From contig CAUYUJ010000740.1 in assembly GCA_963575745.1 (NCBI GenBank), positions 18,501 through 82,500 on the forward strand: a stretch of 64,000 nt of DNA. Direction: 5' to 3'. Positions within the stretch are counted from its first letter, which is position 1; the number at the start of each line of letters is the position of its first letter. The stretch comes from Prorocentrum cordatum (taxonomy: Eukaryota; Sar; Dinophyceae; Prorocentrales; Prorocentraceae). The notes under the pieces are model-generated. The model was not told the origin of the DNA. It was given only the letters and a program-made list of their open reading frames with translations, and made no database searches. Of the stretch, positions 1 through 64,000 are shown piece by piece. Made by a program: the position numbers and the translations under genes.

Positions 1-715
1 GCGATTGGAGAGCGGCGCTGGCTTCGTCGCGGCCCACAATCTGGCGCGAGCAGGCTGCCTCTTGCAGGTGCTCCTGTGTGAAGAGCAGTGGGGGCATCAC
101 CGCCAGTCTCGGCAGGCTGACAGCGCCACCGTCAGGCACGGCAGTCTGAGCAGCGCCGCCACGAGGAACATGAGGCTGAGCAGCGCCAGGCTCAGGCACG
201 GCAGGCTGAGCAACGGCGCGTGGTGGACCGACATAGGTGGGCTCATCGGGTCGGCCGTTCTTATGGTAATGCAGATGCAGGCGCATGGCTGAACCGTCTG
301 CACGACGGAACTCGAAGAAGTGCTTGCCGTGGCCATCCGTGTTGGAGTAGTTAGGGTCGCGCTCTGTCTCGACGATGCGAAAGAGAACCTGGGCGATGCC
401 CTGCCCGATTATGCGCTCAGCGAAACCCGGAGCGGCAGACCGAAGCAGTTGCTTCCAGTCGTAGGACGGGTCGTTTGTTACGTCTTTGAACGACAAGGTG
501 TTGACAATGCACTCGGCGCGCAGCGCGCGCTGCCACTGGCAGGCGGTCTTGCCGCCCATCCCTGGTGTACGGCGGATGTCTTCGAGGTGAGCCTGCTCAA
601 AGACCACGTCGACACCTGGCTGAGGAGTCGGTGCGGGCGGATCCGGAAGAATCTCCCACGGGCCATCGCACGGGGCCGGGGGTGGCGGGGGCGATGCCTT
701 GCCGCGTGCTGGCAT
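1..715 (-). CDS. Uncharacterised protein, copy A (5' part, truncated by the window edge)
   Basis: This is the counterpart of the gene at 6311-7426. The start is the methionine of MPARGKASPP (codon 713-715). Relative to copy B it has an extra G in the run at 90-94 and a missing G near 119. The two changes compensate, so only about 25 nt are read out of frame. It also carries a 6-nt in-frame insertion near 272 that adds an L-H pair before the HYHKNG segment. I recognise no domain. The protein starts with a Pro-rich stretch and continues as a mixed, globular-looking region. Copy B suggests that the rest of the gene lies before base 1. Confidence 0.55.
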   Translation of the reverse strand, partial: MPARGKASPPPPPAPCDGPWEILPDPPAPTPQPGVDVVFEQAHLEDIRRTPGMGGKTACQWQRALRAECIVNTLSFKDVTNDPSYDWKQLLRSAAPGFAERIIGQGIAQVLFRIVETERDPNYSNTDGHGKHFFEFRRADGSAMRLHLHYHKNGRPDEPTYVGPPRAVAQPAVPEPGAAQPHVPRGGAAQTAVPDGGAVSLPRLAVMPPLLFTQEHLQEAACSRQIVGRDEASAALQS

Positions 716-2251
716 TGTGACAAGGCAGGCTGAGGAGCACCGCCGAGGCTGGACGGCCAGGTGAAACTCGAGCAAACATGTGGCTACAGCTCTAAGCAAA
801 ATGGCTACGAGGAGGTTAAGGATGATGATGATGGTGTTGATAGGAAACCCGGTATCAGCGAGTTGATGTACAATGAGGTGTCCGCAAACGAGACACTGCT
901 GTCAACGCTGTTATAACTAGCCACAAACGAGACACTGCTATCAACGCTTGCACAATTAAAAAGAAACGCTGGCATTGACACTACTAGCAATACCAAAGTG
1001 GAGTTTAAACGAGGCACTGCCATCAACCGATTCAACTTCCAATAAAAGAAGATCACACATGAGTTCACTCTGAAGTGACCCATGGCTATCAATGCGAGAA
1101 GTCTCTGCAAACTATTCACTCATGGCGACCGCCGCGCACACGCGTGTAGGAAATCGTTGATGATGATAGTGATAATGGAGTGGGGGCCAGTAATGCAGAT
1201 ACACTGCTGTGCATTCACTTGCTGCGAAAAGAAACTCTGTATGAATTAGTTGATATATAATGAGTTGTCCACAAACGAGACACTGCTATCAACGCTTGTA
1301 TAAGTAAAAAGAAACGCTGCTATCGACACTTCCCCCAATACTAAAGTTGTCTTTAAACGAGTCACTGCCATGAACGGCTTCAACTACAGTGTAATGAAAG
1401 GAACTGCAGGCTGAGAAGCACCGCAGGCCAACGTGAACCAGTCGTGGTGATGAGGATGAGTGAAATCTGCGATGATGATAGCGATCATGAAGTCGGTTGT
1501 AGGAACCCACTTTTGTAGTAACCAACATACACTGGTATGCATTCACTTAGGGTGAAAGGAAACTCGGTATCAGTGAGTTGATATAGAATGAGTTGTCCGC
1601 AAACGAGACACTGCTATCAACGCTTTTAGAACGAAGCGAACCCATCAGAACACTGTTAGCAACGGAAAGAATGCTGTAGAAGGACAAAGCGCTGAATGTA
1701 CACCGATGTGTTCGACGACTGCGTATGTAATGATGTGACGATATACAGACTAAGCCCTTCGTGAATGTCTACATGTTTTTCTGACGCCTACAAACGGCGC
1801 TGACGTGTGTGAGAAAATTGCCCGCGCAGCAAAAGCCGGCGAAGCGTGCGGGAGCTCGCATGCTGAGACAGACTACGTCTGCAGACCGCCAGCTGCAAAA
1901 GGTTGCGAGCGGATCTTGGAATATGTTTACGGAACGGAGCTACGGTGTCTGAAAACATTGGCATCGAAGCGAAGAGCCTCGGAGCCCTGCAGCCTGAGAA
2001 ACACCGCAGGAACTCGCATACTGAAAAGGAATGCATTGCAAACCGCACGTTGGGAACCCTGCAGGCTGAGAAGCACCGCAGGATGTCGCATGCTGAAAAG
2101 CACTTGTACTGCAGAGCGCAAGCTGCGAAACCTGCAGGCTGAGAAGCACCGCAGGAACTCGCATGCTTTCGAACACTACTGCGCGAGACCGCAGCTGGAG
2201 AGCGGCAGACCGCAGGCTGAGAAGCACCGCGGGCAGGGAGACTTGCAAAAC
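716..2251. repeat. Intergenic repeat block (ACGAGACACTGC family), copy A
   Basis: This stretch between the two minus-strand genes is AT-richer than its surroundings. It is built from about three imperfect units of 330-390 bp, each with the phrase GAGTTGATATA followed by TGTCCGCAAACGAGACACTG. The 20-nt element ACGAGACACTGCTATCAACG or close variants occurs near 889, 928, 1276 and 1600, with diverged forms near 1009 and 1358. On the minus strand it reads as the peptide VDSSVSF, so apparent ORFs here are repeat artefacts. I see no gene. Copies of the AGGCTGAGAAGCACC core are embedded at 1408, 2063, 2136 and 2214. Confidence 0.7.
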
Positions 2252-2813
2252 TCAGATGTCCTGATCGTCTTGGAGGAAGTCACGCCAGTCCGGCGGCTGC
2301 CAAGAATCGATGATGCTCCTGGAGCCACCGCCCGTGCTGCCGCCGATGTCCAGGTAGTCGCCATCGGCCCTGAACAGACGGCCGTGCCCCAACGCCAGAA
2401 TCGCGTGGTTGCGGATTTGAAGCAGCGCTCCGCTCTCAAACATCTGCAACACGTCCAGCTGCCTGCGCGTGAAGTTCGGCTTTGGCTGGCCAGCCTGGGC
2501 AGACAGATGGCGGGAAAGCCGCTCCCCCTCGTTGTAGCGCGCGATGGCCTCGGCCTTCTGGTGGTGCAGCCGGCGCCGCTGTTGCCGCAGAGCTTCCTCG
2601 GGAACTGCTGCATCACGGCCCTCTCTGTGATCAGCTTGCAACGCTTGCGTTAACCAATCAACGTCGAAGCGCCCTGAGAAGGCCAGCACCTCCCAGATCT
2701 GTTTGGTACCGGCCACACGTTGCAAATGGCGATGCCACCGCTTACGCTTCTGGTCTTTCACAAACTTGGCGACGCTACCAGACCTGCACCCTTGGCCTGG
2801 CCACCTTTTCCCG

Positions 2814-2828
2814 CAGGCTGAGAAGCAC
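2814..2828 (+). repeat. AGGCTGAGAAGCACC core inside the EEP-like gene
   Basis: This is an exact 15-nt core preceded by CCCGC and followed by GTGAGAAC. The flanks pair poorly here, unlike at 3970-3998. In the gene frame (minus) it reads GASQP within a Gly/Lys-rich linker. The same copy is at 9493 in copy B. Confidence 0.8.
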
Positions 2829-3969
2829 CGTGAGAACCTTTCTTACCGCCTGGCCCTTTGTTAGGACCCTGCGGAACCGCATGGCCCCCTTGTGGCGCAG
2901 ACTTGCCTCTCGCTTTTCCCTTTTCGACATCCCGTTCCTGAAGCGCACGCCGCTGCCGCGACTGCTCGTACTGGTCGCGAGCTACTCTGACCAATTCCTG
3001 GCGCTCAGGCTCCGTGAGAACGTAGCGCATGTCGTCGATGTACTTGCTCCGCAGAAAGTCATGTCGAAGCTTAAGGACAGAGAGAATGGCTCGGCCAGTC
3101 TCCTCCTGAGACGCAAAGGCCGTGTCATATTCCGAGCCAGGCTGAGGAGCGCCAGCTGGATCAGTGTCCGCTGGCTCCGTGGACTTCCTCTTTTTTGAAA
3201 AGCAAGAGACTGAGATGATGGAGGACTTTCGGATCGTACTCCTCGTCGTACCTGTCGTCCCAAAGCTTCCTCAGCTCCCTGTGCAAGTCGTCCGCGCGAT
3301 TCTGAACGACATCCACGACGTAGTCGGGATCACCCGGTGAAGTCGGTGAAAGCGGAGGAGCAGAACTCGGCGACCGATCCCAATGCACAGAAGACTCGCG
3401 GTCCGCCTGTACGCTGACGTCGGCGTCGGAGACGTTGTCGACGACAATTTTCCGCCTCTTGCTCTCCCCAGGCTGAATAGCACCAGGGAGAGTGAGCACA
3501 ACCGCCACCGCATCGTGTGCGTCGTTGCGCATGCCACGATCCGTAAAAGACGCGACAACGGCAATGGAGCAGAAACGGGCGACTGCTCCGCAGACCGCGA
3601 CGTGGTCGCCTTTGAGGTCGGCCGGAGTGGCATGGACCTCCCAGAGCTTCTCGTCGTTCTGCTGGCGCTGGAAAGCCTCCCGCGCCTCCTGGAAAGTGAG
3701 GTTGTCGTCGCCGACTACAAGCAGAACGACTGCCTGGCTCAGATTCTCAAGAATCTTTCCCAGGCAGTCCAGGTGCAAGCGGAGATTGCGAACTGTCCGC
3801 TTTCGAGTCTGGATGGTCGGCGGGTTCTTGCCGCACACGATGTGCATGTTGGCGATCACCACGTGGAACTTGTCATGGCCTGGTTTGTTCACCTCAAAAT
3901 GTGAAATAACAGCATCAATCTCTCGGCCGCTAGGAGGCCAGCAAACTTTGCTGTCTTCGCACAGAGTCA

Positions 3970-3998
3970 GTTCCGCAGGCTGAGAAGCACCGCGGAAC
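3970..3998. repeat. Hairpin-type insertion: 7-bp inverted repeat around the 15-nt core
   Basis: GTTCCGC (3970-3976), core AGGCTGAGAAGCACC (3977-3991), GCGGAAC (3992-3998): a perfect 7-bp stem with the conserved core as loop. It lies inside the EEP-like coding region, reads RGASQPA on the minus strand and keeps the frame. The identical structure sits at 10642-10670 in copy B. Confidence 0.85.
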
Positions 3999-4241
3999 CC
4001 CCAGAGAGTCAAGTAGTTGTCGACCTCCGAGAAGCGAGTGCCATCACCGAAAGGCTTACTGAGGATCTCTGTCACGTTGATCCCTGCTCGGCGAAAGCCT
4101 TCACGGAACGCACCGACCTCGCAGCCACAGACAATATCAGCATAAGCGGTCTCCACTATCGTGGCGCACACCCTTCCGAAGTTAGCGCAGTGAGTGGCCG
4201 CCTGCTTCTGCCCATCCCCAAATTAGTTATTGGGGACCCCC

Positions 4242-4246
<5 letters not shown>

Positions 4247-4294
<48 letters not shown>
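4247..4294. repeat. 48-nt poly-T run (poly-A on the minus strand)
   Basis: An uninterrupted run of 48 T follows CCCCCCCA. It replaces coding sequence that is intact in copy B (near 10890-10910), together with about 30 nt of unrelated sequence on its left and a C-run at 4354-4367. In gene direction it is a poly-A tract. It could be a retroposed tail, replication slippage or an assembly artefact. Confidence 0.9.
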
Positions 4295-4295
<1 letters not shown>

Positions 4296-4401
4296 GCTCG
4301 AAACCCGAAAATTGGATACGAGGCGACCGTGAAAGCGCAGGCTGCCCTCCTCCCCCCCCCCCCCCAGCGCCAGAGCCAGGCGTCTGTCCACCTTCCTCCG
4401 C

Positions 4402-4443
4402 AGGCTGAGAAGCACCGCGAGGCGGCGCAGGCTGAGAAGCACC
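4402..4443 (+). repeat. Two tandem cores separated by GCGAGGCGGCGC
   Basis: Exact cores AGGCTGAGAAGCACC lie at 4402-4416 and 4429-4443. Both sit between CCGC or GCGC on the left and GCGAGGCGG on the right. On the minus strand they give PPRGASQPA twice in the N-terminal region of the EEP-like protein. Copy B has the same pair at 10982 and 11009. Confidence 0.85.
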
Positions 4444-4658
4444 GCGAGGCGGCGACACTTCGGACGAGCCTCGCGGAGCAGAGGCTGCGGATGAACGTGG
4501 GGTATGGGGGTACGGCCAGGGGAACGCCATTGCAATCGAAACTGAGTGGACTGCAGTGAGTGAATGCAGTGGCACGATTGAATGCAGTGGACTGCAGTGT
4601 CACTAGCAATTCCTGAACCAAACACGGCTGTGGCGGAAGGACTACGAAGCGTCTGGCT

Positions 4659-5095
4659 GTTCAAAATGTGGCCCGGGAATGTAGTTCTGGGAACTCGAAG
4701 ACCAGGAAGTGGCCTACAGTTGGCTCCGGGCATCCAAAATGTGGCCCGGGAATGGAATTCTGGGAACTCGAAGAGCACGAAGTGTGTGACTGTTGCATCC
4801 GGCCCTCCAGAATGTGGCCGGGGAATGGAGTTCTGGGAACTCGAAGAGCACGAAGTGTGTGACTGTTGCATCCGGCCCTCCAGAATGTGGCCCGGGAATG
4901 GAGTTCTGGGAACTCGAAGAGCACGAAGTGTGTGACTGTTGCATCTGGTTATTCTAAATGTGGCCCGGGAATGGCGTTCTGGGATCTCGAAGAACACGAA
5001 GTGTGTGACTGTTGCATCCGGGTATTGAGAATGTGGCCTGGGAATGGAGTTCTGGGAAGTCGAAGAGCACGAAGTGTGTGACTGTTGGTGAAAAA
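4659..5095. repeat. 73-bp tandem repeat, about six units
   Basis: Units begin AATGTGGCCCGGGAATGGAG and continue with GTTCTGGGAACTCGAAGAGC. Starts lie near 4664, 4737, 4809, 4882, 4956 and 5029. The first unit is most diverged. The array lies just upstream of the EEP-like start, in the promoter position of a minus-strand gene. No coding signal other than repeat-derived ORFs. Confidence 0.9.
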
Positions 5096-5199
5096 CGAGC
5101 CCGGCACCTGCCGCCCGGCAACTCCCAACACCTGCCCGGACCCCCCTGTGGAGTGATCTGCTGCTCTCTTTTGATCCCACTAGAAACCTATCAGTCTTC

Positions 5200-5245
5200 G
5201 CTGTTAGGTAAAAAAAAAATTATCACGGCAAAGCAACCTAACAGC
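5200..5245. repeat. 10-bp perfect inverted repeat at the end of duplication copy A
   Basis: GCTGTTAGGT (5200-5209) and ACCTAACAGC (5236-5245) flank a 26-nt AT-rich loop. In copy B only the left arm is present (near 11748-11757), and sequence diverges straight after it. The right arm is therefore at or just beyond the duplication boundary. Confidence 0.8.
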
Positions 5246-5374
5246 CATGTGTAGGAGCATATCTGGAAGCATTCCCCTTAAGATTCGGATGAGAATCCAG
5301 TTGTAGAATTCTGCTGTTCTCGCAGTCGTTGTCGCATTCGCGAGGACAGTCGCAGTGGCAACGGCAGTCGCAGT

Positions 5375-5705
5375 CACAGCCTCAGCCTCAGCCTGCCTCA
5401 GCCTCAGCCTCCGCCTGCCTCAGCCTCAGCCTGCCTCAGCCTCAGCCTCAACCTGCTTTAGCCTCAGCATCAGTCTGCCTTCGGCCTCGGCCTCAGCCTC
5501 AGCCTGCCTCAGCCTCAGCCTGCATCAGCCTCAGCCTCAGCCTCAGCCTCAGACTCAGCCTCAGCCTCAGCCTGCCTCAGCCTCAGCCTCAGCCTGCCTC
5601 AGCCTCAGCCTCAGCCTGCTTCAGCCTCAGCCTCAGTCTGCCGTCGGCCTCGGCCTCAGCCTCAGCCTGCCTCAGCCTCAGCCTGCATCAGCCTCAGCCT
5701 CAGCA
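5375..5705 (+). repeat. CAGCCT hexanucleotide minisatellite
   Basis: A run of CAGCCT/CAGCCTGCCT units with rare interruptions (CAGTCTGCCTTCGGCCTCGG appears twice, suggesting a higher-order unit of about 180 bp). It lies between copy A and the partial third copy. Encoded QPQP and SLSL peptides are artefacts. Confidence 0.95.
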
Positions 5706-5719
5706 CGAAGCGACCCAGC

Positions 5720-6005
5720 TAGAAGGACAAAGAGCTGAATGTACACCGATGTGTTCGACGACTGCGTATGTAATGATGTGACGATATACAGACTGAGCCC
5801 TTCGTGAATGTCTACATGTTTTTCTGACGCCTACAAACGGCGCTGACGCGTGTGTGAAAAATGTCCGCGCAGCAAAAGCCGGCGAAGCGTGCTGCGGGAG
5901 CTCGCATGCTGAGACAGACTACGTCTGCAGACCGCCAGCTGCAAAAAGTTGCGAGCGGCTCTTGGAAGATGTTTACGGAACGGAGCTACGGTGTCCGAAA
6001 ACATC
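5720..6005. repeat. Partial third copy of the 1677-1962 segment
   Basis: The sequence from AGAAGGACAAAG to GGAGCTACGGTGTC matches 1677-1962 (and about 8354-8640) almost base for base, with small indels such as TGCGGGAG against TGCTGCGGGAG. A short patch after it (GCACTTGTACTGCAGAGCGC) matches 2100-2119, so the segment between was lost. 6006-6310 shows no other gene; it holds two core-like elements near 6265 and 6312. Confidence 0.85.
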
Positions 6006-6310
6006 TGTACTTGTAAGCACTTGTACTGCAGAGCGCTAGCATCTATCTCGGGCTCGGACCCCCCCGTCCTGATCCAGAACGTGTCCGGCCACGGCCTGAA
6101 AATGCCGTTCCAACTCCCGAGGATCAGCTGGCACTCCGGCTCTGGACACTCCAGTACGTCTTGAGCACCTTGAGCCAGGCCCCATCTCGGGATCCCCACA
6201 GCACGCTGTACTTGACCGAGACCGTGCCGAACTCATAACAATTGACCTCCGAAGGACCTGCGAGTGCAGGCTGAGAAACACCACGCGATTGCAGGGCACG
6301 GCATTGCGTG

Positions 6311-7426
6311 TCACATGAGTGCAGGCTGAGAAGCACCACATCTCGTTTGCCAGAGATCACTCCAGGTTATTTGATCCCGCAACACCAGCCACGGCGTAGC
6401 TGCCACAGGGGCCGCAGATAGCAACGGTTCGGTCACCCAATTGGCGTTCCGGTGAGTCACAATTCGCGCGTGGCTCCACGAGCCTGTGTAGCGCGATTTG
6501 CGGGGCACCAGTGTGTTGTAGGTGTTGTTGCCGTAGCAGAAGACGGCCTCTGGAGCCCAGTGCGGATTCCAGCGGACAGCGTAGACCCTGTGGACGCCAT
6601 TGCGGATGACGTCGCGCGCACCTTCGATATGTGCCACCCATCGAAGCCAGTCAAATGCTGAGCCATCGGTGATGTCAACAGCACCTGGGGCAGTCTCGCC
6701 ATGGTGGTAGTGCAACAGCGATTGGAGAACGGCGCTGGCTTCGTCGCGGCCCACAATCTGGCGCGAGCAGGCTGCCTCTTGCAGGTGCTCCTGTGTGAAG
6801 AGCAGTGGGGCATCACCGCCAGTCTCGGCAGGCTGAGCAGCGCCACCGTCAGGCACGGCAGTCTGAGCAGCGCCGCCACGAGGAACATGAGGCTGAGCAG
6901 CGCCAGGCTCAGGCACGGCAGGCTGAGCAACGGCGCGTGGTGGACCGACATAGGTGGGTTCATCGGGTCGGCCGTTCTTATGGTAATGCAGGCGCATGGC
7001 TGAACCGTCTGCACGACGGAACTCGAAGAAGTGCCTGCCGTGGCCATCCGTGTTGGAGTAGTTAGGGTCGCGCTCTGTCTCGATGATGCGAAAGAGAACC
7101 TGGGCGATGCCCTGCCCTATTATGCGCTCAGCGAAACCCGGAGCGGCAGACCGAAGCAGTTGCTTCCAGTCGTAGGACGGGTCGTTTGTTACGTCTTTGA
7201 ACGACAAGTTGTTGACAATGCACTCGGCGCGCAGCGCGCGCTGCCACTGGCAGGCGGTCTTGCCGCCCATCCCTGGTGTACGGCGGAGGTCTTCGAGGTG
7301 AGCCTGCTCAAAGACCACGTCGACACCTGGCTGAGGAGTCGGTGCGGGCGGATCCGGCAGAATCTCCCACGGGCCATCGCACGGGGCCGGGGGTGGCGGG
7401 GGCGATGCCTTGCCGCGTGCTGGCAT
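6311..7426 (-). CDS. Uncharacterised protein, copy B (complete)
   Basis: The frame is open from 7486, but I choose the Met at 7424-7426 (MPARGKASPP), which gives about 371 residues. Copy A retains the same Met. I recognise no family. Seen: a Pro-rich N-terminus; a mixed region with HFFEFRRADG and HYHKNG; a tandem GAAQPA-like stretch encoded by variants of the AGGCTGAGCAGCGCC core near 6830-6930; and a C-terminal region rich in Trp and aromatic residues that ends CGASQPALM, where the last GASQP is again a core copy (6317). Two peptide insertions in one protein thus come from the same DNA repeat. It lies head-to-tail with the EEP-like gene, separated by the repeat block at 7490-8928. Confidence 0.65.
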   Translation of the reverse strand: MPARGKASPPPPPAPCDGPWEILPDPPAPTPQPGVDVVFEQAHLEDLRRTPGMGGKTACQWQRALRAECIVNNLSFKDVTNDPSYDWKQLLRSAAPGFAERIIGQGIAQVLFRIIETERDPNYSNTDGHGRHFFEFRRADGSAMRLHYHKNGRPDEPTYVGPPRAVAQPAVPEPGAAQPHVPRGGAAQTAVPDGGAAQPAETGGDAPLLFTQEHLQEAACSRQIVGRDEASAVLQSLLHYHHGETAPGAVDITDGSAFDWLRWVAHIEGARDVIRNGVHRVYAVRWNPHWAPEAVFCYGNNTYNTLVPRKSRYTGSWSHARIVTHRNANWVTEPLLSAAPVAATPWLVLRDQITWSDLWQTRCGASQPALM

Positions 7427-7489
7427 TGTGACAAGGCAGGCTGAGGAGCACCGCCGCGGCTGGACGGCCAGGTGAAACTCGAGCAAACA

Positions 7490-8928
7490 TGGTTAAGGAT
7501 GATGATGATGGTGTTGATAGGAAACCCGATATCAGCGAGTTGATGTACAATGAGGTGTCCGCAAACGAGACACTGCTGTCAACGCTGTTATAACTAACCA
7601 CAAACGAGACACTGCTATCAACGCTTGCACAATTAAAAAGAAACGCTGGCATTGACACTTCTAGCAATACCAAAGTGGAGTTTAAACGAGGCACTGCCAT
7701 CAACCGATTCAACTTCCAATGAAAGAAGATCACAAATGAGTTCACTCTGAAGTGACCCATGGGTATCAATGCGAGAAGTCTCTGCAAACTATTCACTCAT
7801 GGCGACCGCCGCGCACACGCGTGTAGGAAATAGTTGATGATGATAGTGATAATGGAGTGGGGGCCAGTAATGCAGATACACTGCTGTGCATTCACTTGCT
7901 GCGAAAAGAAACTCTGTATGAATGAGTTGATATATAATGAGTTGTCCACAAACGAGACACTGCTATCAACGCTTGTATAAGTGAAAAGAAACGCTGCTAT
8001 CGACACTTCCCCCAATACTAAAGTTGTCTTTAAACGAGTCACTGCCATGAACGGCTTCAACTACAGTGCAACGAAAGGAACTGCAGGCTGAGAAGCACCG
8101 CAGGCCAACGTGAACCAGTCGTGGTGATGAGGATGAGTGAAATCTGCGATGATGATAGCGATAATGAAGTCGGTTGTAGGAACCCACTTTTGTAGTAACC
8201 AACATACACTGGTATGCATTCACTTATGGTGAAAGGAAACTCGGTATCAGTGAGTTGATATAGAATGAGTTGTCCGCAAACGAGACACTGCTATCAACGC
8301 TTTTAGAACGAAGCGAACCCATCAGAACACTGTTATCAACGGTAAGAATGCTGTAGAAGGACAAAGCGCTGAATGTACACCGATGTGTTCGACGACTGCG
8401 TATGTAATGATGTGACGATATACAGACTAAGCCCTTCGTGAATGTCTACATGTTTTTCTGACGCCTACAAACGGCGCTGACGTGCGTGAGAAAATTGTCC
8501 GCGCAGCAAAAGCCGGCGAAGCGTGCGGGAGCTCGCATGCTGAGACAGACTACGTCTGCAGACAGCCAGCTGCAAAAGGTTGCGAGCGGCTCTTGGAAGA
8601 ATTTTACGGAACGGAGCTACGGTGTCTGAAAACATTGGCATCGAAGCGAAGAGCCTCGGAGCCCTGCAGCCTGAGAAACACCGCAAGAACTCGCATACTG
8701 AAAAGGAATGCATTGCAAACCGCACGTTGCGAACCCTGCAGGCTGAGAAGCACCGCAGGATGTCGCATGCTGAAAAGCACTTGTACTGCAGAGCGCAGGC
8801 TGCGAAACCTGCAGGCTGAGAAGCACCGCAGGAACTCGCATGCCTTCGAACACTACTGCTCGAGACCGCAGCTGGAGAGCGGCAGACCGCAGGCTGAGAA
8901 GCACCGCGGGCAGGGAGACTTGCAAAAC
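7490..8928. repeat. Intergenic repeat block (ACGAGACACTGC family), copy B
   Basis: Equivalent of 716-2251 and near-identical to it, including the ACGAGACACTGC elements, the GAGTTGATATA phrases and the embedded core copies near 8084, 8743, 8813 and 8893. Copy B lacks a 24-nt stretch present in copy A at about 783-806. No gene seen. Confidence 0.7.
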
Positions 8929-11110
8929 TCAGATGTCCTGATCGTCTTGGAGGAAATCACGCCAGTCCGGCGGCTGCCAAGAATCGATGATGCGCCTGGA
9001 GCCACCGCCCGTGCTGCCGCCGATGTCCAGGTAGTCGCCATCGGCCCTGACCAGACGGCCGTGCCCCAACGCCAGAATCGCTTGGTTGCGGATTTGAAGC
9101 AGCTCTCCGCTCTCAAACATCTGCAACACGTCCAGCTGCCTGCGCGTGAAGTTCGGCTTTGGCTGGCCAGCCTGGGCAGACAGATGGCGGGGAAGCCGCC
9201 CCCCCTCGTTGTAGCGCGCGATGGCCTCGGCCTTCTGGTGGCGCAGCCGGCGCCGCTGTTGCCGCAGAGCTTCCTCGGGAACTGCTGCATCACGGCCCTC
9301 ACTGTGATCAGCTTGCAACGCTTGCGTTAGCCAATCAACGTCGAAGCGCCCTGAGAAGGCCAGCACCTCCCAGATCTGTTTGGTGCCGGCCACACGTTGC
9401 AAATGGCGATGCCACCGCTTACGCTTCTGTTCTTTCACAAACTTGGCGACGCTGCCCAGACCTGCACCCTTGGCCTGGCCACCTTTTCCCGCAGGCTGAG
9501 AAGCACCGTGAGAACCTTTCTTACCGCCTGGCCCTTTGTTCGGACCCTGCGGAACCGCATGGCCCCCTTGTGGCGCAGACTTGCCTTTCGCTTTCCCTTT
9601 TCGATATCCCGTTCCTGAAGCGCACGCTGCTGCCGCGACTGCTCGTACTGGTCGCGAGCTACTCTGACCAATTCCTGGCGCTCAGGCTCCGTGAGAACGC
9701 AGCGCATGTCGTCGATGTTCTTGCTCCGCAGAAAGTCATGTCGAAGCTTAAGGACAGAGAGAATGGCTCGGCCAGTATCCTCCTGAGACGCAAAGGCCGC
9801 GTCATATTCCGAGCCAGGCTGAGGAGCGCCAGCTGGATTAGTGTCCGCTGGCTCCGTGGACTTCCTCTTTTTGAAAAGCAAGAGACTGAGATGATGGAGG
9901 ACTTTCGGATCGTACTCCTCGTCGTACCTGTCGCCCCAAAGCTGCCTCAGCTCCCTGTGCAAGTCGTCCGCGCGATCCTGAACGACATCCTCGACGTAGT
10001 CGGGATCACCCGGTGAAGTCGGTGAAAGCGGAGGAGCAGAACTCGGCGACCGATCCCAATGCACAGAAGACTCGCGGTCCGCCTGTACGCTGACGGCGGC
10101 GTCGGAGACGTTTTCGACGACAATTTTCCGCCTCTTGCTCTCCCCAGGCTGAATAGCACCAGGGAGAGTGAGCACAACCGCCACCGCATCGTGTGCGTCG
10201 TTGCGCATGCCACGATCCGTCAAAGACGCGCCAACGGCAATGGAGCAGAAACGGGCGACTGCTCCGCAGACCGCGACGTGGTCGCCTTTGAGGTCGGCCG
10301 GAGTGGCATGGACCTCCCATACCTTCTCGTCGTTCTGCTGGCGCTGGTAAGCCTCCCGCGCCTCCTGGAAAGTGAGGTTGTCGTCGCCGACTACAAGCAG
10401 AACGACTGCCTGTTTTAGATTCTCAAGAATCTTGGCCAGGCCGTCCAGGTGCAAGCGGAGATGGCGAACTGTCCGCTTTCGAGTCTGGATGGTCGGCGGT
10501 TTCTTGCCGCACACGATGTGCATGTTGGCGATCACCACGTGGAACTTGTCATGGCCTGGTTTGTTCACCTCAAAATGTGAAATAACAGCATCAATCTCTC
10601 GGCCGCTAGGAGGCCTGTAACTTTGCTGTAATCCAGAAACAGTTCCGCAGGCTGAGAAGCACCGCGGAACCCCCAGAGAGTCAAGTAGTTGTCGACCTCC
10701 GAGAAGCGAATGCCATCACCGAAAGGCTTACTGAGGATCTCTGTCACGTTGATCCCTGCTCGGCGAAAGCCTTCACGGAACGCGCCGACCTCGCAGCCAC
10801 AGACAATATCAGCATCAGCGGTCTCCACTATCGTGGCGCACAACCTTCCGAAGTTAGCGCAGTGAGTGGCCGCCTGCTTACCAGTCATCATGCCCTGCTC
10901 GAACCCGAAATTGAACGATGCGACCGTGAAAGACGCAGGCTGCACAGCGCCAGAACCAGGCGTCTGTCCACCTTCCTCCGCAGGCTGAGAAGCACCGCGA
11001 GGCGGCGCAGGCTGAGAAGCACCGCGAGGCGGCGACACTTCGGACGAGCCTCGCGGAGCAGAGGCTGCGGATGAACGTTGGACAGGGGGGTACGGCCAGG
11101 GGAACGCCAT
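8929..11110 (-). pseudogene. EEP-like gene, copy B, frame-broken at other sites than copy A
   Basis: The Met at 11108-11110 starts MAFPWPYP. The frame runs through the EEP-like N-terminus (ASFTVASFNFG, then DIVCGCEVG) and ends at 10565 because 10613-10640 differs from copy A. The next frame (9435-10568) carries IANMHI, VVGDDNL and GDHVAV. It also passes smoothly through the site where copy A has its extra T (near 9868), giving LLFKKRKSTEPADTN. A missing T near 9592-9598 then shifts the linker, and the last frame (8929-9438) encodes the conserved C-terminus (KRKRWHRH to LQDDQDI). Reading A and B side by side shows one protein of about 740 residues. Neither copy can make it as sequenced. Confidence 0.6.
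10642..10670. repeat. Hairpin-type core with 7-bp stem, copy B
   Basis: GTTCCGC, core AGGCTGAGAAGCACC at 10649-10663, then GCGGAAC. Identical to 3970-3998, so the insertion predates the duplication. Confidence 0.85.
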
Positions 11111-11222
11111 TGCAATCAAAACTCAGTGGACTGCAGTGAATGAATGTAGTGGCCAATTGAATGCAGAGGACTGCAGTGTCACTAGCAAGTCCTGAACCAA
11201 ACACAGCTGTGGCGGAAGGAAT

Positions 11223-11640
11223 ATGAAGCGTCTGGCTATTCAAAATGATGCCCGGCAATGGAGTTCTGGGAACTCGAAGACCAGGAAGTGGACTAGAGTT
11301 TGGACTCAGCCCCCCCACCCCCACCCCAGGCACCCCCCCCCCCCCCAAAATGTAGCCGCCGACACGAGGGTCCTGGAAAATGAAGACGCACGAAGTCGGC
11401 TTACAGTTGGCTCCGGGCATCCAAAATGTGGCGCTCGGGAATGGAGTTCTCGGGAAATGGAAGAGCACGAAGTTGGCCTACAGTGATCGCCCCCAGAAGC
11501 GTGGTCCTAGGGAATGGAGTTCTGGGAAATAGAAGAGCACGAAGTGGCCTACAGTTGCATCCGGCCCCCCAGAATGTGGCCTGGGAATGGAGTTCTGGGA
11601 AGGCGAAGAGCACGAAGTGTGTGACTGTTGGTGAAAAAAC
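11223..11640. repeat. Diverged 73-bp array, copy B
   Basis: Same unit as 4659-5095 (GGAATGGAGTTCTGGGAA then GAAGAGCACGAAGT), but units are spaced irregularly. A C-rich insertion (about 11310-11346) breaks the array. About five units are recognisable. Confidence 0.8.
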
Positions 11641-11760
11641 GAGCCCGGCTCACTGCCGCCCGGCAACTCCCAACACCTGCCCGGACCCCCCTGTGGAGTG
11701 ATCTGCTGCTCTCTTTTGATCCCACTAGAAACCTATCAGTCTTCGCTGTTAGGTAAAAAC

Positions 11761-11950
11761 CAAGAAAGCTCCCAGACCCCCCAAAGAGCCCAACAGGGCC
11801 CCAAAACGCCCCAAAAGAGACCCAAAAGGGCTCCAATAAGACCCTAAGAGGACCTCAAGAGAGCCCCAAGAAAGAGCTCCAGGAGGGCCCCAAGAGGGCC
11901 CGAAATAACCCCAAGAGAGCCCCAATATGGCTCCAAGTTTCGAAACGCAC
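11761..11950. repeat. Degenerate CCAAGAGAGCCCC-type repeat
   Basis: Phrases such as CCCCAAGAGAGCCCC, CCAAAAGGGCTCC and CCAGGAGGGCCCC recur every 10-15 bp. The same style returns at 57180-57790. No coding signal; 11951-12004 holds nothing recognisable. Confidence 0.6.
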
Positions 11951-12004
11951 GCGAGCTTAATATACAAATCGGTGCAACAACCATTACTACACTGCTGATC
12001 GTTT

Positions 12005-13470
12005 CTGGATGGGCTGGTGGGGATACCTTTTTATTCGCAAGCGTTGCGGAAAAGCCGCGCGCCGTCAGAAAGTCGCAAAGCAGCATGCCACAATCTAAAT
12101 TAAGCCGCGCGCGCACACGCGAACTGCACAGGCGCTCAGCAGGCGAGGGAAGGCTGGTGGGAATACTTGTTCGCTCGCGAGCGCAAGCGGAACGGCTGAG
12201 CGCCGTCGCAAGGGTCAAACAGGCCTAAAGCAGGGCTGAAAACAGAAGCTGCGGGCACACGGCACGCTCAGAGGCCGAAAGCGAAGAGCAAAGCCGCCGA
12301 GCCCACGCGCACAGAGAGCATCAACAAACATGCCCGCGAAGGTCACGTACACACTTCGCCGCGAGGAGGAAGACAACGCCAATCAAATCCACGAACAGGA
12401 CAGATCGTGACAGATCGGCGACGTCGTCAATAGGAGCGGTGCGCACCTGACACAAAGAAGCCACACGAAGGGGCACAGACACCAGCGAACAGTAACCCAG
12501 CTGGCGGGGGTACTTTTTTTTCGTCGCGGCCGCAGGCGAGCGCGCCAGCAGCGTCAGAGGTCGGGCGGGCTACGCGCGAGCCGAATTGCCTACCGCACGG
12601 GGACCGACGGCCGAATCTAAGCTGCCTAAGCTGCCTAAGCTGCCGGGCAGCGCGGGGAGGAGCCAGGAAGCGGGGCAAGGCCCGAAACCTTGCTGGCGGG
12701 CGATGCAAATTGCAACCAGGACCAGGATCCGGGCGCAGTGCCGATGCACGAATTGAAGCAAGGAGCTACACGCAGCCAAAATGGCGCGGCAAGGTCGCAG
12801 ACAGCGAAGCTGACAAGTGACCGCTGAGGGCGAGGACTTGACGTAGGATAAACCACTCGAGACATCCGTGCACCCAGCCCCAACGGGAGGCACCTCGCTT
12901 GCAATGCACTCCAAGAGGAAATACTAACACAGCTGGCCAGGAATACGTCACTGACCAGGAACCAGTACGAGTGGCGCCACTGAAGTCGCACACTCACTCC
13001 TGAGAGAGCTGGCGGGGGTATATCTGTTGTCGCGGCCGCAAGCGGAAGCGCAGGCAGCGTCCGAAGAGGGCGGGCGGGCTACGCGCGAGCCTAATTATAC
13101 AGCGACCGAGCACGCAATCAGAACCTACCGCCGGGTGGGCAGCTGGCTGAAGCTGAGCTGGCGGGGGCGTTTTTTTCCTCGTGGGCGCTAGCGAAAGCGC
13201 AGGCGCCGAGTTGAAAGGTCCGGGCCACGGGCCGATCTAATTTGGGAACGTGCTACGCGCGAGCCTAAATTCACAGCGTTGGTGGGGGCACTTTTTGGTC
13301 AGCGGGCTGACGCGTAAAGCTGTCGCCGAGAGGGGGGCCCCGGGCACGGCCCCGCCAAATTAACTACCGAGCCACGCGCGAGACGGCCGGGCCAGCGCTC
13401 AGAAGCGGCTGCCGGGGAGCACTGGTGGGGAACATTTTTTTTGGTCGGCGGCTCCGAAGCAACGGACAGG
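12005..13470. repeat. Dispersed ~65-bp unit with a GGGG...TTTTTT signature, seven copies
   Basis: Each unit starts CTGGYGGGGR, continues with a T-run of 4-8, then a GC-rich stem-like part (for example GTCGCGGCCGCAAGCGGAAG). Starts lie near 12012, 12151, 12501, 13010, 13160, 13281 and 13421; an eighth is at 60528. Many are followed 50-90 bp later by CTACGCGCGAGCC, giving a loose 120-150-bp satellite. No ORF here is credible. Confidence 0.7.
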
Positions 13471-14760
13471 GGGCGGAAGCGGCGCCCGGGTCACGGCACG
13501 GGGCTAATTTGCAAACCAAATGCCGCCAGAGTCGGCGGACAAAGCTCGCACCTGCAAGACAAACTCGCAGTTGCACGCGCACAGAACAACATTAACTAAA
13601 TTCACAGGGCAAACGCACTTAGGCGCAGCAGCCCGAACCGAAGTGGGCAGGCCGCCGAGATGAACGCGCGGATGCGCCGAAGTGAATCGCCAGGGCGGCG
13701 CCAGATTCCTTGCGGCCTGCACGAGCCGAACGGCTGCGCGGCCGCAAGCAGAAACAGTGCGCGTCGGGGGGAAAACCAAAGGCTGCACAGGCGTTGCAGG
13801 CTAAACCACTCAGCGCCCAGTCCTCAGCATTCCGCCCCCCAGTGCCGAGGGGGGCCAGCGGCTGCCCGAGGCGCAACTGCAGTGCCGTACCCTGAAGCGA
13901 AGAGGTCCGCTGGCGTGGGCAGCACCGCCGTCGGTGGCGATGGCCGGCGCACTGGCGGTGGAGACGACAGCGCTGCCTGCCAGGGGGGTCCTGCCGCAGT
14001 GAAGCTGAAGTGGATAGCCAACCCAGACTGTCGCATGGGGCTGCCCCTGAGCCCTAGCGCCGCCACACACACACACACACACACGCCGGGCGCCTCCCCA
14101 CAGCTGTGGAAACTGCCGCTGGGGGGGCAAGAAAGACCATGAGCAGCGCGCGCCACGGCGCGAGCAGGGGGGGGCGGCCGCAGCCCAGCACAGGCCGCGA
14201 CGGGCGAGCCCCGACGCCACGGGTGTGGGACACCCACCGAGCCTGGGAGGGGAGAGGCGATGGGGGCGCAACGCCTCGCCCCACGGCCAGGTAACCTGCA
14301 GCCGTGGGCTAGGGGCCGCGGCCTGTCACATGCAACGCCCAGGGGGTCGCTGCTACTCGCCGAGAGCATCTGCGTGGAAGAACGAGGGGTCGCAGCTAAT
14401 CGCTCTAGGAACCATTAACATCGTGGGGGTCGCAGCTGATCCCCGCTGAGGTCTCTGTTGAGTGTGGGCCAGCAGCGAGATGCGCCTCCGGGGGTGGGCC
14501 CTGGGGAGTCGCAGCTACTCGCCGCCGGAGCTGAAGCTGCCAAAACTGAAGCCTGAGACATCAGGCCGGTAGGCGGCGCGCAAGGGGGGGGGGGGGGGGG
14601 GGGGCATCTGCCGACGCCCCCCTGTCACCGAAGGGTGGGTGGCTGTCGCCGCTGGACAGCAAACGCGGGCGGCGCGCAGGGGGGGGTGCTTCTGCCGACG
14701 CACCCCTGTCACCGGAGGGAGAGTGGCCGTCGCCGTGGGACAGCAAAGTGGGTGGTCCAG
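13421..14760. repeat. Long dispersed repeat, left copy
   Basis: Matches 60526-62060 in the same orientation at roughly 80-85 percent by eye. Shared landmarks in order are the T-run unit, GCCGCCAGAGTCGGCGGACA, CTCGCACCTGCAA, GGCTGCACAGGCGTTGCAGG, CACTCAGCGCCCAGTCC, GTCGCAGCTAATCG elements, GCCAGCAGCGAGATGCGCCT and the final GCCCCCCTGTCACCGAA. It contains a CA microsatellite (14065-14081) and long G-runs (14585-14604). No gene is credible. It may be an untranslated or terminal part of a retroelement, because a minus-strand gene starts close by at 14812. Confidence 0.75.
14342..14530. repeat. GTCGCAGCTAATCGCCGCT element cluster (left)
   Basis: Four elements, GTCGCTGCTACTCGCCG (14346), GTCGCAGCTAATCG (14389), GTCGCAGCTGATCCCCGCT (14429) and GTCGCAGCTACTCGCCG (14509), are each preceded by a G-rich or purine stretch. 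Related copies occur at 59215-62110. Confidence 0.75.
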
Positions 14761-14811
14761 GGACCGGTCAACCCAGCGCGCTGGTCCCCTGATGAGCAGG
14801 GGGGTGAGATG

Positions 14812-17650
14812 TCAGGGGCGGGTCCACGTATCCAGCGTGGGCTGTCCAGCTACGCAGCGCCTTGGGTGAGATGCGGGGTGGCCCCCGCCCCAGCGGATGT
14901 TGCCCCGGGGTATTACGGCCAAGGCCGGGCGCTGCGAGGTGAAACAGGGGGAAGGTGGCGAGGGTGGCGGAGGCCACTGGCAAGGAGGGCCGGGGGTGCG
15001 CTGACAGGCTGACCGGGCCCTGCCAGCCCTGGGCGCAAGAGCCCCCCCTGGCCCACCATCGAGCGCGCTTGTCCGTGTACCTGTCGCCCCCCCTGGGGGA
15101 GTACCGCTTACCTTTTCCTTTCCAATCCGTGTCCGTCCATGGGGCTTTCTGCTGGCCCCAGGAGTTCCACTCCTGCCAGTCATGCCGCTGGCTGGGGGTG
15201 GCTGAGCCGATGGCGCCTGCCCATCGGTCATGCGCGGCTGCCGTGTGGCTGTTCTGCCCTCTGCTGTCCATGGGGCGGGTCTACTGCTGCTGTCGGGATC
15301 GCGTTGAGCGTGCGCTCGGGAGTCGCGGTGCATGAGCTTCATGTGTTTTTCTTTGACAGAGGGCCAATGGACGCTGAGCCCAAGGTCACTGCCCATCTTG
15401 TAGGCGTCGTACCCTGCGTCGTTCCATGCCTGGAGGAACTCGCTGCACGACTGGACTGCGTTCAATTTAGGGTCGTGCTTTTGGCTTCCGCCGAGCTCCT
15501 GCCGCAGGGCAGCCCTCTTCACCCATGCGGCCCAAATTCCATTGAACGCTCCCCCCAGCGTCTTTTGCAGGCGCATTATCTTATCCTGCACGGGTTCCTT
15601 CCTCGCAACGTCTGCATCTGCAACGGAACACACGTACATGGGGATGACTCCCATGGGGTCGTTTGGGTCTTCGCGGGGCGGCTGCGTGGTCCTTATGTCC
15701 TTGCAGGGCGCCTCGTAGATCTGCTTTCGCGCGGGGTCGCCTCTTGGAGATTTGGTGACGCGGCCATCTCCGTCCCTGGTGTCCCCCCACACGGGTCGCT
15801 GGCGGCCCTTGCCCCCGGTCGCGCGGCTGAGGATGCGGTCGCCCCTGGCGCCGTTGATGCTCCAGGTTGAGCTGATTGCTCTTTGTGGGCTGTCTCTCGC
15901 CCTCCTAACTTCACGGATGGCATCCCGATCTACGATCCGATGGAATGGGGACCAGGCATCGGGCCTGCTGGGTGGGTCCTTGAAGAGGTTGAGAGGGTCA
16001 ATGTTTTCTTCCTCCCCCTCGTCCGCCACAGGGGTTGGGCTGACCGCCAGGCTCGAGTCCTTGGCTGTGTCTGACTCGCTTATCTTGTCTCCGTCCCTGT
16101 CGATCCCCTCCGGTTCGCTTTCGTTTCTGCCTGCCTGGTTGGGTGGGCCTCTCCCCTCCGTCGGAGGGCCACCTCCCCCGTCTGCTCCTGTAGCGCGGGG
16201 GGTTGCTCTGGGAGCGTGGTCAGCGGTGTCCCCCTGCACAAGTCCGAGGCTGTCTGCTGGGGGGTCAACGGTTTCGCCTGCTCTGTTCAGCCGGGCTGCT
16301 GCTGGGGATTCGGCTGCCGCTGCGGAGCCTGTGTCTGCCTCGCGTGGGTCTCGGCGGGCCAGTGCGCTGATGGTTCCGTAGGCAAGGGCGGCGCGGTCAG
16401 TCCCCATGAGGCATGTCAACAGTGTGCTGACCCGCTGGCGGAGGGGGCACTGTCCTCTCTGCTCGGTCAGGATGGCAGCGTAGCTGCACCACATGTCCTC
16501 GCACTTCCCGTTGGACTTTGTTAGGTGGTAAACCACTCGTGCCACTGCGGCCCTCTGCCCGTCCCATGGGATTTCGGGGGGGCGACAGTCACTCGGGATC
16601 GTTTCCCCGTAGATCATGCCCAGGAAAGAGAGCAGTCGCGCAGGGTGCCACGACCCCTTATCGGATTTGCCCCCTGAGATCCCTGCACCGTGCTGCAGCG
16701 CAACATCAGCCCGGCATTCGTAGACGGAGTGGTTCCATTCCAGCAGGTACTTCACCAAGGAGCGCACGGGGCAGTCGGACTCCACCCCGGTGAGCCTGAA
16801 GGTGGAGCGGGCTGGTAGAACGGGGCCCTCTGGCGGGGCAACGTCGGGGAACGGGGAGTTGATGTCACGTGCAGCCCTGTCTGGCTCGCTACTTTCCCCT
16901 GCACCGCTGTCGCGCTCCCTGCAGCTGGGGGCAAGCTCGCCCCCGGTGGCCGATTGCCTTGAATACTTGTCCCTGGCAGCTGCGTTGACGCCAGTTGGGG
17001 AGAGGTAGACCCTGATATCGTAGCTTTCCGTTTGCACTTCCGCTGCTGCTGCGCGCGTGGCTGGCGCGGCGGGGCATGCACTGGAGGGGCGTTGGTCCAG
17101 GGTGCGGTCGAGCGTGCCGGGCGCCACGTTCCAGATGTGGATGAGGCACCATCTGCAGGCCCACCCTGCGTTCCACTGCTGCTGGGTCCAGAGCGTGGGC
17201 ATAGTGTCCCAGGGCGGTAGCCCTGTCTCGGTGTTGCACGGCGCTCCTGGCTCCGGGCTCCACATGAAGCAGCCAAGGGTGGGACTGGTTGCCGACCGCA
17301 CGAGCAGCGGCGATCCCGCGGGGCAGGCGTCGCACTTAGCGGAGTAGGTGTTCGAGCGGTGCGAGTCGAGCCCGAATCTACCGTCGGACGGCTTGTGAGC
17401 TGGAAGGGCGGCGCCGCCCGCCTGAGGTCTGTAGACGGGCGGGGCGCTCATGACAAGGTCACGCAGGCTGGTGGGAGACTGATCTGCGTCGGACCGCCCA
17501 CGCCCAATTGGGGGCAACTCCACGGAAGGGAGAGCGCGTGCTCTCCTCTTGTAGCGAGCCTCGTCCAAAGTGCGCTTGTACGCCTGTAGGCGCCGCTGGA
17601 GCGACTCCTTGTTGCAGCGGTCGTGCGCGGCGAGGGGAAACCTCGATGCC
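14812..17650 (-). CDS. Uncharacterised protein, C-terminal frame (joins 17640-18769)
   Basis: This frame is open from 17865, but the protein-like part begins around SRFPLAAHDRC near 17645, where it continues the frame upstream. About 945 codons remain. I recognise no family. Visible are a Cys/His-containing N-terminal part (CDACPAG, CFMW, CRWCLIHIW), a disordered charged middle (Gly/Pro/Asp/Arg-rich, DEGEEENIDPLN) and a helical region (KIMRLQKTLGGAFNGIWAAW, then HDPKLNAVQSCSEFLQAWND). The size and low-complexity linkers resemble a Gag-like retroelement protein, but there is no RT, protease or integrase motif nearby. Function unknown. Confidence 0.5.
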
Positions 17651-18769
17651 CCTCCTTTCCAGCGACTTGATCCAGCACTGACCGCAGAGCCACCTGCAGC
17701 TTTTGCCCTGCATGTACGCTTGGGAGCGGTTTTGTGCCAGAAGCCCCTTTGTGCCGTCATCCTCCCAGGTGCCGGCCGTGCCTTTGATTCCCGCGTTCGG
17801 GCGGCCGTCTCCGTCGCAGTCGAAGCTGCCGTCGTCCTGCAGCCTGACGTGGAACCTGTCGTCACCTACCTTCGGTGGGGTGAGTGTTGTACAGGGGGCT
17901 GGGGATGCAGGGGGGTCTTCGTCGAGCCGCCTGTTGGACATGGCGATTCCTCCGCCGATGCATTCCAGGTCTGCCATTGAGTCTGGGCAACCGAGCCCGT
18001 CATCGGACCCGCTGAGCTCCTTGTGCAGTGCGCAGATGGAGCACTTTTCCTTGCTCAGGGACTTGATCGCGGATGGTTTGACTATCTCCTCCAGGACCCT
18101 CGCGGGGGCCAGCGTGAACTTGCAAGTCAGCGTCAGTGCCCAGGCGGTTGGGCACCCTCGGTTGGTTGCTACCTGGTGGTGGTGGGCACAGGTGGCGAGC
18201 GTGCTGATATGCTTGATAGTGTCCTCTATTTTCCCGTGGAGGGATGAGGGGTCACTCAGGTCGAAGCCCCAGGCACCTGCAAACTTGGTCCTGCACTCTG
18301 TGTGGACACTCTGCCAGGGGTAGCAGATGCCCATGACTGCTTCGATGATGTCCCCGGTGGCCTCTGGGCGTGGGAAGGGCCATAACGTCGCTCGGGGCTC
18401 GCGCAGTTGGAGCATCATAACCACTAGAAGGACCCTGAGCGTGGGGGTGTCCAGGGGGAGTCCATCGCTGCTGAGGAGGGGGCGCCTTAGCTCCGAGTTG
18501 GCTTGTCCAGGGCGGAGCAGGGACTTCAGGCGCTGCATCCCTGGGCGTGCGCGGTGCCGCCTGCATCTCCCAGTCTCTTGGCCCCATGCCTCTGGAAGCT
18601 GCTGTAGAACGTCGGGGGGGGGGGGGGGGGGGGGGCAGCGGCTGGCGCCCTTCGGGCGGTGGCTGACGCCCTTCGCATCGGGCGGGGGGGGGGGGGGGCG
18701 ACGCCTCAGGGGCCGCCAGGTGCGAGCTGGCCCACCCAGAGGGTATATGGCGCAAGATTCTTGCGGCAA
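17640..18769 (-). CDS. Uncharacterised protein, N-terminal frame of the same gene
   Basis: Open from 18769. The first ~77 codons are Pro-runs made by G-homopolymers at 18610-18700. The Met at 18536-18538 (MQRLKSLLRPG) is a better start. The mixed, globular region has CSICALHKEL, DDGLGC and CRWLCGQCW, which suggest zinc binding. At about 17634-17650 the sensible reading moves to the other frame (ERRGIEV to FPLAAHDRC) next to TTTCCCC on the minus strand. This may be a one-base error, a real mutation or an intron boundary. Confidence 0.5.
18610..18705. repeat. Interrupted poly-G tracts
   Basis: Two G-runs (about 18616-18634 and 18682-18698) flank a TGACGCCCTTCG-type sequence that occurs twice (GGCTGGCGCCCTTCGGGCGG and GGCTGACGCCCTTCGCATCG). 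Confidence 0.85.
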
Positions 18770-18859
18770 TCATCAACGCGTTTACATAAACATACAACTT
18801 GCGTCGGTCAGTTTTTGGCGACGGTTAAACTTTTTTTTGCATCGGCCGATTTTGTTGCC

Positions 18860-19370
18860 GCAGGTATAACTTGCCTTCTTGTTAGTACTTCATGTGCTAC
18901 ATGATGCTGGCATGATGGTGTTATTATGTATGTGTTACATGCGGTGATACATGATGGTATCAGCATGCAGGTTATAGTGTTAGTATGATTGCGCATGTTG
19001 GTGTATGCGTTACATACTGGTATTACATGATGTGCTATATGATGGTGTTACATGTTGTGTTACACGATGGTGCTACATGGTTGCGTTTTTTATACAGGTG
19101 CAGTAACGCCACGCTTATGGTTTCATCATGCTATATGCGATGATACGCAATGCTACACACGGCCATGCAATGCTACGCAATGTTATGAAATGCGCTGCAA
19201 TGCTATGCAATGATATGCAATGCCTTGCGGGCGCCAGCGGGCGCCAGCGGGCATGATGCCATGCAATGCTATGCAATGCGACGCAATGCTATGCAATGCG
19301 CCGCAATGCTACGCTATGTTATGCAAGGCGCTGCAATGCTATGCAATGCCATGCATTGCGGTTGCGGTTG
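18860..19370. repeat. TGATGGTGTTACA and GCAATGCTAT degenerate repeats
   Basis: 18890-19110 is made of variants of ATGATGGTGTTACATG. 19140-19370 is made of GCAATGCTAT units, interrupted by two copies of GCGGGCGCCAGCGGGC (19220-19260, and again at 19370-19390). No coding potential is visible. Confidence 0.8.
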
Positions 19371-19429
19371 CGGGCGCCAGCGGGCGTGATGCCGCGAGGC
19401 ACGCCACGGGGAACATCGCCAACTGGCGG

Positions 19430-21150
19430 GGCGGCGGGGGAGGAGAGGGGGATGGGGGAGGGGTGAGGAGGGCGATTGCACCCCTGCGTTCCTGAGGATT
19501 GCACCCCCTGCGTTCTTGGGGAGGAAGACGGAGGGGGGGGGGAGGGGGGGGGGGAGGGGGAGGGGGGGGGGGAGGGGGATGACGAGGAGAGGAAGGAGAA
19601 GGAGGAGGGGGGGAGGAGGAGGAGGAGGAGGCGGCGAAGGAGGAGGAGGAAGAGGAGGAGGAGGAGGAGGAGGAGAGGAGGCGGAGGAGGAGACCGAGAA
19701 CGAGGATGACGAGGAGGAGAAGGAAGCCCCGCTCGGCGTCGCAGCCCCATCGCGGCTGAGGCGCGCGCGGGCACCCGTGGGCTGGGGCCCCATCCTCATC
19801 CTCGTCCTCGCCTCTCCCTCACTTCCTCCTCAGTTTCGTGGTTTCGTCTCCTGCTGCTGCTGCTGCCGCTGCTGCTGCTCCTCATCCTTCTCGCCCCCCT
19901 GCCCCTCCTCCCCATCGCCCCCCCCGTGCTTCGGGCCAAAACAACAGTGCCCCTGGCCCAAGGTGCACCCAGGTTCCCGACCAATCTTGGAGCCCCTGGA
20001 GCCCCCCTGGGCTTCGTGGGGGGCGATCTGGACGCCGCGGGGGCCCCCCGGGCACTCCTGGGGGCACCTTGGGCCAGGTGCACCTTCAGCAACACCCGAT
20101 TGCCCCCTCCCGCCCCATCCCACCCCGTCCAATTCCCCCCCATCCAATCTCCCATCCCATCCCATCCCATCCCACCCCGTCCCCATCCCATCCCATCCAT
20201 CCATCCCTCTTCCCATCCCCATTTCCCCTCCCCCCCATCCCCCCCCATCCCACCCACCCCTCCCTCCCCCGACCCGTCGGACGTCACTGCCATGGCGGGG
20301 GGCGACTCAGAGGGCGAGGGCCGAGCGGCTCGGCGCCCCAGCGCGGCAGCCCCTCCTCCGCCGATCCTCCTCCCCGGCCCCTCCTCCTCCCCCTCTCCTC
20401 CTCCTCCTGCTTGGCCTTCCTGCTCCTTCTCCTCCCCTCCCCTTCCTCCGCCTCCTCCTCCTTCCTCCCCCCTCCTCCCTCCTCCCCTCTCCTCCTCCTC
20501 CTCCTCTCCTCCTTTCCTCCTCTCCTCCTCCTCCTCCCCCTCCTGTACCTCCTCCTCCTCCTCCTCCTTCTCTCCGGCGCGGGGCGCGTGTCCGACCGCG
20601 AAGCCCGCCCGCCGCGCGGCCGCCTGGCCTGCGGCCTGCGGTCCCACCGCCAGGCGCCACACCTCCTCCAGGAAGCACAGCACCAGCGCGGTCCCACCGC
20701 CAGGCGCCGCTCGGCCCAGCAGCGCCGCAGCCGCCCCGGACGCCCCCGCGCCGCCGCCGCGGGCCGCCGCGCCACCAGCCGTCGCCCCGCCGCCGGCTTG
20801 CGCCGGGCGCCTGCCGCGCCGCCGGCAGCAGCCGCCGCGCCTGCCCCGCGCCCGCCTGCCGCCGCCCGCGGCCCGAGCAGCTCCGGCAGCAGCCCTGGCG
20901 CCCCTGCCCAGCTCGCCCTCCTGCTCCTCCGAGCGCCCGGCGTAGCCTCCCCGCCCAGCAGCCCGCGCCCGCCCTGCCGGCCGCGCAGCGCCCGAGCCAG
21001 AGCGCGCCCCGCCGCCGCGCCGCCGGCCGCGGCCCGGCGCCCCGCGCCAGCCCAGCTGCAGTGCCCAGCAGCGCAGCGCCTCAGCCCCGCGCAGCAGCAG
21101 CCGCCTGGCGCAGCGCCCAGCAGCACGCCGCAGGCCTAGGCCGCGGCCCC
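19430..21150. other. GC- and purine/pyrimidine-biased low-complexity sequence, no convincing gene
   Basis: 19430-19720 is GGA/GGGGGA-rich. 19800-20580 is TCC-rich and contains a CATCCCATCCC array (20105-20260). 20580-21150 is more than 80 percent G+C, giving Ala/Arg/Pro/Gly ORFs in several frames on both strands. Overlapping open frames here follow from base composition and are not evidence of genes. Two short blocks, TGGGGGCACCTTGGGCCAGG and its reverse complement, form an inverted pair near 19950 and 20062. Confidence 0.6.
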
Positions 21151-21159
21151 GGTGCAGCC

Positions 21160-21399
21160 TCAGCGCAGCCCGGCCGCGCGCCGCAGCTGGTGGGCCAGCT
21201 CCCGCTGCAGCGCGCAACTGAGCACCCGGTAGGCTCGCGCAAGTTCTTCCTGCTGCGAGTCCTCCGGGAGCTCCCTGGCCAGCGCCAGCAGCCAAGCCCG
21301 CGCCTCCCCGCCGAGCCGGCCGCCTGTCTCCACGGCGAACGCCGTGAGGCGCTCGTGGAAGGCGCTCGTGGAGCACGCGAGGGACTCAGATGTCTTCCT
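21160..21399 (-). CDS. Candidate terminal exon, helical protein
   Basis: The minus-strand frame from 21399 to the TGA at 21160-21162 reads as a regular amphipathic protein (AFHERLTAFAVETGGRLG, then ARAWLLALARELPEDSQQEE) and ends LRRAAGLR. There is no Met, and an in-frame TAA lies at 21400-21402, so if real it starts at a splice acceptor near 21390. Amino-acid balance differs clearly from the low-complexity frames around it. Upstream exons are not identified. Confidence 0.35.
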   Translation of the reverse strand, partial: RKTSESLACSTSAFHERLTAFAVETGGRLGGEARAWLLALARELPEDSQQEELARAYRVLSCALQRELAHQLRRAAGLR

Positions 21400-21479
21400 T
21401 TATTCGGAGAAAATGAGGCACTCGCCCCCGAAGCCCGAGACGGCGCTGGAGGAACCCGAGGGCGGGGGCGCGAGCGGGG

Positions 21480-22425
21480 TAGATAGGAGCATGGAGGAGG
21501 AGGAGGAGGACGAAGAGGAGTAGGAGGAGGAGGAGGAGGAGGAGGAGGAGGAAGAGAGGGAGTGGGATAAGTAGGAGGAGGAGGAGGAGTGTTATACGTA
21601 AAAGGAGAATGAGGGAACCAACGGAGATGGCGCGGGATACGTAGCAGGAGGAGGAGGAGGAAGAGGACGAGGGGGATGAGGAGGATACTAATGAGGAGTA
21701 GGAGGAGGAAGGAGAAGCCCCCCCCTCGTCCTCGTTCCTCCTGCTCCTCCTCGTCATCATCCTTCCTCCGCCTTCTCCTCATTGTCCTCATATTCCTCCT
21801 GCTACTTATCACACTCCATCTCCATTAGCTCCCTGCTCCTTCTACTTAGCATACTCCTCCTCCTACCAATCCCACTCCTTCTCATCATCATCAGCAGCAG
21901 CATCATCACCGTCAGCAGCATCATCATCAGCATCCTCAGCATCATCATCAGCATCGCCATCATCAACGTCATCAGCATCATCAGCAGCATCATCATCAGC
22001 AGCAGCATCATCATCATCGTCCTTGTCTTCTTCCTCCTCCCACAACAACTACTTATCCCCCTCCATCTCCATTAGCTCCCTCCTCCTCATGTTTATCCTA
22101 ATCCTCCTCCTATCCCATTCACCCTCGTCGTCGTCCTCCTCCTCCTCATTGTCCTCCTCCTCCTCCTCCTCATCCTTCCTCCTCCTTGCCCTCCTCCTCC
22201 TCCTCCTCCTTCTCCTCCTTCTCATCCTCCTCCTCCTTATTATGCTCCTCCCCTTTCACTCTCCCCACCATCCCATCCCCCATTCACCTGGCCCAGCCCT
22301 CCTTCATCCGTTCCGTTCTGGGTTCATCCCGCCCCGCGTTCCCTTGTTCACCTCGCGTCCCTCCTGTCATCTTCCCCTCCACCCCTTCCTGGCCGCATCC
22401 GCCCCCAATGCCCCCCCCCCCGGCG
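21480..22425. repeat. GGA-rich then TCC/CAT-rich tracts
   Basis: 21490-21720 is GGAGGA-rich, 21730-21890 TCCTCC-rich, 21890-22020 is a CATCAT/CAGCAT array and 22020-22260 is TCC-rich again. 22260-22425 is C-rich and unstructured. No gene seen. Confidence 0.8.
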
Positions 22426-22430
22426 GGCAG

Positions 22431-22550
22431 CACCGCGAGATGCTCGTGGACATCCTTAAGGCTTCGGGGGCGAACGGCCTGCCCCAGAGCGCGATGAACA
22501 ACGCGTTGAGATTGGTTCACGACTTGAAGGATTGGAGGCTGCCAGACAAG
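22431..22550 (+). CDS. Candidate exon (40 codons), helical protein
   Basis: It begins after a C-rich tract and CGGGCAG (acceptor-like) and reads HREMLVDILKASGANG, then SAMNNALRLVHDLKDWRLPD. The sequence is unlike its low-complexity surroundings. It ends at AAG followed by GCGGGG, compatible with a GC-type donor. No family recognised. It may be an upstream exon of the KRPA-type gene at 23336. Confidence 0.5.
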
Positions 22551-22595
22551 GCGGGGCACGGCGGGGAGGAGGTGGAAGTAGGAGGAAGGAAGGAG

Positions 22596-22790
22596 TAGGC
22601 ACATGAGGAGGGAGGAAGGAGGAGGAGGAACAGGAGGAGGAGGAGGAGGAGAAGGAACGAGGAGGGAGAAGGACCCTTGTCGTCTTCATCGTCGCCCTCC
22701 TCCTCCCCCCCCCCCTCCCCCCTCCCTCCTCCACCTTCTTCTCCTTTCTCCACCCCCTCCTCCTCCTCCTCCTCCGCTCTCTTCGATGAC
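22596..22790. repeat. Intron-like foldback: GGAGGA tract facing TCCTCC tract
   Basis: About 75 nt of GGAGGA-type sequence (22606-22672) is followed, after a ~25-nt spacer, by about 90 nt of CCTCC-type sequence (22698-22783). The two halves are near reverse complements and could fold the presumed intron into one long hairpin. Confidence 0.7.
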
Positions 22791-22870
22791 AGCTGCGCAG
22801 TCGTCCCACTTGGCGTCGTCGTCGCCCCATCCTGAGCCCTCTGCGACGATAAAGGCGAGGGGGGGGTCAG

Positions 22871-22938
22871 AGACACGTGGACGGAGAAGCTGGCCAAACG
22901 GTTGAGGACGGCGGTTCGACATCTTCGAGATGCAGGAG
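22871..22938 (+). CDS. Candidate short exon
   Basis: After GGGGGGTCAG the frame reads DTWTEKLAKRLRTAVRHLRD, an amphipathic basic helix, and runs into CT-rich sequence. The boundaries and phase are uncertain. Placed between 22431-22550 and 23336 it fits one plus-strand gene. Confidence 0.4.
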
Positions 22939-22959
22939 CCGCCCTGTTTGCTTGCCCTT

Positions 22960-23330
22960 CTGCTCTGTCTCTGTCTTCTCTGTCTCTGTCTCCCCCTCTC
23001 TCTTCCTCTTCCTTATTTCATATCTTTCGTCATCGTCATCAGTCGTCCCCCTCAGTCGCCGTCCTCACCCGCCTCAGTCGTCATCTCAGTCGTCCTCAGT
23101 CGCCTCAGTCGTCCTCAGTCGCCTCAGTCGTCCCGTTTCCTATCTGTCGTCGCCTCAGTCGTCGTCCTCAGCCGCCTCAGTCGTCATCTCAGTCGTCGCC
23201 GCAGTAGTCGTCATCGCCCTCGGCATCGTCGTCGACGTGATGTCGTCGCCGTCGCCGTTGTCGACGCCGTCGCCCCCGCCGTCGTAGTCGTCCTCTTCGT
23301 TGCAGTCCACGGCGTCGACGTCGTCGTACC
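22960..23330. repeat. TCTCTGTC and CAGTCGTC/CAGTCGCC arrays
   Basis: 22970-23020 is CTCTGTCTC-rich. 23035-23330 is built from CGTCCTCAGTCGCCTCAGTC-type units and GTCGTCGCCGTCGCC. Probably intronic, directly before the acceptor at 23335. Confidence 0.8.
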
Positions 23331-23335
23331 CGCAG

Positions 23336-24277
23336 CCGCGGGCGTTTAAACACTTGAAGGCTGATTGGGGCACCCTCGTCGTCTCGGCTGGACTGCTCTT
23401 GATGTCAGGCCCTGGGACAAGCCTTCGGACGGAGACAGAGGCTGAGGGGGGGGGGAGGGGCACCCCGCACGCCCGAGGACTTCGGACCACGGGGCCGACA
23501 AAATGGCTGAAAGAAATCATGGGAGAGAACTTGCACCTGCTGGTTCCAGAGGCCGACGCCGATGACAACGAGGACGGCGCGGCCAGTGCTGTGATGAAGC
23601 GGCCAGCAGCGTGCAAGAGTGGCGGCGACGACAGCAATGACGATGCTCCGGTGCTGAAAAGGCCAGCTTGCATGAAGAGGCCGTCGGCTGGCGGTTCGTG
23701 TGAGCGAGACGATGAGGAGCCAGAGGATAGCAAGAGGAAGCGCGATGATGATGGCAGTGAGGATCGCAGTTACGAGAGCCAGAGGAAGCGCCCTAAGCCA
23801 GATGCGCCACCTGAAGTTGAAGTGTTCGATGAGATTCCCACTTCGTGGTTCGACATGGCTGGCATGATGAAAACTGTTATCACGCCGCAGGGTTGCAGGC
23901 TTCCTCCGACTCCATCGCCGAGCCCACCATCGCGAGCGAAGACGACAGCAAAGGCAAAGGCAAAGCCAGGAGTCAACGGCGGAGAGGCTTCAGGAGGAAA
24001 GGCCGAGGCAAAGCCAGGAGACAACGGCGGTGAGGCTAAGGCAACGCCAGGAGACAACGGCGGAGAGGCTAAGGCAAAGCCAGGAGACAACGGCGGAGAG
24101 GCTTCAGGAGGAGAGGCCGAGGCGAAGCCAGGAGACAACGGCGGCGGGGCTAAGGCAAAGCCAGGAGACAACGGCGGTGAGGCCAAGGCAAAGCCAAGAG
24201 AAGCAGCAGCGGCAGGAGGCGAGGTTGAGGTCAAGTTCGTTTCGTCACGGAAGGAAGCCAGCCTGCGATTAAAATGA
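23336..24277 (+). CDS. KRPA-motif, repeat-rich basic protein (exon)
   Basis: It starts after the acceptor-like CCCGCAG in phase 0 (PRAFKHLKADWGT) and runs to TGA at 24275-24277. The order is a short globular start, an acidic stretch, three KRPA-type motifs (MKRPAACKS, LKRPACMKRPSA), a strongly charged NLS-like region (SKRKRDDDG, SQRKRPKPD), the conserved-looking VEVFDEIPTSWFDMAGMM, then about seven KPGDNGGEAKA repeats. KRPA-rich proteins are common in dinoflagellate gene sets; a role in nucleic-acid binding is inference only. The TGA overlaps the ATG of the next frame and follows an AAAA run. One extra A would join the two frames, so the stop may be an error. Confidence 0.6.
   Translation, partial: PRAFKHLKADWGTLVVSAGLLLMSGPGTSLRTETEAEGGGRGTPHARGLRTTGPTKWLKEIMGENLHLLVPEADADDNEDGAASAVMKRPAACKSGGDDSNDDAPVLKRPACMKRPSAGGSCERDDEEPEDSKRKRDDDGSEDRSYESQRKRPKPDAPPEVEVFDEIPTSWFDMAGMMKTVITPQGCRLPPTPSPSPPSRAKTTAKAKAKPGVNGGEASGGKAEAKPGDNGGEAKATPGDNGGEAKAKPGDNGGEASGGEAEAKPGDNGGGAKAKPGDNGGEAKAKPREAAAAGGEVEVKFVSSRKEASLRLK
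23960..24205 (+). repeat. In-gene KPGDNGGEAKA repeat
   Basis: About seven copies of a 30-48-nt unit with CCAGGAGACAACGGCGG as the constant part; the unit length varies by multiples of three, so the frame is kept. Confidence 0.9.
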
Positions 24278-24501
24278 GCCCTAGGAAGTGGTCGCCCCCC
24301 GAGTATTCGAACAAGTGGAAGGTGGATGGTGATGATGCGACGTGCGAGTTTCAGAGAGGCATCTACCCGGTCCCAGGCCTGAAAGCAGCTGACATTCCCG
24401 AGATGGAGAAGGCAGCAGACGAGGAGGCCAAAGCCAAGCGGGGATGCGCTGTGTGGGCGAACCCCGAAAAGAAACTGAAGGTCGTGAAAAAAAGACTATA
24501 A
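24274..24501 (+). CDS. Continuation of the KRPA-type protein or a short overlapping frame
   Basis: Reads MSPRKWSPPEYSNKWKV, then a well-mixed stretch with GIYPVPGLKAADIPEMEK, and ends KKLKVVKKRL at TAA 24499-24501. The composition is protein-like. Overlap with the previous stop by ATGA is unusual for a nuclear eukaryotic gene. The preceding AAAA homopolymer makes a missing base the simplest reading. An A-run at 24487-24494 near the end is another possible error site. Confidence 0.5.
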   Translation: MSPRKWSPPEYSNKWKVDGDDATCEFQRGIYPVPGLKAADIPEMEKAADEEAKAKRGCAVWANPEKKLKVVKKRL

Positions 24502-24509
24502 GTGGGCTC

Positions 24510-24721
24510 AGACGAAGGAGCCGAAGGGAGTTCGATAACGACGGCGGCGATCGAGAAGGGAGACAGGGAGGGAGTGGGGGAGGGAGGGAGAAAGAAAGGG
24601 GGAAAGAGAGGGAGGGAGGAGGAGAGGGATTCGGAGATTGAGAGATGAGGAGAGGGGGGAGGAGGAGAAGGATGAGGATGAGGATGAGGATGAGGATGAG
24701 GATACGGATGATGATGACGAC

Positions 24722-24752
<31 letters not shown>

Positions 24753-24914
24753 GACAACGGCGACGACGAGGGGCCTCCTCCCTCATCCCTCCTCCTCAGC
24801 CCTCCTCGCTCCTCGCTCATCCTCCTCCTCCTCCTCCTCGTCCCTCCTCCTCTTCCTACTCCTCGTCCTTCCACCTCCTCCTTCCACCTCCTCCTCCTCC
24901 TCCACCCCTTGCAG
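24510..24914. repeat. Intron-like purine then pyrimidine tract
   Basis: GGA/GGATGA-rich (24530-24760) followed by CCTCCT-rich (24772-24912), ending CCCCTTGCAG, a good polypyrimidine-acceptor. The halves are near reverse complements. Confidence 0.7.
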
Positions 24915-25102
24915 AAGACGACGGCGAGAAGGGGGAAGGCTGGGGGGGGGCGGAACAACGCGCCGAAAGGAACGCGAGATCTTGCACGCGCTGCTCGAGG
25001 ACAACAAACAGCTCGTCCAGGTTACAGTGAACCCCTTCAAGAATATGACCGAGGAGGACGCGCAGAGCGTCGTCGTGAGCATGGCGGAGAAATGCGACAA
25101 GG
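24915..25102 (+). CDS. Internal exon, helical protein
   Basis: After CCCCTTGCAG the frame gives ILHALLEDNKQLVQVTVNPF and MTEEDAQSVVVSMAEKCDK. It ends AAG G at 25102 before GCGATG. The single G left over joins exactly with GT at the start of the exon at 25457 to make a Gly codon, which supports both borders. No family recognised. Confidence 0.6.
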
Positions 25103-25456
25103 GCGATGCAGGGGCCCGTGGCATGAGGTCGAACAGAAGGATGGGAAGGATGAAGAGAAGGAGAAATCTGATGGGGATGATGGGGGGGAAGGGGGAAGAG
25201 GATTCGGAGGGACAGCAACAAGGATACGAAGGATATATGAGAAAGGCTGCGAGGCACGAGGGGCAGGAGGAGGAGGCGGAGGAGAAAGGGGGGGGGGGAG
25301 GGGGAGGGGGAGGAGGAGGAGGGGAAGGAGGAGGAGGAGGAGGAGGAAGCGGAGGAGGAGGCTGAGGAGGATGAGGAGGTGGAGGTTTCCCAGGATGCTC
25401 TCGGGAGGGATGGAGAGGGGATGCCATCAGCAAGCGACGGTCATAGGGCGGGGCAG
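25103..25456 (+). other. GC-AG intron
   Basis: It starts GCGATGCAGG and ends GGCGGGGCAG. Removal keeps the frame (K-G-E-L-G-K-D). It is purine-rich with long GGA tracts. GC donors are well documented in dinoflagellate introns. Confidence 0.55.
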
Positions 25457-25552
25457 GTGAGCTGGGGAAGGACGTCCTATACAAGATGCGCGACAACATG
25501 GTGAACGACATCATCAACGCCAAGGGTGAGAAGCCCAAGGAGGACGGCAACG
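25457..25552 (+). CDS. Internal exon
   Basis: Reads GELGKDVLYKMRDNMVNDII, then NAKGEKPKEDGN. It ends in phase 1 before GTGCGCATGA, a GT donor. The next exon was not found with confidence; a candidate is near 26035-26105 (SFFAYSDIASVVV). Confidence 0.55.
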
Positions 25553-26000
25553 GTGCGCATGAGGGGGAGGGGGAGGAGGAGCAGGAGGAGGAGGAGGAGG
25601 AGGAGGAGGGGGAGGAGGAGGAGGGGGAGGAGAAGGAGGAGGAGGATGAGGAGCGAGGAAGAGGAGCGAGGAGGAGGAGCGGGGAGGAGCGAGGAGGAGC
25701 GAGGGGGGGCGATGAGGAGAAGGAGGAGGACGAGGAGGAGAAGGAGCCAGGACCGAGGAGGATGAGGAGTAGCGAGCAGGAGGTCGGGGGAGGGAGAAGA
25801 TCGAGGAGGATGAGGACAGTCTCTTACGCCCTTCTACTCCTCCCCCCCCCGATCCCCCCCCTCGCTCTTCCTTCTCCCACTCCTCTCCCCTTGTCTATCC
25901 CCTGTCCCCCATCATCTTCTCCTATCCCTTCTCCCCTACTCCTTTCTCCTTCCCCCCCCCCCCCCCTTCCCTCTCATCCCTTCTCGCTTCTCCCTCCGCG
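25553..26000. repeat. Long purine-to-pyrimidine intron-like tract
   Basis: GGAGGA-rich to about 25810, then CCCCTC/TCTCC-rich to about 26000. Same foldback layout as 22596-22790 and 24510-24914. An AT-rich TATATATACATATG stretch follows at 26236-26258. Confidence 0.65.
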
Positions 26001-26474
26001 TGCAACGTGCGGATGGGAGGTGCGGCGGATTGATTGCTACCCGTGGGTTCCGACGCGGCGCAGAGCTTCTTCGCCTACTCGGATATTGCCAGCGTGGTGG
26101 TATAAAAAAACAACCCTCACCTCTTGCCCCCCCTCTCACCCCGTTATCCCCACCTCCGTCTGCAACGCGCTACCCTTGCATCCTGGCGGGCTCGGCCCGG
26201 TTTTAAACAAACCGTCAAGACAACACATAACACCTATATATACATATGTATATATATCCAACGAAGACGCCTTTCATTAGATGCCCCTGGGCTTGCATCC
26301 TCGCGTCCTTAAGATGCGTCTAAATGAGTTCGAGGTATCACGTTGGCTTCGGGCTCCGAGAAAGCGCCTGGCCCGGGAGCTTCTTTTGATGACGCGGCAT
26401 TGTCTAGTCATCAGTTTCTGTTTCCAAGGTTCATCGGTGCAAAGTGATGTCAGTAACGTGGCCTTGAGTTCGTC

Positions 26475-26539
26475 ATGGCCCGAAGAACCCCCAAGCCTAA
26501 CGACGAGAAGGATTCGGAGGATGAGGAGGATGGAGAAAG
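26475..26539 (+). CDS. First exon of a multi-exon coiled-coil gene
   Basis: The Met at 26475-26477 is preceded by an in-frame context without an obvious exon. It reads MARRTPKPNDEKDSEDEEDG and ends in phase 2 (AG) before GTGGGG. Joining to G at 26603 restores an AGG codon. The exon could also be internal. No function assigned. Confidence 0.6.
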
Positions 26540-26602
26540 GTGGGGGAAGAGGAAGACTGTGAGAAACAAATGAGAAACCGAAACCTGTCCGAAACCGCGC
26601 AG
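26540..26602 (+). other. 63-nt GT-AG intron
   Basis: Begins GTGGGGGAAG, ends CCGCGCAG and contains an in-frame TGA. Both exon ends match in phase, making this one of the better-supported introns in the window. Confidence 0.65.
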
Positions 26603-26885
26603 GCTCAAGGCCGACTTCCCCATCGACATCCCCATGTCGTCAGTTACTCCCTTCACTGGGGCGTTCGGGAAGCTCGGAGGCCACTCTGCCATGGGCAGGA
26701 CTGTAGTCTCGAGCGCAGACTATCTTCCAGAAGGCGCACCCATCCCAGTAAACTTTGGTGGAGACCCGTCGGCTGGAGCTGGCAGTTCGAGCCGCGTCGA
26801 TCTCACGGGGGACGAGGGGGAGGGCGCGGTGGCTCCAGCTTCGACGGCCAACGAGGACACTCGATCACCTTCCAAGTTCACACCC
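26603..26885 (+). CDS. Second exon
   Basis: Reads LKADFPIDIPMSSVTPFTGA, then GKLGGHSAMGRTVVSSADYL, PIPVNFGGDPSAG and an acidic Ser/Thr tail ending SPSKFTP. The open frame continues to a TGA at 26940, but a GTCCCA donor in phase 0 at 26886 and the CCATGCCAG acceptor at 26980 give a clean join to the next exon. No known domain recognised. Confidence 0.6.
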
Positions 26886-26897
26886 GTCCCACTAGAC

Positions 26898-26950
26898 ATA
26901 GGTTCTCATTTAGATTCGCTACAGTGCTGTGAATCCAAATGAAAACCTAT
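26898..26950. repeat. 20-bp near-perfect inverted repeat inside a 95-nt intron
   Basis: Left arm 26898-26917 (ATAGGTTCTCATTTAGATTC), 13-nt loop, right arm 26931-26950; 18 of 20 positions pair. It fills most of the presumed intron 26886-26980. This matches the form of a foldback or introner-like insertion. Confidence 0.75.
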
Positions 26951-26980
26951 CTCTAAAAAATCATGTACGCGCCATGCCAG

Positions 26981-27913
26981 GAGTCTCAGACGCGGCCGCA
27001 TGATCGCTGCCCCTCGGTGATCGAGCTGCAGGAGGCCAGACAGAAGCGACAGGACCAGTTGCGTGCAGGGATGGCGATATCGGATGAGGAGTTCGAGCGT
27101 GACCTGACGGCGAAGAGGAGGAAGCAGAAGGCCTCGCCCTCGCCCACGCGCAGCGATTACCAGAGAGAGCTCGATGCTTTCCTTGCCGAGGGCGCGGGTC
27201 CAGCTCAGGCTCCGAGTCAGCAGGCGGCGGCGGCGGCGGAGGCTGCTTCCCCCCCTCAGCCAGCAGCGGCGGCGAAGGCTCAGCACCTGTCTCAGCCAGC
27301 AGCGGCGGATGCGGAGGCTCAGCACCCGTTTCAGCCAGCAGCGGCGGCGGCGGAGGCTCAGCACTCGTCTCAGCCAGCAGCGGCGGCGGAGGCTCAGCAC
27401 TCGTCTCAGCCAGCAGCGGCGGCGGAGGCTCAACACCCACCTCAGCCAGCAGCGGCGGATGAGGCTCAGCACCCACCTCAGCCAGCAGATGCGGAGTCAG
27501 CCAGCAGCGACGGCGGAGGCTCAGCACCCACCTCAGCAGCGGCGCTGGCAGCGGCGCTGACGCAGGCAGGAACCGAGGCGCTGGCAGTGGCAGCGGCGCT
27601 GAGAGGAGACGAGGCTGCGGCGCCGGCAGCTGCAGGAGCGGCGGAGGCTGATGAAGTGGAAGTGGCGGCAGATGCAGAAGAGGCAACGGCACCATCTGAG
27701 CGGCTCAAAGAGGCGATCACGGGCGTGGAACAGGACATGAGGCAGCGCGCGACCGCCACTGTGGGCGCGCAGGTGATACCGCCAGCCGCTCAGAAGGTCA
27801 ACAAGGAGATCGATGACATCAAAGATGCGATCGGCAAGGGCGTCCCCACCCGCACCAAGCAGTACCAATCCTTCGACAAGTGGCTCAAGACGCAGACCGA
27901 GACGTTCCAGAAG
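26981..27913 (+). CDS. Large exon with Gln/Ala repeat and coiled-coil
   Basis: Starts ESQTRPHDRCPSVIELQEAR, with a strongly helical segment (QKRQDQLRAGMAISDEEFER). Then come seven copies of a 14-16-residue AEAQHSSQPAAAA-type repeat (27255-27500), an Ala/Glu-rich part and a second helical segment (ERLKEAITGVEQDMRQRAT; NKEIDDIKDAIGKG; SFDKWLKTQTETFQKE). It ends at or just after QKE before a TCCTCC-rich intron. A structural or nucleic-acid-binding protein is possible; no family recognised. The repeat length is always a multiple of three. Confidence 0.65.
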
Positions 27914-27919
27914 GAGCAC

Positions 27920-28247
27920 AGCCTCCTCCTCCTCCCCCTCCTCCTCCTCTTCCTCCTCCTCCACTTCCCCCTCCCCCTCCAGAATTAAGGGGCGCGCCAT
28001 CTCCTCCTCCTCCTCCTCCTCCTCCTCCTCCTTCTGATCCTCCTTCTGATTCCCCTTCTGATCCTCCTCCTGATCCTCCTCCCCCTCCTCCTTCCTCCAC
28101 CTTGGCGTCGGCATCATCGTCGCCGTCGTTTTCGCTGGTCCCAAAGGCGACGATGAAAAGGGCGCCTAGGTGGAGGACCAGGAGGATGTTGGAAGACGGG
28201 GGATGGAGGGGCACGACGGGAGGGGAGACGAGGGGGGGGGGGCCCAG
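27920..28247. repeat. TCC-rich then GGA-rich intron-like tract
   Basis: CTCCTC-rich (27921-28100), then purine-rich (28150-28236), ending GGGGCCCAG before the next exon. Here the order is pyrimidine then purine, the reverse of most introns in this gene. Confidence 0.6.
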
Positions 28248-28417
28248 GATTTCAAGAAGTGGACCAACAAGTCCAAGGAGGATTACAGGGTGGACTGGGC
28301 GAACAAAAAGCTCGCTGAGAAGCAGAAGGAATACTCCAACTTGGCGAAGCACTCCATCATCGATGTTACGCAGGGCGTCTATCGCAGCTTCCAGCGCATC
28401 ATCGCGGACGGGAATGG
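28248..28417 (+). CDS. Internal exon, helical basic protein
   Basis: DFKKWTNKSKEDYRVDWANK, then KLAEKQKEYSNLAKHS and TQGVYRSFQRIIADG. The phase-0 start after GGCCCAG continues the KTQTETFQKE exon well. The end is uncertain; a GC donor at 28418 is possible. Confidence 0.6.
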
Positions 28418-28534
28418 GCAGCAATCGGAGGAGGATGATGATGATGAGGAGGAGGAGGAGGAGGAAGATGAGGAGCATGAGATCTGCAATGGGTCGAAAG
28501 TTGCTGAATGCGCCCCTGGGCCACGTATCTCCAG

Positions 28535-28615
28535 GAGCTCCAGGAGAATGCCCTTCACGAGGCCCAGAAGGCCACGAGCGCTACAACGATCCTGAAAAAG
28601 CGGCTGGCACCTTAG
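28535..28615 (+). CDS. Candidate exon or read-through end
   Basis: After TATCTCCAG the frame reads ELQENALHEAQKATSATT, then ILKKRLAP, and meets TAG at 28613-28615. The helical composition fits the gene. Either a terminal exon of an isoform or an exon whose donor lies before the stop. Confidence 0.35.
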   Translation, partial: ELQENALHEAQKATSATTILKKRLAP

Positions 28616-28805
28616 AGAGGGAGCAGAAGGAAGAGGAGAGGAAGGAGGAGGAGGAGGAGGAGGAGGAGGAGGAGGAGGAGACGGTCGCGGATGGATGAGG
28701 AAGGCGAGGGAAGAGGAGGACGAGGAGGGGGAGGAAGAGGATTAGGACGAGGAGGGGTCAAGGAGGAGGAGGAGGAGGAGGAGGAGGAGAAGGCCAGGGG
28801 GCTAG

Positions 28806-29526
28806 ACCCCCATTCGCACCCCTGGACGTCTTACCCTCTCGACTTCCTTTCGCCACCCAAAGGAGGAGGGCGGCCACGAATGCGAGGAAAACATATGCGC
28901 GGCGCGCCGGCACTGTGAAGCTTGCCTTCTCATGGGCCACCCGTGGGCAAAATTCGACACGATGACAAAACGGCTGCAATTCTTATACGTGGAGACAGGA
29001 GCGCGAGAAGAGATGGAGCGCAGCTGGAGCACGTACACAACATTGCATCCATCAAAAGCAACATCCGCCCAGAACGTGAGCGCGTTCGCCCTGGCGTCGA
29101 CGACGGGGACGAAGTGCACTGGTGTCGACGACGGGAACGGAGCGCCAGCAAAGAAGAAGAAAGCTGAGGAAAAAGGATGAGATGTCCGAGCCGCCTCTTC
29201 CCGATGAGCCCTTCAAGGAGATTGCTGAGACGCTGCAGCCGCAGCCTGCTGAGGTGAAGGATGAGCTTGAAGCGCCGCCCGAAGTGAAACATAAAGACCA
29301 ACAGGAAGAGGAGGCACAGAATGCGGACGCGCCAGAGACCCCCAAGGAGGCAGAGGCAAAGAAGCAGGAGAAGAAGAAGGAGGATAAGAAACAAAAAAAG
29401 GAATGCGCTAAACTGGAGGGTGACTGCAGGAAGCTGACCGCGACCTTCAACCACGCGCAGGCGTCCGCGATCACGACGATCAACTGTGCAGACACCATGC
29501 CCGAGTGGAAGTGGCTGAAGGACAGG
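28806..29526 (+). CDS. Exon with Cys/His cluster, split by a probable one-base error
   Basis: The first frame (to TGA 29178-29180) has HECEENICAARRHCEACLLM, an H-x-C-x4-C-x5-C-x2-C cluster that could bind zinc, then FDTMTKRLQFLYVETGAREE. It ends APAKKKKAEEKG. The second frame carries on directly with DEMSEPPLPDEPFKEIAETL, a Lys/Glu-rich segment and TFNHAQASAITTINCADTMP. The change of frame falls among the A-runs at 29157-29174. The exon ends near 29526 before GCAGGG. One protein with a one-base indel is the best reading. Confidence 0.55.
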
Positions 29527-29559
29527 GCAGGGCTGTGCTGGTCGCCGCTCCACCCACCC

Positions 29560-30049
29560 CCGATGAGAAGGAGGATGAGGATGAGGAGGGGTAGGAGGAG
29601 GAGGAGGAGGAGGAGGAGGAGATGAGGAGGAGATGAGGAAGAGGAGGGGTGGAGAAAGGGAAGGAGAAGAGGGAGAGAGGGAGGAAAGGGAGGGAGAGAA
29701 GGGGGGGTGAAGGGGGAGGAGGTATGGGGCCTGCCATTCTGCGCTATCCCTCGTCGCTCCTTCAGCCACCCTCGATGAGCAGGAGGATGAGGATGAGGAG
29801 GGGTAGGAGGAGGAGGAGGAGGACTAGGAAGCACGAGGAGAAAGAGGGGGGGGGAGGAGGACGGGGAGAAGGGGAAGGAGAAGAGGGAGCATGAGGAGGA
29901 GGAGAGGGAGGCGGAGAAGAGGGAGTATGAAGGGGGAGGAGGTGTGGAGCCTGCCATTCTGTGCTATCCCTCGTCGCTCCTTCAGCCACCCCCCCCGCGC
30001 TGCCTTCCCCCTTCTGGTTCGCGAACCCTTCCTCGTCGCATCGCGGGAG
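29560..30049. repeat. Purine-rich intron-like tract with a ~190-bp internal duplication
   Basis: GGAGGATGAGG-rich. The phrase CCTGCCATTCTGCGCTATCC with CTCGTCGCTCCTTCAGCCAC occurs at 29730 and again at 29951 (one base changed), each preceded by a GGGGGAGGAGG tract. A shorter related piece (CCACCCCCGATGAGAAGGAG) is at 29552. The intron has grown by tandem duplication. Confidence 0.65.
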
Positions 30050-30224
30050 GACCACGCGACCCACCTCACCGACTTAAAGACGAAGCTCAAGAATGCGCAG
30101 GCCAACTGCACGCAGTTCTTCATGGAGATCATGCAGGAGGACCCCAAGGTCTGGAAGAAGGGCATGAAGCGCGAGAAGCTTCAGGAGGAGTTCACTGTGA
30201 TCATGAACAGGATATCGCGGGAGG
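30050..30224 (+). CDS. Internal exon, helical protein
   Basis: Phase 0 after CATCGCGGGAG: DHATHLTDLKTKLKNAQANC, then TQFFMEIMQEDPKVWKKG and EKLQEEFTVIMNRISREG. It ends before GTTGGG. Strong heptad-like pattern; no family recognised. Confidence 0.6.
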
Positions 30225-30229
30225 GTTGG

Positions 30230-30868
30230 GAGAGACAGGGGGGGATATACACACCTCATGGTCGTCGTCCTCACTTCCACCCTCGCCTCCTCCTCCTCCT
30301 GCTCATCTGATTATCCTCCTCATCCTCCTTTTCCTCCTCCTCCTCCTTCTTCTCTTCTCGTCGTCCTCCTCATGAGTCGTCTTCATCCTCGCCCCCCTCC
30401 ATCGACCTCCTCCTCGTCCTCTGCCTTGCAGGACGAGGAGGAGGAGGCCACGGGAGGAGGAGGAGGGGAATCGGCGGGGGGAAGAGGAACAGGAAGATGG
30501 GGAGGATGATGACGAGAGAGGAACGAGCACGATGAGGAGGATGCGGTTGCAGGATGAGGAGGAGGAGAGGGTGGAGGAGGAGGAAGAGGAGGAGGAAGAA
30601 GAAGAGGGTGATGATGATGATGATGATGAGGAGGAGGGATGAGAAGGATGAGAGGAATCGGTGGGAGAAAGAGGGGAATGAGGAGCAGGGGGATGGGCAG
30701 GAGAAAGAGGAGAAGGGAAATATCACGATGGGGAGGAGGCGGTTTCAGGATGAGGAAGAGGAGGAGACTGAGGAGGAGGAAAAGGAGGAGGGTGAAGAGG
30801 GCCAGGTTTGCAGGTCGCGCGCGCTTGATATTGTTGGGGAAGGCTAAAACGTGCAAGGGGATATGGGC
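30230..30868. repeat. TCC-rich then GGA-rich intron-like tract
   Basis: 30280-30420 is CTCCTC-rich and 30430-30800 is GGAGGA-rich with a GATGATGATG stretch at 30608-30628. It ends ATATGGGCAG. Pyrimidine-then-purine order. Confidence 0.65.
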
Positions 30869-30870
30869 AG

Positions 30871-30966
30871 GGAAGGATGCCAAAGCTGGTCAAGGAGCTT
30901 GCCGCTGTGAACACCAAGATTGTGGAGCTGCATGCGATAGAGCGCCGCCACGTTGACGAATCGTGA
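30871..30966 (+). CDS. Terminal exon of the coiled-coil gene
   Basis: After ATATGGGCAG the frame reads MPKLVKELAAVNTKIVEL, then HAIERRHVDES, and ends at TGA 30964-30966. A competing frame (GACRCEHQDCGAACDRA) fits the phase of the preceding exon better but is less protein-like. The frame is therefore not settled. Confidence 0.45.
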   Translation, partial: GRMPKLVKELAAVNTKIVELHAIERRHVDES

Positions 30967-31262
30967 TTTTGTTGCTCGCTCTCTGGTGCCTCTCATTCGC
31001 AGATTGCAACGCCAGCAGCAAACGTGACTAGGAGCACGCACGTGGTAACCCACTGCCCCAGGCTCCACGAGTTTCTCTTCTGGGTTCGAGCGAATCTTCC
31101 TCGAGCGACATCAGGCCTTGACACCGGGGGATTTCACTCTGGATGGCCCCCAGCAGCCCCAACAGCCCCCGACACCGGTAGATACCGGAAACTCACACGA
31201 AAAAGACATGAACTTTCTATGAAAACTCCGACACAAGAAACTCACATGAAAAACACAAAAAC

Positions 31263-31300
31263 GCTATATATACACATATATACATGTGTATATATATAAA
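31263..31300. repeat. TATATA/ACATAT simple repeat
   Basis: TATATATACACATATATACA followed by TGTGTATATATATAAATATG. The same style of sequence lies at 26236-26258. 30967-31262 shows no gene. Confidence 0.9.
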
Positions 31301-31375
31301 TATGAAACCACACACATGTCATCGCCCATAACGACGACCTCGCCCCATGGAAGAAACATGGAAGTCTGTGAAACT

Positions 31376-31401
31376 TTTTGGAGCCATCTGGGGCTCCAAA
31401 A
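31376..31401. repeat. 10-bp perfect inverted repeat
   Basis: TTTTGGAGCC (31376-31385), 6-nt loop, GGCTCCAAAA (31392-31401). A compact hairpin in non-coding sequence; no associated gene end can be identified. Confidence 0.8.
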
Positions 31402-31597
31402 TCTTGGCCTGAGGGCTTCCGTGGACGCCTGGGGATGAACAGCCGAGATCAGATGCAGACAACCTTACTCAGTACACAATTCTGACAGTGAGGACGCAGT
31501 TTCCTATCGAACCACTTCGGGGGCTGGCTGGCACTAGCGTTCAGCTTGTAGATACTCTTTCTGGCATCGCTGGCGCATGCGAATAGAGATGGCACAG

Positions 31598-31748
31598 GTT
31601 GCCGCTTGTGGGATGAGTATTGGCCTGCGAAAAAGGGTCAATGTTCGTGGGGAAGTGACTGCTTTCCTCCAGAGTGCGCAGTGCCGAAGCGCATGCAGAG
31701 CTCCCTGGCATGGTCGCAGCAACATCCAGATTCCCCAGAGGAGGAGGC
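31598..31748 (+). CDS. Candidate exon with Cys-rich finger
   Basis: After GATGGCACAG the frame reads GCRLWDEYWPAKKGQCSWGS, then DCFPPECAVPKRMQSSLAW. C-x13-C-x5-C-x4-C spacing suggests a variant zinc finger, possibly CCCH-like, but a clear His ligand is missing. It runs into a GGAGGA tract (31738-31880). Probably belongs with the exons at 31930, 32195 and 35642. Confidence 0.4.
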
Positions 31749-31929
31749 TGGTGGGGGGATGAGGAGGGGAGGAGGAGGAGGAGAAGGAGGAGACGGAGGA
31801 GGAGGAGGGCGCGGGGATGAGGAGGAGAAGGAGGATGAAAAAAGAGGAGGATGAGGAAATGGATGAAGGGGAGGAGGAGGAGAGGGGGAGGGCGCCACGA
31901 TAGTCGCAGTTCGCGCTTCGCGCCGAGAG

Positions 31930-32058
31930 AAGCGAGAAGTGACGAACGCAGAATCGGAACCTACCAGGCTGAGGTATGTGCTGAGGGCGATGCGTCATAC
32001 AGTCGGGGCGCTGAAGAAGGAACCCTGTTCGTTGGGGAGGGGCTCGGTGCCCCTTGAT
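31930..32058 (+). CDS. Candidate exon
   Basis: The frame containing NAESEPTRLRYVLRAMRHTV, then GALKKEPCSLGRGSVPL. Basic, helical and unlike the repeats on both sides. Borders not resolved. Between here and 32190 lies an AT-richer stretch with no gene. Confidence 0.35.
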
Positions 32059-32194
32059 TGTTGCACAGCTTGCCTCCAGTTTTCCTTATGTTTCGATGGG
32101 AAATCGAAGTTTATTTTTTGGAAAAATGGTGCCTCGTTCCTTATTTAGGGATCCTTGATTAACGCCCCGACTGTATACTCTATATTGCCAGAGG

Positions 32195-32518
32195 TTGTGG
32201 TTCAAGGTGCCGCCCAAGAGGAGACTCAGATCCCCCTCTCCAATCAGGCCTTGGGATGAAGGCCTGGACACTGAGCAGCGGGACTTCCAAGCGGAGGCCA
32301 TCGCTGCTGATGCTTTCCTTGAGGAATTAATCGGCATGTACTTAATGGGCAAAAAGATGAATGCTAAACACCTGTGCACCATCTGCCACCACGCATACAA
32401 TGCAGGTCTTCAAACTGCTTCTAAATTCGCTATGCCGCCACAACAGGCAGAGGCAACTACCAAAAAGATATCCTGGCGAAGGACCCAACCATATGCAATT
32501 GTGAATAACGTTTTCTGG
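32195..32518 (+). CDS. Exon upstream of the 90-bp satellite
   Basis: Open frame reading VPPKRRLRSPSPIRPWDEG, then RDFQAEAIAADAFLEELIGM, GKKMNAKHLCTICHHAYNAG and SKFAMPPQQAEATTKK. The CTICHH cluster could bind metal. It ends at TTCTGG before GTGCCG, a possible donor, where degenerate satellite starts. The composition and short Cys/His pattern are those of a real protein. Its family is not one I can name. Confidence 0.55.
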
Positions 32519-32607
32519 GTGCCGCTTTGGGTGGGGCTCCTTATGGGGCCACGAAGGCGTGCCACGAAACGCTGTCCTGGGCGTGCGGGACGCATGAAGC
32601 GGTAGCA

Positions 32608-35560
32608 CTGGGGCCTTCGGTTGAGCTCCCTATGGGGCCACGAAGCGTGTGAGGGGTGTGCCGAAATGGGCGCGGTGCCGCCATGCGAACGCAGCCATTG
32701 GGCCTTCGGTGGAACTCCCTATGGGGCAACGAAACGTGTGAGGGGTGTGCCGAAATGGGCGCGGCGCCGCCATGCCAACGCAGCCACTGGGGTCTTCTGT
32801 GGAGCTCCCTATGGGGCCACTAAACGTGTGAAGGGTGTGCCGAAATGGGTGCGGCGGCGCCGCCATACCAACGCAGCCACTGGGCCCTCCGGTGGAGTTC
32901 CCTATGGGGCCGCGAAGCGTGTGAAGGATGTGCCGAAATGGGTGCGGCGCCGCCATGCCAACGCAGCCACTGGGGACTTCGGTGGAGCTCCCTATGGGGC
33001 CACGAAGCGCGTGAGTGGTGTGCCGAAATGGGTGCGGCGCCGCCGTGCCAACGCAGCCACTGTGGCCTTCGGTGGAGCTCCCTATGGGGCCACGAAACGT
33101 GCGAGGGGTGTGCCGAGATGGGCGCGGCGCCGCCATGTCAACGCAGCCCCTAGAGCCTTCGGTGGAGCTCCCTATGGGGCCACGAAACGTGTGAGGGGTG
33201 TGCCGAAATGAGCGCGGCGCCGCCATGCCAACGCAACCACTGGGACCTTCGGTGGAACTCCTTATGTGGCCACGAAACGTGTGAGGGGTGTGCCGAAATG
33301 GGTGCGGCGCCGCCATGCCAACGCAGCCACTGGGGCCTTCTGTGGAGCTCCCTATAGGGCCACGAAACGTGTGAGGGGTGTGCCGAAATGTGTGCGCCGC
33401 CGCCATGCCAACGCAGCCACTGGGGCCTTCGGTGGAGCTCCATATGGGGCCACGACACGTGTGAGGGGTGTGCCAAATTGTGCGCGGCGCTGCCATGCCA
33501 ACGCAACCACTGAGGCCTTCGGTGGAACTCCCTATTGGGCAACGAAACGTGTGAGTGGTGTGCCGGAATGTGCGCGGCGCCGCCATGCCAACGCAGCCGC
33601 TGGGGCCTTCGGTGGAGCTCCCTATGGGGCCACGAAGCGTGTGAGGGGTGTACGGAAATGGGCGCGGCGCCGCGAGGCCAACGCAGCCAGTGGGGCCTTC
33701 GGCTGAGCTCCCTATGGGGCCACGAAACGTGTGAGGGGTGTGCCGAAATGGGCGCGGCGCCGCCATGCCAACGCAGCCACTGGGCCCGTCGGTGGAGCAA
33801 CCTATGGGGCAACGAAACGTGCAAGGGGTGTGCCGAAATGGGTGCGGCGCCGCCATGCCAACGCAGCCACTGAGGCCTTCGGAGGAGCTCCCTATGGGAC
33901 CACGAAACGTGTGAGGGGTGTGCCGAAATGAGCTCGGCGCCGCCATGCCAACGCAGCCACTGGGGCCTTCGGTGGAATTCCCTATGGGGCTACGAAACGT
34001 GTGAAGGGTGTGCCGAAATGGGTGCGGCGGCGCCGCCGTACCAACGCAGCCACTGGCGCCTTCGGCGGGGCTCCCAATGGGGCCACGAAACGTGTGAAGG
34101 GTTTGCAGAAATGTGTGCGGCGCCGCCATGCCAACGCAACCACTGGCGCCTTCGGCGGGGCTCCCTATGGGGCCACGAAACGTGTGAGGGATGTGCCGAA
34201 ATGGGCGCGGCGCCGCCATGCCAACGCAGCCACTGGCGCCTTTCGGTGGAGCTCCCTATGGGGCCACGAAGCGCGTGAGTGGTGTGCCGAAATGTGTGCG
34301 GCGCCGCCATGCCAACGCAGCCACTGTGGCTCTCGGTGGAGCTCACTGTGGAGCCAGGAAACGTGCGAGGGGTGTGCCGACATGGGTGCGGCGCCGCCAT
34401 GCCAACGCAACCACTGGGGCCTTCGGTGGAGCTCCCTATGGGGCCACGAAACGTGTGAGGGGTGTGCCGAAATGGGCGCGGCGCCGCCATGCCAACGCAG
34501 CCACTGGGGCCCTCGGTGGAGCTCCCTATGTGGCCACGAAACGTGTGAGGGGTGTGCCGACATGGACGCGGCGCCGCCATGCCAACGCAGCCACTGGGGC
34601 CCTCGGTGAAGCCCCCTTATGAGGCCACGAAACGTGTGAGGGGTGTGCCGAAATGGACGCAGCGCCGCCATGCCAACGCAGCCACTGGGGCCCTCGGTGG
34701 AGCTCCCTGTGGAGCCACGAAACGTGTGAGGCGCGTGCCGAAATGAGCGCGGCGCCGCCATGCCAACGCAGCCACTGGTGCCTTCGGTGGAGCTCCCTAT
34801 GGGGCCACGACACGTGTGAGGGGTGTGCCGAAATGGGCGCGGTGCCGCCATGCCATTGCAGCCACTGGGGCCCGCAGTGGAGCCCCCTATGGGGTCACGA
34901 AACGTGTGAGGGGTGTGCCGAAATGGGCGCGGTGCCGCCATGCCAACGCAGCCACTGGCGCCCTCGGTGGAGCTCCCTATGGGACCACGAAACGTGTGAG
35001 GGGTGTGCCGAAATGGGTGCGGTGCCGCCATGCCAACGCAAACACTGGGGCCCTCGGTGGAGCTCCTAATGGGGCCACGAAACGTGTGAAGGGTGTGCCG
35101 AAATGTGTGCGGTGCCGCCATGCCAACGCAGCCACTGGGGCCCTCGGTGGAGCTCCCTATGGGGCCACGAAGCGTGTGAGGGGTGTGCCGAAATGGGCGC
35201 GGCGCCGCCATGCCAACGCAGCCACTGAGGCCTTCGGTGGAACGCCCCATGGGACCACGAAACGTGTGAGGGGTGTGCCGAAATGGGTGCGGCGCCGCCA
35301 TGCCAACGCAGCCACTGGGGCCTTCGGTGGAGTTCCCTATGGGGCTACGAAACGCGTGAGGGGTGTGCCAAATTGGGCGCGGCGCCGCCATGCCAACGCA
35401 ACCACTGAGGCCTTCGGTGGAGCTCCCTATGGGGCCACGAAACGTGTGAGGGATGTGCCGAAATGGGTGCGGTGCCGCCATGCCAACGCAACCGCTGGGG
35501 CCCTCGGTGGAGCCCCCTATGGGCCACGGAACGTGCGAGGGGTGCGCTGAAATGGGCGCG
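32608..35560. repeat. 90-bp satellite array, about 33 copies
   Basis: Unit: TTCGGTGGAGCTCCCTATGG, then GGCCACGAAACGTGTGAGGG, GTGTGCCGAAATGGGCGCGG and CGCCGCCATGCCAACGCAGC, plus CACTGGGGCC. Almost all units are exactly 90 bp; a few are 93 (an extra GCG near 32850 and 34028). A degenerate start lies at 32525-32607. Because 90 is divisible by three, 30-residue repeats stay open for hundreds of codons in several frames on both strands (529 and 499 codons on the minus strand). These are by-products. The array sits between two exons that look like one gene, so it may be a satellite-filled intron. Confidence 0.9.
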
Positions 35561-35641
35561 GTGACGAGGGAGGGGGCAGCGGGAGGAAGGAAGGAGTGAA
35601 TGCGGGGCGCTGTTTCTTCAAAACGAAGACCCAACACCACA

Positions 35642-35998
35642 GGATGGTTCGGAAAAATTGACACCGTTGTAGAACTACCTCAGTTTGATGAGGACCTGTA
35701 CGAACTTGAGATCCCTGGCCTATCTACTAATGACCTTGAACGCTCACCACAAACAGTTCACCTTGTACCACCTCACGAGGTCCTTGCAAAAGACATAGAA
35801 CAACACCCCGAGATGTTGGAGCAATGGGCAAAAGGTATCGAGGAAGCGTGGACCGGCGAGTTCGAGAACAACCCCTTGGTGAGGACCTTAAGCCCCGATG
35901 AAAAGAAACACATGGTCCCCCGTCAGTTGTACCTAGACAAAACTTTGTTCACTAAGAAGGACGGGTTCTTGGGAATATATGTGAACCTGGTGCATTGA
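35642..35998 (+). CDS. Exon downstream of the 90-bp satellite
   Basis: Begins at the CACCACAG acceptor-like site: WFGKIDTVVELPQFDEDLYE, then DLERSPQTVHLVPPHEVLAK, a helical middle (QHPEMLEQWAKGIEEAWTGE) and VPRQLYLDKTLFTKKDGFLG with YVNLVH before TGA 35996-35998. The A+T content is higher than in the satellite. The stop may lie beyond a donor (GTGCATTGAGG). Likely follows the 32195-32518 exon, but the phases do not match with the borders I chose. Confidence 0.6.
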   Translation, partial: GWFGKIDTVVELPQFDEDLYELEIPGLSTNDLERSPQTVHLVPPHEVLAKDIEQHPEMLEQWAKGIEEAWTGEFENNPLVRTLSPDEKKHMVPRQLYLDKTLFTKKDGFLGIYVNLVH

Positions 35999-36039
35999 GG
36001 AAAGCGACGCAAGAGAGCGCGCCCGCAGGGCCCGAGCAA

Positions 36040-36520
36040 AGGGGGGGGGGGCTAGGCTTAAGCTACCACCTTCCCCCCCCCCCCCCCACACACACACACA
36101 CACTTGAGCCGCCCTTGTTGGAAGCACCCCCCCCCCCTTTTTTTTGCAGGGGGGGGGGGGCTTACAGCTACCCCCCCCCCCTCCCCCCTTGGGCCCTCCC
36201 CGGAAGCTACCCCCCCCCCCCCTTTTCCAAAGGGGGGGGGTGCTTAAGCTACCCCCCCCTCCCTTGGCGCTGCCCTGCTGGAAGCTACCCCCCCCTCTCC
36301 CCTTTCGTGCCGAAGGGGGGGGGGGGGCTTGGGAGCTACCCGCCTTCCCCCCCCCTTGGCCGCGCCGGAAGCTACCCCCCCCCCCCCCCCCCGACCCCCC
36401 TTTCCAAAAGGGAGGGGGGTGCTTAAGCTACCCCCCCCCCCCTTGGAGCCGCCCTGCTGGAAGCCCCCCCCCTTTCCCCCTTTGGCCGCCCAGCCCCCGG
36501 AGCCTCCGCCCCCCCTTTCG
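36040..36520. repeat. Facing poly-C/poly-G runs with a repeated AAGCTACCCC phrase
   Basis: Five or six units of roughly 60-90 bp, each with GGAAGCTACC, a C-run, TTTCC or TTTTTT, a G-run and GCTTAAGCTA. C-run and G-run face each other and can pair. Also a CA microsatellite at 36088-36103. Homopolymer lengths here are unlikely to be exact. Confidence 0.85.
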
Positions 36521-36535
36521 CCGACGATCCAAAAT

Positions 36536-36870
36536 GAGCAATCCGCGATCGAGGATGGACGATCGACGATCAACGATCGACGATCGAAAATCCCAATCGA
36601 ATCGCTTGCAATCGATTGCACTCCATTCCACTGCAATCCCCCTCCCCACCTCCCTCCGCTCCCTCCCCTCCCTCCACACCCTTCGTTCCATCTCCTCCCT
36701 CCCCTCCCTCTCCTCCCCTCCCTCCCTTCCGTCCTGTCCCTCCCCTGCAATCCAATCGATTGAATCGATTGCAATTCAACCGATTGCAATCCAATCGATT
36801 GCAATCCAATGGATTGCAATCGAATCGTTTGCAATCCAATGGATTGCAATCGATTGCAACGCAAGTGTAT
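36536..36870. repeat. GATCGACGATC and CAATCGATTG arrays
   Basis: 36536-36590 has ACGATCGACGATCAACGATC. 36745-36870 has AATCGATTGCAATCCAATGG-type units, largely self-complementary (ATCGAT, TTGCAA). Between them is a CTCCCTCC tract. No gene. Confidence 0.85.
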
Positions 36871-36879
36871 CATTCAACT

Positions 36880-37076
36880 CGTCCCGTGCCAACGCCCGGG
36901 AACGAAAAAGTACCCTGGCGACGTACCCAACCCCTGCGCAAACGCGGGCCGCAAATAGTTTAGGACACTTTATAAGGAGGGCGATAACGGAGCGAGGGTT
37001 GCATATGTCTGCAGACGGAATTCGGGAGACTCGTAGGAAACTGGCTTCAGGACAAGGACTAGATAAAGCTGATTAG
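36880..37076 (+). CDS. Candidate terminal exon
   Basis: RANARERKSTLATYPTPAQT, then RAANSLGHFIRRAITERGLH and SADGIRETRRKLASGQGLDK, ending at TAG 37074-37076. A mixed, protein-like composition next to pure repeats. It may be the last exon of the gene with exons at 32195 and 35642. Unrecognised. Confidence 0.4.
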
Positions 37077-37117
37077 TTGCAATCCCTGAGCAACCCTGGC
37101 CACTTCGAAAGCGGGGA

Positions 37118-39143
37118 TCTCAGATCACAGCCCCCCAGGGATGGCGAGGTCTAATTGGGTCCGCGCGTGGCGCCACTGTGCGGGGCCCCCCAGCAGGCCT
37201 CGAAAATGGCGACAGCTTCACAGATCGCAGCCCCCCGGGGATGGCGAGGTCTAATTTGGGTCCGCGCGTGGCGCCACTGTGCTGGGCCCCCCAGCAGGCC
37301 TCGAAAGTGGCGACAGTTTCACAGATCGCAGCCCCCCAGGGATGGCGAGGTCTAATTTGGGTCCGCCCGTGGCGTCACTGTGCTGGGCCCCCCAGCAGGC
37401 CTCGAAAGTGGCGACAGTTTCACAGATCGCAGCCCCCCAGGGATGGCGAGGTCTAATTTGGGTCCGCCCGTGGCGTCACTGTGCTGGGCCCCCCAGCAGG
37501 CCTCGAAAGTGGCGACAGTTTCACAGATCGCAGCTCCCCAGGGATGGCGAGGTCTAATTTGGGTCCGCCCGTGGCGTGACTGTGCGGGGCCCCCCAGCAG
37601 GCCTCGAAAGTAGCGACAGTTTCACAGATCGCAGCCCCCCAGGGATGGCGAGGTCTAGTTTGGGTCCGCCCGTGGCGCCACTGTGCTGGGCCCCCCAGCA
37701 GGCCTCGAAAGTGGCGACAGTCCCGCAAATCGCAGCCCCCCAGGGATGGCAAGGTCTAATATGGGTCCGCCCGTGGCGTCACTGTGCCGGGCCCCCCAGC
37801 AGGCCTCGCAAGTGGCGACAGTTTCACAGATCGCAGCCCCCCAGGGATGGCGAGGTCCGCCAGTGGCGTCACTGCGCTGGGCCCCCCAGCAGGCCTCGAA
37901 AGTGGCGACAGTTTCACAGATCGCAGCCCCCCAGGGATGGCGAGGTCTAATTTGGGTCAGCCCGTGGCGCCACTGTGCCGGGCCCCACAGCAGGCCTCGA
38001 AAGTGGCGACAGTTTCACAGATCGCAGCCCCCCAGGGATGGCGAGGTCTAATTTGGGCCCGCCCGTGGCGTCACTGTGCTGGGCCCCCCAGCAGGCCTCG
38101 AAAGTGGCGGCAGTTTCACAAATCGCAGCCCCCCAGGGACGGCAAGGTCCAATTTGGGTCCGCCCGTGGCGTCACTGTGCGGGGCCCCACAGCAGGCCTC
38201 GAAAGTGGCGACAGTTTCACAGATCGCAGCCCCCCAGGGATGGCGAGGTCTAATTTGAGCCCGCCCGTGGCGTCACTGTGCTGGGCCCCCCAGCAGGCCT
38301 CGAAAGTGGCGACAGTTTCGCAAATCGCAGCCCCCCAGGGATGGCAAGGTCCAATTTGGGTCCGCCCGTGGCGTCACTGTGCGGGGCCCCACAGCAGGCC
38401 TCGAAAGTGGCGACAGTTTCACAGATCGCAGCCCCCCAGGGATGGCGAGGTCTAATTTGAGCCCGCCCGTGGCGTCACTGTGCTGGGCCCCCCAGCAGGC
38501 CTCGAAAGTGGCGACCGTTTCACAGATCGCAACCCCCCAGGGATGGCGAGGTCTAATTTGGGCCCACCCGTGGCGTCACTGTGCTTGGCCCCCCAGCAGG
38601 CCTCGAAAGTGGCGACAGTTTCACAGATCGCAGCTCCCCAGGGATGGCGAAGTCTAATTTGGGTCCGCTCGTGGCGCCACTGCGCTGGGCCCCCCAGCAG
38701 GCCTCGAAAGTGGCGACCGTTTCACAGATCGCAGCCCCCAGGGATGGCGAGGTCTAATTTGGGTCCGCCCGTGGCGTCGCTGTGCTGGGCCCCCCAGCAA
38801 GCCTCGAAAGTGGCGACAGTTTCGCAGATCGCAGCCCCCCAGGGATGGCGAAGTCTAATTTGGGTCCGCCCGTGGCGTCACTGTGCGGGGCCCCCCAGCA
38901 GGCCTCGAAAGTGGCGATAGTTTCACAGATCGCAGCCCCCCAGGGATGGCGAGGTCGAATTTGGGCCCGCCCGTGGCGTCACTGTGCTGGGCCCCCCAGC
39001 AGGCCTCGAAAGTGGCGACAGTTTCACAGATCGCAGCCCCCCAGGGATGGCGAGGTCTAATTTGGGTCCGCCCGCGGCGTCACTGCGCTGGCCCCCCCAG
39101 CAGGCCTCGAAAGCGGCGACAGTTTCACAGATCGCAGCCCCCC
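37118..39143. repeat. 101-bp satellite array, about 20 copies
   Basis: Unit: GGGATGGCGAGGTCTAATTT, GGGTCCGCCCGTGGCGTCAC, TGTGCTGGGCCCCCCAGCAG, GCCTCGAAAGTGGCGACAGT, TTCACAGATCGCAGCCCCCCA. One unit is short by about 13 bp (near 37856). Because 101 is not divisible by three, the frame rotates each unit and 92-codon ORFs restart every 101 bp; they are not genes. Right and left neighbours are exon-like sequences. Confidence 0.95.
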
Positions 39144-39159
39144 GCAAGCAAAACAGGAG

Positions 39160-39325
39160 GAGGCAAGAAGGAGACGGGGCGGGAAGGAGGAAGTGGAGAC
39201 CACACTGCTCTATTCAAAACGAATGCCCAACCAAGGAGGGCTGGGAAAATACGACCCCCCCCGAAAGTTGCACGAAGTGTAATTCGGAAAACGCAAGCCC
39301 TTCGGGTTTGGCAGTGTTCGTGTAA
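39160..39325 (+). CDS. Candidate terminal exon with CxxC
   Basis: After the satellite the frame reads HCSIQNECPTKEGWENTT, then PPESCTKCNSENASPSGLAV, and stops at TAA 39323-39325. Cys spacing could be a small zinc site. Short and unsupported by neighbours. Confidence 0.25.
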
Positions 39326-39329
39326 GACG

Positions 39330-39530
39330 GCGGCCAGCTGGGGGAGGAGGAGGCGGAGGGCGGGGGAGGCGGAGGGGGAGGGGGAGGAGGAGGAGGAGGA
39401 GGAGGAGGAGGAGGAGGGAGGAGGAGGAGGAGGAGGAAGGAGGGAGGAGGAGGAGGAGGAGGAGGAGGAGGAGGGAGGGAGGAGGGGGAAAGGAGGGGGA
39501 TCACGAGGAGGAGGAGGAGGAGGAAGAGGA
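39330..39530. repeat. GGAGGA tract
   Basis: Nearly pure GGA/GGGGGA repeats ending GATGATGATGAT directly before the first 158-bp element repeat. Confidence 0.9.
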
Positions 39531-39538
39531 TGATGATG

Positions 39539-39696
39539 ATTCTCCCGCTCGCGCGCTAGCGAGCTGTCTCCGAGCGCGGCCGCGGCTCGCGCGCGCGGGG
39601 CGGCCCAAAATGGGCAGGCCCGTCCCGCGCGCTCGTGCCGGGGCGCCGCGCGTCAGGCGGGGGAGACCGCCTGCTCGCCGACGACGGCGAGGCAGC
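39539..39696. repeat. 158-bp direct repeat, outer copy (B2-like)
   Basis: Identical by eye to 39785-39942 (offset 246). GC-rich, starting ATTCTCCCGCTCGCGCGC and ending GACGGCGAGGCAGC. In Ngaro/PAT-type elements the 3' end is organised B1-A2-B2; this would be B2. Confidence 0.85.
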
Positions 39697-39784
39697 GCCC
39701 ATCAGCCTTAGATTGGGAGAGGAGGGAGGGGGGCAGAGAAGCTGCGGAGACAGCAGGAGCTTGCTCACAGAGAATAGAAGAGGC
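39697..39784. repeat. 88-bp spacer between the direct repeats (A2 candidate)
   Basis: GCCCATCAGCCTTAGATTGG to GAGAATAGAAGAGGC. If the element is of split-direct-repeat type, a copy (A1) must occur at its 5' end, upstream of ORF1. I did not find one by eye in 56440-58000. Confidence 0.45.
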
Positions 39785-39942
39785 ATTCTCCCGCTCGCGC
39801 GCTAGCGAGCTGTCTCCGAGCGCGGCCGCGGCTCGCGCGCGCGGGGCGGCCCAAAATGGGCAGGCCCGTCCCGCGCGCTCGTGCCGGGGCGCCGCGCGTC
39901 AGGCGGGGGAGACCGCCTGCTCGCCGACGACGGCGAGGCAGC
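39785..39942. repeat. 158-bp direct repeat, inner copy (B1-like)
   Basis: Starts 12 bp after the ORF2 stop (39954-39956 on the minus strand) and is identical to the outer copy, which suggests recent origin or conversion. Confidence 0.85.
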
Positions 39943-39953
39943 CATACCCGTGC

Positions 39954-42900
39954 TCAAGGACCTTGCGAAGTGACAAGGTTTCGGCGGGCGGCCGCAAGTA
40001 GGGCAGGCCAAGCGGCGGGGCCGACTTGGAGAAATGAAGCGACAAGGCGGTCGCTGGCGGTGGCGAAGAACAGGATCCGCGCCCGTGCGGGCACGGGCAG
40101 CGCAGCAAGAACTGTGGAAGCGGCGGCGGCTTGCAGGTAGCGCTCAGCACTGGAAGCCTGACGCCAACGCCCCCGCCAGAAGACGCGAGGGACGTCTTCC
40201 GTAGCGATATAGAAGTCTGTTGCGCCAGAGCCCCGCAGACATGCGGGCGTCAGGTTGAGCCCCTGACCCGCTTTGGCAAGAGGGACGCCCAGGGCCGAAA
40301 GCAAATGATTCCACCGAGTACGGAAGCCGCTCGCACCGAAAGGGGCGAGAGGATCGGTGGAAGCCAACCGCCCAAACACTTGATTCAGAATCTTCACCGT
40401 GCCCCGATCGGAGCAGCGAGCATGCTGCGTCGGGTACGTTCTCCTGGTCTTTGGAACAAGAATCGAAAGAAAAGCATCCCCTTCAACTTCGAGGCGGTCG
40501 CAAGGAAGCGACAAGTCACAGCGGCGTGACGCCAGCAGCTCGCCAGGCCTGAGGAACATCGTAAAGCCCATGAGCAGCAAGGCCGCCATCACAGGCCAGT
40601 CCCAGGCGAAACAGAGACCGACCATAGCGCGCAGCAGAGCGCGAGGTAAGGGCGGGCGGAGCTTTGGCGGCTCCGCGAGCTTCCATTGTTTCGCTACGTC
40701 CCAAGCTTCTGTTAGAAAGGCCTTCCAATGCGGATGAGCGCTCTGGATTCCCAAGATGGCATGAACCAGAATATAATGAGGGAAACCTGCATCATGAAGC
40801 CACACGCCGAAGGTCGCGAGGAAGCGGGCGAGAAGTATCCCGCTACGGTAAAGAGTGGCGGGCGGCACGCCAGTGTGTTCTGCTAACCACAGTTCGAACG
40901 CATCAATCGATCTCGAGCGACGATCGAGATACGCGGAGGTGAGGTGAGAATCGCGCACGAAGGGAGTGCGCGGAGGGCGAGCGGGCGCGGAAGGCGCAGC
41001 CCGACTAAGCCCTTGGCCTGCGGTCGGCGCCGCGGCTCCCAGAGAGATGCAGAGGCCGCAGACGCACCACAGGATGAGCGCAGGGCGGCCAGGGCTGGGA
41101 GAGCTGATCAGCGTGGCGGCCCTCCTGCTCCTGGACGCGTAGAAGGGCGGAACGAGGGTGTCCCGCCCGTCGGTCTCGAACCCCGACGCCTCCGCCAGCA
41201 TCGCCCGCGCCGAGGTGAAGGATCCGCCCATGTTACGGTGAGCACGGCGAGCCCCTGCTTCGATCTCGGCGGGCAGAGCGTCCCCTCCCTCGAGGGTCGC
41301 CCAGTCAAAGGGCGGGCGCGGCTCGGCGCGCGCAGCTGCGGCCGATTCGGCGAGCTCGGAACGAGCTGCCGAGGACGTGAGGCCCGAATGATGTGGAACG
41401 GGCACCACCTCCGCGAACGCGTCGAGGATCTCGGACGGAGGGGAATGAGATCCCCACAGCGCTGCTGGGATGGCGCCGTGACCGTCCTGCACGTGGTACA
41501 GAAGGTCGAAAAGGCAGGCCAACTTGCCCGCGCGCCTCCTGTGCTCGATCTTTGAGCCGAGCCCGATGCCACGGATGGCGCCCGCCCCCATGGCTTGGAG
41601 GTCAGCGCCCGCGGGGATAGCCTCGGGCTCGACGGCGGCCACGTAAGGATGCAACCACGAGGCTTCGTCGATCGGCTCGGCGCCGCCTGTCTGAAACAGG
41701 CGCTTATAGGCGTGCAAGGCCTGCAGGAGGCAGTGCAGGTCATCTCTGCCCTCGGGCTCGGCGGCCCCTGCGGGTGCGAAAGACCTCAGCCACGACGCCG
41801 CGCTCTGGAAGGCAGCTTGCCAGGCGGGTCCCCACCTCACCACTGTGACCTTCTCACCGCCGAGGTTGAGACGCCACGCTAGGGCGGTGGCGGCCCCTGG
41901 AGGCAAGGGCTGCTCAACGGCCGCGGAGGCCGTGCGCCGCGCTGCGAAGGCTGCAGCCGCGGCGCTCCCAGCGTCGCCGCTGTGGGAGCCGCTGGGATGC
42001 AGCTCGTGCCCTGAATCTCGGCCAGGCGCGGGGCCGCTCGAAGACCCCCTTTCCTCGGCGGCACGCCCTCCGCCCTGCGGGGCCGCAACAGCATCGCTGG
42101 AGGAGCGCGTGCCTACCGAAGACTGAGGGGCCTGAGCAGCGGAGTCCGCGCGGGAGCTGCCTGCGTGGGCGTCGCCCGAGCTCGCACCATGGCGGGACGT
42201 GGCTGGCCGCTGCGCAGTAGCGGGGCTCGGGCGCCGCTTCGGAGCGACTCGAGGGGAGCGCACCTCGCGACGCCGAGGCGACGTCGCCTGACGCGAAGGC
42301 GCGCGAGAGGAGCCGCGCGCGACGGCCCGACTAAGCCCCTGGCCTGCGGTCGACGCGCGGGATCGCGACGCCGCACGCCCACCAGAGTGGTGAGGGGGCG
42401 GCGGCGGCGGCGGGGGCACGGGCCGCGGAGTCTCGGAGCCTACACGCGTGCCGCGGCCCCGAGAGCGACTGCGAACCGAGGCGCGAGCGGCGGGCGGAGA
42501 GGCCCCCGAGCGGCGAGGGAAGGCCGCCTGCAGGCGGCGGAGGACCTCGGGGTTCAGGCCCGCCACGACGCGCTCGAGGTCCATCGAGGAGTCTGCGAGG
42601 GCACTCAGCACGACGTCCTCGAGCCCCGTCGGTGAGTCCTCGTCGCACGCGGGCTCCGCTCTCGAGCGGCTGCGAACGCTCGCGGGCGGGGGCCCGTCTG
42701 GAGTGTGCGGGCCCTCCGATGCCTCCCCCGCAGGCGGCTCCGACGGCTCCTCGGGCGAGATCGGGCCGTTGACGGGAGGCGACGAGCAGCCCCCCGAGGG
42801 AGAGGTGCGGTCGGTCCCGTACGGGTTTGGAGACCGCGTACGGCTGCGGGCAGGGCTGCGGCTCCGCGGTGGGGAGCCCACTCCCGCGGCGGAGCTGGGG

Positions 42901-45900
42901 CGTGCCGCGCCTGCCCAGCGGCGCGCATTGGCAGTGCGACGCGCCCTGCGGCCAGGCGCCGTGGCGGCCCCCCCCTCAGGGGCGGGGAGCGCCGCCATCG
43001 AAGCCCGCCGCTGCCTGGCGGCGCGCCTGGTGCGCGCGGCGCCCGTGCGCGAGGCGGAGTGCGGCGCGTGACCACCGCGGTTGGGCTGGTCCTCGACCGC
43101 TTCATCCCGCGGGCCCAGGCGGGCGCGGACCGCGCGCCGCTCACGACGGCTGAAGCTGGACGCAGGGTCGTCGGCGGGCCTTGCCAAGGCGCGCGGGTCC
43201 TCAGCCTCCACCTCGGCCAAGGAGCGGCCAGTGGACGACGCGGGTGCGTCCCCAGCACGAGCGGCACGTTCTGCGATGGCGAGGCCCGTCGAGACCTCAG
43301 CGTTGTGCAGGACGGCGCGCAAGGTTTTGCGCCAATCCCGACCCAGCTGGACGGGAGCAGTGCGCGGCAAGCCCGCGGCCTCTCGACTGGCGGCCTCGCG
43401 CACGCGTCGGAAGTAGGCGCGATCGGCCATCCCTTCCGCGAGCTCGGCACGAGCGACGGCACGCTCTCCTTCGCCGCGTGCAGGAGCCTGCACCGTGCGC
43501 CTGGTGGCGTCGGCACGCGCGGTGCGGAGTGCGTCGAGCTCCACGCGGCCGCGCGACACGGCGGAGACGAGGGTGGCATCCGACTCAGCCGCCCGCGTCG
43601 CGAGGGCAGACGAAACCCCGCCCCTCGGGAGAGGCGCGCCCGAGGCGGGGAGGGCAGCCCGAGGGGCCAGCTCGGCGCTCGCAAGGGCGACCCGCGAGGA
43701 GACCGCCTCTTCGAGCGCCTGAAGGGCCATGGTCGACCCTGGAGCCAGCTTGCCCTTGCGGGCGCCCTTTCCTGCCGCCTTGGCCCGGGCGTAGGCGCGG
43801 GCGGCAGGACCGTCGCCGCCCGTGCTAGGAACATCGGGCGGCGCGGCGGCCTGCGAGACGGCCTGGAGCAACACTGACTTGGCGTCACAGAGCTGCTTCC
43901 ACTTCAGCGCGCGGGCTGCTCGCTCGTCGGCGCCCAGGTGCGCGGGAGTCCTGTCTGGATGGTAGACTAGGGACTGGCGCCTGAAGGCGGCCTCAATTGT
44001 GCCGCGCGAGGCCCCGTCCACTACGCCAAGCAGTTGGCGAGAGGCGCTCACCCTGGCCGCTCGCTGGAAGGTGCGGGGGGTAGCTGCTGAGGCCCCCTTT
44101 GGCGCTTCCCGCGAGCCGACGCGCGACGAGCCCACCCCGATAGCAGGCGGAGGGGCCGCCGCGGCCTTGGAGCGGAGGGCCAGTGGCGGAGCACGCTTGG
44201 CGGCCTGGGGAGCCGATCCTGCGCTGGCGGCGCCAGGGTCGGGGCCGGGCGAGCCGCCCTCCGCGGAGGCAGACGCTTTTGGCGTGGCGTCTGCCGAGGA
44301 CGCGAGAGGCCGTTCGCTGTCAGCGAAGAGCGCGTTGCGAGGCCCGCGACGCTCTCCGCTGGCGAGAGCAGCTTCACTGCTGCTCTCGGCGGCGCCCGAG
44401 GGGTCAGGTGCCTCCCCCTGGGCGCCGTCGCTGGCGGCGTCGGCGGCCATCCCCGCGCCCTCCGAGGGGGGGGGGGCGGCCGCCCAGCGGTGGCTGAGCA
44501 GCCCCTCGGGGCCTCGAGCCACAAGCTGCGCAACAAATCGGCCCCAGAGACAAGTAGGGAATGACGAGCGGGAGTCGGCGTACGCAATGCAATCAAAGCG
44601 AGTAAATTCTCCTCTCTCTGCTTCAACTAACCAGGCGGGAGGGTCACGGGACGGGGGCCTCACCGCACGGTTCCGCGTGGGGTCGTCGGCCCTGTGCACG
44701 TCCGTAGGCACGTACATGCCTCCCATATATAAACCTCCTCCTATCACATAGGGCAAAGTGGTCGAAAGAACGTGAGATAGACCAGGAGAGCTACTGCGCC
44801 CGTGAGCGGTCGCGCCCAAAGCCACTTTTGAATCCAAGAGAACGGGGATACGAGAGTCAGGGAGGCGAATACAGCAGTACTTGCACAAGCTCTTATACAC
44901 CGTTGTCTCAAGGATATTGATGTGACGGGGCATGCGAAACTCCCATTTGTACGCGAGCCGAAAGCGCAGCGCCTCTGATAGCTCGGTGACCCAACGCGGC
45001 GCGACGGGGGGCTCAATAGACGGGAGCCCCAGGTCGCGATGCAGTTGGGTGAGCTCAGGGCCCAAGGGCACGCCGCGGCTGAGTACGGCGAGGAGGCTCC
45101 GATTGTGCAGGATCGTGTGCCACCCCCCGTGCTCCGATCTGCGCCACAGCTCGGCGGAGAGCTGCGGGCTGATAGGAGCGCGGACAACGCCCCCCCAGCC
45201 GAGAGACGCGTCCGTACCGAACACCTCGGGGCAAGGCTGCGCCCGAAGGTCGGTTATAGCCGTAAAGGCTAAAAAGGTGCAGGCCAAAAGCTCGTCGCGA
45301 ACATAAGGAGGCAAGTCGTATTCAATGCCCTCCTCGGTCGCCAGGCGCGACAGGAAGTTGTAGACGTGCGTGAAAATGGCGAGCATCGGACGGCGATAGA
45401 GGAACACCTGGACCCAGCAGCCCACAAGAGAGGCTAACAGGGAGCGTGTGGTGATGCCGAGGTAGATTTGGATCAGGGTCAGCCTGCACAAGGCCACCGT
45501 CCGCACTAAGGGAGCGCAGACGATGCCTATGCGCCCTTCCACCTCGGCGCCCACCACCACCTTGTGCGTTTCGCCGCGCGCGCGCTTGCCTGGATGCTGA
45601 ATCAGGCCCACGCGCGGGTAGCCTGCATCGCAGGCGGCGAAGACCTCACGATCACGACGACAGGGGTCGTCGGGGCGAGGAGCGGAGCCATGCCACGAGA
45701 GCTTCTGAAAACCTGTATGGTCATCAATATTCAGCATCTCGACAAACGGTCCCCGCGGGAAGGGCGAGCGGTGGACAACCTGCTCGTGAGGCCGCAAGGC
45801 CCCGAAGCTGTGCAAGACGCCTTCATGTGCAGAGTTGGCAATCTCCACCGCCATGTTGTCGCCCATCGCTAGAGCATTGAGGCAAGGCGCGACGTCCACA

Positions 45901-48900
45901 CCTTCGAGCTCGGGGCGCCAGGCTCGAAAGGCCTTGAAGCGGGATGATGGCAGACGAACGCGAAGGGCGTTACGCCTGGCGCGCGCGGGAGGAACGCGGA
46001 AAGTGTAGTAAAACTCCCGTAGGTCGTCGCAAGAAACTGCCAGCCACTCCCCAGGCGCCAGACCCAAACGGCACAGCAGGAAACCCTGGCCAAGGCGCTG
46101 GGTGCTGGACGAGATTGAGGCACAGCGGCTGTTCACGACCGTTGGGTTCAGGATCAGCCTGTCGAAGTCGCTGTCCTTCGGTACCCTGAAAGCTCCGCAG
46201 GCTTCATCCCAGGCGAGGTCCGAAGCAGGAGTCAGGTACAGGGCGCCGCAGGCATCCCACTTCTGGAGCAGGGCCCACAGCTCGGCGCGGTCCATATGGA
46301 CACGCGCCCCCTTTTGGCCAGCAGGCCACTCTGACGCCGGGAGCCGCATCTCCTCTGGATTGATGAACGCTTCGCGGACTCGAGCGTCAGAGAGAAATGG
46401 AATGGGATCAAACACTGGCGAGTAATCCCACTTAATGCGAGACGCCCTGACTTTTAAATCGAAGGGCTCGACCTGGGTGGAGTCCCAAGCCGCCGCAGAC
46501 GCCAGCGAACCAGGCACGGAAGGAGCGCTGGTCGGGCAGTGCCGCATGGGGGCGGGCACGGAAGAAGAGGAGGTGAAGGAGGCCTCCAAAGCTGCAACAT
46601 GGGTGGCCAGGCCATGGAGCGAGACCTCAGTAGAGTCGAACTTGGCGAAGGCTCGACCTAAGTCGCTCTTGCCACCACGGGCAAGGCGAACTGCGATCCG
46701 ACACAACCGTTCGATACGGGTGCGGACGCCCTCCTGGCAGGGCGAGACCGTGGCGCGGACACGAGCCTCGGCGGGAGCGAGGCTAGGATGACCCAAAGTG
46801 AGCCAGTTCAACGCAATAACAGAATACTGCGCGAGCGTCCGCGCCGCGCGCCGCAATCTCCAGCGCTCCCTGCGCCTCGCCGACAAGCCGTCAGGCGGGG
46901 GACCAAGAGGTGGAGCAGGCGGGCACGGCCAAGGATCGCGGGGAGGCGGCCCCAAAAGGTACGGGTCGTCCCTGTCCATTGCACGCATTGATGAGCGGGA
47001 GAAAGATCCAAGAGAACATCGAGCACCCATCCCAACCTGGGACAGCGCTGCCGCCCAGTGGGTGATATCAATGTTCGCGCCTGGAAACAGGCGCAGCAAG
47101 GCAGACAAGTCAGCGACAAATGGCGCGACGTTGGCAAGAGCAGCAGGGGTGCTTGAAGGAGAACAAGCACCAGCAAGAACACCAACCTCAGGGGCTGCAG
47201 GCCCCATGGGGGGAGCGCTCGACTGAGGCAGGTGACGGCCAAAATGGCCGAATGGATCCGAGGGGCGGTTCGGAGCAGAGCGAGGGGCGTGGTGGCGGAA
47301 CGTACTCCTCCCTGCGGGGCCGCAACAGCATCGCTGGAGGAGCGCATTCCTACCCTCACGCCCTCGCTGCGCCCAAACACGCCTAGCAGCCGTAGCAGCG
47401 TCGGTGCAGACTGTCTGCGGCGGCGTACCCCGGCCACGCGAAGGCCCCCCACTGCCGCTGGCCCCAGGAGAGCTCTGGAAAGTCTCCTCCCGGCTCCGCC
47501 TGGTCGCCTCTGCTTGCCCGGGCCAGAGGCTCAGGGGATCTGGATCCTCTGGGAGGGGGGGGTCTATTCCCTCCTCGGTCCTCGCGTACGGCTTCTCCAC
47601 CACCTCGTCTTCCGAGCTCTCGTCGGAGTCCTCGTCGTCGCTCGTGGGTTCCTCCTCCGCCTTCTCGTACACGATTCTCTGGCGCTTCTTTGCGGGGGTG
47701 TCGTCCAGCTCCCCTGCTTTCACCATCTTGCGGGTCAGCTTCTCGAGGATGTCAACGTACTCGCTCGCGATCTCGCCTTGCTCCTCGTAGGGGGTGCCGG
47801 TCCAGCTCCGCGGTGGGTCCTCGAACATGGAGCTGATGCCCTCGATCAGGAGCTCCCGCGCTCTCCTTCTCCGATCAGGTCCCGTGGGATCGTCAGCTGG
47901 AACCCCGAGTAGGATATTCAAGATGCACTCCGCTTCGTGGCATTTGTTCTCCCCATCCAGGATGGCTGAGGGCAGCGGGGTCTCGTCCTCCCAGGCTGGA
48001 TCGAGAGGGGTGGCCGCGCCCTGCCCGCTGGGGGGTTCTGAGCTGGCCCGGCGGGGATGCCCGGCTTGCGCTTGCTCTGCTTCGCGCTTGCCGGCATCCC
48101 TCGCACGACGGGCCCGACGGCGCTCCTTAGCCTCTGCCAGCTGTATTTGCAGCTCCTTGATGCGCTTCTCCTCCTCCTCCAGGACACCCACCTCGGCGGC
48201 CTTGGCGGCTTCGAGCTTCCTCCTTATGCTCTCCAGCTTGATGCTGTCGGCTGAGCTGCCTCCGCTGCTGGACCCCCCAGCGGGCGCCTCGCGGCTTTGT
48301 CTCTGGAGGGCTTGGGCGGCAGCCTGCTGGAAACGCCTCCCTCCTGAGTGCGGCGGGGGGGCCCGCCTGTTCCAGACGGCGCCAAGCTCTGGGCTGCCAA
48401 AGCCCTGGGAGCTGACGCGGTCGGCGATCCTCAGCGTGACGCTGCGGTGGGACGCGGGGGGGGCCTCGCCGCGGTGCCCCGGCGCCTCCTCACGCTCCTC
48501 GTCCGCGGCCCTCTTGATCCAGCGCGGCGCCCAGGCCGCCCAATTCTCGATGTCCTCTTTCCCGATCCACAGGATCAGGCGTTCCCCGGGCTCGACGCGA
48601 TCGTCGTCTTCTAAGGGAGGTCCCTCGGCTCCTGCGGTGTCCCCCTCGTCGGTGTAGACGAACAGGCGAAGCTCCTCGGGGCTGAGGACGTCGTCGCGCA
48701 GCCATCTGCAGGTTATGAGGACGCTCTGGAGCTCGTGCGCGTACATGGGGGCCCCCGGGATTGGTATCCATCGGCCCCCACGCTGTGGAAGGATCACCTT
48801 GACTGGCTCATCGGCTTGCTGCTCGGCTTGCCTGGACTTCTTGACCCTCCTGGGCGGCTCCTTCTCTTCCTCTTCCTCCTCTCCTTCCCCTTCGTCTCCC

Positions 48901-50405
48901 CCAGGTTCGTCGTCTCCGCCATCTCCTCCAGGGCCCGGTGGTGGTGCTCCTCGGTCGGGATCCCTCTTTCTCGCCTTGTTGCGTTTCCACCCTCCTCTCT
49001 TCTTGCCTCTGTTCGCGCATTGCCATCCTCTGAGCTCAGCTGGATGGTCCTCCTCCGCCTCCTTCTCCGTGACTGGCCCGTCCTGGAAGCGAAAAGGAGG
49101 GGGGGGTTCCGCCAGGTGAACCCCGTCACCGGCTCCCGCCGCCATCTTGTCTCCGGCCCTCGTCGTGACGATGGGCTCAAGCTTCTTCAGGAGCTTCGCG
49201 GGGGAGGTCCCCGCCCCCGCAGCCTTGATGACCTCGGCCCAGGCAGCGCACAGCCTCGTCGGGCACTGGCCGGCGTAGCGGGTGCGACGTAGTCCACGCT
49301 GACCGACCTGGAAGCCGAGGGTGCTCAACTCCTCCCGCAGTGCCTTGGCCAGTGGGGGAGCTCCGCTGAGGACGCGCCCGCCACCGTGCAGGCACGGGGG
49401 CGACCGGTGTGAGATCTTGGCCACGAAATTGTCGGCCCGATCACGCCCGTAGTACAAGGCCACGGCGCCCTCCGGGAGGTCCTCGAAGGCCTTCCCGGTG
49501 CGTGGCTCGACCCGGCTCCAGTGGAAGTTCACGGGCCCCAGCTTGCCGACGAGGTCGTTCAGCGGGCGCAGCAGCTCGGGTCCGAGCTGTGGGGTCTCCA
49601 GGGTCTTGGTATCTGCGGCGAGACCCTGAGCCTGCACGCCTGCCAGGGCTAATCGATTGGTCAGGCTCAGGATGTCCTTCTGCTCGGGCTGACTGAGCGA
49701 GGGCGTGGAGGAGTTGTAGTGGTCGATCTGGGTCTGGGTCAGGTCGTAGGGGAGAGGCCCCTCCAGGGCGACGCGTTCGTGCTGGTTGGTGCAGCGCCTC
49801 GCCAGAGAGAGCGCCCAGGGGTAGAGGCCCTTCGAGACCATCCAGAACGTCAGCTTGCGGTGCCGTTTCGCAGGCTCCTCTGGGGGCCCTAGCCCCCACT
49901 CGCACATGGCGACGGAGATAATCCGTGCTCCTGTGCGCTTCTGCAGCTGCCTGATCCTGGCCCTGTCCCAGATCTTCGGGTAGCGTCCGTCGCTGGCCGT
50001 GTTCTCGAGCATCCACTCTCGATCGTTGGCGTCGAGGCGCTCGCAGAGGTCGGCGGCGAAATCGGTCATGATGTTGCTGTCGATCTCCGCCTGGACCGTC
50101 CCGTCGCCGTCCGGGTGCTCAAACGTGCGGGTCCCGCCGTTCTTGAGGCACCAGGCTGAGTGGGTCGTGCACGGGGGGGCCAACTGGTAGACGTTCGCCT
50201 CGTCGGGGCCTGGCGCTGCCCCAGCGTCGAGGAGGAGCCTCTCTCGCACTTGGGGATCGAGGATGTCGTGCTCCTCCTGGGGCCCGGTCTGGGCCAGGGG
50301 GTCCTGGAAATACTCGACGGACGGGCCGTCTGGAGTCCAGCTTCTCGCATCGCCTTGGTCCAGTTCCCTGTCCCTGCGAAGATCTCGCGAGTGCGGATGC
50401 CCCAC
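39954..50405 (-). CDS. ORF2 polyprotein: MTase-like (C-part), RT, RNase H, J-domain, tyrosine recombinase
   Basis: 3483 codons. Residue 1 is only the first Met of the frame; residues 1-23 are not protein-like, and translation probably enters by a -1 shift from ORF1. Domains: MTase-like 26-220 (APPCTTHSAWC, Cys 79; LENTASDGRYPKIWD; MCEWGLG); acidic run ~490-515; coiled-coil ~720-765; RT ~1340-1640 (SCDDLREFYYTF; LAMGDNMAVEI; LNIDDH, catalytic DD at 1561-1562); RNase H ~1725-1910 (FGTDAS, Asp 1732; NILETT; LLDSKVAL; RADDPT); J-domain ~2115-2185 with HPD at 2149-2151; a long Ser/Arg/Pro-rich linker to ~2900; tyrosine recombinase ~3120-3483 (FLRPGEL, Arg 3286; LVPKTRR; LRGSGATD, Arg 3391; AERYLQ, Tyr 3423). 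The polymerase, RNase H and recombinase residues are all present. Usual DIRS pol proteins are far shorter. The J-domain and linker are additions. Confidence 0.85.
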   Translation of the reverse strand: MGHPHSRDLRRDRELDQGDARSWTPDGPSVEYFQDPLAQTGPQEEHDILDPQVRERLLLDAGAAPGPDEANVYQLAPPCTTHSAWCLKNGGTRTFEHPDGDGTVQAEIDSNIMTDFAADLCERLDANDREWMLENTASDGRYPKIWDRARIRQLQKRTGARIISVAMCEWGLGPPEEPAKRHRKLTFWMVSKGLYPWALSLARRCTNQHERVALEGPLPYDLTQTQIDHYNSSTPSLSQPEQKDILSLTNRLALAGVQAQGLAADTKTLETPQLGPELLRPLNDLVGKLGPVNFHWSRVEPRTGKAFEDLPEGAVALYYGRDRADNFVAKISHRSPPCLHGGGRVLSGAPPLAKALREELSTLGFQVGQRGLRRTRYAGQCPTRLCAAWAEVIKAAGAGTSPAKLLKKLEPIVTTRAGDKMAAGAGDGVHLAEPPPPFRFQDGPVTEKEAEEDHPAELRGWQCANRGKKRGGWKRNKARKRDPDRGAPPPGPGGDGGDDEPGGDEGEGEEEEEEKEPPRRVKKSRQAEQQADEPVKVILPQRGGRWIPIPGAPMYAHELQSVLITCRWLRDDVLSPEELRLFVYTDEGDTAGAEGPPLEDDDRVEPGERLILWIGKEDIENWAAWAPRWIKRAADEEREEAPGHRGEAPPASHRSVTLRIADRVSSQGFGSPELGAVWNRRAPPPHSGGRRFQQAAAQALQRQSREAPAGGSSSGGSSADSIKLESIRRKLEAAKAAEVGVLEEEEKRIKELQIQLAEAKERRRARRARDAGKREAEQAQAGHPRRASSEPPSGQGAATPLDPAWEDETPLPSAILDGENKCHEAECILNILLGVPADDPTGPDRRRRARELLIEGISSMFEDPPRSWTGTPYEEQGEIASEYVDILEKLTRKMVKAGELDDTPAKKRQRIVYEKAEEEPTSDDEDSDESSEDEVVEKPYARTEEGIDPPLPEDPDPLSLWPGQAEATRRSREETFQSSPGASGSGGPSRGRGTPPQTVCTDAATAARRVWAQRGREGRNALLQRCCCGPAGRSTFRHHAPRSAPNRPSDPFGHFGRHLPQSSAPPMGPAAPEVGVLAGACSPSSTPAALANVAPFVADLSALLRLFPGANIDITHWAAALSQVGMGARCSLGSFSRSSMRAMDRDDPYLLGPPPRDPWPCPPAPPLGPPPDGLSARRRERWRLRRAARTLAQYSVIALNWLTLGHPSLAPAEARVRATVSPCQEGVRTRIERLCRIAVRLARGGKSDLGRAFAKFDSTEVSLHGLATHVAALEASFTSSSSVPAPMRHCPTSAPSVPGSLASAAAWDSTQVEPFDLKVRASRIKWDYSPVFDPIPFLSDARVREAFINPEEMRLPASEWPAGQKGARVHMDRAELWALLQKWDACGALYLTPASDLAWDEACGAFRVPKDSDFDRLILNPTVVNSRCASISSSTQRLGQGFLLCRLGLAPGEWLAVSCDDLREFYYTFRVPPARARRNALRVRLPSSRFKAFRAWRPELEGVDVAPCLNALAMGDNMAVEIANSAHEGVLHSFGALRPHEQVVHRSPFPRGPFVEMLNIDDHTGFQKLSWHGSAPRPDDPCRRDREVFAACDAGYPRVGLIQHPGKRARGETHKVVVGAEVEGRIGIVCAPLVRTVALCRLTLIQIYLGITTRSLLASLVGCWVQVFLYRRPMLAIFTHVYNFLSRLATEEGIEYDLPPYVRDELLACTFLAFTAITDLRAQPCPEVFGTDASLGWGGVVRAPISPQLSAELWRRSEHGGWHTILHNRSLLAVLSRGVPLGPELTQLHRDLGLPSIEPPVAPRWVTELSEALRFRLAYKWEFRMPRHINILETTVYKSLCKYCCIRLPDSRIPVLLDSKVALGATAHGRSSSPGLSHVLSTTLPYVIGGGLYMGGMYVPTDVHRADDPTRNRAVRPPSRDPPAWLVEAERGEFTRFDCIAYADSRSSFPTCLWGRFVAQLVARGPEGLLSHRWAAAPPPSEGAGMAADAASDGAQGEAPDPSGAAESSSEAALASGERRGPRNALFADSERPLASSADATPKASASAEGGSPGPDPGAASAGSAPQAAKRAPPLALRSKAAAAPPPAIGVGSSRVGSREAPKGASAATPRTFQRAARVSASRQLLGVVDGASRGTIEAAFRRQSLVYHPDRTPAHLGADERAARALKWKQLCDAKSVLLQAVSQAAAPPDVPSTGGDGPAARAYARAKAAGKGARKGKLAPGSTMALQALEEAVSSRVALASAELAPRAALPASGAPLPRGGVSSALATRAAESDATLVSAVSRGRVELDALRTARADATRRTVQAPARGEGERAVARAELAEGMADRAYFRRVREAASREAAGLPRTAPVQLGRDWRKTLRAVLHNAEVSTGLAIAERAARAGDAPASSTGRSLAEVEAEDPRALARPADDPASSFSRRERRAVRARLGPRDEAVEDQPNRGGHAPHSASRTGAARTRRAARQRRASMAALPAPEGGAATAPGRRARRTANARRWAGAARPSSAAGVGSPPRSRSPARSRTRSPNPYGTDRTSPSGGCSSPPVNGPISPEEPSEPPAGEASEGPHTPDGPPPASVRSRSRAEPACDEDSPTGLEDVVLSALADSSMDLERVVAGLNPEVLRRLQAAFPRRSGASPPAARASVRSRSRGRGTRVGSETPRPVPPPPPPPPHHSGGRAASRSRASTAGQGLSRAVARGSSRAPSRQATSPRRREVRSPRVAPKRRPSPATAQRPATSRHGASSGDAHAGSSRADSAAQAPQSSVGTRSSSDAVAAPQGGGRAAEERGSSSGPAPGRDSGHELHPSGSHSGDAGSAAAAAFAARRTASAAVEQPLPPGAATALAWRLNLGGEKVTVVRWGPAWQAAFQSAASWLRSFAPAGAAEPEGRDDLHCLLQALHAYKRLFQTGGAEPIDEASWLHPYVAAVEPEAIPAGADLQAMGAGAIRGIGLGSKIEHRRRAGKLACLFDLLYHVQDGHGAIPAALWGSHSPPSEILDAFAEVVPVPHHSGLTSSAARSELAESAAAARAEPRPPFDWATLEGGDALPAEIEAGARRAHRNMGGSFTSARAMLAEASGFETDGRDTLVPPFYASRSRRAATLISSPSPGRPALILWCVCGLCISLGAAAPTAGQGLSRAAPSAPARPPRTPFVRDSHLTSAYLDRRSRSIDAFELWLAEHTGVPPATLYRSGILLARFLATFGVWLHDAGFPHYILVHAILGIQSAHPHWKAFLTEAWDVAKQWKLAEPPKLRPPLPRALLRAMVGLCFAWDWPVMAALLLMGFTMFLRPGELLASRRCDLSLPCDRLEVEGDAFLSILVPKTRRTYPTQHARCSDRGTVKILNQVFGRLASTDPLAPFGASGFRTRWNHLLSALGVPLAKAGQGLNLTPACLRGSGATDFYIATEDVPRVFWRGRWRQASSAERYLQAAAASTVLAALPVPARARILFFATASDRLVASFLQVGPAAWPALLAAARRNLVTSQGP

Positions 50406-53400
50406 GCGAAGGCGGGTCTGCGCAGGAGCGGTGCGAGGCCGGAGAAGTCCTCCTCCTCGAGCTCCTGGTTCCCGACGGCGCCCTCACGCGTTGGGAGCTG
50501 AGCCTGCTGCATACGTTTGCAGTGCATGCAGGGCGGGGGCCGGCTCGGGATCACGGGCCCCGCGACCTCCTCTGACTCCAGGTACATCTCCCAGCCAACT
50601 GTGAGTAGCTCGCGGACGGGTTTCCCAGCTAGCGTCCAGGTCTTGAGGATCTCCCCAAATGCCCGGCCTCGCTTGTTGGGACTCTGGCCGCCGATGACCG
50701 GTGGCCTGAGCACCCGCATATGCCCTCGGTGGATCATGACGTGGACCTCCCTCTCGCTGGTCTGCGTCGGCAGGACGGAGTCGATCTCGAGCTGGTTCCA
50801 GTGGTTGATCCTCCAGACCCGGACGGTGGTCGTGTTGAGGGCACTCAGGGGGAAGACCGAGATGCACCTGAAGTCCTTGTCGTGGTGCGGGTGCTGGACA
50901 TCATGGCAGTGCATCCGGAGCTCGGCTTCACGTGGTGAGACGAAGGGAGGTGCGCCCCCCAATGCGGCGGAGGCGGTGGTGGCTCCATCCCACAACTCGC
51001 GGCGGAGCTGAGCAGCCAGGGCCTTCACGGCCGGCGCGTCAGGCTCCTTATCCCCCCAAAGCAGGGCGGCCGCGATGTGGAGCACCAGACACTGCCTGAG
51101 CTCTGCGTCGCCTTCCTTGAGGCCGAGCCGGGTTCTCATCTCCTCGTCGGGCTGAAGCTCGTCCTGGAAGTCGAGATAGTCCCATTCTTGGTCTTGCACC
51201 GTGAGCTTCCCGCGGCCAACTCCAGCCTCCTCGTCCCAGGAGGCTCCTCCAATGCTGAGGTCCTGAGTGCTGCTCCTCCCTGCCTTTGATCCCAGCCTGT
51301 CGAGGGCCCGACCGGCTTCCTCGGCGAGGGTTGGCCCCCCGTCCCGAGTCGCCTCCAGCAGTACCTCCTCCAAGCTCAGGGAGGCGCCCTCTGAGCTGGC
51401 GCGTGCGAGCCTGGCCAAGGCGTGTGAATGCAGGTAGTCGCTGATGTCGCCCAGCGTCGCGATGGTCCCGCTCTCCAGGATCTTTTCGATGATGTTCCAT
51501 CTTTCGAGAGCAGCGGGATGAGTCGTCTCACTGGTCCCCTCCACCGCGGGCGCGTTGGCGTGGGCGTCCAGCAACCAGTCCCCCTCGGGGCCCTGGACGG
51601 CTTGCCTGAGCTCCTCCTCGAGGGCGGTGGTCTGAATCTCGTCGAAGGCAGCTGGGGGGGACCAAACAGCCGGCGAGCCTCCCGCTCGGCTGCCCCCCGC
51701 AAGGGCCCCGGGACCTTCTCCGGCGCCTCCCCCAGCCCTTTTGCTGTCTGCTTCGGCCTTGGCCTGGGCCCTGAGCTGAGCCACCCGCCCGTCGACCGAG
51801 GCGGGGTCGACCTTAGCGCCCGACTTCAGGCCGCCGCGCCTGATGAGCTGCGCCTGCACGGTCCAGTCCAGGCTGCCAAGCCCCTTGATGGCCTCGTGGG
51901 AGTGGGCGCAAGTCCCTGCCGCCTTGGGGCAGCCAGCCCATGTGCAGGCGTCCCAGCAGATGACCTTCCCGTTCTTGTCCCGGGGGGCATGCTTAACTGA
52001 GCGCCCGATCTCGCTGGACGTCAGCGCCTTCCCTGCTGGGTACGCCCGGGCAGCGGGCCGCTTCTTGGCAGCAGCCTTCTTGACGGCGGCCCCTGCCTTT
52101 CCAGTGCCTGGGCCAGCTCCGGTGGGCGCCTCCTGATCTGCTGGGGTGTGTTCGTCAGCCTTCCCAGCCTTGGGAGTCCTCGAGGGGCCGGCGTGGAGGT
52201 TCTGATGAAGGAACCTCTGAAGCCGCCGGGCCTGGCGAGGGACGCACACCACCTGGCAGTGCCCGTCCGGTGCGTCGAGGTCGTACACGTTCGGGAAGGT
52301 CAGCCACGCACTCCCCGACGGTCCTGTAGGGGCGAGGGCGATGGTTTTGATGTCCTCCCGGCGCGGGTTGGTGAGCCCCAGGATGCGGCACACCTCCCTT
52401 CGCTTTCCCCGAAGCTGCTCGCACCAGGTTGCAGCAAGCTCCTCCCAAAGGCTGTACACATAGTCTGCTGGGAAGGCCACGTCGTCCTCCTCGTAGGCAA
52501 GGCGGAGGGTCTCCAGGGCTCGGCGTCGCTCTGGCTCGTGCATTCGCCCGTAGACCAGCCCGAAGACGGTGATGGCGTTCTCGGCCTGCCTCACCCACTG
52601 AGAGAAGACGACCGGGTGCCGGGGGCGCGGCTCGAGCTTGCACGTGGTGGGCATGGTGTAGGCGTCGAACACCTCTGCTTTGCAATGGGGAAAATCGGCC
52701 ACGGAGATCGACCACTCGGCCAGATCCTTGTGGTCCCGCCCCCCCCAACAGAAGGCGGCGATGCCGTACGCCATCCGGTTCGTCACCGTCGTCGGCCAGT
52801 TCACCGCCTGCATCACGTGCTTCGCGTGCTCGCAGGCGCGCTTGAGGCCATGGAACAACTCCCGCCCGGTCAGGGCACCGCAGACCTCTACGTCGAGGGT
52901 GTCGCAGCCCCGCGCCAGGTACACGTCCAGTTCCTCGGCCCGTCCGATGGCGCCGAGGGTGCCCCGCTGCGCGACTTTTTCTTCCTCGCCGGACCTGCGG
53001 AGGCTGTCCACCGCCTGCAGCAGCCGCATGTTGTCCAAGTGCTGCTGTTCCTGACCGTTCTGGAGGACTTGCGCGCAGGTGGAGAAAGCGGCTGAGGGTT
53101 CACCTTCTCCGGCTCCTGCGGCGTACCTACGATCTGGCTGCCCTGGGGTTTTAACCAGTCCTCCGTGGCCATAAGCGCTCCTGTTAGTGAACATCTGCCC
53201 GAGATTCGGTACAAGGCCGGGCATCAAACCTGGCGGAGACAAACGAGTCGCTCCCGGCACGCGCACGCCAGGCGGGGTAGCCGGCGGCGGCAATGGCGGA
53301 GCGCTCGTGGCGGCGTCTAGCCCAGGGGGAACTCCAGGTTGGCTGGGCTCTTGGCTGGCATCGGGCTTGCGCTCGGTGTCTAGCTTCAAGAGGCCACTAG

Positions 53401-56400
53401 CGAGGGGTGGGTTCACCCCTTCATCTTTTTCGGCTCGAACCCGCTCCAACTTTCTTTCCCACCTGTCGATGTGCGCCTGGTACTTGGCCCGTTCCTCGGT
53501 CCCGCTGCTGCGCATGAGACGCTTGGTGTACTTGATGAGATGCTCCAAGACCACGGTGATGTCCTCGTCGTATCCTGCCGCCACGCTCTGCAGCGCCGAG
53601 GCGTCGTCCGATCCTTCTTCGTGAGCGGCGAGGTACAGCCCCAGCATGGCCTCCCCGGTGCTCTCCTCTTCGTGGTCCTTCCCCGCCGGGCTGCGCGAAG
53701 AGCGCCGAGGGGCCGAGGAGGCCAGATCACCCTCCTCGCCCAGGCCCCACCCGACGCCGAATGGGGGCTTGGGGGAACTGCTGCGATCGAGCCTCGCCCA
53801 ATGCTTCTTGAGTTGCGTGTCCAGCTCGTCGGAGGTGGGCTGCGGTACTCCGGGGGCATCACCCGAGGTGCCCGCTGGATGCCGGTACACGAGCAAGTCC
53901 CCGCGGGCCCGAAGCTGAGCCCACTGAGGGCGGCCGATACGCTTGGTCTTCCCGCCGACGGGGACCCCGTTCCAAGGACGCAGCTTCTCCCACATGGTGC
54001 TGCTCACGACGACGCCGCGCACGCCGATCCCCATCTCCTCGGCCCCAAGTGGTGGGTGATACAAGAGCTCCTCCAGGTAGCCTGCGGGGAGCCTTCCCTG
54101 GTCGCTGGCGACGGGGGCGTACTCGATCCCCGCGGTCTTGAGGGTGAAGCAGAAGTTCTCCTGGCCTTCCGCCGAATAGTCTTTGCAGTGCGGCTCCTCC
54201 ACGTCTACTACAGTCGTGCTGCCATCTCCGGTGGGCCCTCCCCCTGGACGGGACTTCCCCAAGAAGATAACCCATTGCGGGCCGGCGGCCCAGTGGACTC
54301 GCACGCGCAGTACGAGAGGGTCACCCTGCTCGATCTCCTCGTCGGGGGCGGGGCTGGCGTCTCGCGGGAGGGGCACCCTCGGAGAAGGCGGCGCTTCGAA
54401 CCTGACACCAACAGGTGGACCTCGCGGTGAAGCTGATGCCTCTCGTCGGTGTTGCCCAGGGGCTGCGTGTCCGCGGTGGCCCTCCGGTCCCCGTACTCCG
54501 TCTGCGGGGGGAGCTGCGTTGACTGGGACGCCCTGCTCGCGCGCCCGTGGGCTGCGACTGCGAACCGTCCGACGCCGCAAGCCCAAGCTCGAGAGGAATC
54601 CGCGGCCCGGGACGGCTGCAGCTGCCTGCACTGCTCGACCTGCTTCTCCACCCAGATGAAGAAGACATAGTGGTACGCCCTCTGCGTTGCCAACTGCCTG
54701 GCGGTAACAAGTCACTTGCGAGCATTTGTCACGATATCGAGATGCTCGGTAAACCTGGGCATGATGTGCGCAGAGATGGGCGAACGAATTCCGCCCGTCG
54801 CTGGGTGGCGGGAGGTCTGAAGCCTGCCCGTCTTCGAAGAGCAGGGTGGTCGGCTCTGCCTCCGCGGCGTCCCTGCAACCGTCGGGTGCCAAGGGGCGAG
54901 CGCCGCCATGTAGAACGATACCCACCCGAACAGCCTCACATGGCCTGTCCTCGGCCTCCACCTCCGACTCTGACTCCTGATCCAAAACTTCTGCGATGCT
55001 CCCTGCAACGCCTGGCTCCGCAGCGCCTGTCTTGCGACGGCGGCGTCGCCGGCAGCAAAAGGAACAACCGCAGGAGAGGATGCAGTAAAGGAACACGATC
55101 ACTTTCCAGATGGCTCTCCCCAGGTCGGCGACGGTCCGCCAGAGCAGGAAGACGCCCCGGCAGGAGGTGAACCTGGCGTGAGAGCCGATGTCCACGATCG
55201 CCTCGGAGTCCAAGGCAGCGTACTCTTTGCAATGAACTTCTCCAGGTTGATCTCTACAGGCCAGGTTGCGGCACAGGTGAATGGAACGGCCCTCGAGCGA
55301 CTCCAGTTTCTGACGGAGTGCGCGTGAGCTGGCCCCCTTCACGCCCAGGTAGTCTATCCAGAGGCCCTTCCGGTCGATCCGCTTGGGCTCCGAAAGGTCG
55401 ATCTTCAGCCGGGCTACGTGGTCGTCGATCTTGATCAGCACGTCGTTAGGCCGCCTCCCAGTCCCACGACCCTTCACCTTCTTGCTGTAGTACTCCGTGG
55501 TCGTGGCTGGTCCAGTCTCTGGCCCCATCCAATTGATCTGGGTAAGGGCAGGCGGAGCCGGCGGCAGGTACCTTTCGGCAGCTGCATCGCCAGGCTCTCG
55601 CCGGCGGCACTTAGTGCACCGCGCCAGTAGACCGATCAGCCAGAGGGCGGCGGCGCATGGGGCCAGTAGGGTACGACAGATGTGAGTGAGGAAAGCCAGT
55701 ACTGCCAGGAAAGTTAAGAGGATGAACGTCCATGCCACGGCAGGCCAAGCGGCCCCGAAGACCGTCAGGCCCAGCTTCTCGAGAGCATAGAAGAACCACC
55801 CACCATCCTTGGTCAGCCAGCCCGTCTCGGCATGGGTGGAGAAGGCGCTCCCAAGGCTGTCGAGCCTCTCGTAGGCGACTCCGCCCATGCCACTCAGGCG
55901 CCAGGCCCAGGTGCCCGCACGTAGAGGCTTCAATCCCAGCGCCCAGACACCCCAGCCGCCCACCCAGGACTCCTCGCTGCCCGGGTCCTTGGGGGGGTCG
56001 CTGCTGTTGTCGACTCCTCCGGCGGCCTGGGCTGGGGGCGGGGGCGGCGCTCCCGGCGGCCCACTGTCGGGCGGCGCCTGGGGGCTGCCTGCATCTCCAC
56101 CCTCCTCCTCGGGCTCGCCGATCTCCATGCCGTACTCGGAGTCGTCGTAGTACGGCACGGTGTACCCGAACGGGGCCTCCTGGGCCGCAGCCGGGTGGCC
56201 CCAACTGGCGCGGGCGACAGCGGAGCTGAGGGGCCCGCGCCAGTCGTGGGCGGCGGCGCTGGTGACCAGCGCGGCCAGCCCGCGGGCCGCACCTGCCAGC
56301 GCTGGGCGCCGGGCAGCCATGGCACGCACGCTTCCGGGCGCCGCAGGCGCCCAGACCTCCTGAGGTCGGCTCCAGGGCTTTGAGCCCCGAAGGCTTGAGC

Positions 56401-56437
56401 GGGAGAGAGGGAAAGGGAAGGGCAAGCAGAAGCTCAC
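50066..56437 (-). CDS. ORF1, Gag-like protein with TM segments, CCCH finger and MTase motif I
   Basis: 2123 codons. Met 1 is at 56437; Met 40 (56318-56320, MAARRPALAG) is an alternative. Hydrophobic segments: ~225-272 (VAWTFILLTFLAVLAFLTHI then AAALWLIGLLA) and ~430-466 (WKVIVFLYCILSCGCSFCC followed by a poly-Arg stretch). A Pro/Gly/Arg-rich middle is followed by a large helical region ~1100-1420 (ALTGRELFHGLKRACEHAKH; FSQWVRQAENAITVFGLVYG), the best candidate for capsid function. A C-x8-C-x6-C-x3-H finger at 1494-1514 fits nucleic-acid binding. Near the end, REIFAGTGNWTKAMREAGL (Phe at 2020) matches motif I of C5-MTases. After about residue 2033 the frame becomes meaningless and the sensible reading is in ORF2. 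Membrane segments in a Gag-like protein are unusual. Family assignment is by position and motifs only. Confidence 0.7.
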   Translation of the reverse strand: MSFCLPFPFPLSRSSLRGSKPWSRPQEVWAPAAPGSVRAMAARRPALAGAARGLAALVTSAAAHDWRGPLSSAVARASWGHPAAAQEAPFGYTVPYYDDSEYGMEIGEPEEEGGDAGSPQAPPDSGPPGAPPPPPAQAAGGVDNSSDPPKDPGSEESWVGGWGVWALGLKPLRAGTWAWRLSGMGGVAYERLDSLGSAFSTHAETGWLTKDGGWFFYALEKLGLTVFGAAWPAVAWTFILLTFLAVLAFLTHICRTLLAPCAAALWLIGLLARCTKCRRREPGDAAAERYLPPAPPALTQINWMGPETGPATTTEYYSKKVKGRGTGRRPNDVLIKIDDHVARLKIDLSEPKRIDRKGLWIDYLGVKGASSRALRQKLESLEGRSIHLCRNLACRDQPGEVHCKEYAALDSEAIVDIGSHARFTSCRGVFLLWRTVADLGRAIWKVIVFLYCILSCGCSFCCRRRRRRKTGAAEPGVAGSIAEVLDQESESEVEAEDRPCEAVRVGIVLHGGARPLAPDGCRDAAEAEPTTLLFEDGQASDLPPPSDGRNSFAHLCAHHAQVYRASRYRDKCSQVTCYRQAVGNAEGVPLCLLHLGGEAGRAVQAAAAVPGRGFLSSLGLRRRTVRSRSPRAREQGVPVNAAPPADGVRGPEGHRGHAAPGQHRREASASPRGPPVGVRFEAPPSPRVPLPRDASPAPDEEIEQGDPLVLRVRVHWAAGPQWVIFLGKSRPGGGPTGDGSTTVVDVEEPHCKDYSAEGQENFCFTLKTAGIEYAPVASDQGRLPAGYLEELLYHPPLGAEEMGIGVRGVVVSSTMWEKLRPWNGVPVGGKTKRIGRPQWAQLRARGDLLVYRHPAGTSGDAPGVPQPTSDELDTQLKKHWARLDRSSSPKPPFGVGWGLGEEGDLASSAPRRSSRSPAGKDHEEESTGEAMLGLYLAAHEEGSDDASALQSVAAGYDEDITVVLEHLIKYTKRLMRSSGTEERAKYQAHIDRWERKLERVRAEKDEGVNPPLASGLLKLDTERKPDASQEPSQPGVPPGLDAATSAPPLPPPATPPGVRVPGATRLSPPGLMPGLVPNLGQMFTNRSAYGHGGLVKTPGQPDRRYAAGAGEGEPSAAFSTCAQVLQNGQEQQHLDNMRLLQAVDSLRRSGEEEKVAQRGTLGAIGRAEELDVYLARGCDTLDVEVCGALTGRELFHGLKRACEHAKHVMQAVNWPTTVTNRMAYGIAAFCWGGRDHKDLAEWSISVADFPHCKAEVFDAYTMPTTCKLEPRPRHPVVFSQWVRQAENAITVFGLVYGRMHEPERRRALETLRLAYEEDDVAFPADYVYSLWEELAATWCEQLRGKRREVCRILGLTNPRREDIKTIALAPTGPSGSAWLTFPNVYDLDAPDGHCQVVCVPRQARRLQRFLHQNLHAGPSRTPKAGKADEHTPADQEAPTGAGPGTGKAGAAVKKAAAKKRPAARAYPAGKALTSSEIGRSVKHAPRDKNGKVICWDACTWAGCPKAAGTCAHSHEAIKGLGSLDWTVQAQLIRRGGLKSGAKVDPASVDGRVAQLRAQAKAEADSKRAGGGAGEGPGALAGGSRAGGSPAVWSPPAAFDEIQTTALEEELRQAVQGPEGDWLLDAHANAPAVEGTSETTHPAALERWNIIEKILESGTIATLGDISDYLHSHALARLARASSEGASLSLEEVLLEATRDGGPTLAEEAGRALDRLGSKAGRSSTQDLSIGGASWDEEAGVGRGKLTVQDQEWDYLDFQDELQPDEEMRTRLGLKEGDAELRQCLVLHIAAALLWGDKEPDAPAVKALAAQLRRELWDGATTASAALGGAPPFVSPREAELRMHCHDVQHPHHDKDFRCISVFPLSALNTTTVRVWRINHWNQLEIDSVLPTQTSEREVHVMIHRGHMRVLRPPVIGGQSPNKRGRAFGEILKTWTLAGKPVRELLTVGWEMYLESEEVAGPVIPSRPPPCMHCKRMQQAQLPTREGAVGNQELEEEDFSGLAPLLRRPAFAWGIRTREIFAGTGNWTKAMREAGLQTARPSSISRTPWPRPGPRRSTTSSIPKCERGSSSTLGQRQAPTRRTSTSWPPRARPTQPGASRTAGPARLSTRTATGRSRRRSTATS
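50315..50345 (-). other. ORF1/ORF2 frame-change point inside the methyltransferase-like domain
   Basis: On the minus strand GGACTCCAGACGGCCCGTCC is read L-Q-T-A-R-P in the ORF1 frame and T-P-D-G-P-S in the ORF2 frame. Motif I ends upstream in ORF1 and DGPSVEYFQDPL begins in ORF2, so the switch (-1) must occur here. I see no classical X-XXY-YYZ slippery heptamer. Possible causes: programmed shift, an indel or splicing. Confidence 0.6.
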
Positions 56438-56439
56438 GC

Positions 56440-57180
56440 TCTCCGAGCCCTAAGAAGGTCGGCGACGATTTTGCCGGCGAAATCCACCATGGATTTTATG
56501 TTCAACGATTCGCAACCATGCCAGACACCGCGCGCATGTTGTCGGGCGTACAAGCGCGAGCCCGCATTCTCGGCGGAGCGCGCATTCTTTGCCAACGCGC
56601 GTTATTGCAAACTGTTCCGTCTTTCTCTGTCCCTCCATTCGTCGTCCTCCTCCTTTCACCTCACTCGCCGCGTGGCGCCGATATGTTTCCATTGACATTT
56701 CGTATCGTATTAGTGTCTACATGTGCGCCCCGTAAGTTATTTGGTCTTGATCGAACCCGAGCTTATTGCTCGACTTCGGGGCTGTGGTTTGAGCCGCGAT
56801 CTGACAACCTCGAGTCGCCTTCTTCCTCCTCCACCCCTTCCTCTATGCTTCTTCTGGGGCGCCCGAGTGCGACACTTTGGTGATGTCGCGGCGGAATTTC
56901 GGCCGCGTTCTCAGGACAACCGTTTAAAGACAGTGTAATTCGACGGTGGTTTTCTCTCTTGCGTGCACGGCGGCATTCACGCTGCCCTCTCCTGCGCACC
57001 GAAGGCCTCTGCACCCGCAGGGCCGGTCCCCAGGGAAAATCGAAAGCCATCCCACAAGCCCTCTGGGCGGAGGTGGTTTGAATCGTTTCATCTTTCAACC
57101 TCCCTTTTCCCCTTCTGGGAATGATCTCCCCCCCCTTCCTCCATGGGTCTGGACCAGGGGTGCGGAGAGGCGTTCGAGCG
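56440..57180. other. 5' flank of the retroelement, no gene seen
   Basis: Mixed sequence of lower G+C than the element, with CGCGC-rich patches (56530-56610) and TCCTCC-rich patches (56640-56660, 56818-56840). It should contain the element's 5' non-coding region and border, but no repeat of the 39697-39784 spacer is visible to me. Confidence 0.4.
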
Positions 57181-57790
57181 TCCAAGATGACCTAATATAG
57201 CCTCAAGATGGCCTCAGAGACTTCAAGATGGCCCCCTATATGGCCTAACATTATTGAAGATAGCTCAAGATGGCTTCGAAGATGCTCCAATAGGCCCCAA
57301 GACCTCACAAGATGGCCTCCAGTGGCCACGGGCCCCCCCAGGGAAGCCCCCGACACGCCAAAATCATTCCAATACCTAAGGCGAAAACAACCATGGCTGC
57401 ATTCCCGCCTTTCCGCGCCCAATGGACTTCCGAGGCCTCCAGATGGCTCCAAGATGGCCCAAGAGAGCTCCAAGAAGGGCCAAAGAGGGCTCCAAGACGG
57501 TCCCAAAAACGCCCAAGAGCGCCCCAAGAGCGCCCCAAGAGAGCCCCAAGAGACGGCTGTGGGAGCTCTAGAGGGGCGACGCTGTTAGGGCCGCCCCCCT
57601 ATATTGATCGATATCCTCCAATATGGCCCCAAGAGAACGCCCAGGGCCTCCAAAATTATCCCAAGAGAGCCCCAAGGGGGCTCCACGTGGCTCCAAGAGA
57701 GCTCGAGATGACACCAAAATGGTCTCCAACATTGCATTCAGTATCCCGGGGCGGCTTCAAATGGCCACCAAGAACGCGACATGCTTCTCG
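57180..57790. repeat. CAAGATGGCC / CCAAGAGAGCCC degenerate repeat
   Basis: 57185-57330 is built from TCAAGATGGCCTC-type units; 57450-57720 from CCAAGAGAGCTCCAAGA-type units. Same family as 11761-11950. A stretch of non-repeat sequence with GGCGAAAACAACCATGGCTG lies between (57350-57420). Confidence 0.65.
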
Positions 57791-58089
57791 CCACCGCAGC
57801 CGTGAGGAACCCGGCGGAAAACCGCCGACGAATTTTTTACAGTCGATTTCAAGACCAAAAAAAATCCACGGCAGTTTCCCACGCAGTTTTTCACGCCACC
57901 CGTGTTCAAATTTGTCGGGCGGTCGTTGGCCGGCTGTTGGAGGCCCCCCAGGGGGCCGACAATTTTCGGGGCAGGGGGAGGTCCGAGGAGTTGTCGGGAA
58001 AATTGCCGCAACTCTGGGCGCGCCGACCCCTCCAGGAACCGTGGGGCGTTCAGGCAAAAGCCGCGCGGCAGGCATCCCACGGTGGCTCT

Positions 58090-58590
58090 CGGGGGCCTCT
58101 TGAAACTCGCTTGGGCCTGCCGCGCTGCCCCAGCCCTCGGCGCCTTCCGAAGGCGCCCTGGCGGCGGGGGGGGGGGGGCCTAGGGGGAATCTAAAGATTG
58201 CCCTGAGAGGAAACACAAGCCTGCATATACTGCGTGCCTTTTTGTTGGGTCCCCCTTGGAAGCCTCTCGGGACCCTCGTTGGGGCCTCTGGAGACGCTCT
58301 TGGGGACCTGTCGCGAACTCTCCGAACCCTTCGTCGCCTCCCAAGGTTACCCTGGCACCCTGGAAGGCTCCTTGGAGGAGCCGCAAAGGGGGGCCCGAAA
58401 AGAAACGCAAGCCTGCGTACCCTTTGTGCCTCTTTCGGGGTCCCTCTTGGAAGTCTCTCGGAACCATGTTGGGGCCTCGTGAGACTCCCCCGGGGCCCTG
58501 TCGCGCACTTCCCGAGCCCTTCGGCGCCGCGCGAGGGCACCCTGGCGGCCCCGGGGGGTCCGACAAGGATCCCCGAAAGGAATTCGTAAA
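58090..58590. repeat. Three diverged tandem units of about 190 bp
   Basis: Aligned landmarks: GCGCCTTCCGAAGGCGCCCT / TTCGTCGCCTCCCAAGGTTA / TTCGGCGCCGCGCGAGGGCA; AAACACAAGCCTGCATATAC / AAACGCAAGCCTGCGTACCC; CCCCCTTGGAAGCCTCTCGG / CCCTCTTGGAAGTCTCTCGG; TTGGGGCCTC in each. A run of 12 G at 58158-58169. Frames here are repeat-driven. 57791-58089 and 58591-59210 show no gene. Confidence 0.7.
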
Positions 58591-59402
58591 GAAACAAAAA
58601 ACGACCAGACGCACCGGTTGACGGGGGCAGCGGGGACAGGGGGGTGGAAGGGGAAGAGGAAGAAGAAGGGGGGGCCATTGCGCACCATAGCTTTAACGCG
58701 TTTTGTAATAGACACGTGCTTTTCGCGCCCAAAGACGCCCGCTCGCGCGCGAATGACACATTGCCCTCTCTTGGCACGCGGTATGCGCCCGCGCGCAAAA
58801 CGATGCGATAATCGCGTCTAGAAACTCAAAATAATCAGCGCGCGAATCGGCTTTCTTCAACGCGCGATAATTGGAGACCAGTCGAAAAAATCAACGCAGT
58901 CTTTCACCCTTAGGAGAGGAGGGCCTGACAGAGGCAGGAGCAGGGAGAGAGGAAACCCAAGCCGACTGGGCAGGGCGGGGTCCAACCGTTTAGGACAAAC
59001 AACTAATGCCCCTTGCCGTCGCAAAGCTTCTGGCAGAGCTCGCGCCACCAGCACCATTCGCCGTTGAAGTGCACCCAGCGCAGCCAGGGGCATTCACGCG
59101 CGCGGAAAGGGGGGAGGTCCCCCACTGGGACGGGGCCGTCTGCCCTGCAGGCGGTGTGCGCAGGCCAACGTGCCAACGGTCCTCGGTTGCAGTTCTTCTT
59201 TGTCATGCTTGGGGGTCGCAGCTAATCGCCGCTAGAATCCCTTGAAAGCTGGGGGTCGCGCACCGCTGCAGCGGGGGCCTTGGTCGGCGGAGCGATCGAT
59301 CGATCAGCGGTCAAGGGCGAGGGGGGGGGGGAGGGAGGAGGACGGAAGGTTTTCCAAATGGAAAGCGGCGCCGGCGCAGGCGCCAGATCGCACAGGTCAG
59401 TA

Positions 59403-59822
59403 TCATGACCAATATGGCTGGGAAGTGCGCGGGAGGGACAGGGGCGGTGTCTGCCCAATGGATGCGTGTGTGCGAAAGGTGGTGTCGCCCGCGCTGAGTA
59501 GGGCATCCGCCCAAAAGATCCCGATGGTGGCCAGGCTGTCTGCAGCCTCGTTCAGTCGTCGCCTGACCGCCCGCCATGTCAGCACCCAGCCTGCGTTCTC
59601 CGCCTGCCCGAGGGCGCCCTCCATTTGCAGAGCCAGGTGTAGTCTCCGGTATCTGGCTATGCCGGCCCCATCCCGGACGGCGGCCAAGTTGCCCCCAACG
59701 ACCCTGGCGGCCCGGAGGGGGCCTCTGAGGTGGGGCAGCAGGACAAGGCCCGCGCGGCAGCCGGCGACCTCCGCCATTTGTGCGCTACTGCAGCTGGGGA
59801 GGGCAACTATGGCTACCGCCAT
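59403..59822 (-). pseudogene. LINE-type RNase H relic
   Basis: The frame shows VVGGNLAAVRDGAGIARYRR, a hydrophobic segment (LHLALQMEGALGQAENAGW) and VRRRLNEAADSLATIGIFWA. The W-x-x-VRRRLNEAADSLA pattern is the C-terminal motif of LINE-associated RNase H domains (VRRxxNxxAD), where the last Asp is catalytic. The N-terminal catalytic strand is absent or in another frame. No RT is found next to it, so it is a fragment. Confidence 0.5.
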
Positions 59823-59847
59823 AACTGCGGGGGTCCCGGCGGCTGGG

Positions 59848-60333
59848 TCATGGTGCCACAGGAGAGCGCCTGCCCCTGAGACCTTGGCACGGCCTTGAGC
59901 ACTCCTGGCGCCCCCGTCGAAGGTGACCTCGCATGGCCAGTGGGTGCTGTTCGCATCTGGGGGAGGGGGAGCTTCGGACGGTGACTTCGTCCCCTGGTTC
60001 CAGGTCTGCGTTCGCTGTCAGCGTTGCGGTGTGCGCACGGCATTCCCAGCAGTACGTGGACGTCCAGTTTGCAGCGGGGTTGTTGTCGGTTCTGGGGCAG
60101 GGGAACCAGCCCTGTCCAGGCGGCATCCATCCCGCGCACATCTGTGATGCCTGAATGATCGCCAGCTTGTCCCCTGCGCGGTGGCGTCTGGTGACCACCG
60201 GAAGCCTGCGCACCTCTCCTCCCGCCCGTTGTGCGTGTCGGGTCATGTGTGGCCTGGCTGCCCCACAGATGGCCCTTTCGGGGATAGCGCGCGGGTGACA
60301 AGTGCGGCAGGTGCTTCGCATAACTGTCCACAC
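59848..60333 (-). pseudogene. Cys-rich fragment upstream of the RNase H relic
   Basis: Minus-strand frame with KLAIIQASQMCAGWMPPGQG, CPRTDNNPAANW and YCWECRAHTATLTANADLEP. It looks like part of the same LINE-type ORF (between RT and RNase H) but overlaps another open frame (59813-60331), and no domain can be proven. Above it (60334-60525) nothing is recognised. Confidence 0.35.
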
Positions 60334-60525
60334 GGCTGTCTCGTCAGGGTTGTCGTGCCGGGGGGGGGGTCGTCTCCGTCGAAGACGTCGTCATCGCTGT
60401 CCCCTTGTGGTTTTTTTGCACGCGCAGCGCTCGGAATCAATCCAGCCCCTAGCCCACACGTGCAAGGCTCCAGACTCGCGCCTGTATCCCTACGCGGGGC
60501 CCGTGCCAGCGACACGGTATTCAAA

Positions 60526-62060
60526 ATGGCGGGGGTATTTTTTGGTCGGCGGCTCTCAGGCAACGGTCAAAGAGCGGAAGCGGCGCCCGGGTCACATAAC
60601 GAAGCTAATTGCAAGACAATGCCGCCAGAGTCGGCGGACAAAGCTCGCACCTGCAATAATAGCTCGCAGTTGCACGTGCACAGAACAACTAAATTCTCAG
60701 AAGGAAAAACAAGGGCTGCACAGGCGTTGCAGGCTGAACCACTCAGCGCCCAGTCCACAGCAATCCGCCTCCCAGTGCCAAGTGGAGCCACGCGGCTGTG
60801 CCCAAGGCACAACTGCGATGCCGACGCCTGAAGCGAAGATCCGCAGGCGCGGGGGGCACCGCCGCGAAGCGGTGAAGCGTCTGCGCAGCCTGCCAGGGGG
60901 GCCCTGCTGCAGCGGAGGCAAGTGGGGGGCCGGTGGAGTGAGTCGCCTGTGGGGCGTCAAACTCCGAACGCTCGCGACGACGTCTGCAAGCCAGGGAGCA
61001 GCTGTCGCGGAACTTGGCGCGGCGCACTGGCTGGAAGCTGGCGGGGGCCCGGGGTGCTGTCTTGCCGCGGAAGGCAGAACCACTCCGTGGCGACCCAACA
61101 CCCGAGAGACCACTCCACATGGCAAGGGGGGAACAAGCGACTGTGGGCCACGCAGCGCGCACCGGCACGGCGCCAGGCCTCAGAGGGGGGGCGGGGGGGG
61201 GGACCCGCAGGCGGGGGCGCACCGCCAGCGGACGAGTGAGGGGGGGGGCGGGGCTGGCGGTAGCGCTGCCTCCTGCGGCGTCAAAGGGCGAGGCGCCTGG
61301 GGGAGCTGCACTGTGGAGGGCGCGGGGGCCAGGAGGCAAGCCGGGCCCAGTCCTCCGATGGGCGCTGCCCCCCAGACCCGTGACCCTACACGCACACACC
61401 ACGAGGTCCTCCAGTTCCGAAGCAGACTCCGCAGAAAGTGGGAGCCAGACCACGAAGCGCGGAACACGGGCGGTCCTGGGAGGGGGGGCAACCACCCCGA
61501 CGTCTGATAGCACATCTGGCAGGCCCCGAGGCCGAGGGCGGGGGGCACCCGCCAGGCCCGAGAGGGCAGAGGCGAGGAGAAGCACCGCCACGCTCCTCGG
61601 CCTGGCCCCGAATCCGAGGGCTAGGGGCCATAGTCATCTCCTGGGTCACTCTCGGGGGTCGGATCGCAGCTACTATCCGCAAGCACCTGAGTGGAAGAAC
61701 AGGGGGGTCGCAGCTGACCGCCGCTAGGATACATTTTACATCGAGGGGGTCGCAGCTAATCGCCGCTGAGGTCTCTGTCGAATGCGCGCCAACGGGTGAT
61801 GGCCCACCGAGGCCGCAGTCCACTGCGAACGGGTGACAGCCCGCCGGGGCCGCAGTCGACGCGGAAAGTGGGCCAGCAGCGAGATGCGCCTCCGGGGGTG
61901 GGCCCTGGGGAGTCGCAGCTACTCGCCACTGGAACAGAAGCTGCCAAACCTGGGGCCTGAAACGACAGGCCGGTAGGCTGGCGCGCAGGGGGGGGGTGCT
62001 TCTGCCGGCGCCCCCCTGTCACCGAACAGTCGCCGCTAAGATCTCCATTGATGGTTGGTG
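60526..62060. repeat. Long dispersed repeat, right copy
   Basis: Same-orientation match to 13421-14760 with the same order of landmarks (see there). It is longer by about 200 bp, including a segment at 60930-61130 (CGACGACGTCTGCAAGCCAG) absent on the left. The overlapping long frames on both strands are not supported by any conserved protein. Confidence 0.7.
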
Positions 62061-62110
62061 TGTCCGGTTGCGGTCACTTTCATTGACTCGGGGGTCGCAG
62101 CTTACTGCCG
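61650..62110. repeat. GTCGCAGCTAATCGCCGCT element cluster (right)
   Basis: Elements near 61664, 61708, 61750, 61911, 62032 (partial) and 62092; a further one at 59215 forms the last codons of a minus-strand frame ending at 59222. All share G-run, GTCGCAGCT and CGCCGCT. On the minus strand they give SAAISCDP peptides. Confidence 0.75.
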
Positions 62111-62469
62111 CACATCACAATTTGATGGTAAAACCCGCGGCTCCAGGTTAACTGGCCAAGGGGGGGAGACTTCCTCGGATGGGCCAACAAAGAACATTCT
62201 GAGGCTGCTTTCAGGTGCTGACGATGATGATGCATATAATGATGGATACCTCCTCCTCCGTGAACCGCCAGCCCACCAAAAGAGGGAGGGCCGCTCGGGC
62301 GTTTATACAATGCGCCAAAATTGAAACATTCCTGCAGGCCTGAGCTGACAGCCCGCAGGAATTGAGGCGCAGCCCCATCCCGCTTCCCGCACTGCGGGTG
62401 CGCCAGCGCGGGGGGGCGGCGGCGGCGCCAGCGCGCACTTGGTGGCTGTCCTTCCCCACCACACCATAA

Positions 62470-62474
62470 CGATT

Positions 62475-62506
<32 letters not shown>

Positions 62507-62530
62507 GATGATGGTGATGATGAAAATGGC
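62470..62530. repeat. GATGATGGT microsatellite
   Basis: ATGATGATGATGATGGTGAT units, about 60 bp. Confidence 0.95.
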
Positions 62531-62694
62531 AATGAGCATCTTACGGCGACTGCTTCACGAAGACGCCCCCTGGGGTCTTCCTGGGGCCGGCGGCGGGGCG
62601 CCAGACCACAGGGGAGGCCACTGGCCGCGTGCCCCCTGGGAAGGAGAGAGGGGCCCCAGGGGCCCCCAGGGGAAGGGGGAGGGGGGCGACGGTC

Positions 62695-62706
62695 GGACGA
62701 CGACGA

Positions 62707-62740
<34 letters not shown>

Positions 62741-62840
62741 ACGGCGACGCGACGAACGACGACGATGACGATGACGACGACGACGACGGACGACGACGAT
62801 GACGACGACGACGACGATGACGGCCGCGACGACGACGCGC
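62695..62840. repeat. GAC microsatellite
   Basis: GACGACGACGACGACGACGA with GAACGAC, GGACGGCGAC and GATGACGATGAC interruptions, about 145 bp. Confidence 0.95.
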
Positions 62841-62849
62841 CAGGCCGCC

Positions 62850-64000
62850 AGGCAGTCGGGCCGTTCTTTCTGCCGACTTGCTGGAAGGCGCGGCTGCTTC
62901 AGCCTCCGCTGCCACTGGCCCTGGCCAGCCACCCACCACCTGTCGCGGCGAGCCAGGGGCGCCTGGCCGCCGCCACGGGAGGGGGGGGAAGAGGACGAGG
63001 AGAGGGGGGAGGGAGGAAGAGAGGGAAGAGGGCCGACCACTGCCCCCACGGGCCCCCTTGGCGAAGGGGGAGGGGGGCCAACTCAGGCGCCCGCGGGTCT
63101 TTCCGCCAGGAGGGCCGAGGAGTCCGAGGAGGGGGGCGGAGGGGAGGAGGAGGAGGAGGAGGATAACGCGGAGGAGGAGGAAGAGGAGGAGCAGCAGCAG
63201 CAGCAGCAGCAGGTGACCGGTGGGAGGGCGAAAATGCACCACCCCCTGGACCCTGGACCTCGCCCGGGGCGCATTCTGACCAGAATTTCGAAGCGAATCC
63301 AGCCGTGGCAAGAAAACAAAAACGGCGGCCTGGCGGGATAGCGGCGTCGGCACTTTAATCCCCCCTGAGCACTGGGCTGTCATATTGGAAGAGGGGGGGC
63401 AGCGATGGCGAGTGGCTGGCCGCTGTGCGCAGGCCCCGCCGCGGCCAGCCAGCAAAAAAGAAGGGCCCCCAGGGGCGTCGGCCGAGAGCCGGGCCAACGC
63501 CCAAAAATGATTCCATGGCGCCCAGCGCCACAGTGACACAGCGCCCAGGGCTCGCATGGACTCGAACGGGGAGGAAGGCAGGGGGGAGGTGGAAAAAGGG
63601 GTGCGGGGGGGGAGGCGGGAGGGGGAGTGGGAGGGAGAGAGAAAGGTGCGGGGGGGGGGGGGGACGGGGGCGATGGGGGATGGGTGGGGGAGGAGAGGGG
63701 GGAAGGGGAAACTCTGATGGGATGGGGGCGTGGCGGTGGCGGAGGGGGTCCGAGTCCGGCCCCGGCACTCGGGCTCGAGGGCCTGGCGACAGCAGGCCTG
63801 CAACTCCACTGTCAGGTGATCGCGGAAGGGGGGGTCCAAAAGGGTAAGGGGGGTGATAGAGGTCTGCGTGGAAGGGCCCCTTGAGAGGCCCAAGAGGGCC
63901 CTGCAGTTCCCCGGGCCTCAGAGGCCCACCTGAGGCCCATCTAACACCTGAACCAACCCTGGATAGCAAACCTGCGACCCCTCTAGAGCCTCACCCCTCA
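62850..64000. other. G-rich, repeat-laden end of the window, no gene supported
   Basis: Holds GGAGGA (63130-63195) followed by an AGC run (63191-63211), two related blocks with CGGGCCCCCTTGGCGAAGGG (63050) and CCCAGGGGAAGGGGGAGGGG (62665), and G-runs at 63600-63670. A minus-strand frame of 450 codons (62541-63893) is open only because of Pro/Arg/Ser/Leu-coding repeats. Confidence 0.6.

Follow-up and report, generated by a model that had tools for sequence, protein, structure and literature searches.

Two C5-methyltransferase-like modules flank the reverse transcriptase in a DIRS-type retrotransposon of Prorocentrum cordatum

Background

Among tyrosine-recombinase retrotransposons, DIRS-1-like elements carry a methyltransferase (MTase) downstream of RNase H. 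Their MTase is of the Dam-like N6-adenine type, whereas the C-module of the Prorocentrum cordatum element described here is of the C5 type by profile comparison. The nearest known system is SymbioDIRS-Dnmt3 from Symbiodinium, with which C5 DNA methyltransferases (DNMTs) inside dinoflagellate DIRS-like elements have already been reported, in agreement with the statement of the initial annotation of this locus that cytosine MTases are known inside dinoflagellate retrotransposons (excerpts of PMC5890265). The same excerpts also mention DIRS-1-like elements bearing an N6-adenine MTase of the Dam-like type. As far as these excerpts describe it, SymbioDIRS-Dnmt3 has in common with the P. cordatum element the dinoflagellate DIRS type, a reverse transcriptase (RT), an RNase H and a tyrosine recombinase, as well as repeats in the order A-coding-B-A-B, a cytosine MTase in Pol and purifying selection (PMC5890265). 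The DNMT of SymbioDIRS-Dnmt3 was detected by Pfam, grouped with Dnmt3 and produced CG methylation in a test, and its recombinase lies in a separate ORF; in the P. cordatum element, by contrast, the recombinase shares the same frame, two modules that are both below the Pfam cut-off flank RT-RNase H, and the C-module is devoid of catalytic motifs (excerpts of PMC5890265).

Split C5-MTases function both in nature and in the laboratory, as exemplified by M.AquI, M.EcoHK31I and complementing fragments of M.SssI; motifs I-VIII are carried by one chain or fragment and the variable region with motifs IX-X (or IX) by another, and overlapping fragments are able to complement each other (excerpts of PMC3404938). 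These systems are bacterial and consist of separate genes or engineered fragments, whereas the two modules of P. cordatum reside in one retrotransposon polyprotein and, unlike the split enzymes of those excerpts, each possess their own VI-VIII-like stretch (PMC3404938). A two-module division of C5 methylation around RT-RNase H was not found in searches of open-licence papers or in the excerpts of PMC5890265.

Architecture and relatives of the element

The window, i.e. the whole stretch of 64,000 nucleotides that was analysed, contains one copy, truncated and no longer functional, of a dinoflagellate retrotransposon of the DIRS order that is abundant. In less damaged copies, a single long frame encodes a Gag-like part, the N-module, RT, RNase H, the C-module and a tyrosine recombinase, and the split direct repeats are arranged in the order A-coding-B-A-B. 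For instance, in the copy C13644 a 4692-aa frame holding both modules lies between A (133 bp) and B (229 bp) repeats that recur downstream as A and B with 99% identity; the B repeat pair was found in L051 too. The second family, represented by L072, has the same layout with both modules in one frame. The recombinase and the RT share a frame in L054 and L072, and the match of the recombinase to PF00589 (E 1.7e-4 in family 1 and 3.7e-5 in L072) is slightly under the curated cut-off in both cases; its RIGGAT...GRW motif was recognized by reading, as were the LMDDG and TDN motifs of the RT and RNase H. The Pfam RT_RNaseH model reached only E 0.18 in family 1 and had no match in L072. The initial placement of a C5-type MTase-like domain inside a tyrosine-recombinase retrotransposon, with its Cys and Glu positions kept, is upheld by these copies.

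The downstream part of the N-module was matched at all 150 genome places scored among 1020 candidates. The second family is 58-63% identical to the metagenome protein P0002 (150 places scored among 1349 candidates), and metagenome relatives have identities as low as 35-36%. A search for viral contigs bearing the N-module gave none.

The two methyltransferase-like modules

At the level of sequence profiles the C-module is clearly of C5-MTase descent. Compared by hhalign with 58 real C5-MTases, it matched over 198 columns (template 221-462) covering motifs VI-X, with a probability of 93.7 and E 2e-7, which 0 of 200 shuffles equalled; a profile of seven copies gave E 1.1e-6. The module retains the motif VIII R-x-R together with a variable region and motifs IX-X; DAP occupies the ENV place and Pro-Cys is absent in 7/7 copies. 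The module was present in all seven copies read at its place, three of which were fetched blind at the predicted offset and two of which are near-identical neighbours on one contig. Matches of PF00145 to C-modules (E 0.12, 0.38 and 0.24) were all below the curated cut-off, with UPF0180 slightly ahead in the latter two; PF00145 had no match in two of four further C-modules or on whole polyproteins, and neither a protein search nor a PDB search with the C-module returned anything. This second MTase-like module, located after RNase H, was missed by the initial annotation because the window copy does not contain it.

The N-module of the window copy lies on the minus strand in two pieces. The upstream piece (50333..50464; tblastn, sibling conservation) is in the ORF1 frame and carries motif I, FAGTG, at 50380-50366. 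The downstream piece (49794..50318; tblastn, siblings and alignment A10) is in the ORF2 frame and extends from VEYFQ (50318-50304) through HDILDP (50270-50253), PPC (50177-50169) and LENT (50009-49998) to MCEWGLG (49907-49887); the motifs initially assigned to the two frames were thus found in place. The motif order is I, IV, VI, VIII, with a CEWGLGPP...K-T stretch at the expected place of motif VIII by reading. No target-recognition region (TRD) or motifs IX-X were matched in the profile alignments of the N-module, which reached locally only up to motif IV, plus a short motif VI match.

Siblings lacking the PPC Cys and the ENx motif had been named as a refutation of the domain, and the sibling copies did not provide it. 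The Cys is present in 58 of 59 copies; as to ENx, the Glu is kept in 59/59, but the Asn is not general beyond family 1, the motif being LENT in 58 of 59 family-1 copies and mostly ESS elsewhere, so that only the E is general. Among the search proteins, 13 of the 14 covering the Cys position retain it (P0010 has Arg), and 13 of the 14 clearly covering motif VI retain its E (P0011 has Lys) with loss of N and V; P0006 ends at the motif VI place without E.

Possible cooperation of the modules

Both modules are under purifying selection. Across 59 siblings, the four bins above a dS of 0.02 gave dN/dS values of 0.08-0.16, and the bin under that limit gave 0.38; in family-1 pairs dN/dS amounted to 0.06-0.09 for the N-module (0.14 for the pair corresponding to L274/L275) and 0.14-0.15 for the C-module (0.25 for L274/L275). 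Chance open frames are rejected by these ratios together with the conservation.

We tentatively favour a bipartite C5 methyltransferase arranged around RT-RNase H, the modules of which would act jointly on the element cDNA; the joint action, its substrate and its timing are what we infer. The N-module would be the catalytic subunit and the C-module its target-binding partner, the two associating within the polyprotein or after cleavage, and the pair would put 5-methylcytosine on the cDNA before its insertion by the recombinase. Pairs of a catalytic methyltransferase with a catalytically dead relative are known in DNMT3A-DNMT3L and METTL3-METTL14; these are host proteins on separate chains, and their likeness to the P. 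cordatum modules is by analogy only. The co-occurrence of both modules in both families, with complementary losses, counts for the bipartite reading, as does the existence of working split C5-MTases. The presence of a VI-VIII-like stretch in both counts against it and indicates that the modules are more than the two halves of a single divided enzyme. That one cytosine-methylating function is shared between a TRD-less module with the catalytic residues and a catalytically dead variable-region/IX-X module flanking RT-RNase H is plausible, though less likely than not; with the function split in this way, the wrapping of the modules around RT-RNase H would physically couple methylation to cDNA synthesis. 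Also against it, the element showed no CpG depletion that might betray self-methylation (0.85, compared with 0.80-0.82 in the flanks).

It is also plausible, though short of probable, that the two modules are independent, the C-module being the remnant of a SymbioDIRS-Dnmt3-like DNMT, maintained for a structural role or to bind nucleic acid, and the N-module a small solo methyltransferase acting on RNA or cDNA. Such independence would fit the VI-VIII-like stretch in each module, the metagenome ORF P0012, in which an N-type domain occupies a 273-aa frame, and the location of the C-module after RNase H in Pol, as for the MTases of other DIRS elements (SymbioDIRS-Dnmt3, excerpts of PMC5890265); it fits less well with the joint presence of the modules in both families, the selection acting on each and the complementarity of their losses. 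The separate acquisition of a C5-type domain, as proposed initially, is possible.

Retrotransposons with their own DNA methyltransferase represent a rare use of host silencing chemistry by a parasite. If the modules cooperate as in the bipartite reading, the element has parted catalysis from target recognition and retained the two together on either side of the reverse transcriptase, so that methylation of cDNA during its synthesis becomes directly testable.

Probable C5 homology of the N-module

The N-module appears, with weaker support than the C-module, to be a C5-MTase homologue. When A10 was compared by hhalign with the 58 C5-MTases, motif I and PC each fell on their counterparts, in register, and 0 of 300 shuffles were as good. 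In A10 six columns are invariant, the Cys among them, and the Glu is near-invariant. Against the homology, the profile scores of the N-module are modest, 28.6-29.9, close to the 26.0 reached at most when 14 unrelated segments taken from these polyproteins were compared. A10 (12 rows: nine of the 18 search proteins, two siblings and L072, leaving out P0001, P0006, P0007, P0010, P0011, P0013, P0014, P0016 and P0018) is not an independent test, because it was built after the results of two other alignments. The first of these, in which P0001 was trimmed since it begins with a chimeric part that Pfam labels as glycosyltransferase-like, did not outdo its shuffles, being matched by 13 of 200, or by 1 of 60 after removal of gap columns; the other, N2 (30 rows, several of them trimmed: 17 of the 18 search proteins, without P0018, 12 siblings and L072), was reached by 1 of 250 shuffles, an odd outlier at 138, the next scoring 25.4.

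It is unlikely that the N-module is a conserved domain of another kind, no methyltransferase, with a merely accidental likeness of its PPC and ENT to C5 motifs. This explanation gains from the database searches with the N-module: PF00145 had no match in Pfam at E up to 10, NCBIfam had none either, one PDB search gave DNMT1 once at E 1.1, a PDB search with A3 gave nothing, those with A8 and A10 gave chance matches only (best LpoA, E 0.047), and every comparison with single C5-MTases was weak. Against it stand the registered alignment of motif I and PC, the invariance of the Cys and near-invariance of the Glu, the order of the motifs and the clear C5 module in the same polyprotein. Searches with PF00145 overlook MTase-like domains that form a large class in the retroelements of dinoflagellates.

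The frame change and the copy in the window

In the window, ORF1 (56449-50066) and ORF2 (50483-39954) are on the minus strand in a mutual -1 relation, and the N-module changes frame within 50319..50332. Motif I and the PPC part are in a single frame in all 64 siblings fetched from the 4.13-Gb genome, a non-random choice comprising the nine best after the window's own match, others from various depths of the 150-entry list and several taken for their long frames; the metagenome proteins P0002 and P0003 likewise read through the joint. The most likely reading of the shift is therefore a lesion, or else an assembly error, private to the window copy; contrary to the initial annotation, a domain spanning a Gag/Pol frame change is not a trait of the element. 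Its further proposal that programmed -1 frameshifting produces the full domain is exceedingly improbable and was rejected: the two frames of the window copy do stand in a -1 relation, but 0 of 64 fetched siblings shift at the joint and the ORF1/ORF2 overlap contains no classical slippery heptamer, the three looser matches all lying downstream of the joint and none at a usable place. The supposed frameshift needs no explanation.

The truncated copy belongs to family 1 and extends from its 5' end to a breakpoint (47443..56430, minus strand); blastn against three sibling copies gave 96-98% identity, with all matches stopping at 47443. As the copy is truncated there, the 3509-aa ORF2 is a fusion of two elements. 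The second element (39954..47442, minus strand), which is fused in frame and lies outside the MTase element, has no sibling similarity and contains its own RT-like, DnaJ-like and recombinase-like parts, the RT and recombinase by reading only and the DnaJ-like part by a match to PF00226 below cut-off (E 2.4e-5). These regions were considered as parts of the MTase element and rejected, because sibling similarity ends at 47443 and the 3' part of the siblings differs. At the other end, the 5' terminal A repeat of the window copy is split on the minus strand into a first part (56374..56430, matching the L054/L055 A repeat over 58 bp) and the rest (58929..59003, a 75-bp match) by an insertion of ~2.5 kb, with a 4-bp duplication, CAGA, noted by reading.

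Two methyltransferase-like modules in one polyprotein

For family 1, the abundant DIRS-type retrotransposon of which the window holds a truncated copy, the larger finding is a two-module layout, in which it departs from known DNMT-bearing DIRS elements. The less damaged C13644 copy (L054, L055) has an uninterrupted frame of 4692 aa, and the polyprotein order is a Gag-like part, an MTase-like domain (N-module), linkers, RT (LMDDG), RNase H (TDN), a second MTase-like module (C-module) and a tyrosine recombinase, with RT and RNase H assigned by reading of motifs and the recombinase matching PF00589 at E 1.7e-4, slightly under the cut-off. Its ends are arranged as A (133 bp), coding region, B (229 bp), A and B, with 99% identity between repeats, as in the arrangement given for SymbioDIRS-Dnmt3 in PMC5890265. 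A 5540-aa frame on C20766 was rejected as one polyprotein, as it passes via a masked stretch into an adjacent copy. The C13644 element is flanked on both sides by a 101-bp tandem array (L054:1230-1797, L055:7447-8507), and such arrays are possibly a preferred target. A related array of 101-bp units (~76% identity) at window positions 37121-39143 adjoins another element (39954-47442).

The N-module is probably a C5-type MTase domain. A first, too uniform alignment failed to stand out from its shuffles, with 13 of 200 scoring as well. A profile search with the module returned 18 proteins, nearly all metagenomic; a 30-row alignment scored 29.9, reached by one of 250 shuffles, and a 12-row alignment scored 28.6 (E 0.0042), a value that none of 300 shuffles attained (maximum 24.4). 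In both, the module's motif I pairs with that of the C5-MTases, and its Pro-Cys with theirs. Six columns are invariant in the 12-row alignment, the Cys among them, and the motif VI Glu is nearly so; among the 14 search proteins covering each site, Cys is present in 13 (Arg in P0010) and Glu in 13 (Lys in P0011). None of the profile libraries searched recognises the module; in the PDB, one search picked up DNMT1 at E 1.1 and the others yielded nothing or chance matches. The MTase reading of the initial annotation holds in part. One metagenome protein (P0001), glycosyltransferase-like in its first part (PF04101) and N-module in its second, probably derives from a chimeric contig.

The C-module reads like C5-MTase motifs VI-X, with DAP in place of ENV and without Pro-Cys. 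Against 58 real C5-MTases (14 from the same genome and 44 viral), hhalign gave a probability of 93.7 and E 2e-7 over 198 columns; the score of 57.5 was matched by none of 200 column shuffles (maximum 27.3), the reversed alignment scored 14.0, and 14 non-overlapping polyprotein segments scored at most 26.0. The module was found in all seven copies whose place was read, three of them fetched at the predicted offset, and a profile from these seven, which include the near-identical neighbours L051 and L052, gave E 1.1e-6. PF00145 matched the family-1 module weakly (profile 272-321, E 0.12) and two family-2 modules at profile 122-163 (E 0.38 and 0.24), where UPF0180 was slightly better; it matched neither two further family-1 C-module copies nor whole polyproteins.

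The second family was found with P0002, a metagenome protein, as query (150 scored places at 58-63% identity; 1349 candidates in the genome). Its copy L072 matches family 1 in order, with both modules in a single frame, and between-family identity is 58% for N-modules and 46-49% for C-modules. A EukProt protein labelled Pyramimonas sp. (P0016) shares 94% identity with the family-2 domain across 31% of the query, through either culture contamination or transfer.

Both modules are constrained, the N-module more than the C-module. Among 59 copies, N-module dN/dS was 0.38 in the bin of dS <0.02 and 0.16, 0.10, 0.08 and 0.08 in successive bins from 0.02 to 1. For the family-1 C-module, dN/dS was 0.14-0.15 in pairs at dS 0.25-0.37 (0.25 for L274/L275); the N-modules in those copies gave 0.06-0.09 (0.14 for L274/L275).

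Proposed function

C5-MTases that are split in nature, and M.SssI fragments that complement each other even when they overlap, show that the variable region with IX-X need not share a piece with motifs I-VIII (PMC3404938). A closer picture is a catalytic module with a dead relative, because a VI-VIII-like stretch is present in both modules; a catalytic N-module would pair with a catalytically dead C-module. PMC5890265 proposes for SymbioDIRS-Dnmt3 a role in cDNA methylation ahead of insertion, and by extension the cDNA of the present element would be methylated before insertion. CpG depletion was looked for and not found.

The frame change and fate of the window copy

In the window copy, two long open frames overlap on the minus strand, ORF1 (56449-50066, 2127 aa) and ORF2 (50483-39954, 3509 aa). 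The motifs follow the order stated in the initial annotation, with FAGTG in ORF1 and VEYFQ, HDILDP, PPC, LENT and MCEWGLG in ORF2. Pfam gave no matches on either frame save a sub-threshold DnaJ in ORF2; a zinc-finger-like Cys-His stretch was seen, by reading only, within ORF1.

The initial annotation also had the domain span a Gag/Pol frame change to which its synthesis might be tied. The part downstream of the joint, where the window copy passes from one frame to the other, matched 150 of 150 scored places (1020 candidates) in the genome (4.128 Gb, 21,875 contigs), and 64 siblings, nine from this search and 55 more, were fetched and the joint sides located by tblastn. Both sides lie in one frame in all 64, and two metagenome proteins read through the joint too; the window copy is the sole exception, so the frame claim was wrong and the change is private to that copy. 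Frame changes occur elsewhere in the domain in five siblings (L029, L035, L039, L059, L064), and the remaining 59 hold the whole domain in a single frame; it is 224 aa long in 57, and one carries a stop. No classical slippery heptamer was present in the ORF1/ORF2 overlap; three looser matches (50285, 50179, 50178) all fall downstream of the joint.

The copy in the window is dead. Its similarity to siblings runs from 56430 down to 47443 and no further, so the remainder of the 3509-aa frame is another element. The 5' A repeat is interrupted by a ~2.5 kb insertion (56431-58928) with a 4-bp duplication, noted by reading. In the other element (39954-47442, minus strand), fused in frame to the truncated copy, an RT-like part and a recombinase-like end accompany a DnaJ-like domain at ORF2 aa 2151-2207 (PF00226, E 2.4e-5, sub-threshold); a DnaJ domain inside a retroelement polyprotein is unusual.

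Other observations

A PF00145 search of the genome gave 129 matches (3988 candidates, 123 scored), many of them canonical C5-MTase frames of ~380-480 aa that look similar to the LINE-type DNMTs reported in Symbiodinium. Within the window, a tandem-repeat pattern at 98-12644 recurs at ~6.7 kb (98/6814, 885/7562, 1986/8663, 4399/10979), which suggests a large duplication, and an array of a 90-bp unit occupies 32606-35561 (32.8 copies, 88% matches).
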